Source: Crenalkalicoccus roseus (GTDB lineage Bacteria > Pseudomonadota > Alphaproteobacteria > Acetobacterales > Acetobacteraceae). Taken from it: 64,000 nucleotides of DNA. The position numbers were made by a program, and so were the translations under genes. Each line of letters opens with the position of its first letter. Position 1 is the first letter of the stretch. A model generated the notes under the pieces. The model ran no database searches. It saw only the letters and a list, made by a program, of their open reading frames with translations, and had not been told where the DNA came from. The DNA lies in NCBI RefSeq assembly GCF_004761865.1, contig NZ_SJDM01000008.1, positions 1 to 64,000 of the forward strand. The letters run 5' to 3'. This document shows, piece by piece, positions 1 through 64,000 of the stretch.

Positions 1-26
1 CCAGCCTACCGGTTTGTCCACGCGGC

Positions 27-1271
27 CTAGAGCGGCCGGTTGGCGCGGGCGAGCACCGCTTCGAACAGCACCTGGCAGCCGGCCTCCGCCTCCTCCGGCA
101 GGATGCTCTCCTCCTCGTTGTGGGAGAGGCCGTCCTTGCAGGGGGTGAAGATCATCGCCGTCGGCACGCGGCGGGCGACATAGACCGCGTCATGCCCGGC
201 GCCGGAGACGATCTCCCGCGCCTTGTAGCCGAGCCGCGCCGCGGCCTCGCGCACCAGCGCCACGCAGTCCGCATCGAAGGGCTGGTGGGCGAAGCGGAAC
301 AGTTCGGCAAGCCGCAGCCGGCAGCCGGTCTCGGCGACCAGTGCCGCGGCCTCCTCCGGAAAGCCTTCGGCCAGGCGCTCGATCTCCTCGGTGCGCGGGT
401 GGCGGAACTCGACCGAGAAGCGCACCTCGCCGGGGACGACGTTGCGGCTGTTCGGCACGACCTGCAGGAAGCCCACCGTGCCGCGGCCATCCTCGCCGCG
501 CTCGCGCATCCGACGGTCCACGAGGTCGATCACGCGCGCGGCGGCGACCAGCGCGTCGCGCCGCGCCGAGGGGGGCGTGGTGCCGGCATGGCTGTCGCGC
601 CCGGTGATCACGGCGTCCCACCACACCTGCGCCTGGGCGCCGGTGACGATGCCGATCATCCGGCCCTCCCGCTCCAGGATCGGGCCCTGCTCGATGTGCA
701 GCTCGAAATAGGCGTCGGCGGGGAAGGGCTCGGCCTTGTGCTCCCCCTTGTAGCCGATGGCGTCGAGCGCCTCGCCGACCGTGACGCCCTCCACGTCCTG
801 CCAGCCATAGGCCTGGTCCTGCGGATAGACGCCGGCCCAGACGCCGCTGCCCATCAGGGAGTGGCCGAAGCGGCTGCCCTCCTCGTCGGTCCAGTTCACC
901 AGCTCGAGCGGCGCCTCGGTGACGAGGCCGAGATCGTTCAGCGTGCGGATCACCTCGAGCCCGGCGAGCACGCCGAGCGCGCCGTCGAACTTCCCGCCCG
1001 AGGGCTGGCTGTCGAGGTGGCTGCCGAACAGCACCGGCGGGCGGGAGGGGTCGCGCCCCTCGCGGCGGGCGAACATGTTGCCCATGGCGTCCACGCGCAC
1101 CGCGAGGCCCGCCGCCTCGCACCAGGCGCGGAAGCGGTCGCGGCCGGCCCGGTCCACCTCGGTGAGCGTCAGACGGCGGACGCCGCCCCTCGGCGTGGCG
1201 CCGATCTCGGCCATCGCCATCAGGCTGTCCCACAGCCGCCTGCCGTCGATGCGCCGGTTGGTGCCGCTCAT
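27..1271 (-). CDS. Zn-dependent hydantoinase/carbamoylase family amidase
   Basis: A 414-residue M20-type amidohydrolase that would remove a carbamoyl or ureido group, as N-carbamoyl-L-amino acid hydrolase, beta-ureidopropionase or allantoate amidohydrolase do. Visible metal-site motifs in order are GSHLDSQPSGG with a following KFDGALG, the acidic DEEGSRFG, ELHIEQGP, and a C-terminal GLSHNEEE. The start is placed at MSGTNRR because GGAGGAGAGGG lies just upstream; reading further upstream gives low-complexity Gly/Arg sequence. Length is normal for the family. The exact substrate cannot be told from sequence. The gene runs in the same direction as the VOC gene upstream. Confidence 0.88.
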   Translation of the reverse strand: MSGTNRRIDGRRLWDSLMAMAEIGATPRGGVRRLTLTEVDRAGRDRFRAWCEAAGLAVRVDAMGNMFARREGRDPSRPPVLFGSHLDSQPSGGKFDGALGVLAGLEVIRTLNDLGLVTEAPLELVNWTDEEGSRFGHSLMGSGVWAGVYPQDQAYGWQDVEGVTVGEALDAIGYKGEHKAEPFPADAYFELHIEQGPILEREGRMIGIVTGAQAQVWWDAVITGRDSHAGTTPPSARRDALVAAARVIDLVDRRMRERGEDGRGTVGFLQVVPNSRNVVPGEVRFSVEFRHPRTEEIERLAEGFPEEAAALVAETGCRLRLAELFRFAHQPFDADCVALVREAAARLGYKAREIVSGAGHDAVYVARRVPTAMIFTPCKDGLSHNEEESILPEEAEAGCQVLFEAVLARANRPL

Positions 1272-1357
1272 GCCCTCTCCTCCACCCTCGCCCTGCCCTT
1301 CCCGGCCGGGAGTAGGTCCCGGCGCGGAGCCCGGCAAGCCGCCCCCGCGTGCCCGCC

Positions 1358-1798
1358 TCACCAGACCGGCCAGAGCCCCGGCGTCGCCAGTTCCAGGAGG
1401 TGCCCGTCCGGATCGCGGAAGTAGATGCTGATGCTGCCGCGCGGCCAGCGGGTGCGCCCCTCGATCGCGACGCCCCGGGCGGCGAGGCGCGCCTCCCAGG
1501 CCGGCAGGTCCTCCGCCGCCACGGCGAGGGCGCAGTGGATCGGGCCATGGCCGTCATGCGGCGGGATGGTGCCGCCGGGCAGGTGCGCCGTCTCGGTGGC
1601 ACCGCCGCGCTGGAAGATCAGCAGGGCGCTGCGCCCGCCCACCGGATAGGCGGTGAGGCGCGCGTCGTGGAACATGAGGGAAAGCCCCAGCACGCCTTCA
1701 TAGAAGGCGCGGGCGCGGTCCATGTCGTCCACGTAGAGCGCCGTCTCCAGCACGCCGGAGAGCGACGGGGGACGGTCGGGCGGGGTGTCGCTGGCCAT
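1358..1798 (-). CDS. VOC family (glyoxalase/dioxygenase fold) protein
   Basis: A 146-residue single-unit vicinal oxygen chelate protein. Two beta-alpha-beta-beta-beta modules are visible: the first around LYVDDMDRARAFYEGVLGL, the second around PIHCALAV and ending in FRDPDGHLLELATP, where the His and Glu would be metal ligands. The first ligand position, usually His, is not obvious in ETALYV. The start MASDTPP is chosen because GGAGGATCGCGC precedes it; a start 12 codons upstream is possible. Substrate is unknown; members range from glyoxalase to antibiotic-binding proteins. Confidence 0.8.
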   Translation of the reverse strand: MASDTPPDRPPSLSGVLETALYVDDMDRARAFYEGVLGLSLMFHDARLTAYPVGGRSALLIFQRGGATETAHLPGGTIPPHDGHGPIHCALAVAAEDLPAWEARLAARGVAIEGRTRWPRGSISIYFRDPDGHLLELATPGLWPVW

Positions 1799-1937
1799 GC
1801 GCGCGATCCTCCGCCGCTCCTCCGGGGCGTGCAACCCACGCCTTGGCGACAGGCCGAACCCCGGCCCCGCACGCGTGTTTCTGGTTCCGGCGGCCGGCGC
1901 GGCGCGGCCGCCGGCCGTGGAGAGGGAGACGGCGGAG

Positions 1938-2384
1938 ATGAGGCGGATTCTCGGCGCGGCGATGCTGGCGGCGGCGCTCCTGCTCGGCGGGGGCGCGGCG
2001 CTGGCCCAGGGCAGCCCGGCGACGACGGTGCCGGTGCCGATGACCGACCATCAGATCGAGACGGTGCTGCGCGCCCGCGGCTACTCCGAGATCGAGGGGC
2101 TGCGGCGCGAGGGCGAGGTGTTCCGGATCGACCGCGCGAAACGCTACGGCGAGGAGGTGACGGACCTCACCGTGGACGCGGCGAGCGGACAGGTGCACAA
2201 CGAGACCATGAGCGAGGCCCAGGCCCGCGCCATGCTGCGCGAGCGCGGCTTCACCGAGGTGACGGAGGTGCGGCGGGAGGGCGACCTGATCATCGCCCGC
2301 GGCCGCCGCGGCGCCGATCCGGTGGAGGTGCGCATCGACCCGAGCACTGGCGCCGTCACCCGCCAGCAGCAGGCGGTGAACTGA
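1938..2384 (+). CDS. Exported PepSY-like domain protein
   Basis: A 148-residue protein with a clear signal peptide (MRR, then a hydrophobic Ala/Leu core ending ALAQ near residue 24). The mature part holds two tandem repeats of about 45 residues: QIETVLRARGYSEIEGLRREG and QARAMLRERGFTEVTEVRREG, each followed by a beta-rich stretch ending in a DP/VDAASG-type turn. This double helix-strand arrangement is typical of PepSY-like periplasmic proteins. No catalytic residues are seen. It is divergent from the VOC gene. Role unknown; a periplasmic binding or inhibitory role is only inference. Confidence 0.75.
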   Translation: MRRILGAAMLAAALLLGGGAALAQGSPATTVPVPMTDHQIETVLRARGYSEIEGLRREGEVFRIDRAKRYGEEVTDLTVDAASGQVHNETMSEAQARAMLRERGFTEVTEVRREGDLIIARGRRGADPVEVRIDPSTGAVTRQQQAVN

Positions 2385-2457
2385 GGGCCCGTCCGGGCCA
2401 GGGGCGGGAAGGGGTGGCGGCACGCCGCGCGCGGGCCCCTCCCCCGCGCCGCCCCTC

Positions 2458-3318
2458 TCAGGCGCCCTGGTCGAGCCCCGCCCGCAGCCGTCGCCCTTCC
2501 TCGCTTCCGGGCGGGATCAGCCCCTCGCGCAGGAAGAGGTCGATCAGCACCAGGTTCACGTTGAACTTGACCTCATCGGTGTCGCGCACCGCCTCCATCA
2601 CCCGCGCGGCCGGCCACAGCTCGAAGCGCTCCACCTCGTCGTCCTGCGGATGCGGCACGAACTCCTCGGGCAGGTCGAGGTCGAAGCAGTGCAGCACGTC
2701 CCGCCGCAGCCCCTCCTCCGTGCGCATGACGTAGGAGACGCGACCCACCCGCCGCGCCGTGGCGGCAAGCTCCGGCGGCACGCCCGCCTCCTCCGCCGCC
2801 TCCTTCACCAGCGTCTCCTCTGCCGTGAGGCCGGCGGGGATGCCCCCCGCCACCAGGTGGTCGAGCTTGCCCGGCGCCACCGTCTTGTGCCGCGACCGCC
2901 AGCCGACCCAGAGGTGCAGCCCGTCCGCCCGGCGCACCAGCCCGTTCACGTGCACGCCCTGGGAGATGACGCCGAAGGCGGGGATGGCGCCACGGTCGAG
3001 GGTGGCGAGCACCGCCCCCTCCGGCGTGGCGCGGATGTCGAAGGGCTCGCCCCGCAGGCGGAAGAAGCCCCGCCCGGCGAGGGAGCGGGCGATGGTGGCC
3101 AGCGCCTCGGACCGCGCGCCCGGGCTGCGCAGCCGCCCGGCCAGGGCCGCGCCCTGCGCGTCGAAATGCACCTCGCGCGGAAAGAAGGTCAGGGCGCGGG
3201 CCAGATCCGGGTCGAGCCAGCCGACCCGTGCCTCGCCGATGCGGAAGGGGATCAGCCCCGCCGGCGAGGGGAGGTTGTTGCAGGCGGCGATGTGGCGCTC
3301 GAAGCCGGAGAGGGTCAT
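2458..3318 (-). CDS. Nudix hydrolase with N-terminal DUF4743-type domain
   Basis: A 286-residue protein. The N-terminus (FERHIAACNN, residues 6-15) and the following 110 residues match the domain found ahead of the Nudix fold in yeast/plant thiamine-pyrophosphate-related Nudix proteins (DUF4743). The Nudix box is at residues 158-180 and keeps KEAAEEAG, but the first conserved Glu is Leu164 and the Arg of REXXEE is Lys172, which is usual in this subfamily. Likely activity is on damaged thiamine diphosphate or a similar diphosphate; this is family inference. The start is set by homology at MTLSGFERH, as no strong SD is visible. Confidence 0.82.
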   Translation of the reverse strand: MTLSGFERHIAACNNLPSPAGLIPFRIGEARVGWLDPDLARALTFFPREVHFDAQGAALAGRLRSPGARSEALATIARSLAGRGFFRLRGEPFDIRATPEGAVLATLDRGAIPAFGVISQGVHVNGLVRRADGLHLWVGWRSRHKTVAPGKLDHLVAGGIPAGLTAEETLVKEAAEEAGVPPELAATARRVGRVSYVMRTEEGLRRDVLHCFDLDLPEEFVPHPQDDEVERFELWPAARVMEAVRDTDEVKFNVNLVLIDLFLREGLIPPGSEEGRRLRAGLDQGA

Positions 3319-3466
3319 CCGGGTGATGTAGGCCGGATCGCACGGGGATGCGAAGGCGGGGGAGGGCGCCGCCCAGGGCGGCGTCCCGCGGCCCGGCCAT
3401 GCGGCGGCGGCGGGTTCCCGTCCCCGCGGCCAGGACCCATCTTCGGCGGAACGAACGGAGTCGCCC

Positions 3467-5347
3467 TTGTCCGCCACCAGAACCGCCGTGCCCGCGCGGC
3501 GCGGCCACCTGCGCACCCTGCTCGCCCTCCTGCCCTGGCTCTGGCCGCGGCAGGAGGCGGGGCTGCGGCTGCGCGTCGTCCTGTCCCTGCTCTGCCTGGT
3601 GCTGGCCAAGGCGGCGAACGTGCTGGTGCCGATCGTCTATGCCCGGGCGGTGGACGCGCTGGCGCCGCAGGCGGGGGCGGGGCAGGTGCTGGCCATCCCG
3701 CTCGCGCTCATCCTCGGCTACGGGGTGTTGCGGGTGGCGAGCAGCGGCCTCGGGGAGCTGCGCAGCGCGCTCTTCGCCGGGGTGCAGGCGCGGGCGGCGC
3801 GGCGCATCGCGCTCGCCGTGTTCCGCCACCTGCACGCCCTGTCGCTGCGCTACCACATGGACCGGCAGACGGGGGGGCTCTCGCGGGTGATCGAGCGCGG
3901 CACGCGCGGCATCACCTTCGTGCTGAACTTCCTGCTGTTCAACATCATCCCGACCATCCTCGAGATCCTGCTGGTGGCGGGCATCCTCTGGGCGATGTTC
4001 GACGTCTCCTTCGCCGCGGTGACGCTGGCGACGATCGCCGCCTATGTCGCCTTCACCCTGGCCTTCACCAACTGGCGCCTGCGCTTCCGGCGGGAGATGA
4101 ACCAGACCGACCAGGACGCCAACACCAAGGCGATCGACAGCCTGCTCAACTACGAGACGGTGAAGTACTTCGGCAACGAGGAGCACGAGGCGCGGCGCTA
4201 CGACGCGAGCCTCGCCCGCTACGAGCGGGCCTATGCGCGCTCCGAGGTCACGCTGAACATGCTGAACGCCGGGCAGGCGGCGATCATCGCCCTCGGCCTG
4301 ACGCTGGTGATGCTGCTCGCCGCGCGCGGCATCGCCGGCGGCGCCATGACGGTCGGCGACTTCGTGCTGGTCAATACCTACCTGATCCAGCTCTACCTGC
4401 CGCTGAACGTGCTCGGCTTCGCCTACCGCGAGATCCGCCAGGGGCTGACCGACACGGAGGAGATGTTCGCCCTGCTCGACGAGCCGCAGGAGGTGGCGGA
4501 CGCGCCCGGCGCGCCCGCCCTGCGCCCCGGCCCGGGCGAAGTGGCGTTCGAGGATGTCCGCTTCGGCTACCGCCCCGACCGGCCGATCCTCAAGGGCGTC
4601 TCCTTCCGCGTGCCGCCGGGACGGATGCTGGCGATCGTGGGGCCGACGGGGGCGGGCAAGTCCACCATCTCGCGCCTGCTGTTCCGCTTCTACGACGCCA
4701 CGGGCGGGCGGATCCTGGTGGACGGGCAGGACATACGCGGCGTGACGCAGCGCTCGCTCCGCGCCGCCATCGGCGTGGTGCCGCAGGACACGGTGCTGTT
4801 CAACGACACCATCCGCTACAACATCGCCTATGGCCGCCCCGGCGCGAGCGAGGAGGAGATCGTGCGGGCCGCGAAGCTCGCGCAGGTGCACGACTTCGTC
4901 ATGCGCCTGCCGGAGGGCTACCGCACCATGGTGGGGGAGCGCGGGCTCAAGCTTTCGGGCGGGGAGAAGCAGCGCGTGGCGATCGCGCGCACCATCCTCA
5001 AGGATCCGCGCATCCTGATCCTGGACGAGGCGACCAGCGCCCTCGACACCCGCACCGAGCAGGAGATCCAGGCGGCGCTGCGCGAGGTCTCGGCGCACCG
5101 CACCACCATCGTCATCGCGCACCGGCTCTCCACGGTGGTGGAGGCGGACGAGATCCTGGTGCTGCAGGACGGAGAGGTGGCGGAGCGCGGCACCCATGCC
5201 GAGCTGCTGGCGCGGGACGGGCTCTACGCCGGGATGTGGCGGCGCCAGTCCGAGGCGGTGGCGGCGGCCGAGGCGGCGGCGGCGGCGCAGCGCGCGGCCG
5301 AGCTTGACCAGCCGCGGGGCCGGGCGCTGGAGGCGCCGGCCGGCTGA
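3467..5347 (+). CDS. Atm1-type ABC exporter (half-transporter, fused TMD-NBD)
   Basis: A 626-residue ABC half-transporter of the Atm1/ABCB7/HMT family, which exports glutathione-linked sulfur or metal compounds across the inner membrane. Residues about 30-320 carry six membrane segments. The nucleotide-binding domain has Walker [10 protein letters not shown] (about 390), signature [10 protein letters not shown] (about 494), Walker [13 protein letters not shown] (about 516) and the H-loop IVIAHRLST. The start is a TTG preceded by GGAG at 8 bases. The Ala/Glu-rich C-terminal tail is low complexity. It is divergent from the Nudix gene with 148 bases between. Confidence 0.9.
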
Positions 5348-5464
5348 TGCCGGCACCCGCCGCCGGCGCGTGGCACGCGGGACACGCCCCCGCCGGTTGG
5401 CGGCGGAGGGGTTCCCCCGGCACCCCGGGCGACCTATCTGCCGGCCGGAAAAGAAAGGTGCCGC

Positions 5465-5734
5465 ATGCAGCTAGACCCCCAGGGCGTGGCCCCCGAAGAT
5501 CTCAGCCACGCCGGATCGGTGGTGGACAAGGCCATCGAATACATGATGGACCAGAAGATCGCGCCGGTCTCGATCGCCTCGGCCCTGCTCGGCGGCGCCC
5601 TCGGCATGCTCGCGCGCACCCTGGACGACCGTGCGGTGGCCGCGGTGCTGCGCAACGCCCTCGCCTCGGTCGAGGCCGGGGAGCTGCGGGAGATGCGGGG
5701 GCAGATGCCGGGCCGGCCCCAGGCGGGGCTCTGA
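5465..5734 (+). CDS. Small helical protein of unknown function
   Basis: An 89-residue protein with GAAAGG ahead of the ATG. Residues 15-75 are predicted helical by eye. A short stretch at residues 33-50 (IAPVSIASALLGGALGML) is hydrophobic and Gly/Ala-rich and could be a membrane-associated helix, followed by an amphipathic Arg/Glu helix. No known motif is recognised. It stands alone downstream of the ABC exporter, 117 bases away, in the same direction. Coding bias (G/C at third positions) supports a real gene. Confidence 0.6.
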   Translation: MQLDPQGVAPEDLSHAGSVVDKAIEYMMDQKIAPVSIASALLGGALGMLARTLDDRAVAAVLRNALASVEAGELREMRGQMPGRPQAGL

Positions 5735-5934
5735 CACGGCCGGCGGCCTCACCGGGCATGTCCGCGCATCGGGCTGCCGCGATCCCGTCGCGGCGGGCTG
5801 CGCCGGGCCCCGGCGTGGCGGCCGTGCCATGCCACGCGGGCCGGGGGATGCGGCCGCCGGCATGAGACGCGGCGCGCCGGCTTGACGGGCCGCCCCCGGC
5901 CGGGCCATACGCCGCCGACCCAGGACACCTTCGG

Positions 5935-5954
5935 CACGCGGCCCCGGCCGCGTG
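5935..5954. promoter_or_regulatory. Near-perfect 20-bp palindrome in the rpmB leader
   Basis: Nine-base arms CACGCGGCC and GGCCGCGTG are separated by CC, ending 23 bases before the rpmB ATG. It could fold as an RNA hairpin in the 5' leader or act as a DNA operator. There is no T tract, so it does not look like an intrinsic terminator. Confidence 0.4.
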
Positions 5955-5977
5955 CGCGCATTTTCGGGAACCGCGCC

Positions 5978-6280
5978 ATGGCCCGCCGTTGCGGCATCAC
6001 CGGCAAGGGCGTGCTGACGGGCAACAACGTCAGCCACGCCAACAACAAGACCCGCCGTCGATTCCTGCCCAACCTGCAGGAGACGTCCTTCTTCTCCGAC
6101 GTGCTGGCGACCAGCGTGCGCCTGCGCCTCTCGACCCACGGCATCCGCACGGTGGAGCACAATGGCGGCCTCGACGCCTTCCTGCTCGGCACCCCGGACC
6201 GCAAACTGCCGGAGGAGGCGCGGGCGCTGAAGCGGCGGATCGAGCGCGCCAAGGCGAAGAAGGACGCCACCGCCGCCTGA
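5978..6280 (+). CDS. rpmB: 50S ribosomal protein L28
   Basis: A 100-residue protein with the L28 signature: [11 protein letters not shown] at the N-terminus, [15 protein letters not shown] (residues 15-29), and [12 protein letters not shown]. It is a component of the large ribosomal subunit near the tRNA exit region. The ATG follows GGGAA at suitable spacing. Length matches alphaproteobacterial L28, which has a longer C-terminal helix than that of E. coli. It is not next to rpmG here and appears to be a single-gene unit with its own leader palindrome and a hairpin just downstream. Confidence 0.96.
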
Positions 6281-6288
6281 GCCGGCAG

Positions 6289-6309
6289 GCCGCGGGAGAG
6301 GCCCGCGGC
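6289..6309 (+). terminator. Hairpin downstream of rpmB
   Basis: Perfect 8-bp stem GCCGCGGG / CCCGCGGC with loop AGAGG, starting 8 bases after the rpmB stop. No T run follows, so it could be a weak or Rho-assisted terminator or a 3'-end stabiliser. Confidence 0.4.
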
Positions 6310-6434
6310 GCCTCCCCGCGGAAAAGCGGCAAGGCCGCCCGGCCGGGAGCGGCCCCCTGGCCCAGCCCCCGATCCCGGCGGCCAGGGCGTGGATGGTTAG
6401 GGATTTTTCAACTTACTGCTGCTAGGCTGGGGCC

Positions 6435-7196
6435 ATGTTCGGCCTTCCCGCCTCGCTCGCCCTCGCCCTGATCGCCGCCGTGGCGGTGCTGTTCGCCTGG
6501 CGGCTCAACCATCGGCTGAGCTTCGTGGAAGCCGCCGCCCTCCGGAAGGGGCATGAGGCGGCCATGCGGGGCCGCACCCTCGGGCTGCTGGTGCAGGAGC
6601 TGCGTGCCGCCGGCCTTTCCCTGCTCGGCCATGGCGGCACCCTGCCCCCCGCGCTCGGCGCCACCGTCGCGGCGGAGGCGGACCGCCTGCTGCGCCTCGC
6701 CGACAACCTGTCCGACTGGCTGGCGGCCGAGGCCGGCCCGCGCGTGCTGCGGCCCGAACGCCTGGCCCTGCAGCCCCTGATCGAGGAAACGGTGGCGATG
6801 GTCGCGGCCCAGCTCGGCCCCGGGCAGCGGCACTGGCGCCTCTCCCCCGATTTCGCCCCCCTGATCCTGCAGGCCGACCGGCGGGCCCTGCGCGCCGCGC
6901 TGCACCAGGTGCTCGCCCGCGCCGCGCGCATGACCCGTGACGGGGACTGGATAGACCTGCGGCCGGTGCTGACGCCGGAGAGCCTCGCCATCGTGGTGGA
7001 GGACGAAGGGGCCGGATTGCCGGCCGAGGACCTCGCCGCCGGCGCCGAGGGCACGCGCGGCCTCTGCTTCGGCCTCGCCGTGGCGCGCTCGCTGCTGGAG
7101 GCGCATGGGGGCGGGCTCCGGATCGAGAGCGCGCGCGGCATCGGCGCGCGCGCCTGGCTCACCCTGCCGCGGGAGCGCGCGCCCGGCCTCGCCTGA
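6435..7196 (+). CDS. Degenerate histidine-kinase-like protein (probable pseudokinase)
   Basis: A 253-residue protein with one N-terminal membrane segment (residues 4-21), a DHp-like helical hairpin and a HATPase-like domain. The H-box position reads VQELRAAG instead of HELRTP, so the phospho-acceptor His is replaced by Gln54. The N-box reads HQVLARAARM, losing both conserved Asn residues (N to Q and N to R). The D-box VEDEGAGLP and the G-box GLCFGLAVARSLLEAHGG remain recognisable. No response regulator is adjacent. It may act as an ATP-binding scaffold or phosphotransfer partner rather than a kinase. The upstream 40 bases are unusually AT-rich and may hold its promoter. Confidence 0.72.
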   Translation: MFGLPASLALALIAAVAVLFAWRLNHRLSFVEAAALRKGHEAAMRGRTLGLLVQELRAAGLSLLGHGGTLPPALGATVAAEADRLLRLADNLSDWLAAEAGPRVLRPERLALQPLIEETVAMVAAQLGPGQRHWRLSPDFAPLILQADRRALRAALHQVLARAARMTRDGDWIDLRPVLTPESLAIVVEDEGAGLPAEDLAAGAEGTRGLCFGLAVARSLLEAHGGGLRIESARGIGARAWLTLPRERAPGLA

Positions 7197-7210
7197 GCCG
7201 GGCAGCCCCC

Positions 7211-7393
7211 TTATTCCAGATCGGCGAGCGCGGCCGCGATCAGCGCCGCGACCCGCTCCGCGTCGTCCACCTCCCGCGCCAGGAGCAGGGCGAGCTTGGC
7301 CAGGAACAGACGCTCGCGCTCCGGCCCGGCCGCGGCCACCGCCTCCGCCAGCCGCTCCCACAGCGCCTCCAGCGCCTCGCCTTGCGCCGCCAT
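7211..7393 (-). CDS. DUF2783-like small protein, partner of the FAD monooxygenase
   Basis: A 60-residue, fully helical protein starting MAAQGEALEALWERL. It contains LAKLALLLAREVDD, which resembles the conserved core of the DUF2783 small proteins that sit beside FAD-dependent oxidoreductases. Its ATG lies 2 bases beyond the stop of the monooxygenase gene, so the two are translationally coupled. It may be a small structural or regulatory subunit; this is inferred only from gene order. It is convergent with the kinase-like gene. Confidence 0.65.
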   Translation of the reverse strand: MAAQGEALEALWERLAEAVAAAGPERERLFLAKLALLLAREVDDAERVAALIAAALADLE

Positions 7394-7395
7394 GC

Positions 7396-9021
7396 TCAGC
7401 TCCCTCGTCCCATCATGCGCGCCAGCGCCGCGCCGAAGGCGGAGGCGTCGAAGCGCCGCCAGCGCCAGGCCACATGCAGGTCCGGCCGCAGCAGGTAGCC
7501 GGCGCCGGGCGCGTCGAGGCCGAGCAGCGCCACGGCGCGCGCCTCCTCCCGCCCGATGCGCAGCAGCGCGAGGCCCGGCACGGCGGCGAGATGCGCCTCG
7601 GCCGCCGCATCCCCGGCCGCGAGCAGCGCCGTGGGCGCGGGGCCGAGCAGGTCGAGCAGGTGCCCTCGCCGCCCTCCGGGCAGGGTCAGCGGCACGCTCG
7701 GCAGCACGGCGCCGGGCGGCGGGCCGGCCTCCCACTCCCCCTGCTCCGGCGTCGAGAGCGGCGAGCAGGGCAGCGCGACCGCACTGCTCTGCCGCGGGTC
7801 CACCAGGGCGCGCGCCCAGGGGTGGGAGACGGCAAGCGACAGCGCCGCCTCGCGCAGCAGGGCGTGGCCGCGCGTCGGCGGGGTCATGAACAGCGTGCTC
7901 TTGCGCGCCTCGGCGATGTTGCGGCGGGCGGCGTAGACCCGCTCGGCCGAATAGCTGTCGAGCAGCGCCTCTCCCCCCTCCCCCCGCAGCACCGCGGCGA
8001 GCTTCCAGGCCAGGTTGCCGGCATCCTCGATGCCGGAGTTCATGCCGCGCACGCCGAAGATCGGCAGCAGATGCGCCGCATCGCCCGCGAACAGCACCCG
8101 GCCGTGGCGATAGGCGGGCAGGGTCAGGCAATGCGCGCGGTAGAGGCTGACGAGGAGAAGCTCGTAGCCGCCCCGCTCGCCGAGGGCGGCGAGGTGGGCG
8201 TCGATGCGCGCCCGCACCGCCTCCTCGCGCTGCGCCGCCTCCTCGTCCTCCTCCGGGCGGAGCTGGTAGTCCACGCGCCAGATGTCGCCGGGCTGGCGGT
8301 GCATCAGCAGGGTCGAGCCGGGGTTGGAGGGCGGGTCGAACCAGGCGCGGCGCTCCGTCGGGTGGCCGGAGCGCAGGCGGATGTCGGCGATCAGGTAGCG
8401 CCCCTCATGCGACTCCCCCTCCAGCCGCAGCCCCAGCGCCTGGCGCGCCGGGCTGCGCGCGCCATCCGCCGCCACCAGCCACTCCGCCTCCAGCGCGTAG
8501 GGGCCCTCAGGCGTGGCGATGGAGAGGCGCACCCCCTCGTCCCCCTGCTCCAGCGCCCGCATCTCGCTCCGCCAGCGGATCTCGACCTCGGGGCGGGAGG
8601 CCAGAGCATCGAGCAGCGCCTGCTCGGTGAAGCATTGCTGAAGGTTCAGCATGGGCGGGTGCTTCTGGTCGGCGTCGTGCAGCATGGCGAGGCGCAGCAC
8701 CTCGTGGCGGCGCCAGAAGCTGCGGCCGGAGGTCCAGGGCAGGCCGAGCGCCAGGATGCGCGAAGCGGCGCCGAACCCCTCCAGGATCTCCAGCGAGCGG
8801 CGGGAGATGCAGATGGCGCGGCTGCCGAAGCTCGCCCCCTCGCGCGCCTCGATGACCACGCAGGGGATGCCGTGGCGCGCCAGGCCCGCCGCGAGGGTCA
8901 GCCCGACCGGCCCGGCGCCGAGGATCGCCACGCGGTGCCGCACCCTCGCCCCGCGCAGCTCCGGCGGGGCGCGGAAGGGGTGGCGCGGCAGGCCGTGATA
9001 GTCGAAGGCATCCTCCGCCAT
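7396..9021 (-). CDS. FAD-dependent aromatic monooxygenase (PheA/TfdB/MhpA-like)
   Basis: A 541-residue class A flavoprotein hydroxylase. The dinucleotide-binding motif GAGPVG is at residues 35-40, the DG motif appears in VAADGARSPARQALG, and the GD motif in LFAGDAAHLLPIFGVRGMNSGIEDAGNLAWKL. The C-terminal 150 residues form a thioredoxin-like domain as in phenol hydroxylases. It would hydroxylate a phenolic substrate using NAD(P)H and O2. The hmgA/fahA genes 6 kb away suggest an aromatic-catabolism region, but no direct operon link exists. Substrate unknown. Confidence 0.85.
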   Translation of the reverse strand: MAEDAFDYHGLPRHPFRAPPELRGARVRHRVAILGAGPVGLTLAAGLARHGIPCVVIEAREGASFGSRAICISRRSLEILEGFGAASRILALGLPWTSGRSFWRRHEVLRLAMLHDADQKHPPMLNLQQCFTEQALLDALASRPEVEIRWRSEMRALEQGDEGVRLSIATPEGPYALEAEWLVAADGARSPARQALGLRLEGESHEGRYLIADIRLRSGHPTERRAWFDPPSNPGSTLLMHRQPGDIWRVDYQLRPEEDEEAAQREEAVRARIDAHLAALGERGGYELLLVSLYRAHCLTLPAYRHGRVLFAGDAAHLLPIFGVRGMNSGIEDAGNLAWKLAAVLRGEGGEALLDSYSAERVYAARRNIAEARKSTLFMTPPTRGHALLREAALSLAVSHPWARALVDPRQSSAVALPCSPLSTPEQGEWEAGPPPGAVLPSVPLTLPGGRRGHLLDLLGPAPTALLAAGDAAAEAHLAAVPGLALLRIGREEARAVALLGLDAPGAGYLLRPDLHVAWRWRRFDASAFGAALARMMGRGS

Positions 9022-9029
9022 GGCGGCCC

Positions 9030-9881
9030 TCAGCGCGACGGGGGCGTGGACAGGAAGGCGGTGAGCGCCGCGGTGTCGCGGTTCGGCCCCGCCGCGTCCG
9101 CCGCCATCTGGGCGTAGAAGCGGGCGATGGCGCGGTAGATGCCGCTCGCCGCGTCGCCCTCGCCGATGAAGCCGGCGATCTCCTCCATCTCGCCCTCCCA
9201 GCGGTAGGCCTTCTCGAAGCTGGTCGGCACCATGCGCCTGAACCAGGCGAGGAGCTGCGGCTGGCTCGCTTCCAGCTCGCGGAACAGCCCCTCCGCCGCG
9301 CCGGCGCGGCCCGCCGCCAGCATCATCGCGCTGCCGAGGGAGACCAGCCCCTTGGTGATGCCGGCATAGGACATCTTCAGCGCCGAGGCGGCGCCGACCG
9401 GGCCCGGGATCACCCGCATGTCGAGCCCGCGCGCGCCGAGCGCCGCGAGCGCGGCGGCGCCGGGGCCGGAGGCGTAGAAGACCGGGGTGTAGCCATCGGG
9501 CCGCGGCGGGCCGCCGATGATGCCGGCATCGGCGAAGCCGCAGCCGGTCGGCGCGAGGACCTCGGCGATGCCGAGCACGGTCTCCGGGCTCACCGCGTTG
9601 CAGTCGGCGTAGAGCGGCTTGCGCGGGGCGGCGGCGAGGTGCGGCGCCAGGCGCTCGGCCAGCGCGCGCGCCTCCGCCGGCGGGACGATGGAGAGGATGA
9701 TCTCGGCCCCGGCGATGGCCGCATCCTCCACCGCGCGCATCCCGGCGGCGGCGGCGCGCTCGGCGCTGCGGGGGCTGCGCCCGGCGAGGGAGGTCAGCAC
9801 GGTCACGCCATGCTCGGCGAGGCGGCGGGCGACACCGGCACCCATGGCGCCCTGGGCGATGACGGCGACGACGGGGGGCAT
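9030..9881 (-). CDS. NAD(P)-binding 6-phosphogluconate dehydrogenase-like protein with DUF1932 domain
   Basis: A 283-residue protein related to beta-hydroxyacid dehydrogenases. Residues 1-160 form the Rossmann domain (VAVIAQGAMGAGVARRL, where the glycine motif is AQGAMG). The C-terminal helical region (ALKMSYAGITKGL onward) is the DUF1932-type domain that replaces the usual 6PGDH C-terminus. The conserved Lys of the family is in SALKMSYAG. GGAGGA stands 5 bases before the ATG. It lies 8 bases upstream of the FAD monooxygenase and is probably cotranscribed. Substrate unknown. Confidence 0.85.
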   Translation of the reverse strand: MPPVVAVIAQGAMGAGVARRLAEHGVTVLTSLAGRSPRSAERAAAAGMRAVEDAAIAGAEIILSIVPPAEARALAERLAPHLAAAPRKPLYADCNAVSPETVLGIAEVLAPTGCGFADAGIIGGPPRPDGYTPVFYASGPGAAALAALGARGLDMRVIPGPVGAASALKMSYAGITKGLVSLGSAMMLAAGRAGAAEGLFRELEASQPQLLAWFRRMVPTSFEKAYRWEGEMEEIAGFIGEGDAASGIYRAIARFYAQMAADAAGPNRDTAALTAFLSTPPSR

Positions 9882-9980
9882 GGCGTCCTCCTGCTTGGGG
9901 CGCCCCCCATGATGGCGCTCCCCGCCCGGTTTGACAGGGGCCGCCGGCCGGGCGCTGATGGGCGGGGAGGAACGCCGCCC

Positions 9981-11096
9981 ATGGACCCGCTGTTCGACCC
10001 CGCCGAGTTCCGCATCCCGCCCGGCGTCGCGCATGTCTGCGCCGGCGGCGAGACGCCCTTCCTGCGCCGGCACGACGCCGCCCTGCTCGCCTATGCCGCG
10101 GACAAGAGCGCCGGCGCGCCCGGCCGCGCGGCGCAGGAGGCGCGGGTGGCGCGCGCGCGCGACCTCGCCGCCGCTGCCTGGGGCGTAAATCCGGCCGATA
10201 TCGGCTTCTGCGCCCATGTGGCCGAGGGCGTCTCGCTGGTGGTGGAGAGCCTCGACTGGCGCGAGGGCGACAACGTGGTCATGGACCCGGACGAGTATCC
10301 CTCCGTGGTCGCCCCCGCGGCGTTGCGGCGCCACCCGCGCGTGGAGGTCCGCCACGCCCGCATGAAAGACCCGGAGGCGGTGGCAGCGGCGGTGGACGGG
10401 CAGACGCGGCTGATCGGCGTCTCCCATGTCTCCTACCTGACCGGGGAGCGCTTCGACCTGGCGCCGCTGCGGCGCATCGCCGACCGGGTCGGCGCGCTGC
10501 TGGTGGTGGACCACACCCAGGCCGCGGGCTACCTGCCGATCCGCCCGCACCTCGCCGACTTCGCCTTCGCCGCGACCTACAAGTGGCTGCTCGGCATGAC
10601 GGGAACGGCCATCGCCTACTGGAACCGCGCGCGCCAGCCCGCCTGGGCGCCGGCGACGGCGGGGTGGCACTCCCTCGCCACCGGCACGGCGCGGCCGGAT
10701 TATGCGGGCGGGCTGGCGCTGGTGCCGGACGCGATGCGCTTCGCCCGCGGCAATCCCGCCCATGCCTCGCTCTACGTATTGGCCTCGGCGCTGGAATGGC
10801 TGTCGCAACACGAGGCCGAGGCCGTGCGGCGCCATGTGCAGGCACTGACCACGGCGCTGCTGGCGCGGCTGCGCGAGGCCGGGATTCCGAGCACCACGCC
10901 GGAGGATCCCGCCCGGCACGGCGCCAGCGTCTGCATCGCCACGCCGGAGGCGGCCGGGCTCGCGCGCGTGCTGCAGGAGCGCGGCGTCTGGGCATGGAAT
11001 GGGCGCGGCCGCGTCCGCTTCAGCTTCCACGGCTACAACGGCATGGCGGATGTGGAGCGGATCATGGCGGCGCTCCGCGCGACCTGGCGCGCCTAG
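9981..11096 (+). CDS. Class V aminotransferase-fold PLP enzyme
   Basis: A 371-residue fold-type I PLP enzyme of the cysteine desulfurase/kynureninase/isopenicillin N epimerase group. The Schiff-base Lys is in FAATYKWLLG (Lys201), and the PLP-ring Asp with its neighbouring His is in VVDHTQAAG (Asp177). A GGGGAGG ribosome site lies 10 bases before the ATG. There is no SufS-type active-site Cys loop, so a desulfurase role is unlikely. It is divergent from the dehydrogenase gene with 99 bases between, which must hold both promoters. Confidence 0.83.
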   Translation: MDPLFDPAEFRIPPGVAHVCAGGETPFLRRHDAALLAYAADKSAGAPGRAAQEARVARARDLAAAAWGVNPADIGFCAHVAEGVSLVVESLDWREGDNVVMDPDEYPSVVAPAALRRHPRVEVRHARMKDPEAVAAAVDGQTRLIGVSHVSYLTGERFDLAPLRRIADRVGALLVVDHTQAAGYLPIRPHLADFAFAATYKWLLGMTGTAIAYWNRARQPAWAPATAGWHSLATGTARPDYAGGLALVPDAMRFARGNPAHASLYVLASALEWLSQHEAEAVRRHVQALTTALLARLREAGIPSTTPEDPARHGASVCIATPEAAGLARVLQERGVWAWNGRGRVRFSFHGYNGMADVERIMAALRATWRA

Positions 11097-11181
11097 GCGC
11101 CGGCGCCGCCCCGCCCTATCCTCCCGGCAACCGCCGGGAGGAGGCACCGCTCCCTTCCGGCCGCCAAGGAGGAGAGGTCCG

Positions 11182-12042
11182 ATGCCGCCGACGCTGAGCG
11201 AGGAGCTGCAATCCTGGATCGGCCGCACCCGCGAGGTGGAGGAGGAGATCACCCTCGCCGCCGTGCGCCGCATCGCCGGCATGCTCGACTTCGACCCCGA
11301 GGGCTTCCGCCGCGGCGATCCCCTGCCGCCGCACTGGTTCACCCTGTTCTTCGGCGATGCGGTGCGGCACTCCGACATCGGCGCGGACGGACACCCGAAG
11401 CCCGGCGTGGTCCTGCCGCCTATCCCGCTGCCGCGCCGCATGGGCGCGGGGCGGCGCGTGACCATGCCGGGCACGCTGCGCATCGGCGACACGGCGACCA
11501 AGGTGGCGGAGGTCGCCGCCATCGTGCCGAAGCAGGCGCGCACCGGCTTCATCACCGTGCTGACGATGCGCCACACCATCCGCCGCGGCGGCGAGACGGT
11601 GGCGGTGGAGGAGTTCGACGCCATCTACCGCGAGGCGGTGAAGCCGGGCGAGAAGAGCGGCGTCGGCGCCCCCGTCCCCGCGCCCGCGGAGGCGGACTGG
11701 CGGGAGGAGAGGCGCCTCGATGCCGCGCTGGTGTTCCGCTACTCCGCCGTCACCTGGAACGCGCACCGCATCCACTACGACGCCGACTATGCGCGGCAGG
11801 AGGAAGGCTACCCGCACACCGTGCAGAATGGCGGGCTGACGATGCAGCTCGCCCTCGACGCGGCGGTGAGGCACACCAGGGGGCGCCTCGCCGCCTACAC
11901 CGCGCGGCTGACGCGGCCGATCTATGTCGGCGACACCATCACCCTCGCCGGAAGGGCGCCGCGGGACGGCAAGGTCGCCGCCTGGGTGCAGGACCGCGAC
12001 GGACATCTCTGCGCCGAGCTGGAGTGCGAGTTCGCGCCATGA
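11182..12042 (+). CDS. MaoC-type acyl-CoA hydratase with FAS1-like N-terminal domain (itaconyl/mesaconyl-CoA hydratase candidate)
   Basis: A 286-residue double hot-dog hydratase. The C-terminal half carries the catalytic region FRYSAVTWNAHRIHYDADYA and a later HTVQNGGLTMQL; the N-terminal half (WIGRTREVEEEIT, then LPPHWFTLFF) is the FAS1-dehydratase-like domain. This architecture is shared by mesaconyl-C4-CoA hydratase (Meh) and itaconyl-CoA hydratase (Ich/RipB). AAGGAGGAGAGG precedes the ATG. Its stop overlaps the CoA-transferase start by 4 bases (ATGA). The product would be a citramalyl-type CoA ester; the precise substrate is inference. Confidence 0.85.
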   Translation: MPPTLSEELQSWIGRTREVEEEITLAAVRRIAGMLDFDPEGFRRGDPLPPHWFTLFFGDAVRHSDIGADGHPKPGVVLPPIPLPRRMGAGRRVTMPGTLRIGDTATKVAEVAAIVPKQARTGFITVLTMRHTIRRGGETVAVEEFDAIYREAVKPGEKSGVGAPVPAPAEADWREERRLDAALVFRYSAVTWNAHRIHYDADYARQEEGYPHTVQNGGLTMQLALDAAVRHTRGRLAAYTARLTRPIYVGDTITLAGRAPRDGKVAAWVQDRDGHLCAELECEFAP

Positions 12043-13241
12043 GCGGCGGGCCGCTCGAGGGTGTGCGGGTGGTGGACCTCACCACCGTCGTCGTCGGGCC
12101 GATCTGCACGCGCACCCTGGCCGACCAGGGCGCGGAGGTGGTGAAGGTGGAGGCGCCAGGGGGCGACATCCTGCGCTACCTGGCCGCCGGCTGCCGCACC
12201 CCCTCCATGTCCGGCAAGTTCCTCAACTTCAACCGCAACAAGCGCTCCGTGGTGCTGGACATCAAGCGGCCGGAGGGGCTGGCGGCGCTGCGGCGGCTGA
12301 TCGCGGCGGCGGACGTGTTCGTCTCCAACGTGCGGCCGGCGGCGCTGAAGCGGGCGGGGCTCGACCATGCCTCGCTGGCACCGGAGAATCCGCGGCTGAT
12401 CCATTGCGGTATCGTCGCCTTCGGCACCGACGGGCGCTACGCCAACCGCCCGGCCTACGACCCGGTGATCCAGTCGCTCTCCGGCGTCGCCGGCACCTTC
12501 CATCGCGCGATCGGCGAGCCGCGCTTCGTGCCGATGGTGATGACGGACCACATCACCGGCCTGGTCGCGGCGCAGGCGATCGGCTTCGCCCTGTACCGGC
12601 GCGAGAAGACCGGCCTGGGCGAGGCGATCGAGGTGCCGATGTTCGAGACCATGGCGAGCTTCGTCGCCTCCGAGCATCTCGGCGCCGCCACCTTCGACCC
12701 GCCGGAGGGGCCGACCGGCGACGGCCGCCTGCTCTCGCCCGACTACCGCCCGCTGCCGACCAAGGACGGCTACATCACCGTCCGTCCGAACAACGACCGC
12801 CAGGCCTTCGCCTTCTTCGACGCCATCGGCCGCCCCGAGCTGAAGCAGGATCCGCGCTTCGCCAGCCCCATCCTGCGCACCGAGAACGCCGCCGACTACT
12901 TCAGGGTGCAGGTGGAGGCGCTGGCGCAGCGCACCACGGCGGAGTGGCTGGAGATCTTCGCCGCCGCCGACGTGCCCGCCGCCGGCTACAACACCATCGA
13001 CGACCTGCTGGACGACCCGCATCTCAACGACGTCGGCTTCTGGAGCATCGAGGAGCACCCGACCGAGGGCCGCATCCGCCGCACCCGTACCCCTGTCACC
13101 TTCGGCGGCGGCATGCGCCGGGAGGGGCGGCCGGCGCCGCGCCTCGGCCAGCACACGCGGGAGGTGCTGGCCGAGCTCGGCTACGCGGAGGCGGAGATCG
13201 CCCGCATGCTGGAGAGCGGCGCGGCGCAGGAGCCGACGTGA
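12039..13241 (+). CDS. Class III CoA-transferase (CaiB/BaiF family; dicarboxylate CoA-transferase candidate)
   Basis: A 400-residue formyl-CoA transferase-type enzyme. The N-terminal Rossmann-like part has PLEGVRVVDLTT and QGAEVVKVEAPGGD. The catalytic Asp is Asp170 in MTDHITGLVAAQ, which lines up with Asp169 of formyl-CoA transferase. It would activate a dicarboxylate such as itaconate, mesaconate or citramalate using succinyl-CoA or a similar donor. It is translationally coupled to the hydratase before it and followed 10 bases later by the CitE-type lyase. Confidence 0.88.
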   Translation: MSGGPLEGVRVVDLTTVVVGPICTRTLADQGAEVVKVEAPGGDILRYLAAGCRTPSMSGKFLNFNRNKRSVVLDIKRPEGLAALRRLIAAADVFVSNVRPAALKRAGLDHASLAPENPRLIHCGIVAFGTDGRYANRPAYDPVIQSLSGVAGTFHRAIGEPRFVPMVMTDHITGLVAAQAIGFALYRREKTGLGEAIEVPMFETMASFVASEHLGAATFDPPEGPTGDGRLLSPDYRPLPTKDGYITVRPNNDRQAFAFFDAIGRPELKQDPRFASPILRTENAADYFRVQVEALAQRTTAEWLEIFAAADVPAAGYNTIDDLLDDPHLNDVGFWSIEEHPTEGRIRRTRTPVTFGGGMRREGRPAPRLGQHTREVLAELGYAEAEIARMLESGAAQEPT

Positions 13242-13251
13242 GGGACATGCC

Positions 13252-14121
13252 ATGACCGCCCGCCCCCTGCCGAACTGGCGCTCCCTGCTCTTCGTGCCGG
13301 CAACCGCGGAGCGCTTCGTCGCCAGGGCGCATACCCGCGGCGCCGACGTCATCATCCTCGACCTCGAGGACAGCATCCCGCCGGCGGAGAAGCCGGCGGC
13401 GCGCGATGCCCTGGCCGGCGCCGCCGCCGTGGTCGGACAGGCGGGCGCCGAGGTGTGCGTGCGCATCAACCGCCCCCTGGAGCTCGCCGTGGCGGACATC
13501 GCCGCCGCGGTGATGCCGCGCGTCGCGGCGCTGATGCTGCCGAAGGTGATGGGGCCGGAGCATGTGCGCCTGCTGTCGGAGGTGGTGGCGGCGCGCGAGG
13601 CGGCGCAGGGGATGGAGCCGGGCCACACCCGCCTCGTCGCCGTGGTGGAGACGCCGCAGGCGCTGCCGCACCTTGCCGCCATCGCCGGCGCGGATCCGCG
13701 CGTCGTCGCGCTCGGCCTCGGCGTCGAGGATCTGGCGACGGAGCTGGAGGCGGCGCCCTCCGCCGACCTGCTCTACCACTACGGCATGATGGTGGTGGCC
13801 GCCGCGCGCGGCGCCGGGATCCTGCCCATGGGCAGCGTCGGCGCCTTCGCGGATTTCCAGGACCTGGAAGGCTACCGCGCCTCGCTGCGGCGCTCCCGCC
13901 GCCTCGGCTTCGCCTGCGCCGCCTGCATCCACCCGCTGCACGTGCCGATCATCAACGAGGAATACGGCCCGACGGCGGAGGAGGTGGAGCGCGCCCGCCG
14001 CCTGATCGCCGCCTTCGAGGAAGCGGTGGGGAAGGGCCAGGGCGCGGTCGCCTTCGAGGGGGCGATGATCGACCTGCCGGTGGTGGAGCGGGCGCGGCGG
14101 CTGCTGGCGCGGGCGCGGTAG
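13252..14121 (+). CDS. HpcH/HpaI aldolase family, CitE-like acyl-CoA lyase (citramalyl/malyl-CoA lyase candidate)
   Basis: A 289-residue TIM-barrel lyase. Family motifs are NWRSLLFVPATAERF (residues 8-22), the Mg-binding IILDLEDSIPP (34-44), VETPQALPH with the acidic metal/substrate residue, and CIHPLHVPIINE near the C-terminus. It would split an (S)-citramalyl-CoA, malyl-CoA or related ester to a short acyl-CoA plus an oxoacid. As the last gene of the MaoC / CoA-transferase / lyase unit it completes a plausible C5-dicarboxylate degradation route to acetyl-CoA and pyruvate. Confidence 0.87.
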   Translation: MTARPLPNWRSLLFVPATAERFVARAHTRGADVIILDLEDSIPPAEKPAARDALAGAAAVVGQAGAEVCVRINRPLELAVADIAAAVMPRVAALMLPKVMGPEHVRLLSEVVAAREAAQGMEPGHTRLVAVVETPQALPHLAAIAGADPRVVALGLGVEDLATELEAAPSADLLYHYGMMVVAAARGAGILPMGSVGAFADFQDLEGYRASLRRSRRLGFACAACIHPLHVPIINEEYGPTAEEVERARRLIAAFEEAVGKGQGAVAFEGAMIDLPVVERARRLLARAR

Positions 14122-14137
14122 CGCCGCGCCGGGGCGC

Positions 14138-14770
14138 TCACAGCGGGGGCGGCTTGCGGGTGTGCACGAACTCGCCCCGGGCGAGATACGCCGCCTCCTC
14201 CGGCGTGGAGGCACGGCCGAGGATCGGGTTGCGGTGCGGGAACCGACCGAAGCGGGCGATCACCTCCCGGTGCCCGCGCGCCTGCCCGGCGGAGAATTCG
14301 TAGAGCGGCCGCAGCGGCGCCGCCACCGCGCGGGCCAGCGCATCGGCCATCGCCACCACCCGGTCGAGCCGCTCCAGGTGGTCCGGTCCCTCGGCGTGGA
14401 CCAGCGGCAGGTAGAAGAAGAGCTTCTCCCAGGGCCAGTCCAGCGCGTCGTACTGCCCGGCGCGGATCCCCTCCTCGGCGGTGCGCAGCGCCTTGGCGTC
14501 GCAGGCATAGGCCTCGGCGGTGCCGGCGAACAGGCCGCGCGGAAACTGGTCGAGGACCAGGATCAGCGAGAGCCGGCTGCGCGCCGCGCTCTTCCACGCC
14601 TCGAGCCGGCCGGCCCGCGCCTCGTCGAGCAGCGGCGCGAAGCGGGGCAGCGCCGCATCCATCCCGCCCCCGAACCAGCGGAGGATCATGTCGCGGTGCT
14701 CCTCCGGCGGCGCCTGCTCCAGCCCCGGCGGAAACCAGAATTCGTGCACCGCCCGCCAGCCTTCCTCCAT
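14138..14770 (-). CDS. DUF924 family helical protein
   Basis: A 210-residue all-helical protein of the DUF924 family, with the hallmark LVLDQFPRGLF, WPWEKLFFYLPLVHAE and RFGRFPHRNPILGR motifs. Biochemical function is not established. Structures of this group resemble TPR folds. GGGAGG stands before the ATG at MEEGWRA, which is why the longer upstream reading is rejected. It is convergent with the lyase gene (16 bases) and divergent from hmgA. Confidence 0.85.
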   Translation of the reverse strand: MEEGWRAVHEFWFPPGLEQAPPEEHRDMILRWFGGGMDAALPRFAPLLDEARAGRLEAWKSAARSRLSLILVLDQFPRGLFAGTAEAYACDAKALRTAEEGIRAGQYDALDWPWEKLFFYLPLVHAEGPDHLERLDRVVAMADALARAVAAPLRPLYEFSAGQARGHREVIARFGRFPHRNPILGRASTPEEAAYLARGEFVHTRKPPPL

Positions 14771-14979
14771 CCCCGCCTCCCTTGCCACCGGACGAGCCTG
14801 CCACGATGGCACACCGTCCTGTCCAGGGCGCAGGCAGAGCTGCCGACGCTCAAGGAAGGCGGAGGCGTGCTCCGGGAGCCGGATCATGCTGTAGCGCACG
14901 GCGCGGCTTTCGGGGCAATCTCCCGCCCCTGCGACGGCGCGGGAGCCCCTCCTCCCCGCCGTGACCGAAGGAGTTCGCC

Positions 14980-16299
14980 ATGACCCTCGTTTCCCGCCCC
15001 CCCCGGACCGGCGCGGCCACCGAGGACGGCCTGATGCCCGGCTTCGGCAACGAATTCGCCACCGAGGCCCTGCCCGGCGCCCTGCCGATCGGCATGAACA
15101 GCCCGCAGAAGGCCCCCTACGGCCTCTATGCCGAGCAATTCTCCGGCACCGCCTTCACCGTGCCGCGCAAGGAGGCGCGGCGCACCTGGCTCTACCGCAT
15201 CCGCCCGAGCGCGGCGCACCGCGCCTTCCGCAGGATCGCGCAGGGCCAGCTCTGCGGGCCGTTGGCGGAGCCCAACCCGAACCGCCTGCGCTGGGACCCG
15301 CTGCCGATCCCGGAGGAGCCGACGGATTTCGTCGCCGGCCTCGTCACCATGGGCGCCAACGCGCCGGCCGAGGCGCTCTCCGGCGTGACGGTGCACGTGT
15401 ATCGCGCCAACCGCTCGATGGAGCGGGTGTTCATGGACAGCGACGGCGAGCTGCTGCTGGTGCCGCAGCAGGGGCGCCTCCTGCTCGCCACCGAATGCGG
15501 CCGGCTGGAGGTGGCGCCAGGGGAGATCGCCCTCATCCCCTGCGGCATGAAATTCCGCGTCGAGCTGCCGGAAGGGCCGGCGCGCGGCTACGTCGCGGAG
15601 AACCACGGCGCGGCGCTGCGCCTTCCGGATCTCGGCCCGATCGGCGCCAACGGGCTGGCGAATCCGCGCGACTTCCTGGTTCCCGCGGCCTGGTTCGAGG
15701 ACCGCGACGAGCCGACCGAGCTGGTGGTGAAGTTCCAGGGCACGCTGTGGGCGACCACGCTCGACCACTCGCCCCTCGACGTGGTGGCGTGGCACGGCAA
15801 CAACGTGCCCTGCAAGTACGACACGGCGCGGTTCAACACCATCAACACGGTCAGCTACGACCACCCGGACCCCAGCATCTTCACCGTGCTGACCTCTCCC
15901 ACCGCGGTGCCGGGGGTGGCCAACATGGATTTCGTGATCTTCCCGCCGCGCTGGATGGTGGCCGAGAACACCTTCCGCCCGCCCTGGTTCCACCGCAACG
16001 TGATGAACGAGTGCATGGGGCTGGTGCACGGCGTCTACGACGCCAAGGCGGAAGGCTTCGCCCCCGGCGGGCTCAGCCTGCACCCGCGCATGAGCGCGCA
16101 CGGCCCCGACGCGGCGACGACGGAGAAGGCGATCAACGCCGACCTCAAGCCGCACAAGATCGAGGGCACCCTCGCCTTCATGTTCGAGACCAGCCAGGTG
16201 ATCCGCCCGACGCGCTTCGCCATGGAGTGCGCGCAGCTCCAGAAGAGCTACGATGCCTGCTGGGACGGCCTGCCCAAGAGCTTCACGGGGGCGCGCTGA
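14980..16299 (+). CDS. hmgA: Homogentisate 1,2-dioxygenase
   Basis: A 439-residue cupin-type non-heme iron dioxygenase that opens the ring of homogentisate to 4-maleylacetoacetate in tyrosine/phenylalanine catabolism. Recognisable blocks are [21 protein letters not shown] at the start, [31 protein letters not shown] and the iron-site region [20 protein letters not shown] followed by [15 protein letters not shown] precedes the ATG. Its stop overlaps the fahA start (TGATG), so the two genes are translationally coupled. Confidence 0.97.
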
Positions 16300-17600
16300 T
16301 GGCGGTGGACGCGACGCACGACCCGGCGCGGCGGAGCTGGGTCGCCTCGGCCAACGGCCATCCCGACTTCCCGATCCAGAACCTGCCGCTCGGCGTGTTC
16401 TCGCCCCCCGGCGGCACGCCGCGCGGCGGCGTCGCCATCGGCGACATGATCCTGGAGCTCGGCGCGGTGGCGCCGCTGCTCTCCGGCGAGGCGCGGCGTG
16501 CCGCCGAGGCGGCCGCCGGGCCCGCGCTCAATCCGCTGCTCGCCCTCGGCGCCGGGCCGCGACGGGCGCTGCGCGGCGCCCTCTCCGACCTGCTGGCGGA
16601 GGGCAGCGCGCAGCACGAGGCGGCGGCGCCGCATCTGCACGAGGCCGAGGCCTGCGCGCTGCACCTGCCGGCGCGCATCGGCGACTACACGGACTTCTTC
16701 GCCGGCATTCACCATGCCACCAACACCGGGCGGCTGTTCCGCCCGGACAATCCGCTGCTGCCCAACTACAAATACGTGCCCGTGGCCTATCACGGCCGCG
16801 CCTCCTCGGTGCGGCCCTCGGGCACCGGGGTGCGGCGGCCGCGGGGGCAGCGCAAGCCCCCCTCGGACCCGGCACCGAGCTTCGGCCCCTCGCGCAACCT
16901 CGACTACGAGATGGAGCTCGGCATCTGGATCGGGCCGGGCAACGCGCTCGGCGAGCCGATCCCGATCGGCGAGGCGGCGCAGCACGTCGCCGGCTTCTGC
17001 CTGCTGAACGACTGGTCGGCGCGCGACATCCAGGGCTGGGAGTACCAGCCGCTCGGCCCCTTCCTCGCCAAGAATTTCTGCACCTCCATCAGCCCGTGGA
17101 TCGTCACGTCCGAGGCGCTGGCGCCCTTCCGCATCCCGCAGCCGCAGCGGCCGGAGGGAGACCCGGCGCCGATGGACTACCTCATGGACGCGACGGACCA
17201 GGCGGAAGGCGGACTCGACATCGCGCTGGAGGTGCTGCTGCTGACGCCGGGCATGCGTGAGAAGGGCATGAGACCGCACCGCCTCTCCCTCGGCAATGCG
17301 CGCCATCTCTACTGGACGGTGGCGCAGATGGTGGCGCACCACACCGTCGGCGGCTGCAACCTGATGCCCGGCGACCTGTTCGGCAGCGGCACCGTCTCCA
17401 CGCCCGGGCCGGACGGCTTCGGCTCGCTGCTCGAGATCACCGAGGGCGGGCGCAGGCCGGTGGCGCTGCCCTCCGGCGAGGAGCGCCGCTTCCTGGAAGA
17501 TGGCGACGAGGTGATCTTCCGCGCCCGCGCGGAGCGCGAGGGCTTCGCGCCGATCGGCTTCGGCGAGTGTCGCGGCACCGTCCTGCCGGCGCAAAGCTGA
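16299..17600 (+). CDS. fahA: Fumarylacetoacetase
   Basis: A 433-residue fumarylacetoacetate hydrolase, the last step of the homogentisate pathway, giving fumarate and acetoacetate. Family motifs include FPIQNLPLGVFS, DYTDFFAGIHHATN with the metal Asp and catalytic His, VPVAYHGRASSV, and LNDWSARDIQGWEYQPLGPFLAKNF carrying further metal ligands. The ATG shares bases with the hmgA stop. The maleylacetoacetate isomerase gene, which often sits between or after these two genes, is not in this window. Confidence 0.97.
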   Translation: MAVDATHDPARRSWVASANGHPDFPIQNLPLGVFSPPGGTPRGGVAIGDMILELGAVAPLLSGEARRAAEAAAGPALNPLLALGAGPRRALRGALSDLLAEGSAQHEAAAPHLHEAEACALHLPARIGDYTDFFAGIHHATNTGRLFRPDNPLLPNYKYVPVAYHGRASSVRPSGTGVRRPRGQRKPPSDPAPSFGPSRNLDYEMELGIWIGPGNALGEPIPIGEAAQHVAGFCLLNDWSARDIQGWEYQPLGPFLAKNFCTSISPWIVTSEALAPFRIPQPQRPEGDPAPMDYLMDATDQAEGGLDIALEVLLLTPGMREKGMRPHRLSLGNARHLYWTVAQMVAHHTVGGCNLMPGDLFGSGTVSTPGPDGFGSLLEITEGGRRPVALPSGEERRFLEDGDEVIFRARAEREGFAPIGFGECRGTVLPAQS

Positions 17601-17622
17601 GGGGCGGCAGGCCGCCGCCTCC

Positions 17623-18081
17623 TTATTCGTAGACGAGCGAAAGCGTCTCCGCGACCAGGGCGGGGCGCTCGCTTCCCTCGACCTCCACCGTCGCCTCCAT
17701 GGTCAGGCGATGGCAGCCATCGCCCAGCGCCTCGACGTTCTTCAGCGTCAGGTGGCCGCGGATGCGCGAGCCGGCCGGCACGGGGGCGGTGAAGCGCACC
17801 TTGTTCGAGCCGTAATTCACGCCCCGCTTGCGGCTGGCGATGCGGAAGATGCCCTGGTTCAGCTTCGGCAGCAGCGACAGCGTCAGATAGCCATGGGCGA
17901 TCGTCCTGCCGCCCGGCATCTCCTTCTTCGCACGCTCCACATCCACATGGATCCACTGGTGATCGCCCGTCGCCTCGGCGAACTGGTCTATCATCCTCTG
18001 GTCCACGGTCAGCCAGTCGCTGGTGCCGAGCTTCCTGCCGACATGCGCCTTCAGCGCCTCGACATTCTCCACCTCGAGCAT
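17623..18081 (-). CDS. MaoC family dehydratase (R-specific enoyl-CoA hydratase-like)
   Basis: A 152-residue single hot-dog protein. The hydratase-2 motif is intact: FAEATGDHQWIHVDVERA with catalytic Asp and His, and TIAHGYLTLSL. Likely reaction is reversible hydration of a trans-enoyl-CoA to the (R)-3-hydroxyacyl-CoA. AGGGAAGGAG lies before the ATG. It is convergent with fahA (22 bases between stops) and divergent from the amidase. Single-gene unit; substrate length not predictable. Confidence 0.88.
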   Translation of the reverse strand: MLEVENVEALKAHVGRKLGTSDWLTVDQRMIDQFAEATGDHQWIHVDVERAKKEMPGGRTIAHGYLTLSLLPKLNQGIFRIASRKRGVNYGSNKVRFTAPVPAGSRIRGHLTLKNVEALGDGCHRLTMEATVEVEGSERPALVAETLSLVYE

Positions 18082-18240
18082 GCGGTCTCCTTCCCTCCTG
18101 CGTTCTCGTTTGGCCGCGGGCGTCACCGCGCCTCTCCACCTGCGGATTAGTCGCATATCGGCCGGGGCTTGGCCAGACGCGCCCGTTGCCATCCGCCCCG
18201 CCCCGAGGGAGGCTTGGCCCATCCGAAGGGAGGAGATGCG

Positions 18241-19674
18241 ATGCCGGACCTGGCCTGGACCTCCGCCGCCGACCTCGCCGCGCTGATCCGCGCGCGACAT
18301 GTCTCGCCGGTGGAGGTGATGCGCGCCACGCTCGACCGCGCCGAGCGCTCCCAGCCCCTGCTCAACGCCTTCATCACGCTCTGTCCGGAGCAGGCCATGG
18401 CCGCGGCGCGGCAGGCCGAGACGGCGGTGATGCGGGGAGAGGCGCTGGGGCCGCTGCACGGCGTCCCCTTCTCGGTGAAGGATCTGGTGCCCACGGCGGG
18501 CGTGCGCACCACCTTGGGCTCGCTGATCTTCAAGGACCATGTACCGGAGCAGGATGCGGCGCTGGTGGCGCGGCTGAAGGCGGCGGGCGCGATCCTGTTC
18601 GGCAAGACCACCACGCCGGAGTTCGGCCAGAAGCCGCTGACCGAGGCGCCGCTGTTCGGAAGGACCAGGAACCCCTGGGACGCCTCGCGCACCCCCGGCG
18701 GCTCCTCGGGCGGGGCGGCGGTGGCGGTCGCCACCGGCATCGGGCCGCTCGCCGTGGCGACGGATGGCGGCGGCTCGACGCGCATCCCGGCGGCCTGCAA
18801 CGGCGTGGTCGGGTTCAAGCAGGGGCTCGGCGTGGTGCCGCAGGAATGGGCGCAGGACGGGTTCGGCAACATCTCCTACGTCACGCCGATGACGCGCACG
18901 GTGATGGACACGGCGCTGATGCTGGACGCCATAGCCGGCCCGCACCCCGCCGACCCCCTCACCGCCGGCCGCCCCCAGCCGCGCTTCGCCGAGGCGGCGC
19001 GGGCGGAGGGCGACCTCCGCGGCACGCGCATCGCCTGGCGCCCGCGCCTCGGCAATGCGCGCGTCGCGGCGGAGGTGCTGCGCCTCTGCGGCGAGGCGCT
19101 GCGCGACCTCGCCGGCACCGGCGCGGCGGTGGAGGAGCAGGCGGGCGCCTTCGAGAACCCGGAGGCGGTGTGGTTCGTGGTGAACGGCAGCTACCGCCTG
19201 GCGCAGTTCGGCCATCACCTGGAGCGCCACCGCGCCATCATGGACCCGGTCTTCGTGCGCCAGATGGACCGGGTGCGGAGCCACTCGGCGCAGGAGCTGT
19301 ACCGCGCCATCTTCCAGCGCACCGCGCTCTACCGGCAGGTGCAGTCCTGGTTCGAGGCGGCGGACATCGTGGCCATGCCCACCCTCTCCCGCACCGCCCT
19401 GCCGCTCGACCAGGACTTCTTCGGGCCGATCGAGATCGACGGGGAGGCGGTGCCCAACCTGCGCGCCGCCTGGTATCCCTACACCATGCCCTTCAACCTC
19501 ACCGGCAACCCCGCCGTCTCCCTCCCCTGCGGCGTCGCGTCCGACGGGCTGCCGGTGGCGATCCAGCTCGTCGCCCGGCCGGGCGAGGATGCGCGCCTCC
19601 TGCGCGTCGCCGCGCTGTTCGAGCAGGTGCGCTCCTGGGCGCGGCGCCGCCCCGCCGTGACGGGGCTCGACTGA
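18241..19674 (+). CDS. Amidase signature family hydrolase
   Basis: A 477-residue amidase with the full Ser-cisSer-Lys triad: Lys80 in PFSVKDL, the cis-Ser155 in TPGGSSGGAA, and the nucleophile Ser179 in ATDGGGSTRIPA, spaced 24 residues apart as expected. Members hydrolyse diverse carboxamides, including indoleacetamide, nicotinamide-like compounds and Glu-tRNA amidation in GatA. No gatB/gatC genes are nearby, so this is a catabolic amidase rather than GatA. GGGAGGAG precedes the ATG. Confidence 0.9.
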   Translation: MPDLAWTSAADLAALIRARHVSPVEVMRATLDRAERSQPLLNAFITLCPEQAMAAARQAETAVMRGEALGPLHGVPFSVKDLVPTAGVRTTLGSLIFKDHVPEQDAALVARLKAAGAILFGKTTTPEFGQKPLTEAPLFGRTRNPWDASRTPGGSSGGAAVAVATGIGPLAVATDGGGSTRIPAACNGVVGFKQGLGVVPQEWAQDGFGNISYVTPMTRTVMDTALMLDAIAGPHPADPLTAGRPQPRFAEAARAEGDLRGTRIAWRPRLGNARVAAEVLRLCGEALRDLAGTGAAVEEQAGAFENPEAVWFVVNGSYRLAQFGHHLERHRAIMDPVFVRQMDRVRSHSAQELYRAIFQRTALYRQVQSWFEAADIVAMPTLSRTALPLDQDFFGPIEIDGEAVPNLRAAWYPYTMPFNLTGNPAVSLPCGVASDGLPVAIQLVARPGEDARLLRVAALFEQVRSWARRRPAVTGLD

Positions 19675-19678
19675 GGCC

Positions 19679-20389
19679 ATGGAGCTGGAGCCCGCCCCGG
19701 GGTCGCTGCCGCCCGGCCACCGCGTCTATGCCATCGGCGACATCCATGGCTGCTCGGACCGCCTCGCCAGCCTGCACGCGCTGATCGCGCGCGACCTCGC
19801 GGCGCGGCCGGTAAAGCGGCCGCTGCTGCTGCACATCGGCGACTACGTGGACAAGGGGCCGGACAGCGCCGGGGTGCTGGAGCGCCTGCTGGCCGGGCCG
19901 CCCGTGCCGGGTCTGCCGGTGGTGAACCTGATGGGCAACCACGAGCGCACGATGCTGGATGCGCTGACCGGCGACCGCGCCTCGATCACCGACTGGCTCC
20001 ACACCGGCGGGCGCGAGGCGCTGGAGAGCTGGGGCGTGCCGGCGGAGGAGCCCGCCCTCTGGGCCGGGCGCATCCCGGCGCGCCATCAGGAGTTCGTCCG
20101 CGGCCTCGCCCTGCACCACCGGCTGGGCGACTACCTCTTCGTCCATGCCGGGGTGAAGCCGGGTGTGCCCCTGGAGCGGCAGGACCCGGACGACCTGCTG
20201 CGCATCCGCCAGACCTTCCTGAGCTCGGAGGCCGACCACGGCGCCATCGTCGTGCACGGCCATACCCCGGTGCGGCACGGGCCGGAGGTGTATCACAACC
20301 GCATCAACATCGACACCGGCGCGGTGTTCGGCCGCCCCCTCACCTGCCTGGTGCTGGAGGGGCGCCGGCTCGGCTTCCTGCAGGCCTGA
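19679..20389 (+). CDS. Metallophosphoesterase of the PPP/ApaH-like group
   Basis: A 236-residue calcineurin-like phosphoesterase. Metal-binding blocks are in order: YAIGDIHGCSDRL, LLHIGDYVDKGPDS, NLMGNHERTML, and VVHGHTPV near the C-terminus. This matches bacterial Ser/Thr protein phosphatase (PrpA-like) or diadenosine tetraphosphatase-like enzymes. It begins 4 bases after the amidase stop, so cotranscription is likely, although a functional link is not evident. Confidence 0.88.
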   Translation: MELEPAPGSLPPGHRVYAIGDIHGCSDRLASLHALIARDLAARPVKRPLLLHIGDYVDKGPDSAGVLERLLAGPPVPGLPVVNLMGNHERTMLDALTGDRASITDWLHTGGREALESWGVPAEEPALWAGRIPARHQEFVRGLALHHRLGDYLFVHAGVKPGVPLERQDPDDLLRIRQTFLSSEADHGAIVVHGHTPVRHGPEVYHNRINIDTGAVFGRPLTCLVLEGRRLGFLQA

Positions 20390-20404
20390 CGCGCCCGGCG
20401 CGCG

Positions 20405-21148
20405 TCAGCCGGCGAGCAGCACCGCCAGCCCCGCGGCGCCGGCCGCGGCGGCGCCGATCGCCACCCGCTCCAACGCCCCCCGCAGGGGCGGGGTGCCGGT
20501 GGTCCGCGCCTGCAGATAGCCAAGGCCGAGCAGCGCCGCGCCGGTCAGAAGGGCGGAGGCGAGAAGCGCCTCGCCCGCCGCCGCCACCAGCGCGTAGGGC
20601 AGGAGCGGCACCAGCCCGGCCAGCCCGTGGGCCAGGCCCACCCTGGACGCCGCGGCGGCGGCATGGCCGGGCAGCGGCTCCTGCAGATCGAGCTCGAACC
20701 GCATCATGAAATCCACCCAGCGCCTGCGGTCGGCGGCGATCGCCTCGGTGGCGCGCTGCAGGGTCTCGCCGCGCAGCCCGTACCGGTGCAGCAGCGCCGC
20801 GACCTCCCACTTCTCGCGCTCGGGGTAGTCGTGGGTTTCCTGCTCCTCCCGCGCGCGTTCGGCGGCGTAGTGCCGCGCCTCGGCGCGACGGGCGAAATAG
20901 AGGCCGAGCCCGTGCGCGATGCCGCCGGCGGCGGCCGCGGCAACGCCGAGGGCGAGGACCGGCCCCGCCGCGACGCCACCCATGGCCAGCGCCGCGGCCA
21001 GGGCGAAGGGCAGCACCATCCCCGCCAAGGCGCCGGCGATGAGATCGCGCACCGCCTCCGGCACCCTGACATGCTGTTCGCCTTCCGGCGGGCCGGGAGG
21101 CTGAGGCGGAAGCCCTTCGCGGTAGGGGGCGGGTACGGGAGTGTCCAT
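20405..21148 (-). CDS. VIT1/CCC1-family iron/manganese transporter-like protein
   Basis: A 247-residue membrane protein. Membrane segments are visible at about residues 33-60 and 64-88, and three more between 175 and 247, giving the five-helix plan of VIT1/CCC1 transporters. Between helices 2 and 3 lies a charged helical segment (residues 90-155) rich in Glu, including [15 protein letters not shown] and FELDLQEP, which corresponds to the metal-collecting domain. It probably moves Fe2+ or Mn2+ across the inner membrane. Convergent with the phosphoesterase. Confidence 0.8.
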
Positions 21149-21221
21149 GCCACTCAAGCTAGGGTGTCCGGCGGCCCATGGCGACAGCGGAGAAGGCGGA
21201 CGCGGGCCGCCCCGGCGCGGG

Positions 21222-21250
21222 TTGCCCCCCGGAGGAGCCCCCTCTATAGG
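21222..21250 (+). promoter_or_regulatory. Candidate sigma-70-type promoter for tkt
   Basis: TTGCCC and TATAGG boxes are separated by exactly 17 bases, each matching the consensus at four of six positions. They lie 29 bases ahead of the proposed TTG start of transketolase. Confidence 0.4.
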
Positions 21251-21278
21251 GCGCCGCGTTGCGGAGATCGAGACAGCC

Positions 21279-23327
21279 TTGGCCACCACCGAGCCCGATA
21301 CCCAGCCAGCAACGCGCCCGACGCCCGCGCAGCATCGCCAGGCCGAGATCCTCGCCCGCCCCGCCTCCGAGGAGCGGCGCATGGCGGATGCCATCCGTGC
21401 CCTGGCGATCGACGCGGTGGAGGCGGCGAAATCCGGCCATCCCGGCATGCCGATGGGCATGGCCGACGCGGCGACGGTGTTGTTCACCCGCTTCCTGAAA
21501 TACGACGCCGCCGATCCGCGCTGGCCGGACCGGGACCGCTTCGTCCTGTCGGCCGGGCACGGCTCCATGCTGCTCTACGCCCTGCTGCACCTGACCGGAC
21601 ATGCCGGCATGGACACCGAGGCGCTGCGCCGCTTCCGCCAGCTCCACTCGCCAGCGGCAGGGCACCCGGAATTCGGCGAGCATCCGGGAATCGAGACCAC
21701 CACCGGGCCGCTCGGCCAGGGCATCGCCAACGCCGTCGGCATGGCGCTGGCGGAACGCCTGCTGGCCGCACGCTTCGGCAGGTCGCTGGTGGACCACCGC
21801 ACCTGGGTCATCGCCTCGGACGGCGACCTGCAGGAGGGGGTGAGCCACGAGGCCGCCTCGCTCGCCGGGCATCTGCAACTCGGCAAGCTCACCGTGCTGT
21901 GGGACGACAACAGCATCTCCATCGACGGCGACACCGCCCTCTCCTTCTCCGAGGACGTGCTGAGGCGCTTCGCCGCCTATGGCTGGGCGGTGCGCCGCGT
22001 GGACGGGCACGACCACGCCGAGGTGGCTGCGGCGCTCGCCTGGGCCTGCCGCAGCCGCCGCCCGACGCTGATCGCCTGCCGCACCGTCATCGGTTTCGGC
22101 GCGCCGAAGAAGGCCGGCACGGCGGCGAGCCACGGCGCCCCCCTCGGCCCGGAGGAGGCGGCGGCGGCGAAGAGCGCGCTCGGCTGGAACCACCCGCCTT
22201 TCGAGGTCCCAGACGGGCTGCGCGAGCGCTGGGAGGCGGCGGGGCGGCGCGGCGGCGGCGCCCGCCGCTCCTGGCTCAAGCGCCTGGCCCGGCACCCGCA
22301 GCGCGAGGAGTTCGAGCGCGCCATGGCCGGGCGACTGCCGGAGAACTGGCATGAGCGCCTGGCGGCGCTGCGCGCCGCGCTGGCCACGGAGCGGCCGAAG
22401 CTCGCCACCCGCGTCTCCAGCCAGAAGGCGCTGGAGGCGCTGGTGCCGGTGGTGCCGGACATGGTGGGGGGCTCGGCCGACCTGACGGGGTCCAACAACA
22501 CCAATGTGAAGGGTGTTCCCGCGATCGCGCCTGGCAACTTCGCCGGCCGCTACGTCCATTGGGGTGTGCGCGAGCATGGCATGGCGGCGGCGATGAACGG
22601 CATGGCGCTGCATGGCGGGATCATTCCCTATTCGGGCACCTTCCTGGTGTTCAGCGACTACATGCGCCCCGCGATCCGCCTTGCCGCGCTGATGCGTCAG
22701 CGCGTGATCCATGTGCTGACGCATGACAGCATCGGGCTCGGCGAGGACGGGCCGACCCACCAGCCGGTGGAGCACCTTGCCTCGCTGCGCGCCATGCCCA
22801 ACCTCTGCGTCTTCCGCCCCGCCGACGCGATCGAGACCGCGGAGTGCTGGGAACTCGCGGTGAAGCGCGCCGACGGCCCCTCGGTGCTGGCGCTGACCCG
22901 CCAGGGCGTGCCGGCGCTGCGGACCGACGCGGGCGAGAACCGCTGCGCGCGCGGCGGCTACGTGCTCGCCGAAGCCAGCGGGCCGCGACGCGCGACGCTG
23001 ATCGCCACCGGCAGCGAGGTCGCGGTGGCGATGGCGGCGCGCGAGGCGCTGGAGGCCGAGGGTATCCCCGCCGCCGTCGTCTCCCTGCCCTGCTGGGAGA
23101 TCTTCGCCGCGCAGGACCTCGGCTACCGCGAGGAGGTACTGGGCGAGGCGCTCCGCGTCGGCATCGAGGCCGCCGCCGGCTTCGGCTGGGAGCGCTGGCT
23201 GGGGCCGGAAGGGATCTTCATCGGCATGACCGGCTTCGGCGCCAGCGCGCCGGCCGAGGCGCTGTTCCGCCATTTCGGCATCACGCCGGAGGCGGTGGCG
23301 GCGGCGGTGCGCAAGCGGCTGAACTGA
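21279..23327 (+). CDS. tkt: Transketolase
   Basis: A 682-residue thiamine-diphosphate enzyme that exchanges two-carbon units between sugar phosphates in the pentose phosphate (and, where present, Calvin) cycle. Motifs are [49 protein letters not shown], the ThDP-binding ASDGDLQEG with NNSISIDG, and the C-terminal [16 protein letters not shown]. The start is uncertain: a TTG at 21279 fits the promoter seen upstream, while ATG 21381 with GAGGAG upstream would begin right at MADAIRAL. First gene of a tkt-gap-pgk set. Confidence 0.95.
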
Positions 23328-23352
23328 ACGAACAACCGGGAAGGAGCACCCC

Positions 23353-24396
23353 ATGGCCGTCAAGGTCGCGATCAACGGGTTCGGGCGCATCGGGCGCCTG
23401 GTGCTGCGCGCCGCCGTCGAGAGCGGGCGCGACGATGTCGAGTTCGTCGCCATCAACGACCTCGGCAGCCCCGAGGCGAACGCCCATCTGTTCAAGTACG
23501 ACAGCGTCCATGGCCGCTTCCCCGGCGAGGTGACGGTCGAGGGCGACACCATGACCATCACCATGGGCGGCCGCCGCTGGGGCCCGATCAAGGTGACGGC
23601 CGAGCGCGACCCCACCAAGCTGCCCTGGCAGGGCGTGGACGTCGCCGCCGAGTGCACCGGCATCTTCACCAAGTCCGACCAGGCGGCGAGGCTGCTGCAG
23701 GCCGGCGCGCGCAAGGTGCTGGTCTCCGCCCCAGTGACTTGGGCCGAGGAGCACGCGGACATCACCGCGCAGGCGACGATCGTCTACGGCGTGAACCACG
23801 ACACGCTGAAGCCCTCGCACAGGATCGTCTCCAACGCCTCCTGCACCACCAACTGCCTCGCGCCCATGGCCAAGGTGCTGCATGAGAAGTTCGGCATCGA
23901 GCGCGGCTACATGGTGACGGTGCACGCCTACACCGGCGACCAGAACACGGTGGACACGCTGCACAAGGACCTGCACCGTGCCCGCGCCGCCGCCGTCTCC
24001 GCCATTCCCACCACCACGGGCGCGGCGAAGGCGGTCGGCCTCGTGCTGCCGGAGCTGAAGGGAAAGCTGGACGGCACCGCCATCCGCATCCCGACGCCGA
24101 ACGTCTCCCTCGTCTCGCTCGACGTGAACCTGAAGGCCAAGGGCGTGACCAAGGAGCAGGTGAACCAGGCGATGAAGGAGGCCTCCGAGGGGGCGCTCAA
24201 GGGAATCCTCGCCTACAACACCGAGCCCCTCGTCTCCGTGGACTTCAACCACAACCCGGCCTCCTGCACCTTCGACGCGACGCAGACGCAGAGCGTGGAC
24301 AATGGCGGGATGATCCGGGTGATGGGCTGGTACGACAACGAGTGGGGCTTCTCCAACCGGATGTCGGACACCGCCGCGCTGCTGGGGAAGCTGTAG
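23353..24396 (+). CDS. gap: Glyceraldehyde-3-phosphate dehydrogenase, type I
   Basis: A 347-residue NAD-dependent GAPDH. The nucleotide fold begins [15 protein letters not shown]; the catalytic site is [12 protein letters not shown] with Cys164 and a downstream His in TVHAYTGDQ. The C-terminus has [18 protein letters not shown] stands before the ATG, 25 bases after the tkt stop. It converts glyceraldehyde-3-phosphate to 1,3-bisphosphoglycerate, and its product is the substrate of the Pgk encoded next. Confidence 0.97.
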
Positions 24397-24512
24397 CCTT
24401 CCGGCACGCCTGCCGGCGCGTGCCGCGGTCCTGCCGGCCACGCGCCGCCACGTCCAACACGGCCTTGGCGCGGGCCGGGAAGGTTCGCGCCACCCTTCCT
24501 GGAGCACGCGCC

Positions 24513-25709
<1,197 letters not shown>

Positions 25710-25711
25710 GC

Positions 25712-27316
25712 TTACGGGCGGGTGGGTTCAAGGATCAGCCCCTCGGCCGGACGCAGCGGCACCTCCGGCCCCTCCACCGTGCCTTCACGGTCGAGCGCGG
25801 TGGAGAGCAGCAGCCGTGCCCGACCGGCATCCGGTGGCAGGCGCAGCGCGCGTGGCGCGTGGCCGAGATTCAGCGCCACCAGCAGCCTCTCCCCATCCCG
25901 GCCGCGCCGCTCATAGGCGAGCACCTCCTCCGCTGCCCGCAGCGGGAGGTAGCCGCCGGTGCGCAGCGCCGTCCGCTGCCGGCGGAGAGCGATCAGCCGG
26001 CGATGCAGCGCCAGCATGGAGCGCGGATCGGCTTCCTGCGCCGCCACGTTGCGCACCGGCCAATCGGGATTCAAGGGCAGCCATGGCTCGCCGGTGGTGA
26101 AGCCGGCGTTGCACGAACCGTCCCAGGGCATCGGCGTGCGCACGGGATCGCGGTTGAGGCCGAGGCCCGGCTCGTTCCTCTCCCACGGATCCTGCACGCG
26201 CCCGGGCGGTATCGGCACGTCCTCGAGGCCGATCTCGTCGCCATAATAGAGCGTCGGCGTGCCGCGCAGCGTCAGCAGCAGCATCGCCGCGACGCGCGCC
26301 TGCGCCGCTCCGACCCGGCTGGCGACGCGCCGCCGGTCGTGGTTGCCCAGTACTCAGTTGGGCCAGCCGCCCGCTGGCAGATGCGCCTCATACTCGTGGA
26401 TGATGCGGCCGATCTCCTCCGCCCGCCAGGTGGCGGACAGGAGCTGGAAGTTGAAGGGCAGGTGCGCGCCCCGCATGTCCTGCCCGTAATAGGCGACCAG
26501 CCGCTCGACCGGCAGGTAGATCTCTCCGATCAGGAGGCGCTCCGGATACTCGTCCAGCACCGCGCGCATCTCCGCCACCACCTCGTGCACCTCCGGGCGG
26601 TCTGCGGAGTAGAGCTGCAGGCAGCGGCGGATCCCTGGCTGATCGGGGGTCCAGTCTGGGTTCGGAGGGTTGTTCCGGAACCGGTCGTCCTTGATCAGGT
26701 GCCACAGCACGTCCACGCGGAACCCATCCACGCCGCGGTCCAGCCAGAAGCGCAGCACCTCATACATGGCGCGCCGCACCTCTCCGTTGCGCCAGTTGAG
26801 GTCCGGCTGCTCCCGGAGGAAGGCGTGGTAGTAGTACTGGCCGGTCGCGGCGTCACACTCCCAGGCGCTGCCGCCAAAATTCGAAAGCCAATTGTTGGGC
26901 GGTCCTCCATCCGGCGCCGGGTCGCGCCAGATGTACCAGTCCCGCTTCGGACTGCTGCGCGAGGCACGGCTCTCGACGAACCAGGGATGCCGGTCGGAGG
27001 TGTGGTTGGGCACGAAGTCGAGGATGACGCGCAGGCCGCGCGCATGCGCTTCTGCGATCAGCCGGTCGAAGTCGGCGAGCGTTCCGAAGATCGGATCCAC
27101 GCCGCGGTAGTCGGCGACATCGTAGCCGAAATCCGCCATCGGGGAGGGATAGAAGGGCGAGATCCAGACCGCGTCCACGCCGAGGGCGGCAAGATGACCG
27201 AGCCTCCGGCGGATTCCCTCCAGGTCGCCAATGCCGTCGCCGTTGCTATCCTGGAAGGAGCGCGGGTAGATCTGGTAGATGACGCCCTGCTGCCACCATC
27301 GTGCATCGCCTGTCAT
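25712..27316 (-). pseudogene. GH13 alpha-glucosidase/oligo-1,6-glucosidase interrupted by an in-frame TGA
   Basis: A 535-codon GH13 reading frame from MTGDARWWQQGVIYQIYPRS to its natural stop, broken only by TGA at codon 321 (26354-26356). The canonical family sequence there is NWVLGNHD; here it reads N-stop-VLGNHD, so a TGG-to-TGA change is the simplest explanation. The nucleophile Asp202 (GFRVDVLW) and acid/base Glu265 (LIGEIYLP) lie before the stop; the third catalytic Asp327 in GNHD and the C-terminal beta domain lie after it. No frameshift is present. A truncated product would be inactive. The gene starts 32 bases after the UDP-xylose synthase gene in the same direction and was probably part of that operon. 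Confidence 0.85.
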
Positions 27317-27348
27317 AGCGCGCTTTCCATCGAGCGGAGCCCGGCAGC

Positions 27349-28412
<1,064 letters not shown>

Positions 28413-28416
<4 letters not shown>

Positions 28417-29534
28417 GAACCCACTCCTCCTGCGACCCGCGCCTGGCACCCGGCGGCACGGCTTCGCTTGGCCGCCAGCAGGTGATGTTCCAGCGCCTCG
28501 GCCCTGTGCTCCGCCGTGTGCTCGGCGAGGATGCGCCGCCGCGCCGCATCGCCGAGCGCGCGACGGTGCTCCTCGGGCATGTGCAGCAGCGCCCCCAGCA
28601 CGTCCTCGACGCTGCGCACGAGGATGATCTCCCGCTCCGGGGCCAGGATGCTGCCGATCCCCTCCCAGATGTCCGAGATGATCGGCGTGGCGCAGGCGGC
28701 GGCCTCGAACAGGCGCACGCTCGGGCTCCAGCCCATGCGCGCCATGTCTGCGCGGGTGACGTTCAGGGTGAAGCGACAGGCGGCATAGAAGGCAGGGTGC
28801 TCCGCCGGTGGCACGTGCTCGATCCGCTCCACATTGGGCGGCCATGCGATGCCGGACGGATATCGCGGCCCAGCCACGGCGAAGCGAAGTTGCGGCGCGC
28901 GGCGCGCGGGTTCGATCAGCAGCCGCTCCAGCGCCGGCTGGCGATCCTCGCTCCAGGTGCCCAGATAGCCGAGGTCCCAGCGAGGCGTCAGGCCGAGCGG
29001 ACGATAGGTCTCCGCATCAACGGAGCAGTAGAGCGCACACGCCGCCGGAGCGCCGTACTCGCGAACCAGGCGCCTCAGCACCGGTCCGCCGGTGAAGGAG
29101 AGGTACAGGTCGTAGCCGGGGATCAGATCGGGAGAGAGGTACTCGAAATCACCGCGCTCCAGCTTCGCGAGCGTCACCGGGGTATCTATGTCGTAGAAGG
29201 CGGTGACGCCCCGCGCCTCCGCCTGCACCATCCGTCCCACCGCCACCCCCTCGGGCACGTAGGAGCCCACGATCACCGCATCCGCCTCCGCGATCGCTCC
29301 CCGCCATTCCTTCAGACCGCCGAGATCCTCGTAAAACATCAGGCGGCAATACTCCGGTGCCGTCAGGTCCCGGTGCGCGGCGTACCAGGGCGTGTCGCGT
29401 TCCATGAACAGGATGTCGTGGCCACGCCGTGCGAGGGCGCGCAGCAGGGCGCGCCAGGTGGTCGCGTGACCATTGCCCCAGGAGGAGGAGAGGCTGAGCC
29501 CAAGCACGACGATGCGCATGCCGCCCGAGTTCAT
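28413..29534 (-). CDS. CgeB-like glycosyltransferase (copy 3)
   Basis: A 373-residue GT-B fold protein of the CgeB/DUF3880 group. N-terminal domain: RIVVLGLSLSSSWGNGHATTWRALLRAL, then FYDIDTPVTL; C-terminal donor-binding part: DLGYLGTWSEDRQPALERLL, FTLNVTRADMARMGWSPSVRLFEAAACATPIISDIWEGI with the usual Glu in RLFEAAA. It would add a sugar to a growing glycan in the cytoplasm. Start MNSGG is chosen because its ATG overlaps the upstream stop by 4 bases. Two similar genes precede it. Donor and acceptor are unknown. Confidence 0.8.
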
Positions 29535-30625
29535 GCGGAGGCGCCTTCCCGCCTGCGGACCGCCTCGGCGCGGAGCAGCGCATCCACCTGTGCGCCACGC
29601 CGCGCGTAGGTATGCTCTGCGAGAATCCGTGCCCGCGCCGCCGCACCGATGGAACGCGCCCGATCCGGGGCGAGGTCGCGCAGCAGTTCCGCGACCTCCC
29701 TCCCATCGCGCGCCACCAGCACCTCCTTGCCCTCCGCCAGGAACAGATCGAGCCCCTCCCAGACGTCGGTGATCAGGCAGGCACCGGCGCCCGCGGCCTC
29801 GAACACGCGCGTTGCCGGCGAGAAGCCGATCGCGGCCATGCTGTCGCGGGCGATGTTCAGGATGGCGATCGGCGTGACATTGAAGGCGTTGTGATCGCGC
29901 GTGTACACGTGGCCGAGATGCCGCACGTTTGCCGGCATCGCCTTCGTCTCCCAGCCATTGCCGCCTATCAGGAAGCGTCGCTCCGGAAGCGCGGCAGCGG
30001 CACGCAGGAAGAATTCCTCCACCCGAGCCTCACGGTCCGGCAAGCGGTTGCCGAGGAAGGAGAGATCAGCCGCGAAGCGCGGATCAGGCGGCACCGGATG
30101 ATGCGTCTCTGGGTCCAGCGCATTGTAGACCGGCACGCAGCGTCGTGCGCCAAGGCTCTCGTAGGCTTCCACCACCGGCGGTCCGCCACCATAGGTGAGC
30201 ACGAGATCAAGCGAGGGCAGCGCACGGCGAAGCGGATGGTCAGGTGCGGCACGCAGTTCGGCGAGGGTCGCCGGCGCGTCCACGTCCCAGAAGATGCGGA
30301 TCGCATCCGGACGGGCCGCCGCCATCACGCCCCGCAGCAGTGCGTCGTCGAAGACGCCGACACCGCTTGCCTTCACCACCACATCAGCCTGCGCCGCCTC
30401 GGCGGTCACGGCGCGGAGCCCGTCCTGGGTGGGCGGCCATACCTGCACTTCCGCCCAGCGGGGCGGCTCGATGTCGCGGTGCTGCTGGCGCCCGAAGGCA
30501 TCGGGTTCGTAGAAGGTGATGCGGTAGCCGCGCCTCGCGAGGTCATGGAGCATGCCACGGTAGTATGTGGCGGCGCCGTTCCAGTAGGAGGAAAGCAGGC
30601 TCGATCCGTAGAAAGCGATCCTCAT
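29531..30625 (-). CDS. CgeB-like glycosyltransferase (copy 2)
   Basis: A 364-residue relative of its neighbours. It opens RIAFYGSSLLSSYWNGAATYYRGMLHDLARRGY, shows FWDVDAPATL in the place of the neighbour's FYDIDTPVTL, and ends with DLSFLGNRLPDREARVEEFF, NVTPIAILNIARDSMAAIGFSPATRVFEAAGAGACLITDVWEG. The conserved Glu of GT-B enzymes is in RVFEAAG. Both ends share 4-base overlaps with the flanking genes. Probably cytosolic; substrate unknown. Confidence 0.8.
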   Translation of the reverse strand: MRIAFYGSSLLSSYWNGAATYYRGMLHDLARRGYRITFYEPDAFGRQQHRDIEPPRWAEVQVWPPTQDGLRAVTAEAAQADVVVKASGVGVFDDALLRGVMAAARPDAIRIFWDVDAPATLAELRAAPDHPLRRALPSLDLVLTYGGGPPVVEAYESLGARRCVPVYNALDPETHHPVPPDPRFAADLSFLGNRLPDREARVEEFFLRAAAALPERRFLIGGNGWETKAMPANVRHLGHVYTRDHNAFNVTPIAILNIARDSMAAIGFSPATRVFEAAGAGACLITDVWEGLDLFLAEGKEVLVARDGREVAELLRDLAPDRARSIGAAARARILAEHTYARRGAQVDALLRAEAVRRREGASA

Positions 30626-31737
30626 GCGGAAATCTCCGGAAGCGCCTCTGCCTTCCCAAGAAGCGCCAGAATGGCGAGAAGCTCCTCCGCCCGGTGATCG
30701 CAGCTGTGCCGGGCGGCGATGGTGGCGAGGCCATGCGCAACGAGGGCACGGCGCAACGCGCCATTGGCCTGTAATTCCCTAAGATGATGCGTCATTTCCG
30801 CTTGGTTGCGAGCCACCAGGAAATCCTCACCCGGGCGGAACAGGCCCTCCGTGTCCTCCCAAGGGGCACAGACCAGTGGAATGCCGCAGGCCAGCGCCTC
30901 GAAGACGCGGATGGTGGGGATGCCGGGCAGCGCCTGCGCATAGAAGCGGCGCGGCACATGCACGGTAGCGAGATGGCGCGCGAATACCTCTGGCACGCGC
31001 GCGTTGGGTAGCCAGCCGCGGTAGCGCGCACCATGCGCGCGCAGCGTCGCCAGCGCCGGCTCCGGGTAGCGCACGCCATGAACGTCGAGGGGCAGGGCAG
31101 CGGCCCTTGCCGGCCGCAGCAGGAATGCCTCCAGCTCGGCGCTGCGCTCCCCGTCGCCCCAATTGCCGATCCAGACCAAGCCTTCACGCCTGCTGTCCGG
31201 CGCCGGCGGGCGGAACAGCCGCGTGTCCGCGGCCTCGTGCCAGACGAAGACGCGTTGCCCCCATCCCTGGCGACGATACACCTCGGCCAGCGATCCTCCG
31301 AAGGCGAGGACACCGTCATAGCCGCTCAGGTCGAAGACGCGGATCGAGTCCGGGTCGCTTACCGCACGGTGATGCGTGTCGTGGAACAGCAGAATGAAGC
31401 GCCCGCCCTGGCGCCGCGCCCGCCCGAGGGCGGACACCAGCCATGGCTCGTTCCATTCGTGCACGATGACCGCGTCGGCACCTTCGATGGCGGCGCCGAT
31501 CGCGTCCTCGCCCGCATAGGCGTGGGAGGACAGTTCGGGATAAGCCTCCCGCCAGGCACGCAGCCCGGTCTCGCCATGATCCCGCAGGAGATTGGCGAGG
31601 CTCCAGCCGCCCTCCGGCTCCCAGGCCGCGACGGCATGGCCGCGTGCGATCAGGGCGCGCAGCACGCCGCGCAGGAAATGCGCATTGCCGTGATTCCAGC
31701 AAGAGGCCAGGGAGTGGGTGAAGTAGACGATCCTCAC
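30622..31737 (-). CDS. CgeB-like glycosyltransferase (copy 1)
   Basis: A 371-residue GT-B protein starting with GTG (VRIVYFTHSLASCWNHGNAHFLRGVLRALIARG), whose first bases overlap the upstream stop (GTGA). The C-terminal half has GLVWIGNWGDGERSAELEAFL, HVPRRFYAQALPGIPTIRVFEALACGIPLVCAPWEDTEGLF. It is more distant from the other two copies than they are from each other, by eye. Assigned to the CgeB family by the shared N-terminal pattern and C-terminal RVFEAL motif. Confidence 0.78.
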   Translation of the reverse strand: MRIVYFTHSLASCWNHGNAHFLRGVLRALIARGHAVAAWEPEGGWSLANLLRDHGETGLRAWREAYPELSSHAYAGEDAIGAAIEGADAVIVHEWNEPWLVSALGRARRQGGRFILLFHDTHHRAVSDPDSIRVFDLSGYDGVLAFGGSLAEVYRRQGWGQRVFVWHEAADTRLFRPPAPDSRREGLVWIGNWGDGERSAELEAFLLRPARAAALPLDVHGVRYPEPALATLRAHGARYRGWLPNARVPEVFARHLATVHVPRRFYAQALPGIPTIRVFEALACGIPLVCAPWEDTEGLFRPGEDFLVARNQAEMTHHLRELQANGALRRALVAHGLATIAARHSCDHRAEELLAILALLGKAEALPEISA

Positions 31738-32858
31738 GCCGCGCTCTTCCTTCCGCTGCCGCGTTCCGCGGCGGCCTGCAGCACCTGACGGTGGATCGCC
31801 AGAATGCCTTCCGCCATCGTCTCGGCGTCGTAGCGGGCGGCACGTTCCCGCGCTGCCCCGCACAGCCGCGCACGCAGGGCGCGGTCGCGCAGCGCCTCGG
31901 CGAGCGCGGCGGCAAGCGCCGCGTCGTCCCCGGGCGGAACGAACAGTGCCGCCCCATCCCACAGCTCCCGGAAGCTTGGAATGTCCGAAAGCACCAGGGC
32001 GCAGCCTGCCTGCGCCGCCTCGAGCACCGCGAGGCCGAAGGGCTCGTAACGGGCAGCGGAGACGAAGATGGGGCCGCGTGCCAGCCAACGCCGCACCTCC
32101 GCCTCGCCGAGCCGGCCCAGGGGCCGGACATGCCGGAGCGCCACGCGCGCCCCGTTCGGCCCCTCGACAGATCCGGCGGCGAGGACAGGAAAGGCCAGAC
32201 GCGCCGCCGCACGATCCAGGCCCATCAGGTTCTTGCCTTCATCCCACAGCCGCCCTGCGGTGAACACGAAGCTCGCCTGACGACTCGTGGCGGTCCGCGG
32301 GGGCTGGCGGCCATTGCGCACGACATGCGGCGCCTGTGGCAGGCCATAGGCTTCGGCGGTGGCGGCTGCGAAGGCGGCGGTGGGGGCGATCAGCGCATCC
32401 ACGGCGGCACAGCCGCGCGCGGTCAGCGCGATACGCCATCGGAATTCCGCCGGCGGCGGCCCGCCGCGAACGGCCTTCCACCAGGTCGCCAAGCAGGAAT
32501 GGCACACGCCGATCACGGGCACGCCGAACCGTTCCGCCGCTGCCAGAGCCGGGCTGCAGAGATGGACGATGTCGGCCCGCGATCCTGCGGCCATCTCGGC
32601 CAGCGCGTTGCCAGTGGTCTCCAGCGCCTCGGGTGTTTCCGCCGTCCATTCGAGCGGCAGGCCGGTCTCGATCATGCGCAGCTTTGGCACCGCGGCCGCC
32701 GCCTCCCGCTGATCCTCTGCGGGAGGCGGGCCAAGCACGGCAAGGACCGCATCGCCGCCGCGCTCCGCGATCCCACGCGCGAGATCAAGCGTGTAGGACC
32801 AGACGCCGCCGACCGCGTCGGCCACGAGCAGAACCCGCGAGGCAGGAGCCGCCATCAT
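31734..32858 (-). CDS. Glycosyltransferase family 4 protein
   Basis: A 374-residue GT-B enzyme. The acceptor-side N-terminus is VLLVADAVGGVWSYTLDLARGIAERGGD; the donor side shows FTAGRLWDEGKNLMGLDRAA and the EX7E-type segment ARYEPFGLAVLEAAQAGCALVLSDIPSFREL. The ATG chosen (MMAAP) overlaps the radical SAM stop by 4 bases; an alternative ATG lies 9 bases upstream. It would transfer a hexose-type sugar. Family length is normal. Confidence 0.87.
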   Translation of the reverse strand: MMAAPASRVLLVADAVGGVWSYTLDLARGIAERGGDAVLAVLGPPPAEDQREAAAAVPKLRMIETGLPLEWTAETPEALETTGNALAEMAAGSRADIVHLCSPALAAAERFGVPVIGVCHSCLATWWKAVRGGPPPAEFRWRIALTARGCAAVDALIAPTAAFAAATAEAYGLPQAPHVVRNGRQPPRTATSRQASFVFTAGRLWDEGKNLMGLDRAAARLAFPVLAAGSVEGPNGARVALRHVRPLGRLGEAEVRRWLARGPIFVSAARYEPFGLAVLEAAQAGCALVLSDIPSFRELWDGAALFVPPGDDAALAAALAEALRDRALRARLCGAARERAARYDAETMAEGILAIHRQVLQAAAERGSGRKSAA

Positions 32859-34144
32859 GCCGCGCATGACGTCTCCAGCGTGGCCAGGGGCAGCGGCCGC
32901 TGCTCCTGTATGTCGCTGAAGGCGTCGAACTGGGCGAGGTAGTGCGCATGCGCGCGCTCCCACGCCATGTCGTCGGGCGCTCCCCACAGGCGGTGGTAGT
33001 CGGGAGAGCTGGGATAGGGGTAAAGGGGAACGGGATCATTGGCCCAGACGCCGCCCCGCCGCAGCCGTTCCCGCCAGGCGGCGATCAGCGCCGGATCGTC
33101 GGTTCCCGTGCGGATGAGGTTCGCTTGCACGAAGGGCACGGAGCGCCGGGCATAGAGCAGCCGCTCCGCCAGATCGTCCGTGCTCATGCGGCAATTCTTG
33201 TCGAGCGCTGCCCGCCCCTCCTCGGTCAGGCTCTCCACACCCGCCTCGATCGAGACGCAGCCGGCCCGCCCGAGCAGGTCGAGCATTTCAGGCTTCCACA
33301 GGTCTATGCGTGTCTGGATGCCGAAGGAGAGGCCGCGCTCCGCCAATGCTTCCAGCAGGGGGCGCTGCGGCAGGAAGATTTCGTCTATGAAGTAGAGATA
33401 GCCGACCCCCTGCGCGCGGAGAGCGTCGATCTCTTCCAGCAGCGGTGGCAGGGCACGCCGGCGGTACCTGTCGCGGAAATCGATCTTGGCGCAGAAGGTG
33501 CAGCTATAGGGGCAGCCGCGCGACGCCTCCACCTCCGCGCCCGGCGCGTCCGGCTGCGCGTCGAAGCGATGATGGTGATGCCGGTGGCGCGCCACCCAGG
33601 CGTCCGGCCAGCGCAACGCCGGAAGGTCCACGAAGGCGCCGGCATGCGGAGCGCCGGTGACGCGAACCTCTTCGCCCTCTCTGTAGGCGATGGCGGGCAC
33701 CCGGGAAAGGTCCCCAGCCCCGGCCATCAGGGCTATGATCTCCTCACACTCGCCGCGCACCACCACATCCGCGTCGAGCTTGCGCAGGACCACACCCGGC
33801 GTCGCCGAGCCGTGCGGACCGACCGCCACGGAACGTCCGCCGCGCCCTCCGAGCGCGATGAGGAACTCGCGCGGCACGCGCAGTTCCGGCGGTGCGCAGC
33901 GCCAGAACAGGTAGCTCGGCGCGGTGGTGACCACGGTCATGTCCGGCGCGAACTCGGCCACCATCTCCGCGGCCGCGTCCATTGCGATGCCGCAGAGATG
34001 CGCGTCGAGCATCAGCACATGATGGCCGGCTGCCTCGAGAAGGGCGCGGGCATAGCCGAGCTCAAGCGGCAGATGAGACTCGCGGCAGCCGAAATAGATG
34101 CTGCCGTCGAAGCTCCAGGGCGGGTTGACCAGAGCGACCTTCAC
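32855..34144 (-). CDS. B12-binding-domain radical SAM protein of a glycan cluster
   Basis: A 429-residue protein with GTG start. Residues 1-140 form a cobalamin-binding Rossmann-like domain (VALVNPPWSFDG, then HHVLMLDAHLCG), although the full DxHxxG motif is not clear. The radical SAM cluster motif is Cys211-x3-Cys215-x2-Cys218 in SRGCPYSCTFCAK. A natural His-rich stretch (HRHHHHRFD, 187-195) precedes it. Similar proteins are named, as I recall, TIGR04295 'B12_rSAM_oligo, rhizo-twelve system'. Possible chemistries are sugar C-methylation, epimerisation or rearrangement; none is proven. Coupled to both neighbours by 4-base overlaps. Confidence 0.82.
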   Translation of the reverse strand: MKVALVNPPWSFDGSIYFGCRESHLPLELGYARALLEAAGHHVLMLDAHLCGIAMDAAAEMVAEFAPDMTVVTTAPSYLFWRCAPPELRVPREFLIALGGRGGRSVAVGPHGSATPGVVLRKLDADVVVRGECEEIIALMAGAGDLSRVPAIAYREGEEVRVTGAPHAGAFVDLPALRWPDAWVARHRHHHHRFDAQPDAPGAEVEASRGCPYSCTFCAKIDFRDRYRRRALPPLLEEIDALRAQGVGYLYFIDEIFLPQRPLLEALAERGLSFGIQTRIDLWKPEMLDLLGRAGCVSIEAGVESLTEEGRAALDKNCRMSTDDLAERLLYARRSVPFVQANLIRTGTDDPALIAAWRERLRRGGVWANDPVPLYPYPSSPDYHRLWGAPDDMAWERAHAHYLAQFDAFSDIQEQRPLPLATLETSCAA

Positions 34145-35205
34145 GGCAGGGCCTCGGTAAGGGAGCGGTGATCGCGCTCCTCCTGCAGCCATCTGGCAAG
34201 GATCGCGATACCGCTTCTCCAGGAGGTGGGTGTGGCGAGCCCAAGCGCCTGATGCGCGCGGCGGGTATCCGAGACGTACCAGCGCTGGTCTCCGGCACGC
34301 CACGGCGCATGGCGAACCTCTGGCCTTCGCCCCGCGAGTTCGCCGATCAGCCCGATCACCTGGCGCAGGCTCACAGCGTTAGACGGCCCGCCGCCGAGGT
34401 TGAAGGCGCGACCGGAAACGGCCCCGATGCACCGCCAGGCAGCCAGATAGGCATCCACCACATCGTCCACCAGCATGACATCGCGCACCTGGCAGCCATC
34501 GCCGAATACGGTGATAGGCTCGCCGCGCAGGGCGCGGATCAGGAAATGCGCCACCCAGCCCTGATCCTCGGTTCCCATTTGCCGCGGGCCGTAGATGCAG
34601 CTCATCCGGAACACGACGCCGGGAATGTCGAAGCTGCGTGTCCAGTCCAGCACGTACTGGTCCGCCGCGCCCTTGGAACAGCCATAGGGCGTGTGGAAGT
34701 CGAGCGGCCGCTCCTCAGGCACGCCGAAGGCGCGCAGCATCCCATCCTGGGGCGCATAGGCATCCCCTTGCAGAACCAGCGCCATGTCCCCCAGGCTGCC
34801 GTAGACCTTGTTGGTGCTGGCAAAGATCACCGGCACCGCTCCGCCTCTCCTGCGCAGCGCCTCGAGGAGCAGCACCGTCCCCTTCAGGTTCACCTGGAAG
34901 TCCGCATACGGGTCGAGCAAGCTGGTCGTGACCGCCACCTGGGCGGCGAGATGGAAGACCGCTTGCGCATCAGCCGCCGCTTCCGCCAGCGCGGCCTCGT
35001 CGCGCACATCGGCGATCATGGCGGAGATGCGGCGAGGGTGGCGCTGCCGCAGCCATTCCAGGTTGGCCTCCACACCCGTCCGCGCCAGAGCGTCGTAGAC
35101 GAGCACGTCATGACCTTCCGTCGCCAGGCGATCGGCGAGGTTGGCGCCGATGAAGCCGGCGCCACCGGTCACCAGAACCGGCCGCCGGTCCAGGATCGCC
35201 GTCAC
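34141..35205 (-). CDS. NAD-dependent epimerase, CDP-paratose 2-epimerase-like SDR
   Basis: A 354-residue extended SDR. NAD motif GGAGFIGANL is at residues 14-23; the active site includes FASTNKVYG and Tyr174/Lys178 in HTPYGCSKGAADQY. RMSCIYGPRQMGTEDQGWVAHF is highly characteristic of the CDP-paratose (tyvelose) 2-epimerase group. It probably epimerises a nucleotide sugar for the glycan made by this operon; whether the substrate is a CDP sugar is inference. Its ATG overlaps the upstream epimerase stop. Confidence 0.82.
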   Translation of the reverse strand: MTAILDRRPVLVTGGAGFIGANLADRLATEGHDVLVYDALARTGVEANLEWLRQRHPRRISAMIADVRDEAALAEAAADAQAVFHLAAQVAVTTSLLDPYADFQVNLKGTVLLLEALRRRGGAVPVIFASTNKVYGSLGDMALVLQGDAYAPQDGMLRAFGVPEERPLDFHTPYGCSKGAADQYVLDWTRSFDIPGVVFRMSCIYGPRQMGTEDQGWVAHFLIRALRGEPITVFGDGCQVRDVMLVDDVVDAYLAAWRCIGAVSGRAFNLGGGPSNAVSLRQVIGLIGELAGRRPEVRHAPWRAGDQRWYVSDTRRAHQALGLATPTSWRSGIAILARWLQEERDHRSLTEALP

Positions 35206-36317
35206 GCCACCAACCCTCTCGCCTCAAGCTCCCGCCGCGCCTGCTGCACACGGTCCTCCGCCTGCTGGCGCCTCACCCATTCCGCGAGTTCCGCGAGGCC
35301 CTCCGCAAAGACGCGACGCGGCGCGTAGCCCAGAACCTGCTGCGCCAGGGAGATGTCGGCGATGCAGTGGCGGATGTCGCCGGCGCGGGCGCGGCCCGTG
35401 ATCTCGGGCCGGATGTCCGCGCAGTCCATGGCTGCCGCGAGCAGCGCGGCGACGTCGCGCACCGTGCGGTCCTCGCCGCTGCCGATGTTGAAGACGCCGC
35501 CCGCGGCGCGTGGTCGTTCGAGGGCAAGGGCGAAGGCCTCCGCGACATCCTCGACATGCACGAAATCCCGGCGCTGCAGGCCATCCTCGAAGATCATCGG
35601 CGGCTGCCGGTTGTGCAGGCGGGCGGCGAAGATCGCCAGCACGCCGGTGTAGGGGTTCGACAGCGCCTGGCCGGGGCCGTAGACGTTCCAGAGGCGCAGC
35701 GCGACACCCTCCATCCCATAGGCGGGGGCGAGGGTCAGCGTCAGCCGCTCCTGCACGTATTTGGTGATGGCGTACACTGACGCGAGCGCCGGCCGCTTGT
35801 CCTCGGGTGTCGGCACCGGCCGCAGCGGCCTGCCCTTCGCATCCAGCGGGTCCCAGGACATGTCAGGACCCGTGCGCGGCTTGCGTACAGCATGGTCCAC
35901 CACGAGACCTTCGGGGTCGAGATAGCGCCCTTCGCCGTAGATGCTCATGGAGGATGCGACGACAACCCGCCGCACCGGATGCTTGATCAGCGCCTCGAAC
36001 AGCACCGCCGTACCGCGGTCGTTCGCGTCCACATAGCGGTCCACGGCATACATGCTCTGCCCGACGCCGACCTCGGCAGCGAGGTGCACCACCACATCGG
36101 TGCCGGCCACCGCACGACGCACCGCATCGGGATCCCGCACGTCCCCAAGCAGGAACTCCGCCTCGGGGTCGAGACCTGGCGCCGTCCCATTCTCCCCATG
36201 CACCTGCTCGATCAGGCTGTCGAGCACCCGCACATGATGCCCACGGCGCAGCAGGGCACGCGTGAGATGCTGCCCGATGAAGCCCGCGCCTCCGGTGATC
36301 AGGATCCTGTCTGACAC
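35202..36317 (-). CDS. NAD-dependent epimerase, dTDP-L-rhamnose 4-epimerase-like SDR
   Basis: A 371-residue extended SDR with GTG start preceded by GGAGG. NAD motif is GGAGFIGQHL (9-18); catalytic Tyr182/Lys186 are in VYAITKYVQERL, with ASSMSIYGEG upstream. LWNVYGPGQALSNPYTGVLAIFAARL and FEDGLQRRDFVHVEDVAEAF closely resemble dTDP-L-rhamnose 4-epimerases, which give 6-deoxy-L-talose. It is the first gene of the eight-gene leftward operon, and its upstream region faces the inositol-phosphate synthase gene. Confidence 0.85.
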   Translation of the reverse strand: MSDRILITGGAGFIGQHLTRALLRRGHHVRVLDSLIEQVHGENGTAPGLDPEAEFLLGDVRDPDAVRRAVAGTDVVVHLAAEVGVGQSMYAVDRYVDANDRGTAVLFEALIKHPVRRVVVASSMSIYGEGRYLDPEGLVVDHAVRKPRTGPDMSWDPLDAKGRPLRPVPTPEDKRPALASVYAITKYVQERLTLTLAPAYGMEGVALRLWNVYGPGQALSNPYTGVLAIFAARLHNRQPPMIFEDGLQRRDFVHVEDVAEAFALALERPRAAGGVFNIGSGEDRTVRDVAALLAAAMDCADIRPEITGRARAGDIRHCIADISLAQQVLGYAPRRVFAEGLAELAEWVRRQQAEDRVQQARRELEARGLVA

Positions 36318-36685
36318 CCTTGCCTCCGAATGTCCCCACCCGGACGGGCGGGACCTGCCCACAGCCGGCCTGCGGCAATCCGACAACGTGTCGCCAGCGG
36401 CGGCAACAGCGGGTCTGCTCCAGCCGTAACACCAGTTGGCGGCAAAGCGCGCAGGAGGCGCGTATCACCCTTGCGTGCGCTTGATCAAAGCGCCCAGAAT
36501 GTCGGGAAGCGCACATAAGTGCCTCGGTGAATGAGCTTCGGGGAGCCCGCCGCCAGCGTCACATTCCGTTGTCTCTGCGGCGACAGGCATCGGCCAGCGC
36601 GGCCATCGCGTGCTACTCGCATTGCTCACGGGCAGCATGGCCGGACGGCGCCTTGTGCGCCGCACACAAGGATGGAGGCGCCGCC
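36318..36685. promoter_or_regulatory. Divergent control region of the twelve-gene glycan/inositol cluster
   Basis: This 368-base gap separates the two divergent operons and must carry both promoters. No convincing protein-coding gene is visible in it. It is lower in GC than its surroundings, especially around 36420-36530. An inverted repeat GCGCTT-N5-AAGCGC lies at 36477-36493. Part of the segment can be read in frame with the inositol-phosphate synthase, but that reading is Cys/Ala/Arg-rich and unlike the family. Confidence 0.5.
36477..36493. promoter_or_regulatory. Operator-like inverted repeat
   Basis: GCGCTT and AAGCGC arms flank GATCA in the middle of the divergent promoter region. Size and placement would suit a small dimeric repressor, but no regulator gene is nearby. 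Confidence 0.3.
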
Positions 36686-37765
36686 TTGGGCTTGGGATCG
36701 CTGCGTGTCGGCCTGGTCGGCATCGGGAATTGCGCGTCCTCCTTCGTCCAGGGGCTGGTCCATTATCGTGCGGCCAAGGCCAACGAGCCGGTGCCCGGCC
36801 TGATGAATGCCGAGATCGGCGGCTACCACGTGTCCGACATTCTCCTGTCGTCCGCCTTCGACGTGCATGCCGGAAAAGTCGGACGCGATCTTTCCGAGGC
36901 GATCCTGGTTCCGCCCAATAACACCGTTTCCTTCGCGCCGGTCCCGCCGAGCGGCATCGTGGTGCGGCGCGGCCCGACCCTTGACGGGCTCGGGCGCTAC
37001 ATGGCCGGCGAGATCGAGGAGTCGAAGGAGCCGCCTGTGGATGTCGCTGGCGTGCTGCGCGAGACTCGCACCGAAATCCTTGTCTCCTATCTTCCGGTGG
37101 GTGCGCAGCGCGCGAGCGAGTGGTATGCCGAACAGGCCCTGGAGGCCGGTTGTGCCTTCGTGAACTGCATTCCGGTCTTCATCGCCTCCGACCGCACCTG
37201 GCGGCGGCGCTTCGAGGAGCGGGGCCTGCCCCTCATCGGCGACGACATCAAGAGCCAGGTGGGCGCCACGATCGTGCATCGCGCGCTGGCCACCCTGTTC
37301 CGGGAGCGCGGCGTGCGGCTGGACCGGACCTACCAGCTCAATTTCGGCGGCAACGCCGACTTCAAGAACATGCTGGAACGGGAGCGCCTGGAGAGCAAGA
37401 AGATCTCCAAGACCCGCGCCGTGACCAGCCAGCTCGGCATGGAGCCCGCGCCGGAAGACGTGCATGTCGGCCCCAGCGATTTCGTGCCCTGGCTGACCGA
37501 CCGCAAATGGGCCTACATCCGCATGGAGGGCACCGGCTTCGGCGGCATGCCGCTCAATCTGGAGCTGAAGCTCGAAGTCTGGGACAGCCCGAACTCCGCC
37601 GGGGTGGTGGTGGATGCGGTACGCTGCGCCAAGCTGGCGCTGGACCGGCGCATCGGCGGCGCTCTGATCGGACCCTGCAGCTACTTCATGAAGTCGCCTC
37701 CCCAGCAATTCACGGATCAGGAGGCCCGGGAGCGCACGCTGCGCTTCATCGCCGGCGACGCCTAG
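36686..37765 (+). CDS. Inositol-3-phosphate (myo-inositol-1-phosphate) synthase family protein
   Basis: A 359-residue NAD-dependent cyclase family member resembling actinobacterial Ino1. Motifs: [18 protein letters not shown] (NAD fold), [36 protein letters not shown] (catalytic Lys region), and [12 protein letters not shown]. Start is a TTG at 36686, supported by GGAGG 7 bases before it and by homology; there is no in-frame ATG close by. The product, inositol phosphate made from glucose-6-phosphate, would feed the glycan or an inositol-containing molecule. First gene of the rightward four-gene operon. Confidence 0.87.
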
Positions 37766-37776
37766 GGCGGGGCGGC

Positions 37777-38376
37777 ATGGCCACCGTGGTGTTCCTGGTG
37801 CGGCACGCCGCGCATGGGCTGGTGCGCAGCGTGCTGTGCGGCCGCATGGAAGGCGTGCATCTCAGCGAGGAAGGGCGGCTCCAGGCGGCGGCGCTGGCGC
37901 GGCGGCTGGCGCGGGAGTGCCCCGACGCGCTCTGCACCGGGCCGTTGCCGCGTGCCCGCGAGACGGCGGAGGCTATCGCCCGCGCCACCGGCCTTGTGCC
38001 CGTGGTGGAAGCGGCGCTGGACGAGATGGATTTCGGCACCTGGTCCGGGCAGAGCTTCGTCGCGCTGGAAGCGGATCCCGAATGGCGCCTCTGGAACGAG
38101 GCGCGTGCATCCTCCCGTCCGCCCGGCGGCGAGTCCATGGCCGAGGCGCAGCGGAGGATCCTGTCCTGGCTGGAGGCGCGGCGGAAGCGGCAGCCGGAAG
38201 GCAGGGTGGTCGCCGTCACCCATGCCGAGGTGATCAAGGCGGCGCTCGCGGGGGTGCTGGGCCTGTCGCTCGACGCCCATGCGCGCTTCGACATCGCCCC
38301 CGCGGGGCTGAGCGCCATCGCCCTGTGGGAAGGAGGCGGCAAGGTGCTCTGGATGAACGAGGTGGCCCCGACATGA
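37777..38376 (+). CDS. Histidine phosphatase family protein
   Basis: A 199-residue phosphoglycerate-mutase-like phosphatase. The catalytic motif is LVRHAAHG (RHG variant RHA), the proton donor Glu is in ALDEMDFGTWSG, and the second His is in VVAVTHAEVIKAAL. The ATG comes 11 bases after the synthase stop. Coupling to an inositol-phosphate synthase suggests it could dephosphorylate inositol phosphate or a sugar phosphate; this is inference. Its stop overlaps the methyltransferase start (ATGA). Confidence 0.85.
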   Translation: MATVVFLVRHAAHGLVRSVLCGRMEGVHLSEEGRLQAAALARRLARECPDALCTGPLPRARETAEAIARATGLVPVVEAALDEMDFGTWSGQSFVALEADPEWRLWNEARASSRPPGGESMAEAQRRILSWLEARRKRQPEGRVVAVTHAEVIKAALAGVLGLSLDAHARFDIAPAGLSAIALWEGGGKVLWMNEVAPT

Positions 38377-39146
38377 TACCGACGCGCAAGCCCCTTGACG
38401 TCGAGGAGATCCGCCGGCGCGTGGAGGCGCTTGGTCCCTGGTTCCACAATCTCGACCTCGGCGGCGTGCGCACCGCGCCCGGGCACTTCCTCTACGACTA
38501 TCCCGAGCAGAAATGGCGCCGCTTCGCCCACGCCCTACCCGCCGACCTCTCCGGCCGCAGCGTGCTCGACATCGGCTGCAACGCCGGCTTCCACGCCATG
38601 GAGATGAAGCGGCGCGGCGCGGCCCGCGTGCTCGGCATCGACAGCGACGAGCGCTACCTGGCCCAGGCGCGCTTCGCGGCGGAGGTGAATGGCCTCGACA
38701 TCGAATTCCGACCGCTCTCCGTCTACGACGTCGGCTCGCTCGGGGAGCGTTTCGACATCGTGCTGCTGATGGGCGTTCTCTACCATCTGCGCCACCCGCT
38801 GCTGGCGCTGGATCTGGTGCATGAGCACGTGGCGCGGGACCTCCTGGTGTTCCAGTGCATGCAGCGCGGCTCCCCGCGCTGCGAGGCGCTGGAGGAGGAT
38901 TACGACTTCTACGAGACCTGGCCGTTCGAGCTGCCGGGCTTCCCGCGCCTGCACTTCATCGAACGGCGCTACGCCGGCGATCCCACGAACTGGTGGGTGC
39001 CGAACCGTGCCTGCTCCGCGGCCATGCTGCGCAGCGCCGGCTTCGAGATCCTCGATCATCCCGAGGAGGAGGTGTTCATCTGCCGGCGCGTCGCGGCCCC
39101 GTCCGGCGCCGGTGCCGTCTATCCGGCCAGGGGAAGCGCGGCATGA
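38373..39146 (+). CDS. SAM-dependent methyltransferase (TIGR04290-type)
   Basis: A 257-residue class I methyltransferase. The SAM-binding motif is SVLDIGCNAGFHAMEM (residues 63-78), followed by VLGIDSDERYL and VLLMGVLYHLRHPL. Residues 5-45 (RKPLDVEEIRRRVEALGPWFHNLDLGGV) are typical of a family I recall as TIGR04290 (Rta_06860). The family occurs in the same kind of cluster. It may O-methylate the sugar or inositol product. Overlaps both neighbours by 4 bases. Confidence 0.85.
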   Translation: MIPTRKPLDVEEIRRRVEALGPWFHNLDLGGVRTAPGHFLYDYPEQKWRRFAHALPADLSGRSVLDIGCNAGFHAMEMKRRGAARVLGIDSDERYLAQARFAAEVNGLDIEFRPLSVYDVGSLGERFDIVLLMGVLYHLRHPLLALDLVHEHVARDLLVFQCMQRGSPRCEALEEDYDFYETWPFELPGFPRLHFIERRYAGDPTNWWVPNRACSAAMLRSAGFEILDHPEEEVFICRRVAAPSGAGAVYPARGSAA

Positions 39147-40027
39147 TCGAAGCGGCGATGATCTGGAACGAACCCAACAACAAGTCGCACTGGGATCCCG
39201 AGATAGATCCCGACTGGTCCATGTTCGCCGAGATGGCGAAATGCGCCGCGGATGCCATCGCCGCCGAGCGTCCCGGCCTGCCGCGCGTGCTCGGCGGCAT
39301 CTCTCCGATCGACCCCATGTTCATCCGCAACATGGCGGACCGCGGCGTGCTCGACCGGGTGGACGCGGTCGCGGTGCACGGTTTCCCGCTCGACTGGAAT
39401 CTCTGGCAGATCCACGAATGGCCGGCCAAGATCGAGGAGATCCGCGCCGTCACCCCGCTTCCGGTCTGGGTATCGGAGGTCGGCGTCTCCTCCTTCGGCG
39501 CCGAGGAGGTGCAGGCCTGGGGGCTGCAGCGCACCGCCGAGCTGCTGAGCGGCCGCGCGCCGCGCATCCACTGGTACAGCCTCTACGACCTGCCGCGCGC
39601 CTGGGAGGCGACGACCCGGCACAAGGAGGCCGAGGGCTCCTCCTACTACCGTCACTTCTACATGGGCCTCCTGCGCGAGGACGGAACGCCGAAGCCGGCG
39701 CTCGAACTGTTCGGCCGTCACGCACCCGAATTCGGCCTCTGCCAGTGGTTTCACTTCGAGGACCACCGGCTGCACGATGCCGTCGCCTGGATGCGTCGGC
39801 TCGGCGTGCGGCATCTGCGCACCGGGCTGTCCTGGGCCGACAGCTTCCGCCCGAACGCGCTCGGCTGGTTCGACCGGCAGATGGAGGCGCTGGCCGAATT
39901 CCAGGTTACCGTCACCTTCTGCTTCACGCCCGAGCATCGCGGCCTGGCCCCGCACCATACCAGCCCGCCGATCGTGAAGGAGGAGTTCGCGGAGTTCTGC
40001 GCCGCCATGGTGCGGCGCTACGCCTGA
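39143..40027 (+). CDS. Glycosidase-like 'beta-xylosidase' protein, apparently a circularly permuted TIM barrel
   Basis: A 294-residue protein related to clan GH-A (GH39-like) enzymes. It begins straight at the acid/base motif WNEPNNKSHW (Glu10), normally about 150 residues into such enzymes, and continues through LGGISP, AVAVHGFP and the second catalytic site VWVSEVGVSS (Glu112). After strand beta8 (IHWYSLYD) the chain from about residue 195 (GLCQWFHFED, LGVRHLRTGLSWADSF, VTVTFCFTPEHRG, EFAEFCAAMVRRYA) looks like the beta1-beta3 half of the barrel, ending just where the NEP strand would follow. So the order is beta4-8 then beta1-3. The ATG overlaps the methyltransferase stop, so no N-terminal half is missing upstream. 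Confidence 0.8.
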   Translation: MIEAAMIWNEPNNKSHWDPEIDPDWSMFAEMAKCAADAIAAERPGLPRVLGGISPIDPMFIRNMADRGVLDRVDAVAVHGFPLDWNLWQIHEWPAKIEEIRAVTPLPVWVSEVGVSSFGAEEVQAWGLQRTAELLSGRAPRIHWYSLYDLPRAWEATTRHKEAEGSSYYRHFYMGLLREDGTPKPALELFGRHAPEFGLCQWFHFEDHRLHDAVAWMRRLGVRHLRTGLSWADSFRPNALGWFDRQMEALAEFQVTVTFCFTPEHRGLAPHHTSPPIVKEEFAEFCAAMVRRYA

Positions 40028-40131
40028 CTCAGGCCGGGGCTTCGCCAAGCTGTGCACGCCGCCCGGCAGGCGAAACGCAACCTTTCCAGGCCGCCTCCGT
40101 TTCGCGGTGGTCACATGGGGCAGAGAACGTC

Positions 40132-40206
40132 ATGAACAGCATCATCTGGCTTGTCGGCGCGGTGGTGATCGTCCTCGTCATCCTGTCCGTGCTCGGCCTC
40201 CGCTGA
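40132..40206 (+). CDS. 24-residue single-pass membrane peptide
   Basis: A short gene coding a hydrophobic peptide: MNSIIWLVGAVV at the start and a Leu-Gly-Leu-Arg end. It is one membrane helix with a C-terminal Arg. Similar 24-25 residue peptides ending in FLGLR or LGLR occur, as I recall, in many alphaproteobacteria. A purine-rich GCAGAGAA precedes the ATG. It is followed by two strong hairpins. Function unknown; it may be a stress or membrane-protein partner. Confidence 0.55.
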   Translation: MNSIIWLVGAVVIVLVILSVLGLR

Positions 40207-40269
40207 ACGGCGGACAGGGCGGCCACGGCGCGCCTTGATCGTTCTTCCGGCGATCACCCCCGGAAGCGA

Positions 40270-40299
40270 AATGTGGCCGCCCCTTGGGGCGGCCACATT
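40270..40299. terminator. Perfect 14-bp stem hairpin, probably bidirectional terminator
   Basis: AATGTGGCCGCCCC and its exact complement are separated by TT. It sits 63 bases after the small membrane peptide and 82 bases beyond the Mn-catalase stop, between convergent genes. On the minus strand ATTT follows. Confidence 0.65.
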
Positions 40300-40341
40300 C
40301 CTGTCGGGCCCAGAGTTCCGATCACCTGGCAAGGAGCGGAA

Positions 40342-40366
40342 GCGTGATCCCCTTCGGGGATCACGC
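40342..40366. terminator. Second perfect hairpin between convergent genes
   Basis: GCGTGATCCCC and GGGGATCACGC (11 bp) with a TTC loop, 42 bases from the first hairpin and 15 bases after the stop of the Mn-catalase gene. No clear T run. Confidence 0.55.
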
Positions 40367-40380
40367 CGCAGCGCCCGGGC

Positions 40381-41292
40381 TCAGCCGCTCGCCTTTTTGT
40401 AAAGCTTCTGCGCGATCTCCAGGATCTCCTGCGGGTGGTAGTCCGGCACGAAGGCCTCGGGCACGGCTGCGAGGTCGTATTGCGGGCCGCCTTCCGGCGG
40501 ACCATCCCGCACCTCGAGCGGGCCGGAGCCATCAAGCGCCTGGCCCTGCCAGATCATCTTGATCTCGTCATAGTCGGTGGTGCTGAAGCGGTAGAGGCGG
40601 CGATGCCAGCCCTCCTCCAAGAAGGGGCGGCTTTCCGGGATCTGATCCGGCTGCAGGTTCGGGATCGGCAGCATCTTCTTCATGTCCACGCCGGTGAGCT
40701 GCTCGAGCGCCCGCGCATAGGCCTCGGCATGCACCCCGCCGCGCGTGAACAGATAGCCCAGCATCCGCCGCGCCGCGGGATTGTCGGTCATCTGGTAGAC
40801 GCGGAGCTTCGCCGTGCGGGCACCGTTCTCCAGGAAGAAGTTGTGCAGCAGGTCGAGGATGAGGTTTCCGGAGTTGAAGATGTACTCGCCGCTCCAGGGC
40901 CGGCCGAGGCTGTCGGCACACATAATGCCGCCGAAGGGCCCCGGCGCCACATGCGTCTTGATCGAGCCGCCGGCGCCGATCATGTGCTTGAAGGAGGCGT
41001 CGCCCTTGGACATATCGCCCTTCGGCTCCGCGCCGTTCAGCAGCCCGTTCACCGCGGCCCCCACCAGCTCGATATGGCCGAGCTCCTCGGTGGCGATGTT
41101 GGCGATCAGCGCGTAGTAGGGGCGCAGCTTCCCACGCTCGCGGAAGTTGAAGCTCTGGTACATGTAGGTGTTGAGCGTGGTCATCTCGCCGAAGCGGCCG
41201 CCCATCAGCTCCTGTACCGCCGCGGCGGCGCTCGGATCAGGATCCTTGGGCATCGGCATCTCGACCTGCAGCCGGTCAACGCGCAGGAACAT
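40381..41292 (-). CDS. Manganese catalase
   Basis: A 303-residue dimanganese catalase that dismutes hydrogen peroxide in the cytoplasm. Metal-ligand regions are GGRFGEMTTLNTYMYQSFNFR (Glu), ATEELGHIELV (Glu and His), FFLENGARTAKLRVYQMT (Glu) and GGVHAEAYARAL (His). GAGGAG is placed before the ATG at MFLRVDRLQVEM. Length fits the non-heme catalase family. Upstream 90 bases are AT-rich and hold its promoter. It is downstream of the PRC-barrel gene but separated from it by a clear terminator. Confidence 0.93.
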   Translation of the reverse strand: MFLRVDRLQVEMPMPKDPDPSAAAAVQELMGGRFGEMTTLNTYMYQSFNFRERGKLRPYYALIANIATEELGHIELVGAAVNGLLNGAEPKGDMSKGDASFKHMIGAGGSIKTHVAPGPFGGIMCADSLGRPWSGEYIFNSGNLILDLLHNFFLENGARTAKLRVYQMTDNPAARRMLGYLFTRGGVHAEAYARALEQLTGVDMKKMLPIPNLQPDQIPESRPFLEEGWHRRLYRFSTTDYDEIKMIWQGQALDGSGPLEVRDGPPEGGPQYDLAAVPEAFVPDYHPQEILEIAQKLYKKASG

Positions 41293-41479
41293 GCTGACTC
41301 TCCTCTCGCCTGATTGCGGCCTGCGCAGTCTGGCGTCGGAGACAGGCGGAATGCCAAGCAAACCGGCCACCCTCGATTGGAATTGATGATATTGCGCGAA
41401 ACAATCGGAATACTCGATTGAGCGCATCGCCACGCATGAAGAGCGCCCGGAGAGCCCCCATGCAGCCTCTGCGGTCGTG

Positions 41480-41512
41480 AAAAAACGAGGGGGCGGCCCG
41501 GAAGCCGCCCCC
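41480..41512 (-). terminator. Rho-independent terminator after the PRC-barrel gene
   Basis: On the minus strand a 9-bp GC stem (41489-41497 paired with 41504-41512, 6-base loop) is followed by a short CTCG spacer and a run of six T residues (41485-41480). It ends the PRC-barrel transcript before the Mn-catalase promoter. Confidence 0.75.
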
Positions 41513-41568
41513 CATCCAATCCCGCCGGAACCGGTTGCGGCCCGGTGGGTCGCCTTCCGCGGTCCGCG

Positions 41569-42333
41569 TCAGCGCGAAGGCGCCGCAGGCGGCTGCGTCG
41601 CCGCGCCACCCCCGGCCGCATCGCCGCGCGGGGCAACGCCGGTGCCGGCGGTGCCGGCCGGCGCCGTCGTGTCGCGGCGCGCCGCCGTGCCCGTATCGCC
41701 GCGCCGATCCTCGGCGTATTCGAAGCTCGGCCGCTCGCGCAGGCTGTCACGGGTCGCGCCCGGCAGGACCCAGCGCTCGCGCTCGGCATTCCACTGCAGC
41801 TGCTCGAAGGGCACCGCCACGCGCTTGGCACCGATCCCGAGGAAGCCGCCGACCGAGAGCACCGCCGTGGTGGGCTGCATCTGGGCGCGAGACAGCAGCA
41901 GGTCCTCCACCTCGCCGATGCGCTCGTTCTCCTCGTTGTAGACGTTGGCGCCAACCATCTTGCTGGCGCGCAGCCCGTCGCGCGCCGTCTCGGTGCCGGC
42001 GGTGCGCGGCGCGGTCGCCGCGGGGGCGGTCGTGGTCGCCGGCGCCGTCGTCGTCGGCGCAGCCGGCGTGGTCGCGGTCTGGCCCTGCGGGTTGGCGCCG
42101 CTCATGTTGGTGCCCAGGGCGCGGTCCGCGGCACGCTCCGCGGCGGTGCCGGGGGGGTTGCCGGGGGTGCCGTCGGGCACCGAGGGCCGGCCCTGCATCT
42201 GGTCCACCGCCCGCCCGGTCACGGTGCTCGGCGGGTTGCCCGGCGTGCCGTCGCGCTGCGCGAGGGCGGGAGCGGCGGCGAGCACGGCCGCCGCGGCGGC
42301 GGCCAGCAGAGAGGCGGAATGACGGGGTTTCAT
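41569..42333 (-). CDS. Exported PRC-barrel domain protein
   Basis: A 254-residue protein with a signal peptide (MKPRHSASLL, Ala-rich core, cleavage after ALA at about residue 25). Residues 30-70 hold two copies of DGTPGNPPXT-type repeats; residues 75-115 are a Thr/Ala/Pro-rich linker; residues 118-200 form a PRC barrel (LRASKMVGANVYNEENERIGEVEDLLL, then AVLSVGGFLGIGAKRVAVPFEQL). The tail is Ala/Gly/Thr-rich and disordered. Proteins of this build are common in Acetobacteraceae and rhizobia and are often stress-related. GGAG precedes the ATG. Confidence 0.85.
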   Translation of the reverse strand: MKPRHSASLLAAAAAAVLAAAPALAQRDGTPGNPPSTVTGRAVDQMQGRPSVPDGTPGNPPGTAAERAADRALGTNMSGANPQGQTATTPAAPTTTAPATTTAPAATAPRTAGTETARDGLRASKMVGANVYNEENERIGEVEDLLLSRAQMQPTTAVLSVGGFLGIGAKRVAVPFEQLQWNAERERWVLPGATRDSLRERPSFEYAEDRRGDTGTAARRDTTAPAGTAGTGVAPRGDAAGGGAATQPPAAPSR

Positions 42334-42558
42334 GCGGGTCGCTCCATGTCCTGGATCCCCTTCGGCAGGGGAACACCTGCGAGTAGCGCACCAGGGGTCG
42401 TTGGGTTGCCGGACCGCTACGGCGACGGTCCCCTCTCCGCCTACTCTTGATGACAACGCCCCCCAGCGGAGATGGTCGGGCGGCGCGCCGAAAGGGTGGC
42501 GAAAGGATGCGGCGCCGCACGGCGGGACTTCCGCCCGCGCGCAGGGTAAGGACCACGC

Positions 42559-43725
42559 ATGGACGAAGCAGGCGGCCGCGCCGAAGCGCGGTCCATCCGC
42601 GTCACGCCCGTCACGGGCAGGCGCGACCTCGAAACCTTCCTGTCGCTTCCGAGGCGGCTCTACACGGATGATCCCCATTTCGTGATGCCGCTGCTGATGG
42701 AGCGCCGCCGGCATCTGAGCCCCCGGACCAACCCCTGGTTCGAGCACGCCGAGGCGCGGTTCTGGCTCGCTTGGCGCGATGGCCGCCCGGTTGGGCGGAT
42801 CAGCGCGCAGGTGGACCGGCTCGTCGTCGAGCGCCATGGCGCCGGCCATTTCGGCCTGCTGGAGGCGGAGGACGATCCGGAGGTCTTCGCCGCCCTGCTC
42901 GGCACCGCCGAGGAGTTCCTGGCCGGGCATGGGCTGCGGCGCGTTCTCGGCCCCTTCAACCTCTCCATCAACCACGAATGCGGTCTTCTGGTGGAGGGTT
43001 TCGACAGCCCGCCGCGCTTCATGATGGGCCATGCCCGCCCCTGGTACGGGCCGCGGATCGAGCAGGCCGGCTACGCCAAGGCCAAGGACCTGCTGGCCTA
43101 TCGCTGGCCCTTCGCGCCGGAACTGCCGCCGCGCGGGCACCGCCTGCTGCGCCGCTTCGACGGCGCCGGCCGCCTCCTGGTGCGCGACCTGCGCGGGCGC
43201 CGGCGGGACGAGGAGCTGCGCACCGTCCTCGACATCTTCAACGACGCCTGGGGCGGCAATTGGGGCTTCGTCCCCTTCACCGAGGCCGAGCTCGCACATC
43301 TCGTGCGCAGCCTCAGCCCGCTGATCCAGGATGACCTGGTGGCGATCGCCGAGGTGGACGGCGAACCGGCGGCGATGATGGTGGTGCTGCCCAACCTGAA
43401 CGAGGCGATCGCCGATCTCGACGGCCGGCTCCTGCCCCTCGGCTGGCTGCGTCTGCTCTGGCGCCTGCGGCGCCAGCGCTTCGCCACGGCGCGGGTGCCG
43501 CTGATGGGGGTGCGCCGGCGCTATCACGGCACGCCGCTCGGCGCGCTGCTGATGGTGCGGGTGTTCGAAGCCATGGGCCGCGCCGGCTGGCGGCGCGGCC
43601 TGCGCGAGGCGGAGCTCTCCTGGGTGCTGGAGGACAACCGCGCGGTGCACAACGCCGCGCTCGCCGTGGGCGCGGAGGTCTACAAGACCTACCGCATCTA
43701 CGGAAAGGCGCTTGGTCCGGCCTAG
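42559..43725 (+). CDS. bcerS: GNAT-like acyltransferase, bacterial ceramide synthase (bCerS) candidate
   Basis: A 388-residue protein with GNAT-like fold. Conserved blocks are LYTDDPHFVMPLLMERRRHL, NPWFEHAEARFWLAWRDGRPVGRISAQVD, LGPFNLSINHECGLLVEGFDSPPRFMMGHARPWY, and a C-terminal ELSWVLEDNRAVHNAALAVGAEVYKTYRIY. These match, from memory, the Caulobacter protein shown to N-acylate the sphingoid base. Its place next to serine palmitoyltransferase genes supports the call. It is convergent with spt, with repeats between. If correct it would acylate 3-ketosphinganine or sphinganine with an acyl-CoA or acyl-ACP. Confidence 0.75.
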   Translation: MDEAGGRAEARSIRVTPVTGRRDLETFLSLPRRLYTDDPHFVMPLLMERRRHLSPRTNPWFEHAEARFWLAWRDGRPVGRISAQVDRLVVERHGAGHFGLLEAEDDPEVFAALLGTAEEFLAGHGLRRVLGPFNLSINHECGLLVEGFDSPPRFMMGHARPWYGPRIEQAGYAKAKDLLAYRWPFAPELPPRGHRLLRRFDGAGRLLVRDLRGRRRDEELRTVLDIFNDAWGGNWGFVPFTEAELAHLVRSLSPLIQDDLVAIAEVDGEPAAMMVVLPNLNEAIADLDGRLLPLGWLRLLWRLRRQRFATARVPLMGVRRRYHGTPLGALLMVRVFEAMGRAGWRRGLREAELSWVLEDNRAVHNAALAVGAEVYKTYRIYGKALGPA

Positions 43726-43827
43726 AGCCGTTTTCACTCGGCCATGACCGCGGAAACGGCTCCAGCCCATCGTTTGTAGAGCAGAGTCACGCTCCCGGCT
43801 GTTTCCAGCCGTCCGCGCTCTGCTCTA
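43725..43827. repeat. Nested inverted repeats between bcerS and spt
   Basis: First pair: GAGCCGTTT (43725-43733) with AAACGGCTC (43754-43762). Second pair: TAGAGCAGAG (43777-43786) with CTCTGCTCTA (43818-43827), enclosing an inner CGGCTG/CAGCCG hairpin. They overlap the last base of the bcerS stop and fill the convergent gap. The TAGAGCAGA core recurs at 63796, suggesting an intergenic repeat family. They may also end both transcripts. Confidence 0.6.
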
Positions 43828-43831
43828 GCCG

Positions 43832-45043
43832 CTATGCCGCCCCGGCCAGATCCTCGCCGAGGCCGCGCGCCACCTCGGCGAAGGCGGTGCAGACCTGGTC
43901 GAGCTGCTCCTCGGTGTGCGCCGCGCTGACGCTGCAGCGGAGGAGGTGGACGCCGGCCGGCGTCGCGGGCGGCATCGCCAGGTTGACATACACCCCTGCC
44001 CGCAGCAGCGCGCCCCAGAAGGTGAGCAGCCGCTCCAGCCCCTCCACGCGCAGGGCAATCACCGGCCCGGGCGGGGCGATGGAGCGCAGCCCGAGCGCGG
44101 CGAGGCCGCGGTGCAGCCGCTCGATGTTGCGCCAGAGGCGGGCGCGGAGGTCGTCGCCCGCCTCGATCCGCTCCAGCGCCGCCTGCGCCGCCGCCACCAC
44201 GGCGGGGGGGAGCGAGGCGGTGAACATGTAGGGCCGGCTGACCATGCGCAGCAGCTCGAGCCGCGGATCGTCGGAGACGCAGAAGCCGCCCACCGTGCCG
44301 ACGCTCTTGCTGAAGGTGCCGACGATCAGGTCCACCTCGCGCCCGACGCCCGACTCCTCCGCCACCCCGCGGCCCTTGGGGCCGAACACGCCGAAGCTGT
44401 GCGCCTCGTCCACGATCAGCGCCGCGCCATGGCGGCGCTTCACCTCCACCAGCTCGCCGATCGGCGCGCGGTCGCCGAGCATGCTGTAGATGCCCTCCAC
44501 AACCACCAGCACGTTGCCGCCGCCGCTGCGGTCGAGCCGGCCGAGCCGGCGGTCGAGGTCGGCCGGGTCGTTGTGGCGGAAGCGGATGACGGTGGCGCCG
44601 CTGAGGCGGCAGCCATCGTAGATGCAGGCGTGGCTGTCGGCGTCGATCAGCACCGTGTCCTTCGGCCCGGCCAGCGCCGAGAGCACGCCGAGATTGGCCT
44701 GGTAGCCGGTGGTGAAGAGCAGCGCCGCCCTGCGGTCGTAGAGCCGCGCCAGGGTGCGCTCGACGGCGCGGTGGCCGGCATAGGTGCCGTTCGCCACGCG
44801 CGAGCCGGTGGAGCCGGTCCCCTGGCGTTCCAGCGCCTCGCGCGCCGCGGCGATGCAGCCGGGATCGAAGCTGAGGCCGAGGTAGTTGTTGGTGCCGACC
44901 AGGATGGTCCGCCGTCCGTCGATCACCGCCTCGGTGGCCGAGGGCGTCTCCTCCATGCAGACGCCGAGCGGGTTGACGCCGAGCCGCTGCAGCAGCGCCC
45001 GCCCCTCCTCGAGCGCCGCGAAGCGGGCGAACAGGTCAGCCAT
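43832..45043 (-). CDS. spt: Serine palmitoyltransferase (alpha-oxoamine synthase family)
   Basis: A 403-residue PLP enzyme that condenses serine with an activated fatty acid to 3-ketosphinganine. The Schiff-base Lys246 is in GTFSKSVGTVGGF, PLP-contact residues Asp212 and His215 are in LIVDEAHSFGVFG, and His138 is in DSHACIYDG. The family also includes glycine C-acetyltransferase and 8-amino-7-oxononanoate synthase; an Spt role is preferred because an ACP gene, a fatty acyl ligase, a bCerS-like gene and an SDR surround it. Overlaps the ACP gene by 8 bases. Confidence 0.85.
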   Translation of the reverse strand: MADLFARFAALEEGRALLQRLGVNPLGVCMEETPSATEAVIDGRRTILVGTNNYLGLSFDPGCIAAAREALERQGTGSTGSRVANGTYAGHRAVERTLARLYDRRAALLFTTGYQANLGVLSALAGPKDTVLIDADSHACIYDGCRLSGATVIRFRHNDPADLDRRLGRLDRSGGGNVLVVVEGIYSMLGDRAPIGELVEVKRRHGAALIVDEAHSFGVFGPKGRGVAEESGVGREVDLIVGTFSKSVGTVGGFCVSDDPRLELLRMVSRPYMFTASLPPAVVAAAQAALERIEAGDDLRARLWRNIERLHRGLAALGLRSIAPPGPVIALRVEGLERLLTFWGALLRAGVYVNLAMPPATPAGVHLLRCSVSAAHTEEQLDQVCTAFAEVARGLGEDLAGAA

Positions 45044-45302
45044 GGACCGTGTCCCGCCGCAGCGCCGCCACCATCCGCGCGAAATCCCCGACCGTGCGCA
45101 CCTCGGGCAGCGCGTTGAGCGGCACGGAGACGTCGAAGCGGTCCTCCGCCTCGGCCACCAGCTCCATCACTGTGACGCTGTCGAGCCCGAGGTCGTCCAC
45201 GAAATCCGTCCCGGCGTCCAGGGCGACCTGGTGCCTGTTGTAGCGCTGCAGCAGCGCGCAGACCTCCGGCAGCAATTCCGACGCGGCGTCGCGATCGCTC
45301 AT
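45036..45302 (-). CDS. Acyl carrier protein of the sphingolipid locus
   Basis: An 88-residue ACP. The 4'-phosphopantetheine Ser42 sits in DLGLDSVTVMELVAEAEDRF, and the rest forms the acidic four-helix bundle. It probably carries the fatty acyl chain used by the serine palmitoyltransferase, like AcpR in Caulobacter. The start at MSDRDAAS is favoured by AAGGGGACCGGAG upstream; an alternative ATG at 45353 overlaps the stop of the ligase gene (ATGA) and would add 17 residues. Confidence 0.87.
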   Translation of the reverse strand: MSDRDAASELLPEVCALLQRYNRHQVALDAGTDFVDDLGLDSVTVMELVAEAEDRFDVSVPLNALPEVRTVGDFARMVAALRRDTVHG

Positions 45303-45349
45303 CTCCGGTCCCCTTCTGGTGTGCGTGTTCGCGGCGGCACCGCGCGCGG

Positions 45350-47137
45350 TCATGCCCCGGCGCGCGGCTGCCCGGCCTGCCCCTGGTAGAGACCGGCCAG
45401 GTAGTTGGCGCGCGCCCGCGTCCGGCTAAGCTTGCCGGAGGAGGTGCGCGGCAGGCTGCGCGGCGGCACGGGTACCACCTCGCACTCGACCCCGCAGGCG
45501 CGCAGCACCGCCTGGCGCGCCGCGGCGACGAGCGCCTGCCGCTCGGCGGGGTCCTGGCTGCGGCACTGCACCAGCAGCACCGGCCGCTCGCCCTCCGCCC
45601 CCTCCACCGCGAAGGCGGCGCAGTCCTGGGCGCGCAGCCCCGGCAGGCGCTCCACCGCCCATTCCAGGTCCTGCGGCCAGATGTTGCGGCCGTTGACGAT
45701 GATGCTGTCCTTGGCGCGGCCGATCACCACCAGCTCCTCCCCCGCCCAGTAGCCGCGGTCGCCGGTGTCCAGCCACCCGTCGGGGCCGAGGACGCGGGCG
45801 GTCGCCGCGTCGTCGCCGAAATAGCCGGTCATGACGCTCGGGCCGCGCACCATGATCCGCCCGACCCGCCGCTCGCCCAGCACCCGGCCCGCCTCGTCCT
45901 GGATCGTCACCTCGCAGCCCTGGACCGGGCGGCCGCAGCGCACCAGGGCGCGTCCCCCTTCCACGACCGGCAGGGCGCGCCCCTCCTCGGCCAGGGCCTG
46001 GCGCTCCACCCGGTCGAGCGCCAGCCCCTCGCCCAGGGGGGCGATGCTGACGGCGAGCGTCGCCTCGGCCAGGCCGTAGCAGGGCAGCATGGCGCGCGGC
46101 CGGAAGCCCGCGGGCGCGAAGGTCTCGGTGAAGGCGGCGATGGCCTCAGGCCGGATCATCTCCCCCCCGATGCCCGCCACGCGCCAGTGCGAGAGGTCGA
46201 GCTCGGCCACCAGCTCTCGCGTGGCGCGGCGGCTGCACAGCTCGTAGCCGAAGCAGGGGGCGGAGGAGATGGTGGCGCGGTTGCGCGCGATGAGGCGCAG
46301 CCAAGTGGCGGGGCGACGGGCGAAATCCTCGCTCGCCATCAGGTCCACCGAGCGCTGGCAGGAAAGGCCGCCGAGCAGGATGCCGACCAGGCCCATGTCG
46401 TGGTGCAGCGGCAGCCAGCTCGCGATCCGGTCGTCCTCGCGCAGCCGGAGAGCGTGGGCGATGGCGTGGCAATTCGCCATCAGCGCCTGCTGTGTCACCG
46501 CGACGCCGGTGGGGAAGCGCGTGCTGCCGGAGGAATACTGCAGATAGCAGAGCTCCCCGGGCCCGAGCGGCGCGCCGGGCGGCGCGGCCGGCCGCTCCAG
46601 CAGCGCCGTCCAGCTCTCCCAGGGGATTTCCCCCTCCTCTCCGCCGCGCCACGCGCGGGCCAGGGATGCGGGGAGGATCACTCGCCGCGCCCCGCACTGG
46701 GCAAGCTGGCGCCGGATCTGGTCGAGATGTGCCGCGCGGTCGCTGAAGGCGCCGGGGCCCGGCAGGGGCACCGGCACCAGCCCGGCATACTGGCAGGCCA
46801 TGAAGGCGGCGACGAAATCGGGCGAGGCGGCGGCGATCAGCCCGATGCGGTCGCCGCGGGCAAGGCCGAAACCAGCGAGGCGCGCGGCGCCGGCCAGCGC
46901 GCGGCGGCGCAGCTCCGCATAGGTCAGCACCGCCTCGAGACGCCCCGCCGCGCCGTAGAAATTCAGGCCGCTCGCTCCGCGCGCCGCGTAATCCAACGCC
47001 TCCGCCAGGCAGCCGAAGCCGGCGGGGCGGAGGGGCAGCGCCGACCAGGTCGGGGTGGAAGCGGCGATGGTGACCGGGGCGCCGCTTCCGCGTGGCAGGG
47101 GCAGGATGTCGGGCGAGGCGGTGTCCAGGGCTGTCAC
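45350..47137 (-). CDS. Fatty acyl-AMP ligase / acyl-ACP synthetase
   Basis: A 595-residue adenylate-forming enzyme of the FAAL type. Signature regions: LCYLQYSSGSTRFPTGVAVTQ (P-loop), WLPLHHDMGLVGILLG, LPCYGLAEATLAVS, LDTGDRGYWAGEELVVIGRAKDSIIVNGRNIWPQDLE, and the catalytic-Lys region TSSGKLSRTRARANY. It would adenylate a fatty acid and load it on the neighbouring ACP for Spt, as AasR does in Caulobacter. GTG start overlaps the glycosyltransferase stop (GTGA). Confidence 0.88.
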   Translation of the reverse strand: MTALDTASPDILPLPRGSGAPVTIAASTPTWSALPLRPAGFGCLAEALDYAARGASGLNFYGAAGRLEAVLTYAELRRRALAGAARLAGFGLARGDRIGLIAAASPDFVAAFMACQYAGLVPVPLPGPGAFSDRAAHLDQIRRQLAQCGARRVILPASLARAWRGGEEGEIPWESWTALLERPAAPPGAPLGPGELCYLQYSSGSTRFPTGVAVTQQALMANCHAIAHALRLREDDRIASWLPLHHDMGLVGILLGGLSCQRSVDLMASEDFARRPATWLRLIARNRATISSAPCFGYELCSRRATRELVAELDLSHWRVAGIGGEMIRPEAIAAFTETFAPAGFRPRAMLPCYGLAEATLAVSIAPLGEGLALDRVERQALAEEGRALPVVEGGRALVRCGRPVQGCEVTIQDEAGRVLGERRVGRIMVRGPSVMTGYFGDDAATARVLGPDGWLDTGDRGYWAGEELVVIGRAKDSIIVNGRNIWPQDLEWAVERLPGLRAQDCAAFAVEGAEGERPVLLVQCRSQDPAERQALVAAARQAVLRACGVECEVVPVPPRSLPRTSSGKLSRTRARANYLAGLYQGQAGQPRAGA

Positions 47138-48213
47138 GATGTCGGCATCTCCGTCCGCAGGGGGTGCCCGGGCCAGGCTCCGGCCTCGCCGGCGCCGGGC
47201 AGCCCGGCCTTGCGGCCGGCGACCTGCTCCAGCAACCCCGACAGGCGCTCGGCGCAGTGCTCCCAGCGCCAGCCCAGGGCGAATTCGCGGCAGCGGGCCG
47301 GATCGATGGCCAGCGCCGCGCGCGCGGCGCGGCCGAGATCCTCGTCGAGCACGCCGACGCCGCTGTCGCCGATGATGTCCTTGGGGCCGGTCACCGGATA
47401 GGCCGCGACCGGCAGGCCCGAGGCCAGGGCCTCCAGCACCACCAGCCCGAATGTATCGGTGCGCGAGGGAAAGACGAAGACGTCCGCGGCCGCGTAGTGG
47501 CGCGCCAGCTCCTCGCCCCGCTTGAGCCCGACGAAGCGGACCTCCGGGTGGCGGCGGCGCAGCGCCGGCAGCAGCGGCCCGTCGCCGACGACAAGCTTGC
47601 TGCCAGGCAGGTCCAGCTCCAGGAAGTCCTCGATGCTCTTCTCCACGGCGATGCGACCGACATAGAGGAACACCGGCCGCGGAAGATCGAGCCAATCCTT
47701 CGCGCCGGGCCGGAACAATTGCGTGTCCACCCCGCGCGACCAGCGCACCACCCTGGCGAAGCCGCGCCGGTGCAACTCGTCGCAGAGCGAGGGGGTGGCG
47801 GCCAGCACGGCGCGGGAGGGGCGGTGGAACCAGCGCATCGCCCCCCAGGTCCAGGCGGCGGGGATGCGCAGGCGCAGCTCCACCGCCTCGGGGAATTTGG
47901 TGGTGAGGAAGCTCACGAAGGGCACGCCCTGGCGCAGGCACCAGGCCCGGCCGGCGAGGCCGAGCGGCCCCTCGGTTGCCAGTACCACCACCTCCGGCGC
48001 CAGGGCCGCCATGTGGCGCGCGAGACGGCGGCCGGGCAGCAGGGCGAGGCGGATACCGGGGTCGGTCGGGCAGGGCAGGGTGCGGAACATGTCAGGCTCG
48101 ATCATGTTCACCCGGTGGCCGAGGCGCTGCAAACCCTGGCGCACCATGCCAAGCGTGCGGCTGACGCCATTCGCTGGCGGATCGCAGGCATCGGAGACGA
48201 TGACGATGTGCAT
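47134..48213 (-). CDS. Glycosyltransferase family 4 protein, possibly ceramide glycosyltransferase
   Basis: A 359-residue GT-B enzyme. The N-terminus is HIVIVSDACDPPANGVSRTLGMV; the donor domain has FLYVGRIAVEKSIEDFLEL, VVGDGPLLPALRRRHP and FPSRTDTFGLVVLEALASGLPVAAYPVTG. These features match mannosyl- or glucosyl-transferases acting on lipids. It is the first gene of the ligase/ACP/spt unit and is coupled to the ligase. A role in adding a sugar to ceramide or diacylglycerol is inference. The upstream SD is weak. Confidence 0.83.
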   Translation of the reverse strand: MHIVIVSDACDPPANGVSRTLGMVRQGLQRLGHRVNMIEPDMFRTLPCPTDPGIRLALLPGRRLARHMAALAPEVVVLATEGPLGLAGRAWCLRQGVPFVSFLTTKFPEAVELRLRIPAAWTWGAMRWFHRPSRAVLAATPSLCDELHRRGFARVVRWSRGVDTQLFRPGAKDWLDLPRPVFLYVGRIAVEKSIEDFLELDLPGSKLVVGDGPLLPALRRRHPEVRFVGLKRGEELARHYAAADVFVFPSRTDTFGLVVLEALASGLPVAAYPVTGPKDIIGDSGVGVLDEDLGRAARAALAIDPARCREFALGWRWEHCAERLSGLLEQVAGRKAGLPGAGEAGAWPGHPLRTEMPTS

Positions 48214-48252
48214 CGCGGATCTTCGGCAATGACAACCGGTGACGGAGAGGCC

Positions 48253-49131
48253 ATGCGCGGCCACCGGCCGGGGCCGGCCGGCCCCCACCCCCGCCCGCAA
48301 CGTGCCCTCCTCCCGAAGGTTGCTGGTGCGTCAGGGTCTCGCCCAGCCGGCGCGGATCCGCAATCCCTGCTGATCACCGGCGCCAGCAGCGGCATCGGCG
48401 CGGCGCTGGCCCGGGCCTATGCCGCGCCGGGGCGGGTGCTGTTCCTCACCGGCCGCGACCGCGCGCGGCTGGACGCGGTGGCGGAGGCCTGCCGCGCCTT
48501 GGGAGCGAGGGTGGAGACGGCGCTGCTCGACGTCACCGACGCCGCCGCCACCGCCGCCTTCCTGCGGGCGGCCGACGCGGCGTACCCTCTCGATCTCGTG
48601 ATCGCCAATGCGGGCATCGCCGAAGGCGTGTCGGAGCCGGCGACCGATCTCGAGGCGGCGCGGCGGCTGATCGAGGTGAACCTGTTCGGCAGCCTGAACA
48701 CCCTCGCCCCCGCCATCGCCGCCATGGCAGGGCGCGGGCGCGGCCAGGTGGTGCTGATGAGTTCCATCGCCGCCCTGCGCGGCCTGCCGGGATCGCACGG
48801 CTACAGCGCCAGCAAGGCGGCGCTGAAGGCCCTGGCCGAGGGGCTGCGGGCGCCGCTCGCCGCCCGCGGCGTGGCGGTGAACCTGGTGCTGCCCGGCTTC
48901 GTGCGCACGCCGATGAATGAGGGCCGCGGCTTCCCGACACCGCTGCGCATCGAGCCCGACCGGGCGGCGGCGATCATCCGCCGCGGGCTCGCCGCCAACC
49001 GGGCGGTGATCGCCTTCCCGCGCCTGACCTGGTGGGCGGCGCGTGCCCTGGCGCTGTGGCCGCGCCTGGCGGACGCGCTGGCGATGCGGGTGGCGCGCCA
49101 CGGGGCGCCCCCTTCCCCGCCGGGATCCTGA
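48253..49131 (+). CDS. Short-chain dehydrogenase/reductase, 3-ketosphinganine reductase candidate
   Basis: A 292-residue classical SDR. The cofactor motif is LITGASSGIGAAL, the NNAG equivalent is VIANAGIAEG, and the catalytic set is MSSIAA and GYSASKAALK. VNLVLPGFVRTPMNE is typical of lipid-type SDRs, and the C-terminal hydrophobic stretch RLTWWAARALALWPRLADAL suggests membrane contact, as in eukaryotic 3-ketodihydrosphingosine reductase. Start is set at an ATG with GGAGAG before it; the first 45 residues are Pro/Gly/Arg-rich and may not all be translated. Divergent from the glycosyltransferase. Confidence 0.75.
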   Translation: MRGHRPGPAGPHPRPQRALLPKVAGASGSRPAGADPQSLLITGASSGIGAALARAYAAPGRVLFLTGRDRARLDAVAEACRALGARVETALLDVTDAAATAAFLRAADAAYPLDLVIANAGIAEGVSEPATDLEAARRLIEVNLFGSLNTLAPAIAAMAGRGRGQVVLMSSIAALRGLPGSHGYSASKAALKALAEGLRAPLAARGVAVNLVLPGFVRTPMNEGRGFPTPLRIEPDRAAAIIRRGLAANRAVIAFPRLTWWAARALALWPRLADALAMRVARHGAPPSPPGS

Positions 49132-49173
49132 GGACACACGGCCGCCGCCGGGACCGGCATCACAAGCACTTGA

Positions 49174-49206
49174 GGCGCGCCGGCGTCCGGTTCCGGGCGG
49201 CGCGCC
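49174..49206. terminator. Hairpin between convergent SDR and DUF2189 genes
   Basis: Nine-base arms GGCGCGCCG and CGGCGCGCC with a 15-base loop lie 43 bases after the SDR stop. No T run; a weak terminator for the convergent pair. Confidence 0.4.
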
Positions 49207-49215
49207 CGCGCCGCG

Positions 49216-50013
49216 TCACTCCGCCACCACCGCGCGGTACAGGTGCCAGGTCGCGTGGCCGAGCACCGGCACCGCCACGGCGAGCCCCACGAAGAAGGGC
49301 AGGCTGCCGAGCGCCAGCAGCAGGGCGACCACCAGCCCCCACAGCGCCATCGGCCCCGGATTCGCCAGCACCGCCCGCACCGAGGTGCGCACCGCGGCGC
49401 CGGCGCCGAGTTCCGGCCGGTCGAGCAGCATCGGGAAGGAGACCACGGTCAGCATCAGCACCGCCACGGCGAAGAGGAAGCCGACGCCGTTGCCGATCAG
49501 GATGAGCTGCCAGCCTTCGGCCGTGTTGAACAGCCGCCACGCGAACTCGCCGATCGTGGCCGGCACGTAGCCGCCGAAGGTGGCGCGGTAGATCGCCTGC
49601 GCGGCCACGATCCAGGCGGCGAAGATCGCCACCAGCATCAGCCCGAGCGCGAGGATGGACGGCAGGGCCGGCGAGCGCAGCACGTCGAAGGCGTTGAGCC
49701 AGGAGGTGGGCAGCCCCCGCTCCCGCCGCCGGCTGAGCTCGTACACGCCGAGCGCGGCGACCGGCCCGACCAGGGCGAAGCCGGAGGCGAGCGGCCAGAC
49801 CAGCGGCATCAGGTCCCGCCCCGCGGCGGCGGTCGCGGCGACGATGCCGACCAGCGGGTAGATCAGGGCCAGGAACACGAGCTGGGTCGGGTTGGCGCGG
49901 AAATCCTCCCAGCCCCGGGCGAGGGCGGCGCGGATCTCGGCGGTGCCGATGCGGCGCACCGCGGGCTCCGCCTGCGGCAGCAGGGCCCGGTCGGCAGTGG
50001 GCGCGTTGGCCAT
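49216..50013 (-). CDS. DUF2189 family integral membrane protein
   Basis: A 265-residue inner-membrane protein with about six hydrophobic segments (near residues 45-62, 70-92, 117-140, 175-198, 222-245). The N-terminal VRRIGTAEIRAALARGWEDFRANPTQL and later GYELSRR-like region (VYELSRRRERGLPTSW) are characteristic of DUF2189. The family often sits near cytochrome oxidase or respiratory genes, but none is here. GGAGGG precedes the ATG. Function unknown. Confidence 0.83.
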   Translation of the reverse strand: MANAPTADRALLPQAEPAVRRIGTAEIRAALARGWEDFRANPTQLVFLALIYPLVGIVAATAAAGRDLMPLVWPLASGFALVGPVAALGVYELSRRRERGLPTSWLNAFDVLRSPALPSILALGLMLVAIFAAWIVAAQAIYRATFGGYVPATIGEFAWRLFNTAEGWQLILIGNGVGFLFAVAVLMLTVVSFPMLLDRPELGAGAAVRTSVRAVLANPGPMALWGLVVALLLALGSLPFFVGLAVAVPVLGHATWHLYRAVVAE

Positions 50014-50301
50014 GGCTCATTCCCTCCGCGAATGCCGCGGAGCGCCCGGCGGTGCCGGCCGCGTCGGGGAATGACCGCCGCGCTGCACACAGCCGGCCGT
50101 CCACGCAGCACGCAGCTAGGCAGCCCGGCGGACCTTGCCAAGAGGATCCTGGAGGCGCAGGCAGGGCGGCGGGCCGGCTTGCCTCGCGGCATCCGGCCAC
50201 GTTACGCCTGCGGCCGCCGCGAAGGCGGGCCGGCCGGCGGGTCCGGGACGCGCCCGGCACCCCGCACCACAGAGAGAACGACCCAGCAGGGAGAGAACAG
50301 C

Positions 50302-51450
50302 ATGCTGACGCGGCGCCACACCTTCGCCCTCGCGGGCGCCCTCGCGGCGGGCCCGCTCGCCCGCCCGGCCATCGCCCAGCAGCGCAGCCTTCCCGGCCTG
50401 CCGGCCACCATGGTCTGGTCGGTCTACGACGTCGGCTCCACCGGCTATGTCGAGGCCTCGGCCATCGCCGACGCGCTCGGCCGCGCCTATGGCACGCGCG
50501 TCCGGCTGCAGCCCTCGGGCACCTCGATCGGCCGCGTGCTGCCGCTGCGCCAGGGGCGCGCGAGCCATGGCTGGCTCGCCAACGAGCTGTTCTTCGCCGT
50601 CGAGGGTCTCCACGAATACGCCGCGCCCGACTGGGGGCCGCAGGAGTTCCGCACCCTGTGCGGCCGGGTGAACGCCTTCTCCGTGGTGGCGACGCGGGAG
50701 AGCGGCATCACCCGCCCCGAGCATCTCCGGGGCAAGCGCTTCGCCTACGTGCCCGCCAACTCCTCGGTGAACGTGAAGGTGGAGCCGGTGCTGGCCTTCG
50801 CCGGCCTCACCTGGAACGACATGCAGCTCATCCAATTCCCCTCCTACGCCGCCAGCCTGCGCGCGCTGATCGAGGGGCGGGCGGACGCCGCCGGCGCCGC
50901 CCCCGCCGCCGCCGTGCTGCGCGAGCTGGAGGCGAGCCCGCGCGGCATCTCCTGGGTCCAGCTCGACCCGGCGAACGCCCAGGGCTGGCAGGCGGCGCAG
51001 CGCGCCGTGCCCTTCGTCGAGCCCTTCCAGGAGACGATCGGCGCCGGCCTCTCCGAGGCCAGCCCGGCCTGGGTCATGGGCTACCGCTACCCCATGATCA
51101 CCGTGAAGGCGGAGGCGCCGGAGGAGGAGGTCTTCGCGCTGATGAAGGCGGTGCACGAGACCTTCGACCTCTACAAGGACGTCAACCCGATCATGGACCG
51201 CTGGGCGATGCAGCGCGCCGGCACGCCGCCCATGGACGCCGCCTTCCACCCGGCCGCGGTCCGCTACCTCCAGGAGGCGGGCCTGTGGAAGCCCGAATAC
51301 CAGCAGTGGCAGGAGCGCACCCTGCGGCGGCACGAGGTGGTCCGGCGCGCCTGGCAGGAGTTCCTGCCCGGTGCGCGCACCCTCCAGCAGTCCGAATTCG
51401 AGCGCGCCTGGGGCGAGCGCCGCGAGGCGGCGCTGGCGACCCTCGGCTGA
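50302..51450 (+). CDS. TAXI family TRAP transporter solute-binding protein
   Basis: A 382-residue periplasmic binding protein. The N-terminus MLTRRHTFALAGALAAGP with ...AIAQ near residue 26 looks like a Tat signal (twin Arg, RRHTF). The mature part begins with VYDVGSTGYVEASAIADAL, then RVRLQPSGTSIGRVLPLRQG and GKRFAYVPANSSVNVKVEPVLAFAGLTWND, which is the TAXI-family pattern. It would deliver an organic acid or similar solute to the permease encoded 119 bases downstream. GGGAGAG precedes the ATG. Confidence 0.88.
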   Translation: MLTRRHTFALAGALAAGPLARPAIAQQRSLPGLPATMVWSVYDVGSTGYVEASAIADALGRAYGTRVRLQPSGTSIGRVLPLRQGRASHGWLANELFFAVEGLHEYAAPDWGPQEFRTLCGRVNAFSVVATRESGITRPEHLRGKRFAYVPANSSVNVKVEPVLAFAGLTWNDMQLIQFPSYAASLRALIEGRADAAGAAPAAAVLRELEASPRGISWVQLDPANAQGWQAAQRAVPFVEPFQETIGAGLSEASPAWVMGYRYPMITVKAEAPEEEVFALMKAVHETFDLYKDVNPIMDRWAMQRAGTPPMDAAFHPAAVRYLQEAGLWKPEYQQWQERTLRRHEVVRRAWQEFLPGARTLQQSEFERAWGERREAALATLG

Positions 51451-51487
51451 TCCGCCCCGCCTGACCCGCGCCGGCTCGCTCCCCGCC

Positions 51488-51506
51488 GGGGCGCGGCCGG
51501 CGCCCC
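51488..51506 (+). terminator. Hairpin between binding protein and permease genes
   Basis: GGGGCGC and GCGCCCC arms (7 bp) with a 5-base loop, followed by CGTTTCC, 37 bases after the binding-protein stop. Such partial terminators can keep the binding protein more abundant than the permease. Confidence 0.35.
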
Positions 51507-51569
51507 CGTTTCCGACACCGGGCCGCGCCGGCGCGCCCGCTGCAACCGCGAACCGAGATCCCTGCCCGC

Positions 51570-53516
51570 ATGTCGGAAGCCCGCACCGCCCATGCCAGCG
51601 ACGCCACGCAGCCGCCCGAGGATCCGGAAGCGCGCTCCGGCCGCCTGACCGGGACGGCCTTCTGGGTGGTCTTCGCGCTGTCCGCCGCCGGGCTCGGCAT
51701 CGCGGTCAACCAGATCTTCAACCTCGGCATCGGCGGCTTCCGGCCGATCAGCACCGCCTACTACTACCTCGTGATCGGCATCTTCGGCGCCGTCGCCTAC
51801 CTCGCCTTCCCCGCCCGCCGCTCGCAGCGGCACCGCGTGCCCTGGTTCGACTGGCCGCTCGCCGCCCTGGTGCTCGGCCTCGGCCTGTGGCTGGCGAGCG
51901 AGGCGCTCACCATCCAGCTCCGCGGCTGGCAGGCCATGGCGCCGGACTGGGCGGTGCCGCCGGCGGCGCTGTTCATCCTGCTGGTGCTCGAGGGGGTGCG
52001 GCGCACCGGCGAGACCATCCTGTTCTTCGCCTGCCTGATCTTCGCCGCCTTCCCGCTTTTCGCGGGCGGGATGCCGGGCTTCCTCTGGGGCGTGCAGCTC
52101 GACCTGCCGACCACGGTGCAGGAGCATGTCTTCGGCACGGAGAGCATCATCGGCATCCCGATGCAGGTGGTGGCCGACACGCTGATCGGCTTCCTGGTCT
52201 TCGGCGTGGTGCTCTCGGCCACGGGCGGCGCCACCTTCTTCATGGATTTCGCGCTCTCGCTGATGGGCACGAGCCGCGGGGGGCCGGCCAAGGTCTCGGT
52301 CGTCTCCTCGGCGACCTTCGGCATGCTCTCGGGAAGCCCGACCTCGAACGTGCTCACCACCGGCACCCTGACCATCCCGACCATGAAGCGCTGCGGCTAC
52401 GCGCCGCACTACGCCGGGGCGGTCGAGGCCTGCGCCTCCACCGGCGGGGCGCTGATGCCGCCGGTGATGGGGGCCGCCGCCTTCATCATGGCGAATTTCC
52501 TGAACGTCCCCTACGCCGAGGTGATGATCGCCGCGGCGCTGCCCTCGCTGCTCTACTACCTGGCGCTGTTCCTGCAGACCGACCTCTACGCCGCACGCAA
52601 CGGCCTGCGCGGGGTGGGGCGGGAGGAGGTGCCGCCGCTGCTGCCCACCCTGGCCGCGGGCTGGTACTACATCGCCGCCATCGTCGGCCTGACGGTGCTG
52701 CTGCTGTTCTTCCGCATCGAGGCGGAGGCGCCCTTCTGGGTGGCGCTGTTCCTGCTCGGCGTCGCGGTGCTGCGCCGCCGCGCCATCGGCTTCGGCTGGC
52801 GGCGCTTCGCCGGGCTGGTGGTGGATGCGGGCCAGACGGTGGCGCACCTGATCGCGCTGATCGCCGGCATCGGCCTGATCATCGGCGCGCTCTCGGTGAC
52901 GGGGGTGGCGAACTCCTTCTCCCGCGAGCTGGTGCAGTACGCTGCCGGCAACATCGCGCTGCTGCTGTTCTTCGGGGCGCTGACCAGCTTCATCCTCGGC
53001 ATGGGCATGACCGCCTCGGCCTGCTACATCTTCCTCGCCATCGTGCTGGCGCCGGCCCTGGTGCAGGCGGGGCTCGATGCCATGGCCTCGCACCTCTACG
53101 TGCTCTACTGGGGCATGGTCTCCTTCATCACGCCGCCCGTGGCGCTCGCCGCCATCGCCGCCGCCTCGATCGCCAAGTCGAGCCCGATGCGCACCGGGCT
53201 GATGGCGCTGCGCATCGGCATCCTGCTGATGCTGCTGCCGGTGCTGTTCGTGCTGCAGCCGGCGCTGATCCTGTGCGGCGACACCCTGCTGATCCTGCAG
53301 ACCGTGGTCACCGCCGTGGCGGCGGTGCTGCTGCTCGCCTCGGCCTTCGAGGGGTATGTCTATCGCCTCGGGGCGGCTCCCGCCTGGGCGCGCCTCGTCA
53401 TCGGGGCGGGCGGGCTGCTCATGCTGGTGCCGGAGGGGAGGACGGACGCCTTCGGCTTCGGCCTCGCCGTCGCCGGCATCCTGGCGATGGGGGCGCGGCG
53501 CCTCGTCGCCCGCTGA
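51570..53516 (+). CDS. TRAP transporter permease, fused small and large membrane subunits
   Basis: A 648-residue membrane protein with about 16-18 hydrophobic segments, combining the 4-helix DctQ-like part (residues 25-190) with the 12-helix DctM-like part. Diagnostic regions are SGSPTSNVLTTGTLTIPTMKRCGYAPHYAGAVEACASTGG and GALMPPVMGAAAFIMANFL, then ILGMGMTASACYIFLAIVLAPAL. It uses a sodium gradient to import the TAXI ligand. Ligand unknown. The ATG has only a weak purine stretch upstream. Confidence 0.9.
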   Translation: MSEARTAHASDATQPPEDPEARSGRLTGTAFWVVFALSAAGLGIAVNQIFNLGIGGFRPISTAYYYLVIGIFGAVAYLAFPARRSQRHRVPWFDWPLAALVLGLGLWLASEALTIQLRGWQAMAPDWAVPPAALFILLVLEGVRRTGETILFFACLIFAAFPLFAGGMPGFLWGVQLDLPTTVQEHVFGTESIIGIPMQVVADTLIGFLVFGVVLSATGGATFFMDFALSLMGTSRGGPAKVSVVSSATFGMLSGSPTSNVLTTGTLTIPTMKRCGYAPHYAGAVEACASTGGALMPPVMGAAAFIMANFLNVPYAEVMIAAALPSLLYYLALFLQTDLYAARNGLRGVGREEVPPLLPTLAAGWYYIAAIVGLTVLLLFFRIEAEAPFWVALFLLGVAVLRRRAIGFGWRRFAGLVVDAGQTVAHLIALIAGIGLIIGALSVTGVANSFSRELVQYAAGNIALLLFFGALTSFILGMGMTASACYIFLAIVLAPALVQAGLDAMASHLYVLYWGMVSFITPPVALAAIAAASIAKSSPMRTGLMALRIGILLMLLPVLFVLQPALILCGDTLLILQTVVTAVAAVLLLASAFEGYVYRLGAAPAWARLVIGAGGLLMLVPEGRTDAFGFGLAVAGILAMGARRLVAR

Positions 53517-53534
53517 GGGAAGGGAGGGCAGCGC

Positions 53535-54998
53535 GTGCATGCGAAGGGCCTCACGCCCGAACAGGCGGTCGAGCGGCTGGAGGCGCTCCACGCCGCCATG
53601 GTCGGCGCGCTGCGCGGCGCGCTGGAACGCTTCGTCTCCGGCGGGCCGCCACCGGGGCCGGAGGAGCGCGCGCGCTTCCGCTACCCGGAGCTTCGCCTCT
53701 CCTACGACCCGCACGGTCCCCAGCCGCCGGCGACGCGCCGCGCCTTCGCCAAGTTCCAGGCACCCGGCGAATACGCCACCACCATCACCCAGCCCGGCTT
53801 CTTCCGCGCCTATCTGCTCGAGCAGCTCCGCCCGCTGGCCGAGGATTTCGGGGCCACGATCGAGGTCGGGGTGAGCGGGCAGGAGGTCCCCTACCCCTAC
53901 GTGCTGGCGCGGGGCGACGAGTTCTCGGGCGATGCCGGCATCGCCGCCGCCCTGGCCCGCCACTTTCCCACGCCCGCCCTGGCCGCCGTGGGCGACGAGG
54001 TGGCCGACAGCCTCTGGCGCTTCGAGCCCGGCCGGCCGCGCCCCCTCGCCCTGTTCGACGCGCCGCGGGTGGACTACTCGCTGCGCCGGCTGATGCACTA
54101 CACCGGCACCGACTGGCGCTGCGTGCAGCCCTGGATCCTGCTCACCAACTACCACCGCTACGTGGACCAGTTCGTGCAATGGGGCATCGGCCAGCTCCGG
54201 CGGGAAGACGGCCCCTGGCAGCGGCTGGTCCTGCCCGGCGGCATCGAGATCGCGCGCGGCCAGGACCTGACGGAGGCGGAGGCGATGGCCGCCACCGTAC
54301 CCTGGCACCGCTACCAGATGCCGGCCTACCACCTGCTGCGCGACGACGGGGCGGGCGGCACGACGCTGGTCAACATCGGCGTCGGCCCCTCCAACGCCAA
54401 GAACATCACTGACCACCTCGCGGTGCTGCGCCCGCATTGCTGGCTGATGGTCGGGCACTGCGCGGGGCTGCGCCAGTCGCAGCAGATCGGCGACTACGTG
54501 CTGGCGCACGGCTACCTGCGCCGCGACCGGATCCTCGACGACCTGGTGCCGCCCGAGGTGCCGATCCCGGCGCTGGCCGAGGTCCAGCTCGCCCTGCAGG
54601 AGGCGGCGGCGCGCGTCACCGGCGAGCGCGGCGACAGGCTGAAGGAGCGGCTGCGCACCGGCACCGTCGTCACCTATGACGACCGCAACTGGGAGCTGCG
54701 CTGGTCGCAGGAGCGGCGGCGCATCAACCTCTCCCGCGCCATCGCCGTGGACATGGAGAGCGGCACGCTGGCGGCGCAGGGCTATCGGCTGCGCGTGCCC
54801 TACGGCACGCTGCTCTGCGTCTCCGACCGGCCGCTGCACGGGGAGATCAAGCTGCCCGGCACCGCCGGGGCCTTCTACGAGCGGGCGGTCAGGGAGCACC
54901 TGATGATCGGCCTCGCCGCGCTCGACCTGCTGCGCGGCGAGCTCGCCTCGCTGCACTCGCGCAAGCTGCGGAGCTTCGACGAGCCGCCGTTCCGGTAG
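53535..54998 (+). CDS. amn: AMP nucleosidase
   Basis: A 487-residue enzyme that splits AMP to adenine and ribose-5-phosphate. The N-terminal regulatory domain (residues 1-190) includes RFRYPELRLSYD and TTITQPGFFRAYL. The catalytic domain of the purine nucleoside phosphorylase fold has TLVNIGVGPSNAKNITDHLAVLRPHCWLMVGHCAGLR and AIAVDMESGTLAAQGYRLRVPYGTLLCVSD with the catalytic Asp. GTG start with GGAGG upstream. It follows the TRAP permease by 18 bases, a placement seen as chance. Confidence 0.95.
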   Translation: MHAKGLTPEQAVERLEALHAAMVGALRGALERFVSGGPPPGPEERARFRYPELRLSYDPHGPQPPATRRAFAKFQAPGEYATTITQPGFFRAYLLEQLRPLAEDFGATIEVGVSGQEVPYPYVLARGDEFSGDAGIAAALARHFPTPALAAVGDEVADSLWRFEPGRPRPLALFDAPRVDYSLRRLMHYTGTDWRCVQPWILLTNYHRYVDQFVQWGIGQLRREDGPWQRLVLPGGIEIARGQDLTEAEAMAATVPWHRYQMPAYHLLRDDGAGGTTLVNIGVGPSNAKNITDHLAVLRPHCWLMVGHCAGLRQSQQIGDYVLAHGYLRRDRILDDLVPPEVPIPALAEVQLALQEAAARVTGERGDRLKERLRTGTVVTYDDRNWELRWSQERRRINLSRAIAVDMESGTLAAQGYRLRVPYGTLLCVSDRPLHGEIKLPGTAGAFYERAVREHLMIGLAALDLLRGELASLHSRKLRSFDEPPFR

Positions 54999-55016
54999 AG
55001 AGGCTGCGCGCGGCCG

Positions 55017-55958
55017 TCAGCCCGGCGGCAGCAGCCCGCGCGCCCGGATCTCCGCGGCGACCCGCCCCGTCTCGTCGAGCGGCGCGCGCGCGAAGGGCGC
55101 AGGCGCGGCGGCGAGGGGCCGGGCCTGGCCGGCGGCGTAGAGGCTGTCATGCAGCGCCCGGTGCCGCCGGCCGAGGCCACCGGGATCGGCCACGAAGACC
55201 GGCGCCGCGGTGACCAGCGCCTCGGACAGCATGGACACGGAATCCCCCGTCACCACCACCGCATCCGCCCAGGCGAGGAAGCCGAGGAAGGGGTTCGGCC
55301 CCGCATCGCCCCAGCGGAACAGAAGGTGCGGCAGGGGGGCGAGCGCCGCCGCCAGCGCCTCCGTCGCCGCCCGGCCGGTGCGGCGGCTGGCGGTGGCGAG
55401 CACGCTGCCGGCGAAGCCCCCCACCCTTCGGCCGAGCGACGCCGCCACCTCCGGCGCCATGCCCTCCGCCCGCACCGGGCCGCCCAGCAGCAGCGCCACC
55501 CGCGGCGCGGGCAGGGCCGACAGCGCCGCCCAGGCCGCCCGCGCCGCCGCGAGCCCGGCCGGCGAGAGGCGGTGCGTGGCGCCGAGGATCGGCAGCACGT
55601 TCGGCGCCGGGGGCGGCGCGTCGTGGCGGCCGAGGACCAGCAGGTCGAAGCGCGCCGCGCCAAGGCCGGGGCGCATGCAGTGCACCGTACGGGCGCCCCG
55701 CCGCGCCAGCCACAGCGCCAGCGGGGCGGAACGCCGCCCGGCGGAGAGCACGAGGCGCGGCCAGGGCGGGCGCAGCGCCCCGCGCGCCGCAGGCGCCAGC
55801 CCGGCCCGCGTCGGCCAGGGCCAGGGCAGCCGCGCCAGCGGCCCCCATTCCAGCGCAAGGGCGCGGAACGGCGCCCCCAGCCGCTCGGCGATGCCGAGCG
55901 CCTGCGCCGCGGTGCCCGCGCGCGGGTCGGCCAGCACCCACACCGCTTCCTCCGTCAT
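55017..55958 (-). CDS. ELM1-like (mitochondrial fission ELM1 family) protein
   Basis: A 313-residue protein with GT-B-like character. Motifs: [21 protein letters not shown] at the N-terminus, [37 protein letters not shown], and the C-terminal [26 protein letters not shown]. The bacterial relatives of plant ELM1 have no proven reaction; the layout suggests a nucleotide-sugar-binding enzyme acting on envelope glycans. Convergent with amn and divergent from pyrE. Confidence 0.85.
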
Positions 55959-56012
55959 GGACGGCGCGGGGTGCTGCGGCTACGAGAGGCCGACCGCTGG
56001 AGGACGCTTGCC

Positions 56013-56738
56013 ATGAGCGCGCATCATGCCTCGGACTGGGACCGCGACGCGGCGCTGACCACCGCGCGCATCCTGCTGGAGATCAAGGCGGTGAATTTCC
56101 GGCCCGAGGAGCCCTACACCTTCACCAGCGGCTGGAAGAGCCCCGTCTACATCGACTGCCGCAAGATCATCTACTTCCCCCGCGCGCGCAACCGCATCTG
56201 CGACCTCGGCGTGGAGAAGATCGGCCGCCACGTCGGCTATGAATCCATCGACGTGGTGGCGGGCGGGGAGACGGCGGGCATCCCCTTCGCCGCCTGGATC
56301 GCCGACCGCATGCTGGCGCCCATGGCCTATGTGCGCAAGAAGCCGAAGGGCTTCGGCCGCGGCGCGCAGATCGAGGGCGACGTGCCGGAGGGGCTGCGGA
56401 CGCTGCTGGTCGAGGATCTGACGACGGACGGCGCCAGCAAGATCCGCTTCGCCCAGGCGCTGCGCGACGCGGGCGCGATCTGCGACCACACCTTCGTCGT
56501 GTTCTACTACGGCGTCTTCCCCGGCAGCTTCGAGACGATGAAGCAGATGGGGCTCGCGCTGCACCATCTCTGCACCTGGTGGGACGTGCTCGAGGTGTGC
56601 CGCGAGCGCCCCTATTTCGAGGAGAGCGCGCTCAAGGAGGTGCGGAAATTCCTCGAGGACCCGGTGGCCTGGTCCAAGGCGCATGGCGGCATCGGCTCGG
56701 TCGAGGAGGCGCGCGCGCCCCGCGACGCGGCGGAGTAG
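56013..56738 (+). CDS. pyrE: Orotate phosphoribosyltransferase
   Basis: A 241-residue type I phosphoribosyltransferase of the de novo UMP pathway, making orotidine-5'-phosphate from orotate and [29 protein letters not shown] is typical of the alphaproteobacterial form; the PRPP loop is [16 protein letters not shown] with adjacent acidic residues, and the flexible loop Lys residues are in [22 protein letters not shown] stands 8 bases before the ATG. The C-terminal 40 residues are longer than in E. coli, as in related bacteria. Confidence 0.94.
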
Positions 56739-56775
56739 CGGCGGCGCGGCCGACGGCGGCCGCGCCCCGGCCCGC

Positions 56776-58125
56776 TCAGGCGAAGGCCTGGTACACGAGC
56801 TGGCGGATGGCGTAGCGGTAGTACAGCCGGTCCGAGGGCCCCTGCATCATCAGCACCGCGTAGAGCTCCTCCCGGGGGTCCACCCAGAAGTAGGTGCCGG
56901 TCGCGCCGCCCCAGAAGTAGTCGCCGACGCTGCCGGGCACCGGGCTGCGCCCCTGATGCGTGCGCACCGCGACGCCGAGGCCGAAGCCGTACCCGGTCTC
57001 CGGCGCGGGGGCGAGGCCGCCGAAGATCGGGAACAGGCCGGGGCCGTACTGCACGCCCGGCGGCAGATGGTCCGCGGTCATGAGCTGGACCGTCTTGGGC
57101 GAGACGATCCGCGCCTCGCCCAGGCGGCCGCCGTTCAGCAGCATCTGGCAGAACCGCGCGTAGTCCATCGCCGTGGTCACCATGCCGCCGGCCAGGCCGG
57201 CCATGCCGCCGCCACCCGAGAACAGGCGCGGCCGCTCGAGCGCGTCGGAGATGGTCATGCGCTGCCCGGTCGCGGGATCCACCTGCGCCCTGGCGATCCT
57301 TCCGGCCGCCTCCGGCGGGTTCTGGAAGCCGGTGTCGGCCAGGCCGAGCGGCGCCGAAATGCGCTCGCGGATGAAGCGGTCGAGGTCCATGCCGGAGACC
57401 ACCTCGACCACCCGGCCCAGCACATCCGTGGAATGGCTGTACTCCCAATGCGTGCCCGGCTGGTAGCGCAGCGGCAGCCGGGCCAGCCGGGCCACGAATT
57501 CCTCGCTCGTCTGGTTCGGATCGTTGACCCTCGCCTCCGCATAGGCCTGCTGCACCGGATCCACGGCGCCCCCGCCGGCGACCGGCAGCGCGCCATAGGT
57601 CAGCCCGGAGGTGTGGCGGAGGAGATCGAGGATGGTCATCCCCCGCTGCGCCGGCGCGCGCTCCATGCCCACGGCCTGCTCGCGGAACGCCGGCAGGTAG
57701 CGGCTGACCGGATGCCAGAGCATGAGCCTGGCTTCCTCCATCAGGATCAGCGCGGCGAGGGAGGTGATGGGCTTGGTGAGGGAGGCGATGTGGAAGATCG
57801 CGTCGGCGGTCATGGGCGCGCCGGCGTCGCGGTCGCGGAAACCCACCGCCTCATGGTAGGCGAGCCTGCCGCCCCGGCCGACCGCCACGACGGCGCCGGG
57901 GATGCGCCCGGCCTCCACCTCGGCGCGCAGCCAGGCGGCGATGGCGCCCAGCCGCTCCGCGGAGAGGCCGACATCCTCCGGCCGCTCGGCGCGGGGCAGG
58001 GCGGCGGGCGCGCGGGCCGCCGCGGTCGGGGCCTCCGCCTGCTGCGCGGCGGCCCGCCGCGAGGCGGCGCCTCCCGCAAGGGCGGCGCCGGCGATGAGCG
58101 ACAGCGTGGCGCGTCGGTGCAGCAT
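56776..58125 (-). CDS. Serine hydrolase of the beta-lactamase/class C PBP family
   Basis: A 449-residue exported hydrolase. The start MLHRRATLSLIAGAALAGG is a Tat-like signal. The active-site SxxK motif is Ser115-LT-Lys118 in HIASLTKPITS, the second motif YSHS has the catalytic Tyr with a His in place of Asn, and the third element lies in YFWGGATGTYFWVDP. Such proteins act as esterases, D-aminopeptidases or 6-aminohexanoate dimer hydrolases; true beta-lactamase activity is not implied. GGGGAGA precedes the ATG. Confidence 0.88.
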   Translation of the reverse strand: MLHRRATLSLIAGAALAGGAASRRAAAQQAEAPTAAARAPAALPRAERPEDVGLSAERLGAIAAWLRAEVEAGRIPGAVVAVGRGGRLAYHEAVGFRDRDAGAPMTADAIFHIASLTKPITSLAALILMEEARLMLWHPVSRYLPAFREQAVGMERAPAQRGMTILDLLRHTSGLTYGALPVAGGGAVDPVQQAYAEARVNDPNQTSEEFVARLARLPLRYQPGTHWEYSHSTDVLGRVVEVVSGMDLDRFIRERISAPLGLADTGFQNPPEAAGRIARAQVDPATGQRMTISDALERPRLFSGGGGMAGLAGGMVTTAMDYARFCQMLLNGGRLGEARIVSPKTVQLMTADHLPPGVQYGPGLFPIFGGLAPAPETGYGFGLGVAVRTHQGRSPVPGSVGDYFWGGATGTYFWVDPREELYAVLMMQGPSDRLYYRYAIRQLVYQAFA

Positions 58126-58258
58126 GCGTTCTCCCCCTTTCTCGCCCGCCGCGGCGGGTTGTGCGGCATCGTATCATATCGCGGCCCCGCGGCGTTGACG
58201 CTCCCGTGACGGCCACGCCGGAAGGGCGCCGCGGGCGGTCGCAATGCCTCCGGCCCGC

Positions 58259-58939
58259 TCAGCCATCCTCCACCGCCGGCCGCCCGGTCACGAACCGCCA
58301 GTGGTGCCAGAGCAGCCGCGCGGCGAGCGCGCGCCAGGGCCGCCACGCCTCGGCGATGGCGCCGAGGGCCGCGGGCGAGGGGCGCGCCGGCAGGCCGAGG
58401 AGATGCGCCGCTGCCGCCGCCAGCGCCAGATCGCCGGTGGGAAAGACATCCGGCCGCTGTTCGGCGAAGAGGAGGTGGATCTCCGCCGTCCAGCGGCCGA
58501 GGCCGCGGATGGCGGCGATGTGCGCCACCGCCGCCTCGTCCCCCATCCCCGCCAGCGCCGCGAGGTCGAGCCGTCCCTCCAGGCAGGCGGCGGCAAGGGC
58601 GCGGGCATGCGCCGCCTTGGGCCGCGACAGCCCGGCGACGCCGCAGAGCGTGGCATCGTCCAGCGCCAGCAGCCCGGCGGGTTCCAGCGCCCCGGGCAGG
58701 GTGGAGAGGCGGCGCCAGATCGCCGCCGCGGCCTGGTTGCTGATCTGCTGGCCGCAGATGGCGCGGAGCAGCCCGGGAAAGCCGGGCGGGCGGGTGCGCC
58801 AGGGCAGCGGCCCGGCCGCCGCCTCGATGCCGGCGAGTCGTGGATCGGCGGCGGCCAGCGCGGCGAGGCCGGCACGCGCCCACGGCGGCGGGTGGGGAAA
58901 GGGGGGCGGCGGGGAGGCCATGGGGGAAGGGGGAGCCAT
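58259..58939 (-). CDS. DNA-3-methyladenine glycosylase II (AlkA-like HhH-GPD)
   Basis: A 226-residue helix-hairpin-helix glycosylase that removes alkylated bases. GLLRAICGQQISNQAAAAIWRRL and LSRPKAAHARALAAA lead to the HhH motif IRGLGRWTAEIHLLFAE, and the catalytic Asp170 is in FPTGDLALAAA. The N-terminal 20 residues are Pro-rich and the start is uncertain (58939 or 58921). AlkA's additional N-terminal domain is absent, so it is the short form. Confidence 0.88.
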   Translation of the reverse strand: MAPPSPMASPPPPFPHPPPWARAGLAALAAADPRLAGIEAAAGPLPWRTRPPGFPGLLRAICGQQISNQAAAAIWRRLSTLPGALEPAGLLALDDATLCGVAGLSRPKAAHARALAAACLEGRLDLAALAGMGDEAAVAHIAAIRGLGRWTAEIHLLFAEQRPDVFPTGDLALAAAAAHLLGLPARPSPAALGAIAEAWRPWRALAARLLWHHWRFVTGRPAVEDG

Positions 58940-59078
58940 CCCCGCCGCCTTAGCGGGTCGGGCGCCGGGCGCCAGACTCGATCGGCGCGGCGGCCCCGAG
59001 GGGGGCGGGGCGTTGCCGTCCGGTGGCGGCAAGATGGGGATGTTTTGGTCTCGAGCCTACATCCGGGAGGTTGTGAAT

Positions 59079-59094
59079 TGTAACGAAATGCAAC
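59079..59094 (+). promoter_or_regulatory. Candidate response-regulator direct repeat
   Basis: TGTAAC and TGCAAC are spaced exactly 10 bases apart (59079 and 59089), the geometry of OmpR/PhoB-type tandem sites, 72-87 bases ahead of the response-regulator ATG in an AT-richer stretch. Autoregulation is inference. Confidence 0.35.
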
Positions 59095-59101
59095 AAGGCG
59101 C

Positions 59102-59122
59102 GTTGCGGCAACCTGCCGCAAC
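59102..59122. promoter_or_regulatory. Palindrome ahead of the two-component genes
   Basis: Nine-base arms GTTGCGGCA and TGCCGCAAC around ACC lie 43 bases before the response-regulator ATG. It could be an operator or a leader hairpin. Confidence 0.35.
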
Positions 59123-59165
59123 AGGTGCCCCGCGCAGCCTCCCTCGGGCGCGCTATGTTACAGCC

Positions 59166-59885
59166 ATGGAGCCGCAACCGCATATCCTGGTCGTGGATGA
59201 CGACCGCGAGATCCGCGACCTGCTCTCGAGATTCCTCGAGCGCCAGGGCATGCGCGTCAGCGCGGCGCGCGATGCCAAGGAGGCGCGGCGCCTCTGGCCG
59301 CTCGGCCGCTACCATCTCGTGGTGCTGGACCTGATGCTGCCGGGCGAATCGGGCCTCGACTTCGCCCGCTGGCTGCGCGCCCAGGACGACGTGCCGATCG
59401 TGATGCTCACCGCCATGTCGGAGGAGACGGACCGCATCGTCGGGCTGGAGCTCGGCGCCGACGACTACCTCGCCAAGCCCTTCAACCCGCGCGAGCTGCT
59501 GGCGCGCATCCGTGCCGTGCTGCGCCGCGCCGGCGGCGAGGGCGGCGGGCCGAAGGAGCCGCCGGCGCGGGCGATCCGCTTCGCCGGCTGGACGCTGGAG
59601 CCGGCGCGTCGCCGCCTGCTCAACCCGGAGGGGGTGGAGGTGCCGCTGACCGGGGGCGAGTACGAGCTGCTGCAGGTGCTGGTCGAGCGGCCGAACCGGG
59701 TGCTGACCCGCGACATGCTGATGGACCTGCTGCACAACCGCCAGGCCGGCCCCTTCGACCGCGCCATCGACGTCGCCGTCTCGCGCCTGCGCCGCAAGCT
59801 CGAGGATGACGGGCGCAACCCGACCCTGATCAAGACGGTGCGCGGGGGCGGCTACGTGCTGGCCGCGACGGTGGAGCGCGCATGA
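59166..59885 (+). CDS. OmpR-family response regulator
   Basis: A 239-residue DNA-binding response regulator. The receiver has the acidic pair in VVDDDRE, the phospho-acceptor Asp55 in LVVLDLMLPGESG, Thr in MLTAMSEE and Lys in YLAKPFNPREL. Residues 135-235 form the winged helix (GGEYELLQVLVERPNRVLTRDMLMDLL, RAIDVAVSRLRRKLEDDGRNPTLIKTVRGGGYVL). It is coupled to the sensor kinase gene by a 4-base ATGA overlap. Likely controls envelope genes, including perhaps the OmpA-like gene downstream. Confidence 0.93.
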   Translation: MEPQPHILVVDDDREIRDLLSRFLERQGMRVSAARDAKEARRLWPLGRYHLVVLDLMLPGESGLDFARWLRAQDDVPIVMLTAMSEETDRIVGLELGADDYLAKPFNPRELLARIRAVLRRAGGEGGGPKEPPARAIRFAGWTLEPARRRLLNPEGVEVPLTGGEYELLQVLVERPNRVLTRDMLMDLLHNRQAGPFDRAIDVAVSRLRRKLEDDGRNPTLIKTVRGGGYVLAATVERA

Positions 59886-61288
59886 GCGAGGCGGCGCTGC
59901 CGGCGGAGGCGGCTGCCGCCCCGGAGCGGAGACCTGGTCTGCTGCGCCGGCTCTGGCCGCGCAGCCTCGCCGGCCGCACCGCCCTCGTGCTGCTCTTCGG
60001 CCTGACGCTGGTGCAGGCGGCGGGGCTGCTGATCCACGCGCTGGACCGCGTGGACCTGCAGCGGCTGATCCAGGCGCGGGAGATCTCGGGGCGCACCTTC
60101 GCGGTGTGGCGCACCGCGGTGCTGACGCCGCCCGACCGGCGCGCCGCCATGCTCGCCGACATCGAGCTGCCGCAGGGCCTCGCCGTCTCGCTCGACGAGG
60201 CGCCGCTGGTGCCGCCCGGGGCGCCGCCGCCCCCGCCGCACATCGTGCGCCTGTTCCGCCTGGACCAGATCGCCACGGCCGGCCCGCGCCACTTCCGCCC
60301 GCGCGAGGCGCGCTTCGCCGCCCTCGGCCCGCCCGACGCCTTCGCCGCCGCGCTGCGCCTGCCCGACGGGCTGTGGCTGAACCTGCGCGTGCACCTGCCG
60401 CCGCCCAGGCCCTGGCATTCCGAGACCTTCCTCGCCGCCTTCGCGGTGATGACGCTCACCGCCGTCGCGCTGACGCTCTGGGCGGTGCGGCGCCTGACCC
60501 AGCCGGTGCGGGCGCTGGCCGCCGCCGCCGAGCGGCTCGGGCGCGACGTCAACGCCCCGCCCCTGCCCGAGACCGGGCCGGCCGAGGTCGCCACCGCCTC
60601 CCGCGCCTTCAACACCATGGCCGAGCGCATCCGCCGCTTCGTCGGCGACCGCACGCAGATGCTCGCCGCCATCGGCCACGACCTGCGCACCCCGATCACC
60701 CGTCTCCGCCTGCGCGCCGAGTTCATGGAGGACGAGGAGCAGCGGCGGAAGATGCTCGCCGACCTCGACGAGATGGAGGCGATGATCACGGCAACCCTCG
60801 CCTTCGCCCGCGACGACGCGGCGGCAGAGCCCTCGGTGCCGCTCGACCTCGCCGCGCTCTGCCGCACCGTGCTCGACGAGGCGGCGGATGCGCGCCCCGA
60901 GGCGGCCGAGCGCCTGGCCTATGCCGGGCCCGGGCACCTGACCGTGCAGGCGCGCCCGACCGCGCTGAAGCGCGCGCTCGCCAACCTGGTCGGCAACGCG
61001 CTCGACTATGGCGGCGCGGCACGGCTGACCCTGACGCCGCCCGAGGCGCCGGGGCGGCCGGTCCGCCTGACGGTGGAGGATGACGGGCCCGGCATCCCGC
61101 CCTTCGCGCTGGAGGCGGTGTTCCAGCCCTTCCACCGCCTCGAGGCCAGCCGCAACCGCGAGACCGGCGGCGCCGGTCTCGGCCTGCCGATCGCGCGCAA
61201 CATCCTGCGCGCCCATGGCGGGGATGTGGTGCTGCGCAACCGCCCCGGCCGCGCCGGGCTGCTCGCCGAGGTGACGCTGCCGGGCTGA
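59882..61288 (+). CDS. EnvZ-like sensor histidine kinase
   Basis: A 468-residue membrane kinase. Transmembrane helices are at about residues 33-52 and 183-202, framing a 130-residue periplasmic sensor with a Pro-rich stretch (PPGAPPPPPH). A HAMP domain follows (203-255). The H-box is MLAAIGHDLRTPITRLRLR with His266, the N-box is RALANLVGNALDYG, and the G-boxes are VEDDGPGIPP and GGAGLGLPIARNIL. It would phosphorylate the regulator encoded just before it. The signal sensed is unknown. Confidence 0.93.
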   Translation: MSEAALPAEAAAAPERRPGLLRRLWPRSLAGRTALVLLFGLTLVQAAGLLIHALDRVDLQRLIQAREISGRTFAVWRTAVLTPPDRRAAMLADIELPQGLAVSLDEAPLVPPGAPPPPPHIVRLFRLDQIATAGPRHFRPREARFAALGPPDAFAAALRLPDGLWLNLRVHLPPPRPWHSETFLAAFAVMTLTAVALTLWAVRRLTQPVRALAAAAERLGRDVNAPPLPETGPAEVATASRAFNTMAERIRRFVGDRTQMLAAIGHDLRTPITRLRLRAEFMEDEEQRRKMLADLDEMEAMITATLAFARDDAAAEPSVPLDLAALCRTVLDEAADARPEAAERLAYAGPGHLTVQARPTALKRALANLVGNALDYGGAARLTLTPPEAPGRPVRLTVEDDGPGIPPFALEAVFQPFHRLEASRNRETGGAGLGLPIARNILRAHGGDVVLRNRPGRAGLLAEVTLPG

Positions 61289-61413
61289 GGGGCGCCCGGC
61301 CCGCGGCGCCGCCCCCTTCGCGCGGGGCCGCGTCACAGCCGCGGGAAGCCGGCCGCCGCCGCCGCGCCCGCGCGTTGTGGCGGCGACGGATCCTTCCCGG
61401 AGGAGAGTGACCG

Positions 61414-62007
61414 ATGTCCCCTTCGCTGCGCGCCGCCCTGCTCGGGGCGGCCCTTCCGCTCCTCGCCCTGCCCGCCGTCGCGCAGGAGCGCGCCACCGGC
61501 ACCGTGACCATCGAGCGCCCGCCGCCCGAGCCGCGCGGCTTCGTCGTCGAGCAGCCGGGCCGGCCGGGGACGGCGGTGGAGGTGCCGCGCGGCGCCGCGG
61601 CCGACATCCGCGGCGCCGACGTCGTGGTGGTGCAGGAGACACCGCGCGGGGCGCGCCTGACCGTGCAGAACGACGTGCTGTTCGACTTCGACCGGGCGGA
61701 GCTGCGCCCCGAGGCGCGGGAGGCGCTCGGCCGCGTCGCCGAGATCATCCGCGAGCGCCAGCCGCGCGCCGTGCGCATCGTCGGCCACACCGATTCGATC
61801 GGCTCCGAGGCCTACAACCAGGAGCTGTCGCTGCGCCGCGCGCGGGCGGTGGAGCAGTGGCTCGCCGCCAACGCCCCCGGCCTGCCGCCGATGCAGGTGG
61901 AGGGCCGCGGCGAGGCGGAGCCGGTCGCGCCCAACACCATCGGCGGCCGCGACAACCCGGAAGGCCGGCAGCAGAACCGGCGGGTGGAGGTGCTGCTCGA
62001 ACGCTGA
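61414..62007 (+). CDS. OmpA-family peptidoglycan-binding protein
   Basis: A 197-residue exported protein. Signal peptide is residues 1-23 (ending PAVAQ). Residues 85-195 form the OmpA C-terminal domain: VLFDFDRAELRPEAREAL, VRIVGHTDSIGSEAYNQELSLRRARAVEQWL and GRDNPEGRQQNRRVEV, with the Asp and Arg that bind diaminopimelate. There is no beta-barrel, so it is a periplasmic peptidoglycan anchor. GGAGGAGA precedes the ATG. It lies 125 bases after the sensor kinase. Confidence 0.9.
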   Translation: MSPSLRAALLGAALPLLALPAVAQERATGTVTIERPPPEPRGFVVEQPGRPGTAVEVPRGAAADIRGADVVVVQETPRGARLTVQNDVLFDFDRAELRPEAREALGRVAEIIRERQPRAVRIVGHTDSIGSEAYNQELSLRRARAVEQWLAANAPGLPPMQVEGRGEAEPVAPNTIGGRDNPEGRQQNRRVEVLLER

Positions 62008-62020
62008 ACCGGCGGCGGCC

Positions 62021-62515
62021 CTACCGCTCCGCCAGCATCCGCCGCGGATGCACGAAGCCATGGGCCGGCCAGACGGTGGCGCCCCAATCGCCGCGCGGCG
62101 GATACCACACCCGCACCAGCGACCAGTCGTTGCGCGGCGAGACGTCGCGCACCGGCTGGTCGCGCGCCACCCGGCCCTTGCCGGCGCCCGAACCCCAATT
62201 CGCGTGGTCCACTCGCAGCTCCCGCGCCGAGACGATGCGCGAGACCACCGCGACATGCCCCTGCGGCAGCCGGGCGGTGCGCGCCAGCACCAGCACGCTG
62301 CCCGGGCGCGGCGCCCGGCCGCGCTCGTAGCGCCCCGCCGCCTCCTCCCACCAGCGCCAGGCGTCGCCGCTGAGCTGGATGCCGGAACGGGTGCGGGCAT
62401 AAGGCACGCAGGACCAGACGCCGCCCTCGCGGCCGGGCGCGGCGACGCGCGCCGTGCCGCAGGCGGCGAGCGGCAGCAGGGCGAGAAGCGCGGCGCGGCG
62501 CGCGAAGGCGTGCAT
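62021..62515 (-). CDS. CHAP-domain lipoprotein (putative amidase/endopeptidase)
   Basis: A 164-residue small lipoprotein. The lipobox PLAACG puts the lipid-modified Cys at residue 19. The CHAP catalytic Cys36 is in VWSCVPYARTRSG, with the usual His87 in PQGHVAVVSRI and a further polar residue in VDHANWGS. It probably cleaves peptidoglycan cross-links or stem peptides in the periplasm. Convergent with the OmpA-like gene, 13 bases between stops. Confidence 0.85.
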   Translation of the reverse strand: MHAFARRAALLALLPLAACGTARVAAPGREGGVWSCVPYARTRSGIQLSGDAWRWWEEAAGRYERGRAPRPGSVLVLARTARLPQGHVAVVSRIVSARELRVDHANWGSGAGKGRVARDQPVRDVSPRNDWSLVRVWYPPRGDWGATVWPAHGFVHPRRMLAER

Positions 62516-62779
62516 CCCCTCGGAACCCCCTCCGTCCCGGCCCGCAGCCTAGACGAGCGGGGCGGGCGGCGGAATGCCGACTCGAGGGCGCAGGCGGGCC
62601 GCGCCCCCCTCCCGCGCGCCGCGAATCGGGCGTGCGGTGGCAGGTTTGCCATGCCGCGCCTCCGTTGCGCAGAACGGGATTGACCGCGCCGCCAAAGCGG
62701 AGGATGCGGCACTTCGCCCGACCGAGGGGCACGCGGCGGCGGATGCGGCCGCCGCGGACATGCTTGAACGCGAGGCCCG

Positions 62780-63340
62780 ATGACCGAGAGACTCCCTGAC
62801 GCCCGGCCCGAGCGGCGCGGTTCGGCCCGACGGGCCGGCGCCGCGGCCCTGACCGCCGCCCTGCTGCTCTCCTCCGCCGCCGTGGCGGCGACCCGCTGCC
62901 CGGACGAGCAGCACCAGGCCATGCACGAGGTGGCCGCCCTGAAGACCGAGCTGCTGGTGGTCGCCCTCGCCTGCAAGCAGGAGGACCGCTACAACGAGTT
63001 CGTCACCCGCTTCCGCCCCTATCTCGGCGAGAACGACAAGGCGCTGCTGCGCTACTACACCGGCACCCGCGGCCGCGCCGGGCAGCGCGACTACGATGCC
63101 TACGTCACCAACCTCGCCAATGCCCGCGCCAAGCTCGGCCAGGAGCTGGGCAGCGACTTCTGCCCGCGCAACAGCGCCCTGTTCGCCGAGGTGATGTCGC
63201 TGTCGGGCGGCAACGATCTGCCCGCCTACGCCGCCGGCAAGGACCTCGTTCCCGCCACTCTCGGCGCCTGCGCGGCGCAGGCGGCGGCCCCGGCCGCCGC
63301 GGTGCGGCCCGCCGCGGCCAGCCGGAGCCGCGGCCGATGA
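62780..63340 (+). CDS. Exported protein of unknown function
   Basis: A 186-residue protein with an Arg-rich N-terminus and hydrophobic signal segment (residues 19-36, AVAAT cleavage). The mature part is mostly helical with three Cys (in TRCPDEQHQ, VALACKQED and SDFCPRNS) that could form disulfides, and ends in an Ala/Arg-rich tail. ALKTELLVVALACKQEDRYN and LLRYYTGTRG are distinctive but match no family I know. It is translationally coupled (ATGA) to the next gene, so the two probably act together in the envelope. Confidence 0.7.
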   Translation: MTERLPDARPERRGSARRAGAAALTAALLLSSAAVAATRCPDEQHQAMHEVAALKTELLVVALACKQEDRYNEFVTRFRPYLGENDKALLRYYTGTRGRAGQRDYDAYVTNLANARAKLGQELGSDFCPRNSALFAEVMSLSGGNDLPAYAAGKDLVPATLGACAAQAAAPAAAVRPAAASRSRGR

Positions 63341-63798
63341 GGCATGCCCTGCCTCTCGCCGCCCTGGTGGTGGCGCTCGCCGGCTGCGCCCAGCAGCCGC
63401 AGCCGGTGGCCGCGCCCCAGGCGCGGGTCTTCGCCGTGGACATGCAGGGCGGTGCCCGGGTGTGCAACGCCACGCAGAACGTCGCGCTCGACCCGGCGCG
63501 GCCGGCCGAGGCGCAGATGGTGCTGGTCAATGACGGGGGGTGGTGCGGCATCTCGGTCGCCCAGCCCGGGCCGCGGCCCTACGCCGCCGGCCTGGTCACG
63601 GCGCGGCCCGCGCATGGGCGGGTGCACATCCGCACCGTCGGCGACCGCACCCGGGTGGACTACATCCCGGACCGCGGCTTCGCCGGCACCGACAGCTTCG
63701 CCGTGCGCATGCTGCCGGGCGGAGCGCAGATGCGCGTGGCGGTGACGGTCCAGCCCGGCCAGATCGCCGCCACCCCGGCGGCGGCGACGGGCCGCTAG
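63337..63798 (+). CDS. Lipoprotein with Ig-like domain, unknown function
   Basis: A 153-residue lipoprotein; the lipobox is ALAGC with Cys17. The mature part has GARVCNATQNVALD with Cys43, WCGISVAQPGPRPYAAGLVTARPAHGRVHI and DYIPDRGFAGTDSFAVRML, a strand pattern like bacterial Ig-like or cadherin-like repeats. Start ATG overlaps the previous stop by 4 bases. Together with that gene it forms a two-gene envelope unit of unknown role. Confidence 0.7.
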   Translation: MRHALPLAALVVALAGCAQQPQPVAAPQARVFAVDMQGGARVCNATQNVALDPARPAEAQMVLVNDGGWCGISVAQPGPRPYAAGLVTARPAHGRVHIRTVGDRTRVDYIPDRGFAGTDSFAVRMLPGGAQMRVAVTVQPGQIAATPAAATGR

Positions 63799-63833
63799 AG
63801 CAGATCCCGTTCAGGCGGATCCGCCTGAACGGG
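63796..63833. repeat. Intergenic palindrome, TAGAGCAGA-type
   Basis: A perfect 28-bp palindrome (63806-63833), each half reading CCCGTTCAGGCGGA and its complement, follows TAGAGCAGAT, which overlaps the stop codon of the lipoprotein gene. Its 5' TAGAGCAGA matches the repeat between bcerS and spt. It could also act as a terminator. Confidence 0.65.
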
Positions 63834-63857
63834 TGAAGATGCCCGCACATCGAAAGA

Positions 63858-63901
63858 CTGGAGCGTTTGCCGCGAGCCAGGGCGAACGGAAGGCGCTCCA
63901 G
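63858..63901. repeat. Inverted repeat CTGGAGCG / CGCTCCAG
   Basis: Eight-base perfect arms 28 bases apart, part of the repeat-filled end of the window. No coding sequence is seen here. Confidence 0.4.
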
Positions 63902-63959
63902 GGCGGATCGCGGAGGGCCGGAAACGGCCGGCCGCGCGACTCCGCCCCGCGAAGAGGCC

Positions 63960-63996
63960 GGCGCCGTTGCCGCCTCATGCTCGCGGCAACGGCGCC
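63960..63996. repeat. Perfect 14-bp inverted repeat
   Basis: GGCGCCGTTGCCGC and its exact complement flank a 9-base loop (CTCATGCTC). It may be a terminator for a gene beyond the window or a further repeat unit. Confidence 0.5.
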
Positions 63997-64000
63997 AGGA

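Follow-up and report, generated by a model that had tools for sequence, protein, structure and literature searches.

A predicted circular permutant of a clan GH-A glycosidase barrel in an alphaproteobacterial glycan gene cluster, and its epimerase-fused relatives of ordinary strand order

The locus and its gene cluster

The window, a stretch of 64,000 nucleotides from Crenalkalicoccus roseus that was analysed at its full length, carries at 27349-40027 a widespread alphaproteobacterial cluster of TIGR04290, TIGR04295, inositol phosphate synthase, SDR and glycosyltransferase genes. The gene at its end encodes a protein of 294 residues, whose sequence corresponds to a glycoside hydrolase (GH) barrel in circularly permuted strand order; homologues with the strands in ordinary order are called canonical below. 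In the following list, neighbour counts among the 80 permuted loci refer to the stretch retrieved around each gene, which is short for some loci.

27349-28428, minus strand: SDR3 (PF01370/PF16363), whose counterpart in Bradyrhizobium sp. 195 is annotated as a UDP-glucuronic acid decarboxylase family protein
28413-29534, minus strand: glycosyltransferase GT1 (PF13524)
29531-30625, minus strand: glycosyltransferase GT2 (PF13524)
30622-31731, minus strand: glycosyltransferase GT3 (PF13524)
31734-32873, minus strand: glycosyltransferase GT4 (PF13439 and PF00534)
32855-34141, minus strand: TIGR04295 family B12-binding radical SAM protein (728.7 bits, cut-off 400)
34141-35205, minus strand: SDR1, orthologous to the SDR portion of the canonical GH-SDR fusion, here without a GH domain
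35202-36386, minus strand: SDR2, NAD-dependent epimerase/dehydratase type (NCBIfam SDR matches under equivalog cut-offs); in 8 of 9 canonical loci the gene immediately preceding the GH-SDR1 fusion is a homologue of SDR2
36527-37765, plus strand: inositol-3-phosphate synthase homologue, given as the longest ORF, the true start being perhaps further in (PF01658, E 1e-36; TIGR03450, 514.8 bits, below the cut-off of 638; within the retrieved stretch in 72 of 80 permuted loci)
37777-38376, plus strand: histidine phosphatase family protein (PF00300, E 9.3e-46; within the retrieved stretch in 66 of 80 permuted loci)
38373-39146, plus strand: TIGR04290 family methyltransferase, its stop overlapping the GH start (372.8 bits, cut-off 300; within the retrieved stretch in 72 of 80 permuted loci)
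39143-40027, plus strand: circularly permuted protein of 294 aa with a predicted GH-A (GH39/PslG-like) barrel fold (ORF, rotation scan, PDB sequence search in native and rotated order, AlphaFold2, hhalign)
39143-39724, plus strand: residues 1-194, corresponding to beta4 to alpha8 of the ordinary barrel, here N-terminal (match to the 3' part of the canonical domains in 9/9 loci; predicted secondary structure)
39725-40024, plus strand: residues 195-294, corresponding to beta1 to alpha3 of the ordinary barrel, here C-terminal (match to the 5' part of the canonical domains in 9/9 loci; predicted secondary structure)
39170-39172, plus strand: codon of Glu10, candidate acid/base residue in the NEP motif that ends beta4; it pairs with the NEP Glu in the PslG alignment and is invariant in 101/101 orthologues
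39476-39478, plus strand: codon of Glu112, nucleophile candidate (beta7), within model strand 108-113 and invariant in 101/101 orthologues

Members of TIGR04290 and TIGR04295, both above cut-off, thus lie near the permuted gene, and the same gene cluster surrounds the permuted and the canonical forms. In canonical genomes the usual order is SDR2 - (GH-SDR1) - radical SAM - GT4 - GT3 - GT2 - GT1, with the exceptions of L144, L193 and L194, which have no radical SAM gene at that place, and of L141, which is differently ordered. In Bradyrhizobium sp. 195 (L275, NZ_CP082162, 11237-14147), the permuted gene stands between the TIGR04290 gene and a gene annotated as phosphopentomutase, followed in the same direction by two SDR genes, the TIGR04295 gene and four glycosyltransferase genes; a second permuted copy is present on another plasmid, NZ_CP082163. 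The open literature yielded no paper on TIGR04290, TIGR04295 or the gene combination of the cluster, subscription papers and preprints being outside the scope of that search. Elsewhere in the window, an alpha-oxoamine-synthase-like gene, a small acyl-carrier-like ORF and an AMP-ligase-like gene are found in a row on the minus strand (43832-47941); we take them to resemble bacterial sphingolipid (serine palmitoyltransferase) genes.

The ATG of the permuted gene overlaps the TGA of the methyltransferase gene, and a preliminary description of this DNA had taken the 4-base overlap to exclude a missing N-terminus. As an argument, the overlap is weaker than stated there, because residue 2 is Ile (ATC) and the codons ATG ATC (Met-Ile) yield ATGA without any overlap; counts of ATGA were therefore dropped as evidence of gene overlap. 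The start itself is nonetheless genuine, as indicated by an in-frame stop 0-7 codons upstream of it in five orthologues (L064, L089, L093, L036 and L041) and by Sinorhizobium meliloti pSymB, where this N-terminus is preceded by a histidine phosphatase gene and a gap of 71 bases.

Strand order and predicted fold

Whole-protein searches of NCBIfam, PDB and Pfam in native order gave at most weak partial matches, as expected for a permutant. NCBIfam contained no family match to the protein in this order, and Pfam returned PF11790 (Glyco_hydro_cc) alone, under its cut-off of 21 bits (16.9 native, 18.5 rotated). Neither Pfam (native and rotated) nor NCBIfam (native) gave a GH70 or GH13 match with an E value of 10 or less, although HMMER filters may drop very weak ones. 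In the PDB, the sole match of the native sequence was PslG, aligned as two swapped pieces (query 3-186 on 132-321 and 201-232 on 26-57, E 0.14), and a native-order profile matched PslG over residues 3-185 with E 1.5e-5. Rotation at residue 195 produced a single PslG alignment (8-286 on 27-321, E 1.9e-6) crossing the artificial joint. PslG is the best sequence match among solved structures.

The canonical relatives exhibit the same two segments in the opposite order. In all nine canonical loci compared by tblastn (L136-L144, from nine genomes), query residues from about 187-197 to 294 matched upstream of residues from about 3-7 to 184-199; the two segments share a reading frame and are separated by 9 to 21 bases. 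When all 294 rotations were aligned globally (BLOSUM62) with the nine canonical domains, the optimum start fell at residue 194-197 in 9/9 cases, with a mean score of 361 rotated (range 307-394) vs 81 native; shuffled controls (20 shuffles per domain, each 7th rotation) reached a maximum of 9. The rotation point of 195 guessed in the preliminary description equals the optimum averaged over the nine homologues. An hhalign comparison with a profile of 16 canonical domains covered 179 columns unrotated (E 1.4e-34) and 280 columns rotated (E 4.2e-51). Rotated alignment, which had been proposed as a check against GH39, thus gave an end-to-end match to both PslG and the canonical relatives, and the segments that had been read as beta1-beta3 lie within residues 197-294, in the C-terminal part that is homologous to canonical beta1-beta3 in 9/9 loci. 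It is virtually certain, in our view, that the product of 39143-40027 is a circularly permuted form of the GH39/PslG-like barrel of clan GH-A, which runs from beta4 to alpha8 and then from beta1 to alpha3 and is predicted to close a single barrel.

The fold was modelled with AlphaFold2 from a shallow alignment of 57 rows (the window protein and 56 of the best 80 loci, 78-86% identical to the query). The model (pLDDT 86.5, pTM 0.87) forms one complete barrel in permuted order, with eight strands (2-10, 48-53, 75-80, 108-113, 142-145, 197-200, 224-230 and 254-260), helices between them along the whole chain and a last helix at 279-293, as in the (beta/alpha)8 barrels of GH-A and GH39. The predicted order is beta4-alpha4 ... 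beta8-alpha8-beta1-alpha1-beta2-alpha2-beta3-alpha3, and not the ordinary one that the preliminary description had named as evidence against its reading. Confidence is low at residues 11-20, 81-90 and 151-170. With VIA-align, the whole chain matched TIM barrels with Z up to 13.1 (240 residues, rmsd 3.8 angstrom), which argues that the C-terminal 100 residues belong to the single predicted barrel and do not form the separate domain that had also been considered. Among the 50 matches listed by each of Foldseek and VIA-align there were TIM barrels of diverse function but not a single GH39 chain; sequential aligners cannot place permuted chains in proper register. These matches support a barrel and are of no use for family assignment.

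The scan of genomes revealed at least 583 related stretches. The best 80 of these all match at least residues 2-286 (80/80); the genera represented include Roseomonas, Methylobacterium, Microvirga, Bradyrhizobium, Mesorhizobium, Ensifer and Inquilinus. Within the genome of C. roseus, a single match to the protein was obtained. For comparison, 101 distinct permuted proteins were used after five identical ones (L026, L048, L062, L075 and L098) had been dropped, later loci such as L184-L192 being outside this count. They share the segment order and, at 294-344 residues, also the length apart from a variable C-terminal tail, which bears out the expectation that orthologues would be built alike. 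Across the set, 98 of the 294 positions are invariant. Glu10 and Glu112 are among the residues conserved in 101/101 proteins; NEP occupies residues 9-11, Glu10 lies in predicted strand 2-10 and Glu112 in predicted strand 108-113, corresponding to the GH-A arrangement of catalytic Glu residues at the ends of beta4 and beta7. The original observation that the protein opens at an acid/base motif and carries its second Glu on beta7 is thereby sustained.

When rotated, the protein resembles a characterised GH39 enzyme across the catalytic domain, as the PslG alignment demonstrates. It departs from GH39 in lacking the ordinary strand order beta1 to beta8 and in matching no curated family model above cut-off. 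Homology and active site place the permuted protein among the GH-A barrels, whereas strand order and curated models do not.

Ordinary-order relatives fused to SDR1 and their distribution

The ordinary-order homologues occur in the same biosynthetic cluster, where they are fused to an SDR epimerase (SDR1). The distribution of permuted and fused forms was determined in several genome samples, which overlap one another. Among 100 sampled relatives, 16 had a match (12 permuted, 4 canonical only), compared with 14 of 385 in the class sample (8 permuted, 6 canonical only) and 18 of 299 in the phylum sample (9 permuted, 1 canonical and 8 weak GH39-like). The family of G405 gave 24 matches in 59 genomes (23 permuted, 1 canonical only) and its order 39 in 82 (37 permuted, five of them with a fused remnant, and 2 canonical only), while the family of C. 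roseus itself gave 39 in 200 (32 permuted, two of them with a remnant, and 7 canonical only). The two forms are complementary in the genomes examined.

The fused domains differ in their active sites according to the company they keep. The fused domain was read in 24 genomes. All 16 of these with the fused form only retain WNEPNN and the second Glu. In the eight genomes with both forms, the seven fused domains readable at NEP have all lost it and six of the seven have also lost the second Glu, which is retained in G728; in the eighth genome, G263, the contig start cuts off the NEP region and the second Glu is retained. The seven dead fused domains fall in two genera, and so perhaps reflect two events. 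At the level of single loci, L153/L154 (G405), L156 (G048) and L200-L204 encode an SDR1 whose N-terminal GH-like domain has one or both catalytic sites destroyed, alongside a permuted gene, and can be described as carrying a pseudo-enzyme domain.

A search for SDR1 in 26 permuted genomes identified a clear orthologue in 25, of which 22 have no GH domain. SDR1 trees were built with 15 of the 16 intact rows (G318, a near copy of G091, was left out) and 40 chosen GH-less rows. In the tree of 63 rows, the starred branches imply five or more switches between SDR1 with and without a GH domain, and a single clade of all rows without an intact fused domain was rejected with p-AU 1e-41 (47 rows vs 16, the unread G263 being counted among the 16). 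Four independent pairs all pointed in the same direction with p 0.125, a comparison that is partly circular as the GH-less rows were drawn from permuted genomes, and that falls short of significance because four pairs are too few.

A less biased comparison took the radical SAM gene as its starting point. In all, 39 distinct genomes were above the TIGR04295 cut-off (14 of 385 in the class sample and 26 of 200 in the family sample, G000 being in both), and 38 of the 39 have a GH form. The exception, G129, has the radical SAM gene and no GH was found there; its assembly is 82% complete, with a contig starting inside SDR1. Conversely, a GH form without a radical SAM gene above cut-off is present in G383 of the class sample and in 13 genomes of the family sample.

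A tree of the GH domains was calculated from 37 of the 101 permuted proteins, 16 canonical domains and three outgroup sequences, with the dead domains left out. The outgroup falls inside the permuted group, and 6% of bootstraps contain a branch that separates the permuted group from all other sequences. Because the outgroup branches are very long, this tree cannot root the permuted group, and with the outgroup placed inside that group it does not establish a single origin of the permutation. The three outgroup proteins, L150 (G607), L151 (G469) and L152 (G335), are ordinary-order GH39-like weak matches with N-terminal stretches that resemble signal peptides by eye.

On plasmids, 97 records matched at 60-90% identity and 50 at less than 60%. 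When 60 rows were sampled down the ranking, 39 belonged to the upper group, and the 15 annotated ones among these are named 'beta-xylosidase' (11), 'glycosyl hydrolase' (2) or 'hypothetical protein' (2). The other 21 rows belonged to the lower group, with 13 annotated, 12 by epimerase names and one as an unrelated archaeal protein. The S. meliloti pSymB gene, which is annotated as beta-xylosidase, is a permuted form; records of Rhizobium etli and R. phaseoli have 33-35% matches within epimerase genes, known from the match alone and not from segment order.

Genomes with the permuted gene either lack the fused domain or carry one that has lost catalytic residues, and the permuted gene has probably replaced the fused domain more than once; the two are presumably equivalent in function. 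It is likely that a natural GH-A permutation has repeatedly displaced the ordinary form of the same enzyme within one pathway, in such a way that the stand-alone permuted gene arrives, the SDR1-fused domain loses its active site and then vanishes, with the genomes that carry both forms representing living intermediates.

Likely role and comparison with known systems

By analogy to Glu165 and Glu276 of PslG, Glu10 would be the acid/base and Glu112 the nucleophile. No signal peptide is evident by eye, and the permuted protein is presumably cytosolic. From its conserved active site and its cluster, it is most likely a cytosolic retaining glycosidase or transglycosylase with a putative part in oligosaccharide assembly. 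The chain opens at beta4 with Glu10 and passes beta7 with Glu112 to alpha8, after which beta1-alpha3 are predicted to close the same barrel. Its substrate may be an intermediate, perhaps a glycosyl-inositol, of an oligosaccharide on which the glycosyltransferases, the SDRs, the methyltransferase, the inositol phosphate synthase and the B12 radical SAM enzyme of the cluster would work together, and the reaction would be trimming or transfer of sugar. As a stand-alone gene, it would take over the job of the non-permuted domain fused to SDR1. The permutation may stem from duplication, fusion and trimming, as proposed for GH70 in a passage of PMC4919382; no tandem-duplicate intermediate was seen in the loci examined. 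The full explanation, combining a permuted barrel, a putative activity on the cluster oligosaccharide and replacement of the fused domain, is one that we hold with good confidence.

A location in a biosynthetic cluster without an evident signal peptide, the lack of any family model above cut-off and the retention of SDR1-fused relatives in seven genomes despite lost catalytic residues would also suit a permuted barrel that serves as a binding or scaffold protein or acts on a non-glycosidic bond. We consider this unlikely, given the invariance of both Glu residues in the 101 orthologues and the loss of NEP in 7/7 fused domains beside a permuted gene vs 0/16 without one (23 readable); that NEP is lost only beside the permuted gene suggests that the catalytic residues matter. 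Far less probable is an arrangement in which the same permuted sequence closes its barrel between subunits, with beta1-alpha3 of one chain completing the barrel of its neighbour. A single-chain prediction is compatible with such an exchange of C-terminal segments, and model confidence is lowest at residues 155-166, which connect beta8 to alpha8, but AlphaFold2 closes the barrel within one chain at the pTM given above, and confidence is good along the approach to beta1 (mean pLDDT 86, 94 and 91 for residues 171-180, 181-190 and 191-200). An artefact, either a truncated ordinary GH39 gene without beta1-beta3 joined to an unrelated C-terminal domain or a misassembly, might be suspected from a protein that begins exactly at beta4, but is refuted by the ordinary-order homologues, to whose beta1-beta3 the C-terminal 100 residues are 26-33% identical in 9/9 loci, by the identical architecture of 101 distinct orthologues and by codon positions 1 and 2 varying far less than position 3 (6-16% vs 29-43% differences from the window gene) in 7/7 orthologues compared.

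Ordinary, permuted and decayed ordinary versions of this barrel occur in the same cluster of related bacteria, which makes the effects of permutation on folding, activity and coupling to partners directly testable. If true, the displacement would be a natural experiment on the gains and losses of a permuted barrel and on the release of an enzyme from a fusion. In addition, the permuted gene points to a glycan cluster that is widespread in alphaproteobacteria and whose barrel enzyme frequently bears the name 'beta-xylosidase' in public records.

Permuted GH barrels are already known in clan GH-H (GH70 and MalS). A permuted glycosidase of clan GH-A, or a natural circular permutation of a TIM barrel in GH-A, was not found among the open papers listed, with subscription papers and preprints outside the scope; those that treat circular permutation deal mostly with alpha-glucan enzymes, and one with carbohydrate-binding modules. 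One of the closest known systems is the GH-SDR1 fusion, for example that of Tistrella mobilis (NC_017957, annotated as NAD-dependent epimerase/dehydratase), which has a homologous barrel (26-37% identity by segment), shares the motifs WNEPNN, HGFP and W-x-[TS]-E-x-G and lies in the same gene cluster. However, its strands are in ordinary order and it is an N-terminal domain fused to SDR1, whereas the permuted form is a stand-alone gene. PslG of Pseudomonas aeruginosa (GH39, clan GH-A, PDB 4zn2/5bx9), the best match of solved structure, is likewise linked to a polysaccharide, the exopolysaccharide Psl, and differs in its ordinary order and longer chain (416 residues); its acid/base and nucleophile are described as Glu165 and Glu276 in a passage of PMC11912335. 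MalS (GH13 subfamily 19), presented in PMC10223318 as a glycoside hydrolase with circularly permuted domains, resembles the present case in that respect and differs from it as a periplasmic alpha-amylase of GH13. In GH70, the natural permutation of the glycosidase barrel runs alpha3-beta4...alpha8-beta1...beta3, according to passages of PMC4919382 and PMC11299179, and the barrels of GH70 glucansucrases and GtfB-type enzymes, as described there, are cut at nearly the same place as that of the permuted GH-A protein. These enzymes belong to clan GH-H, are extracellular and multidomain, and their permutation involves further core domains; in contrast to this setting in a large multidomain enzyme, the entire protein of 294 residues described here is a single, bare permuted barrel, as predicted.
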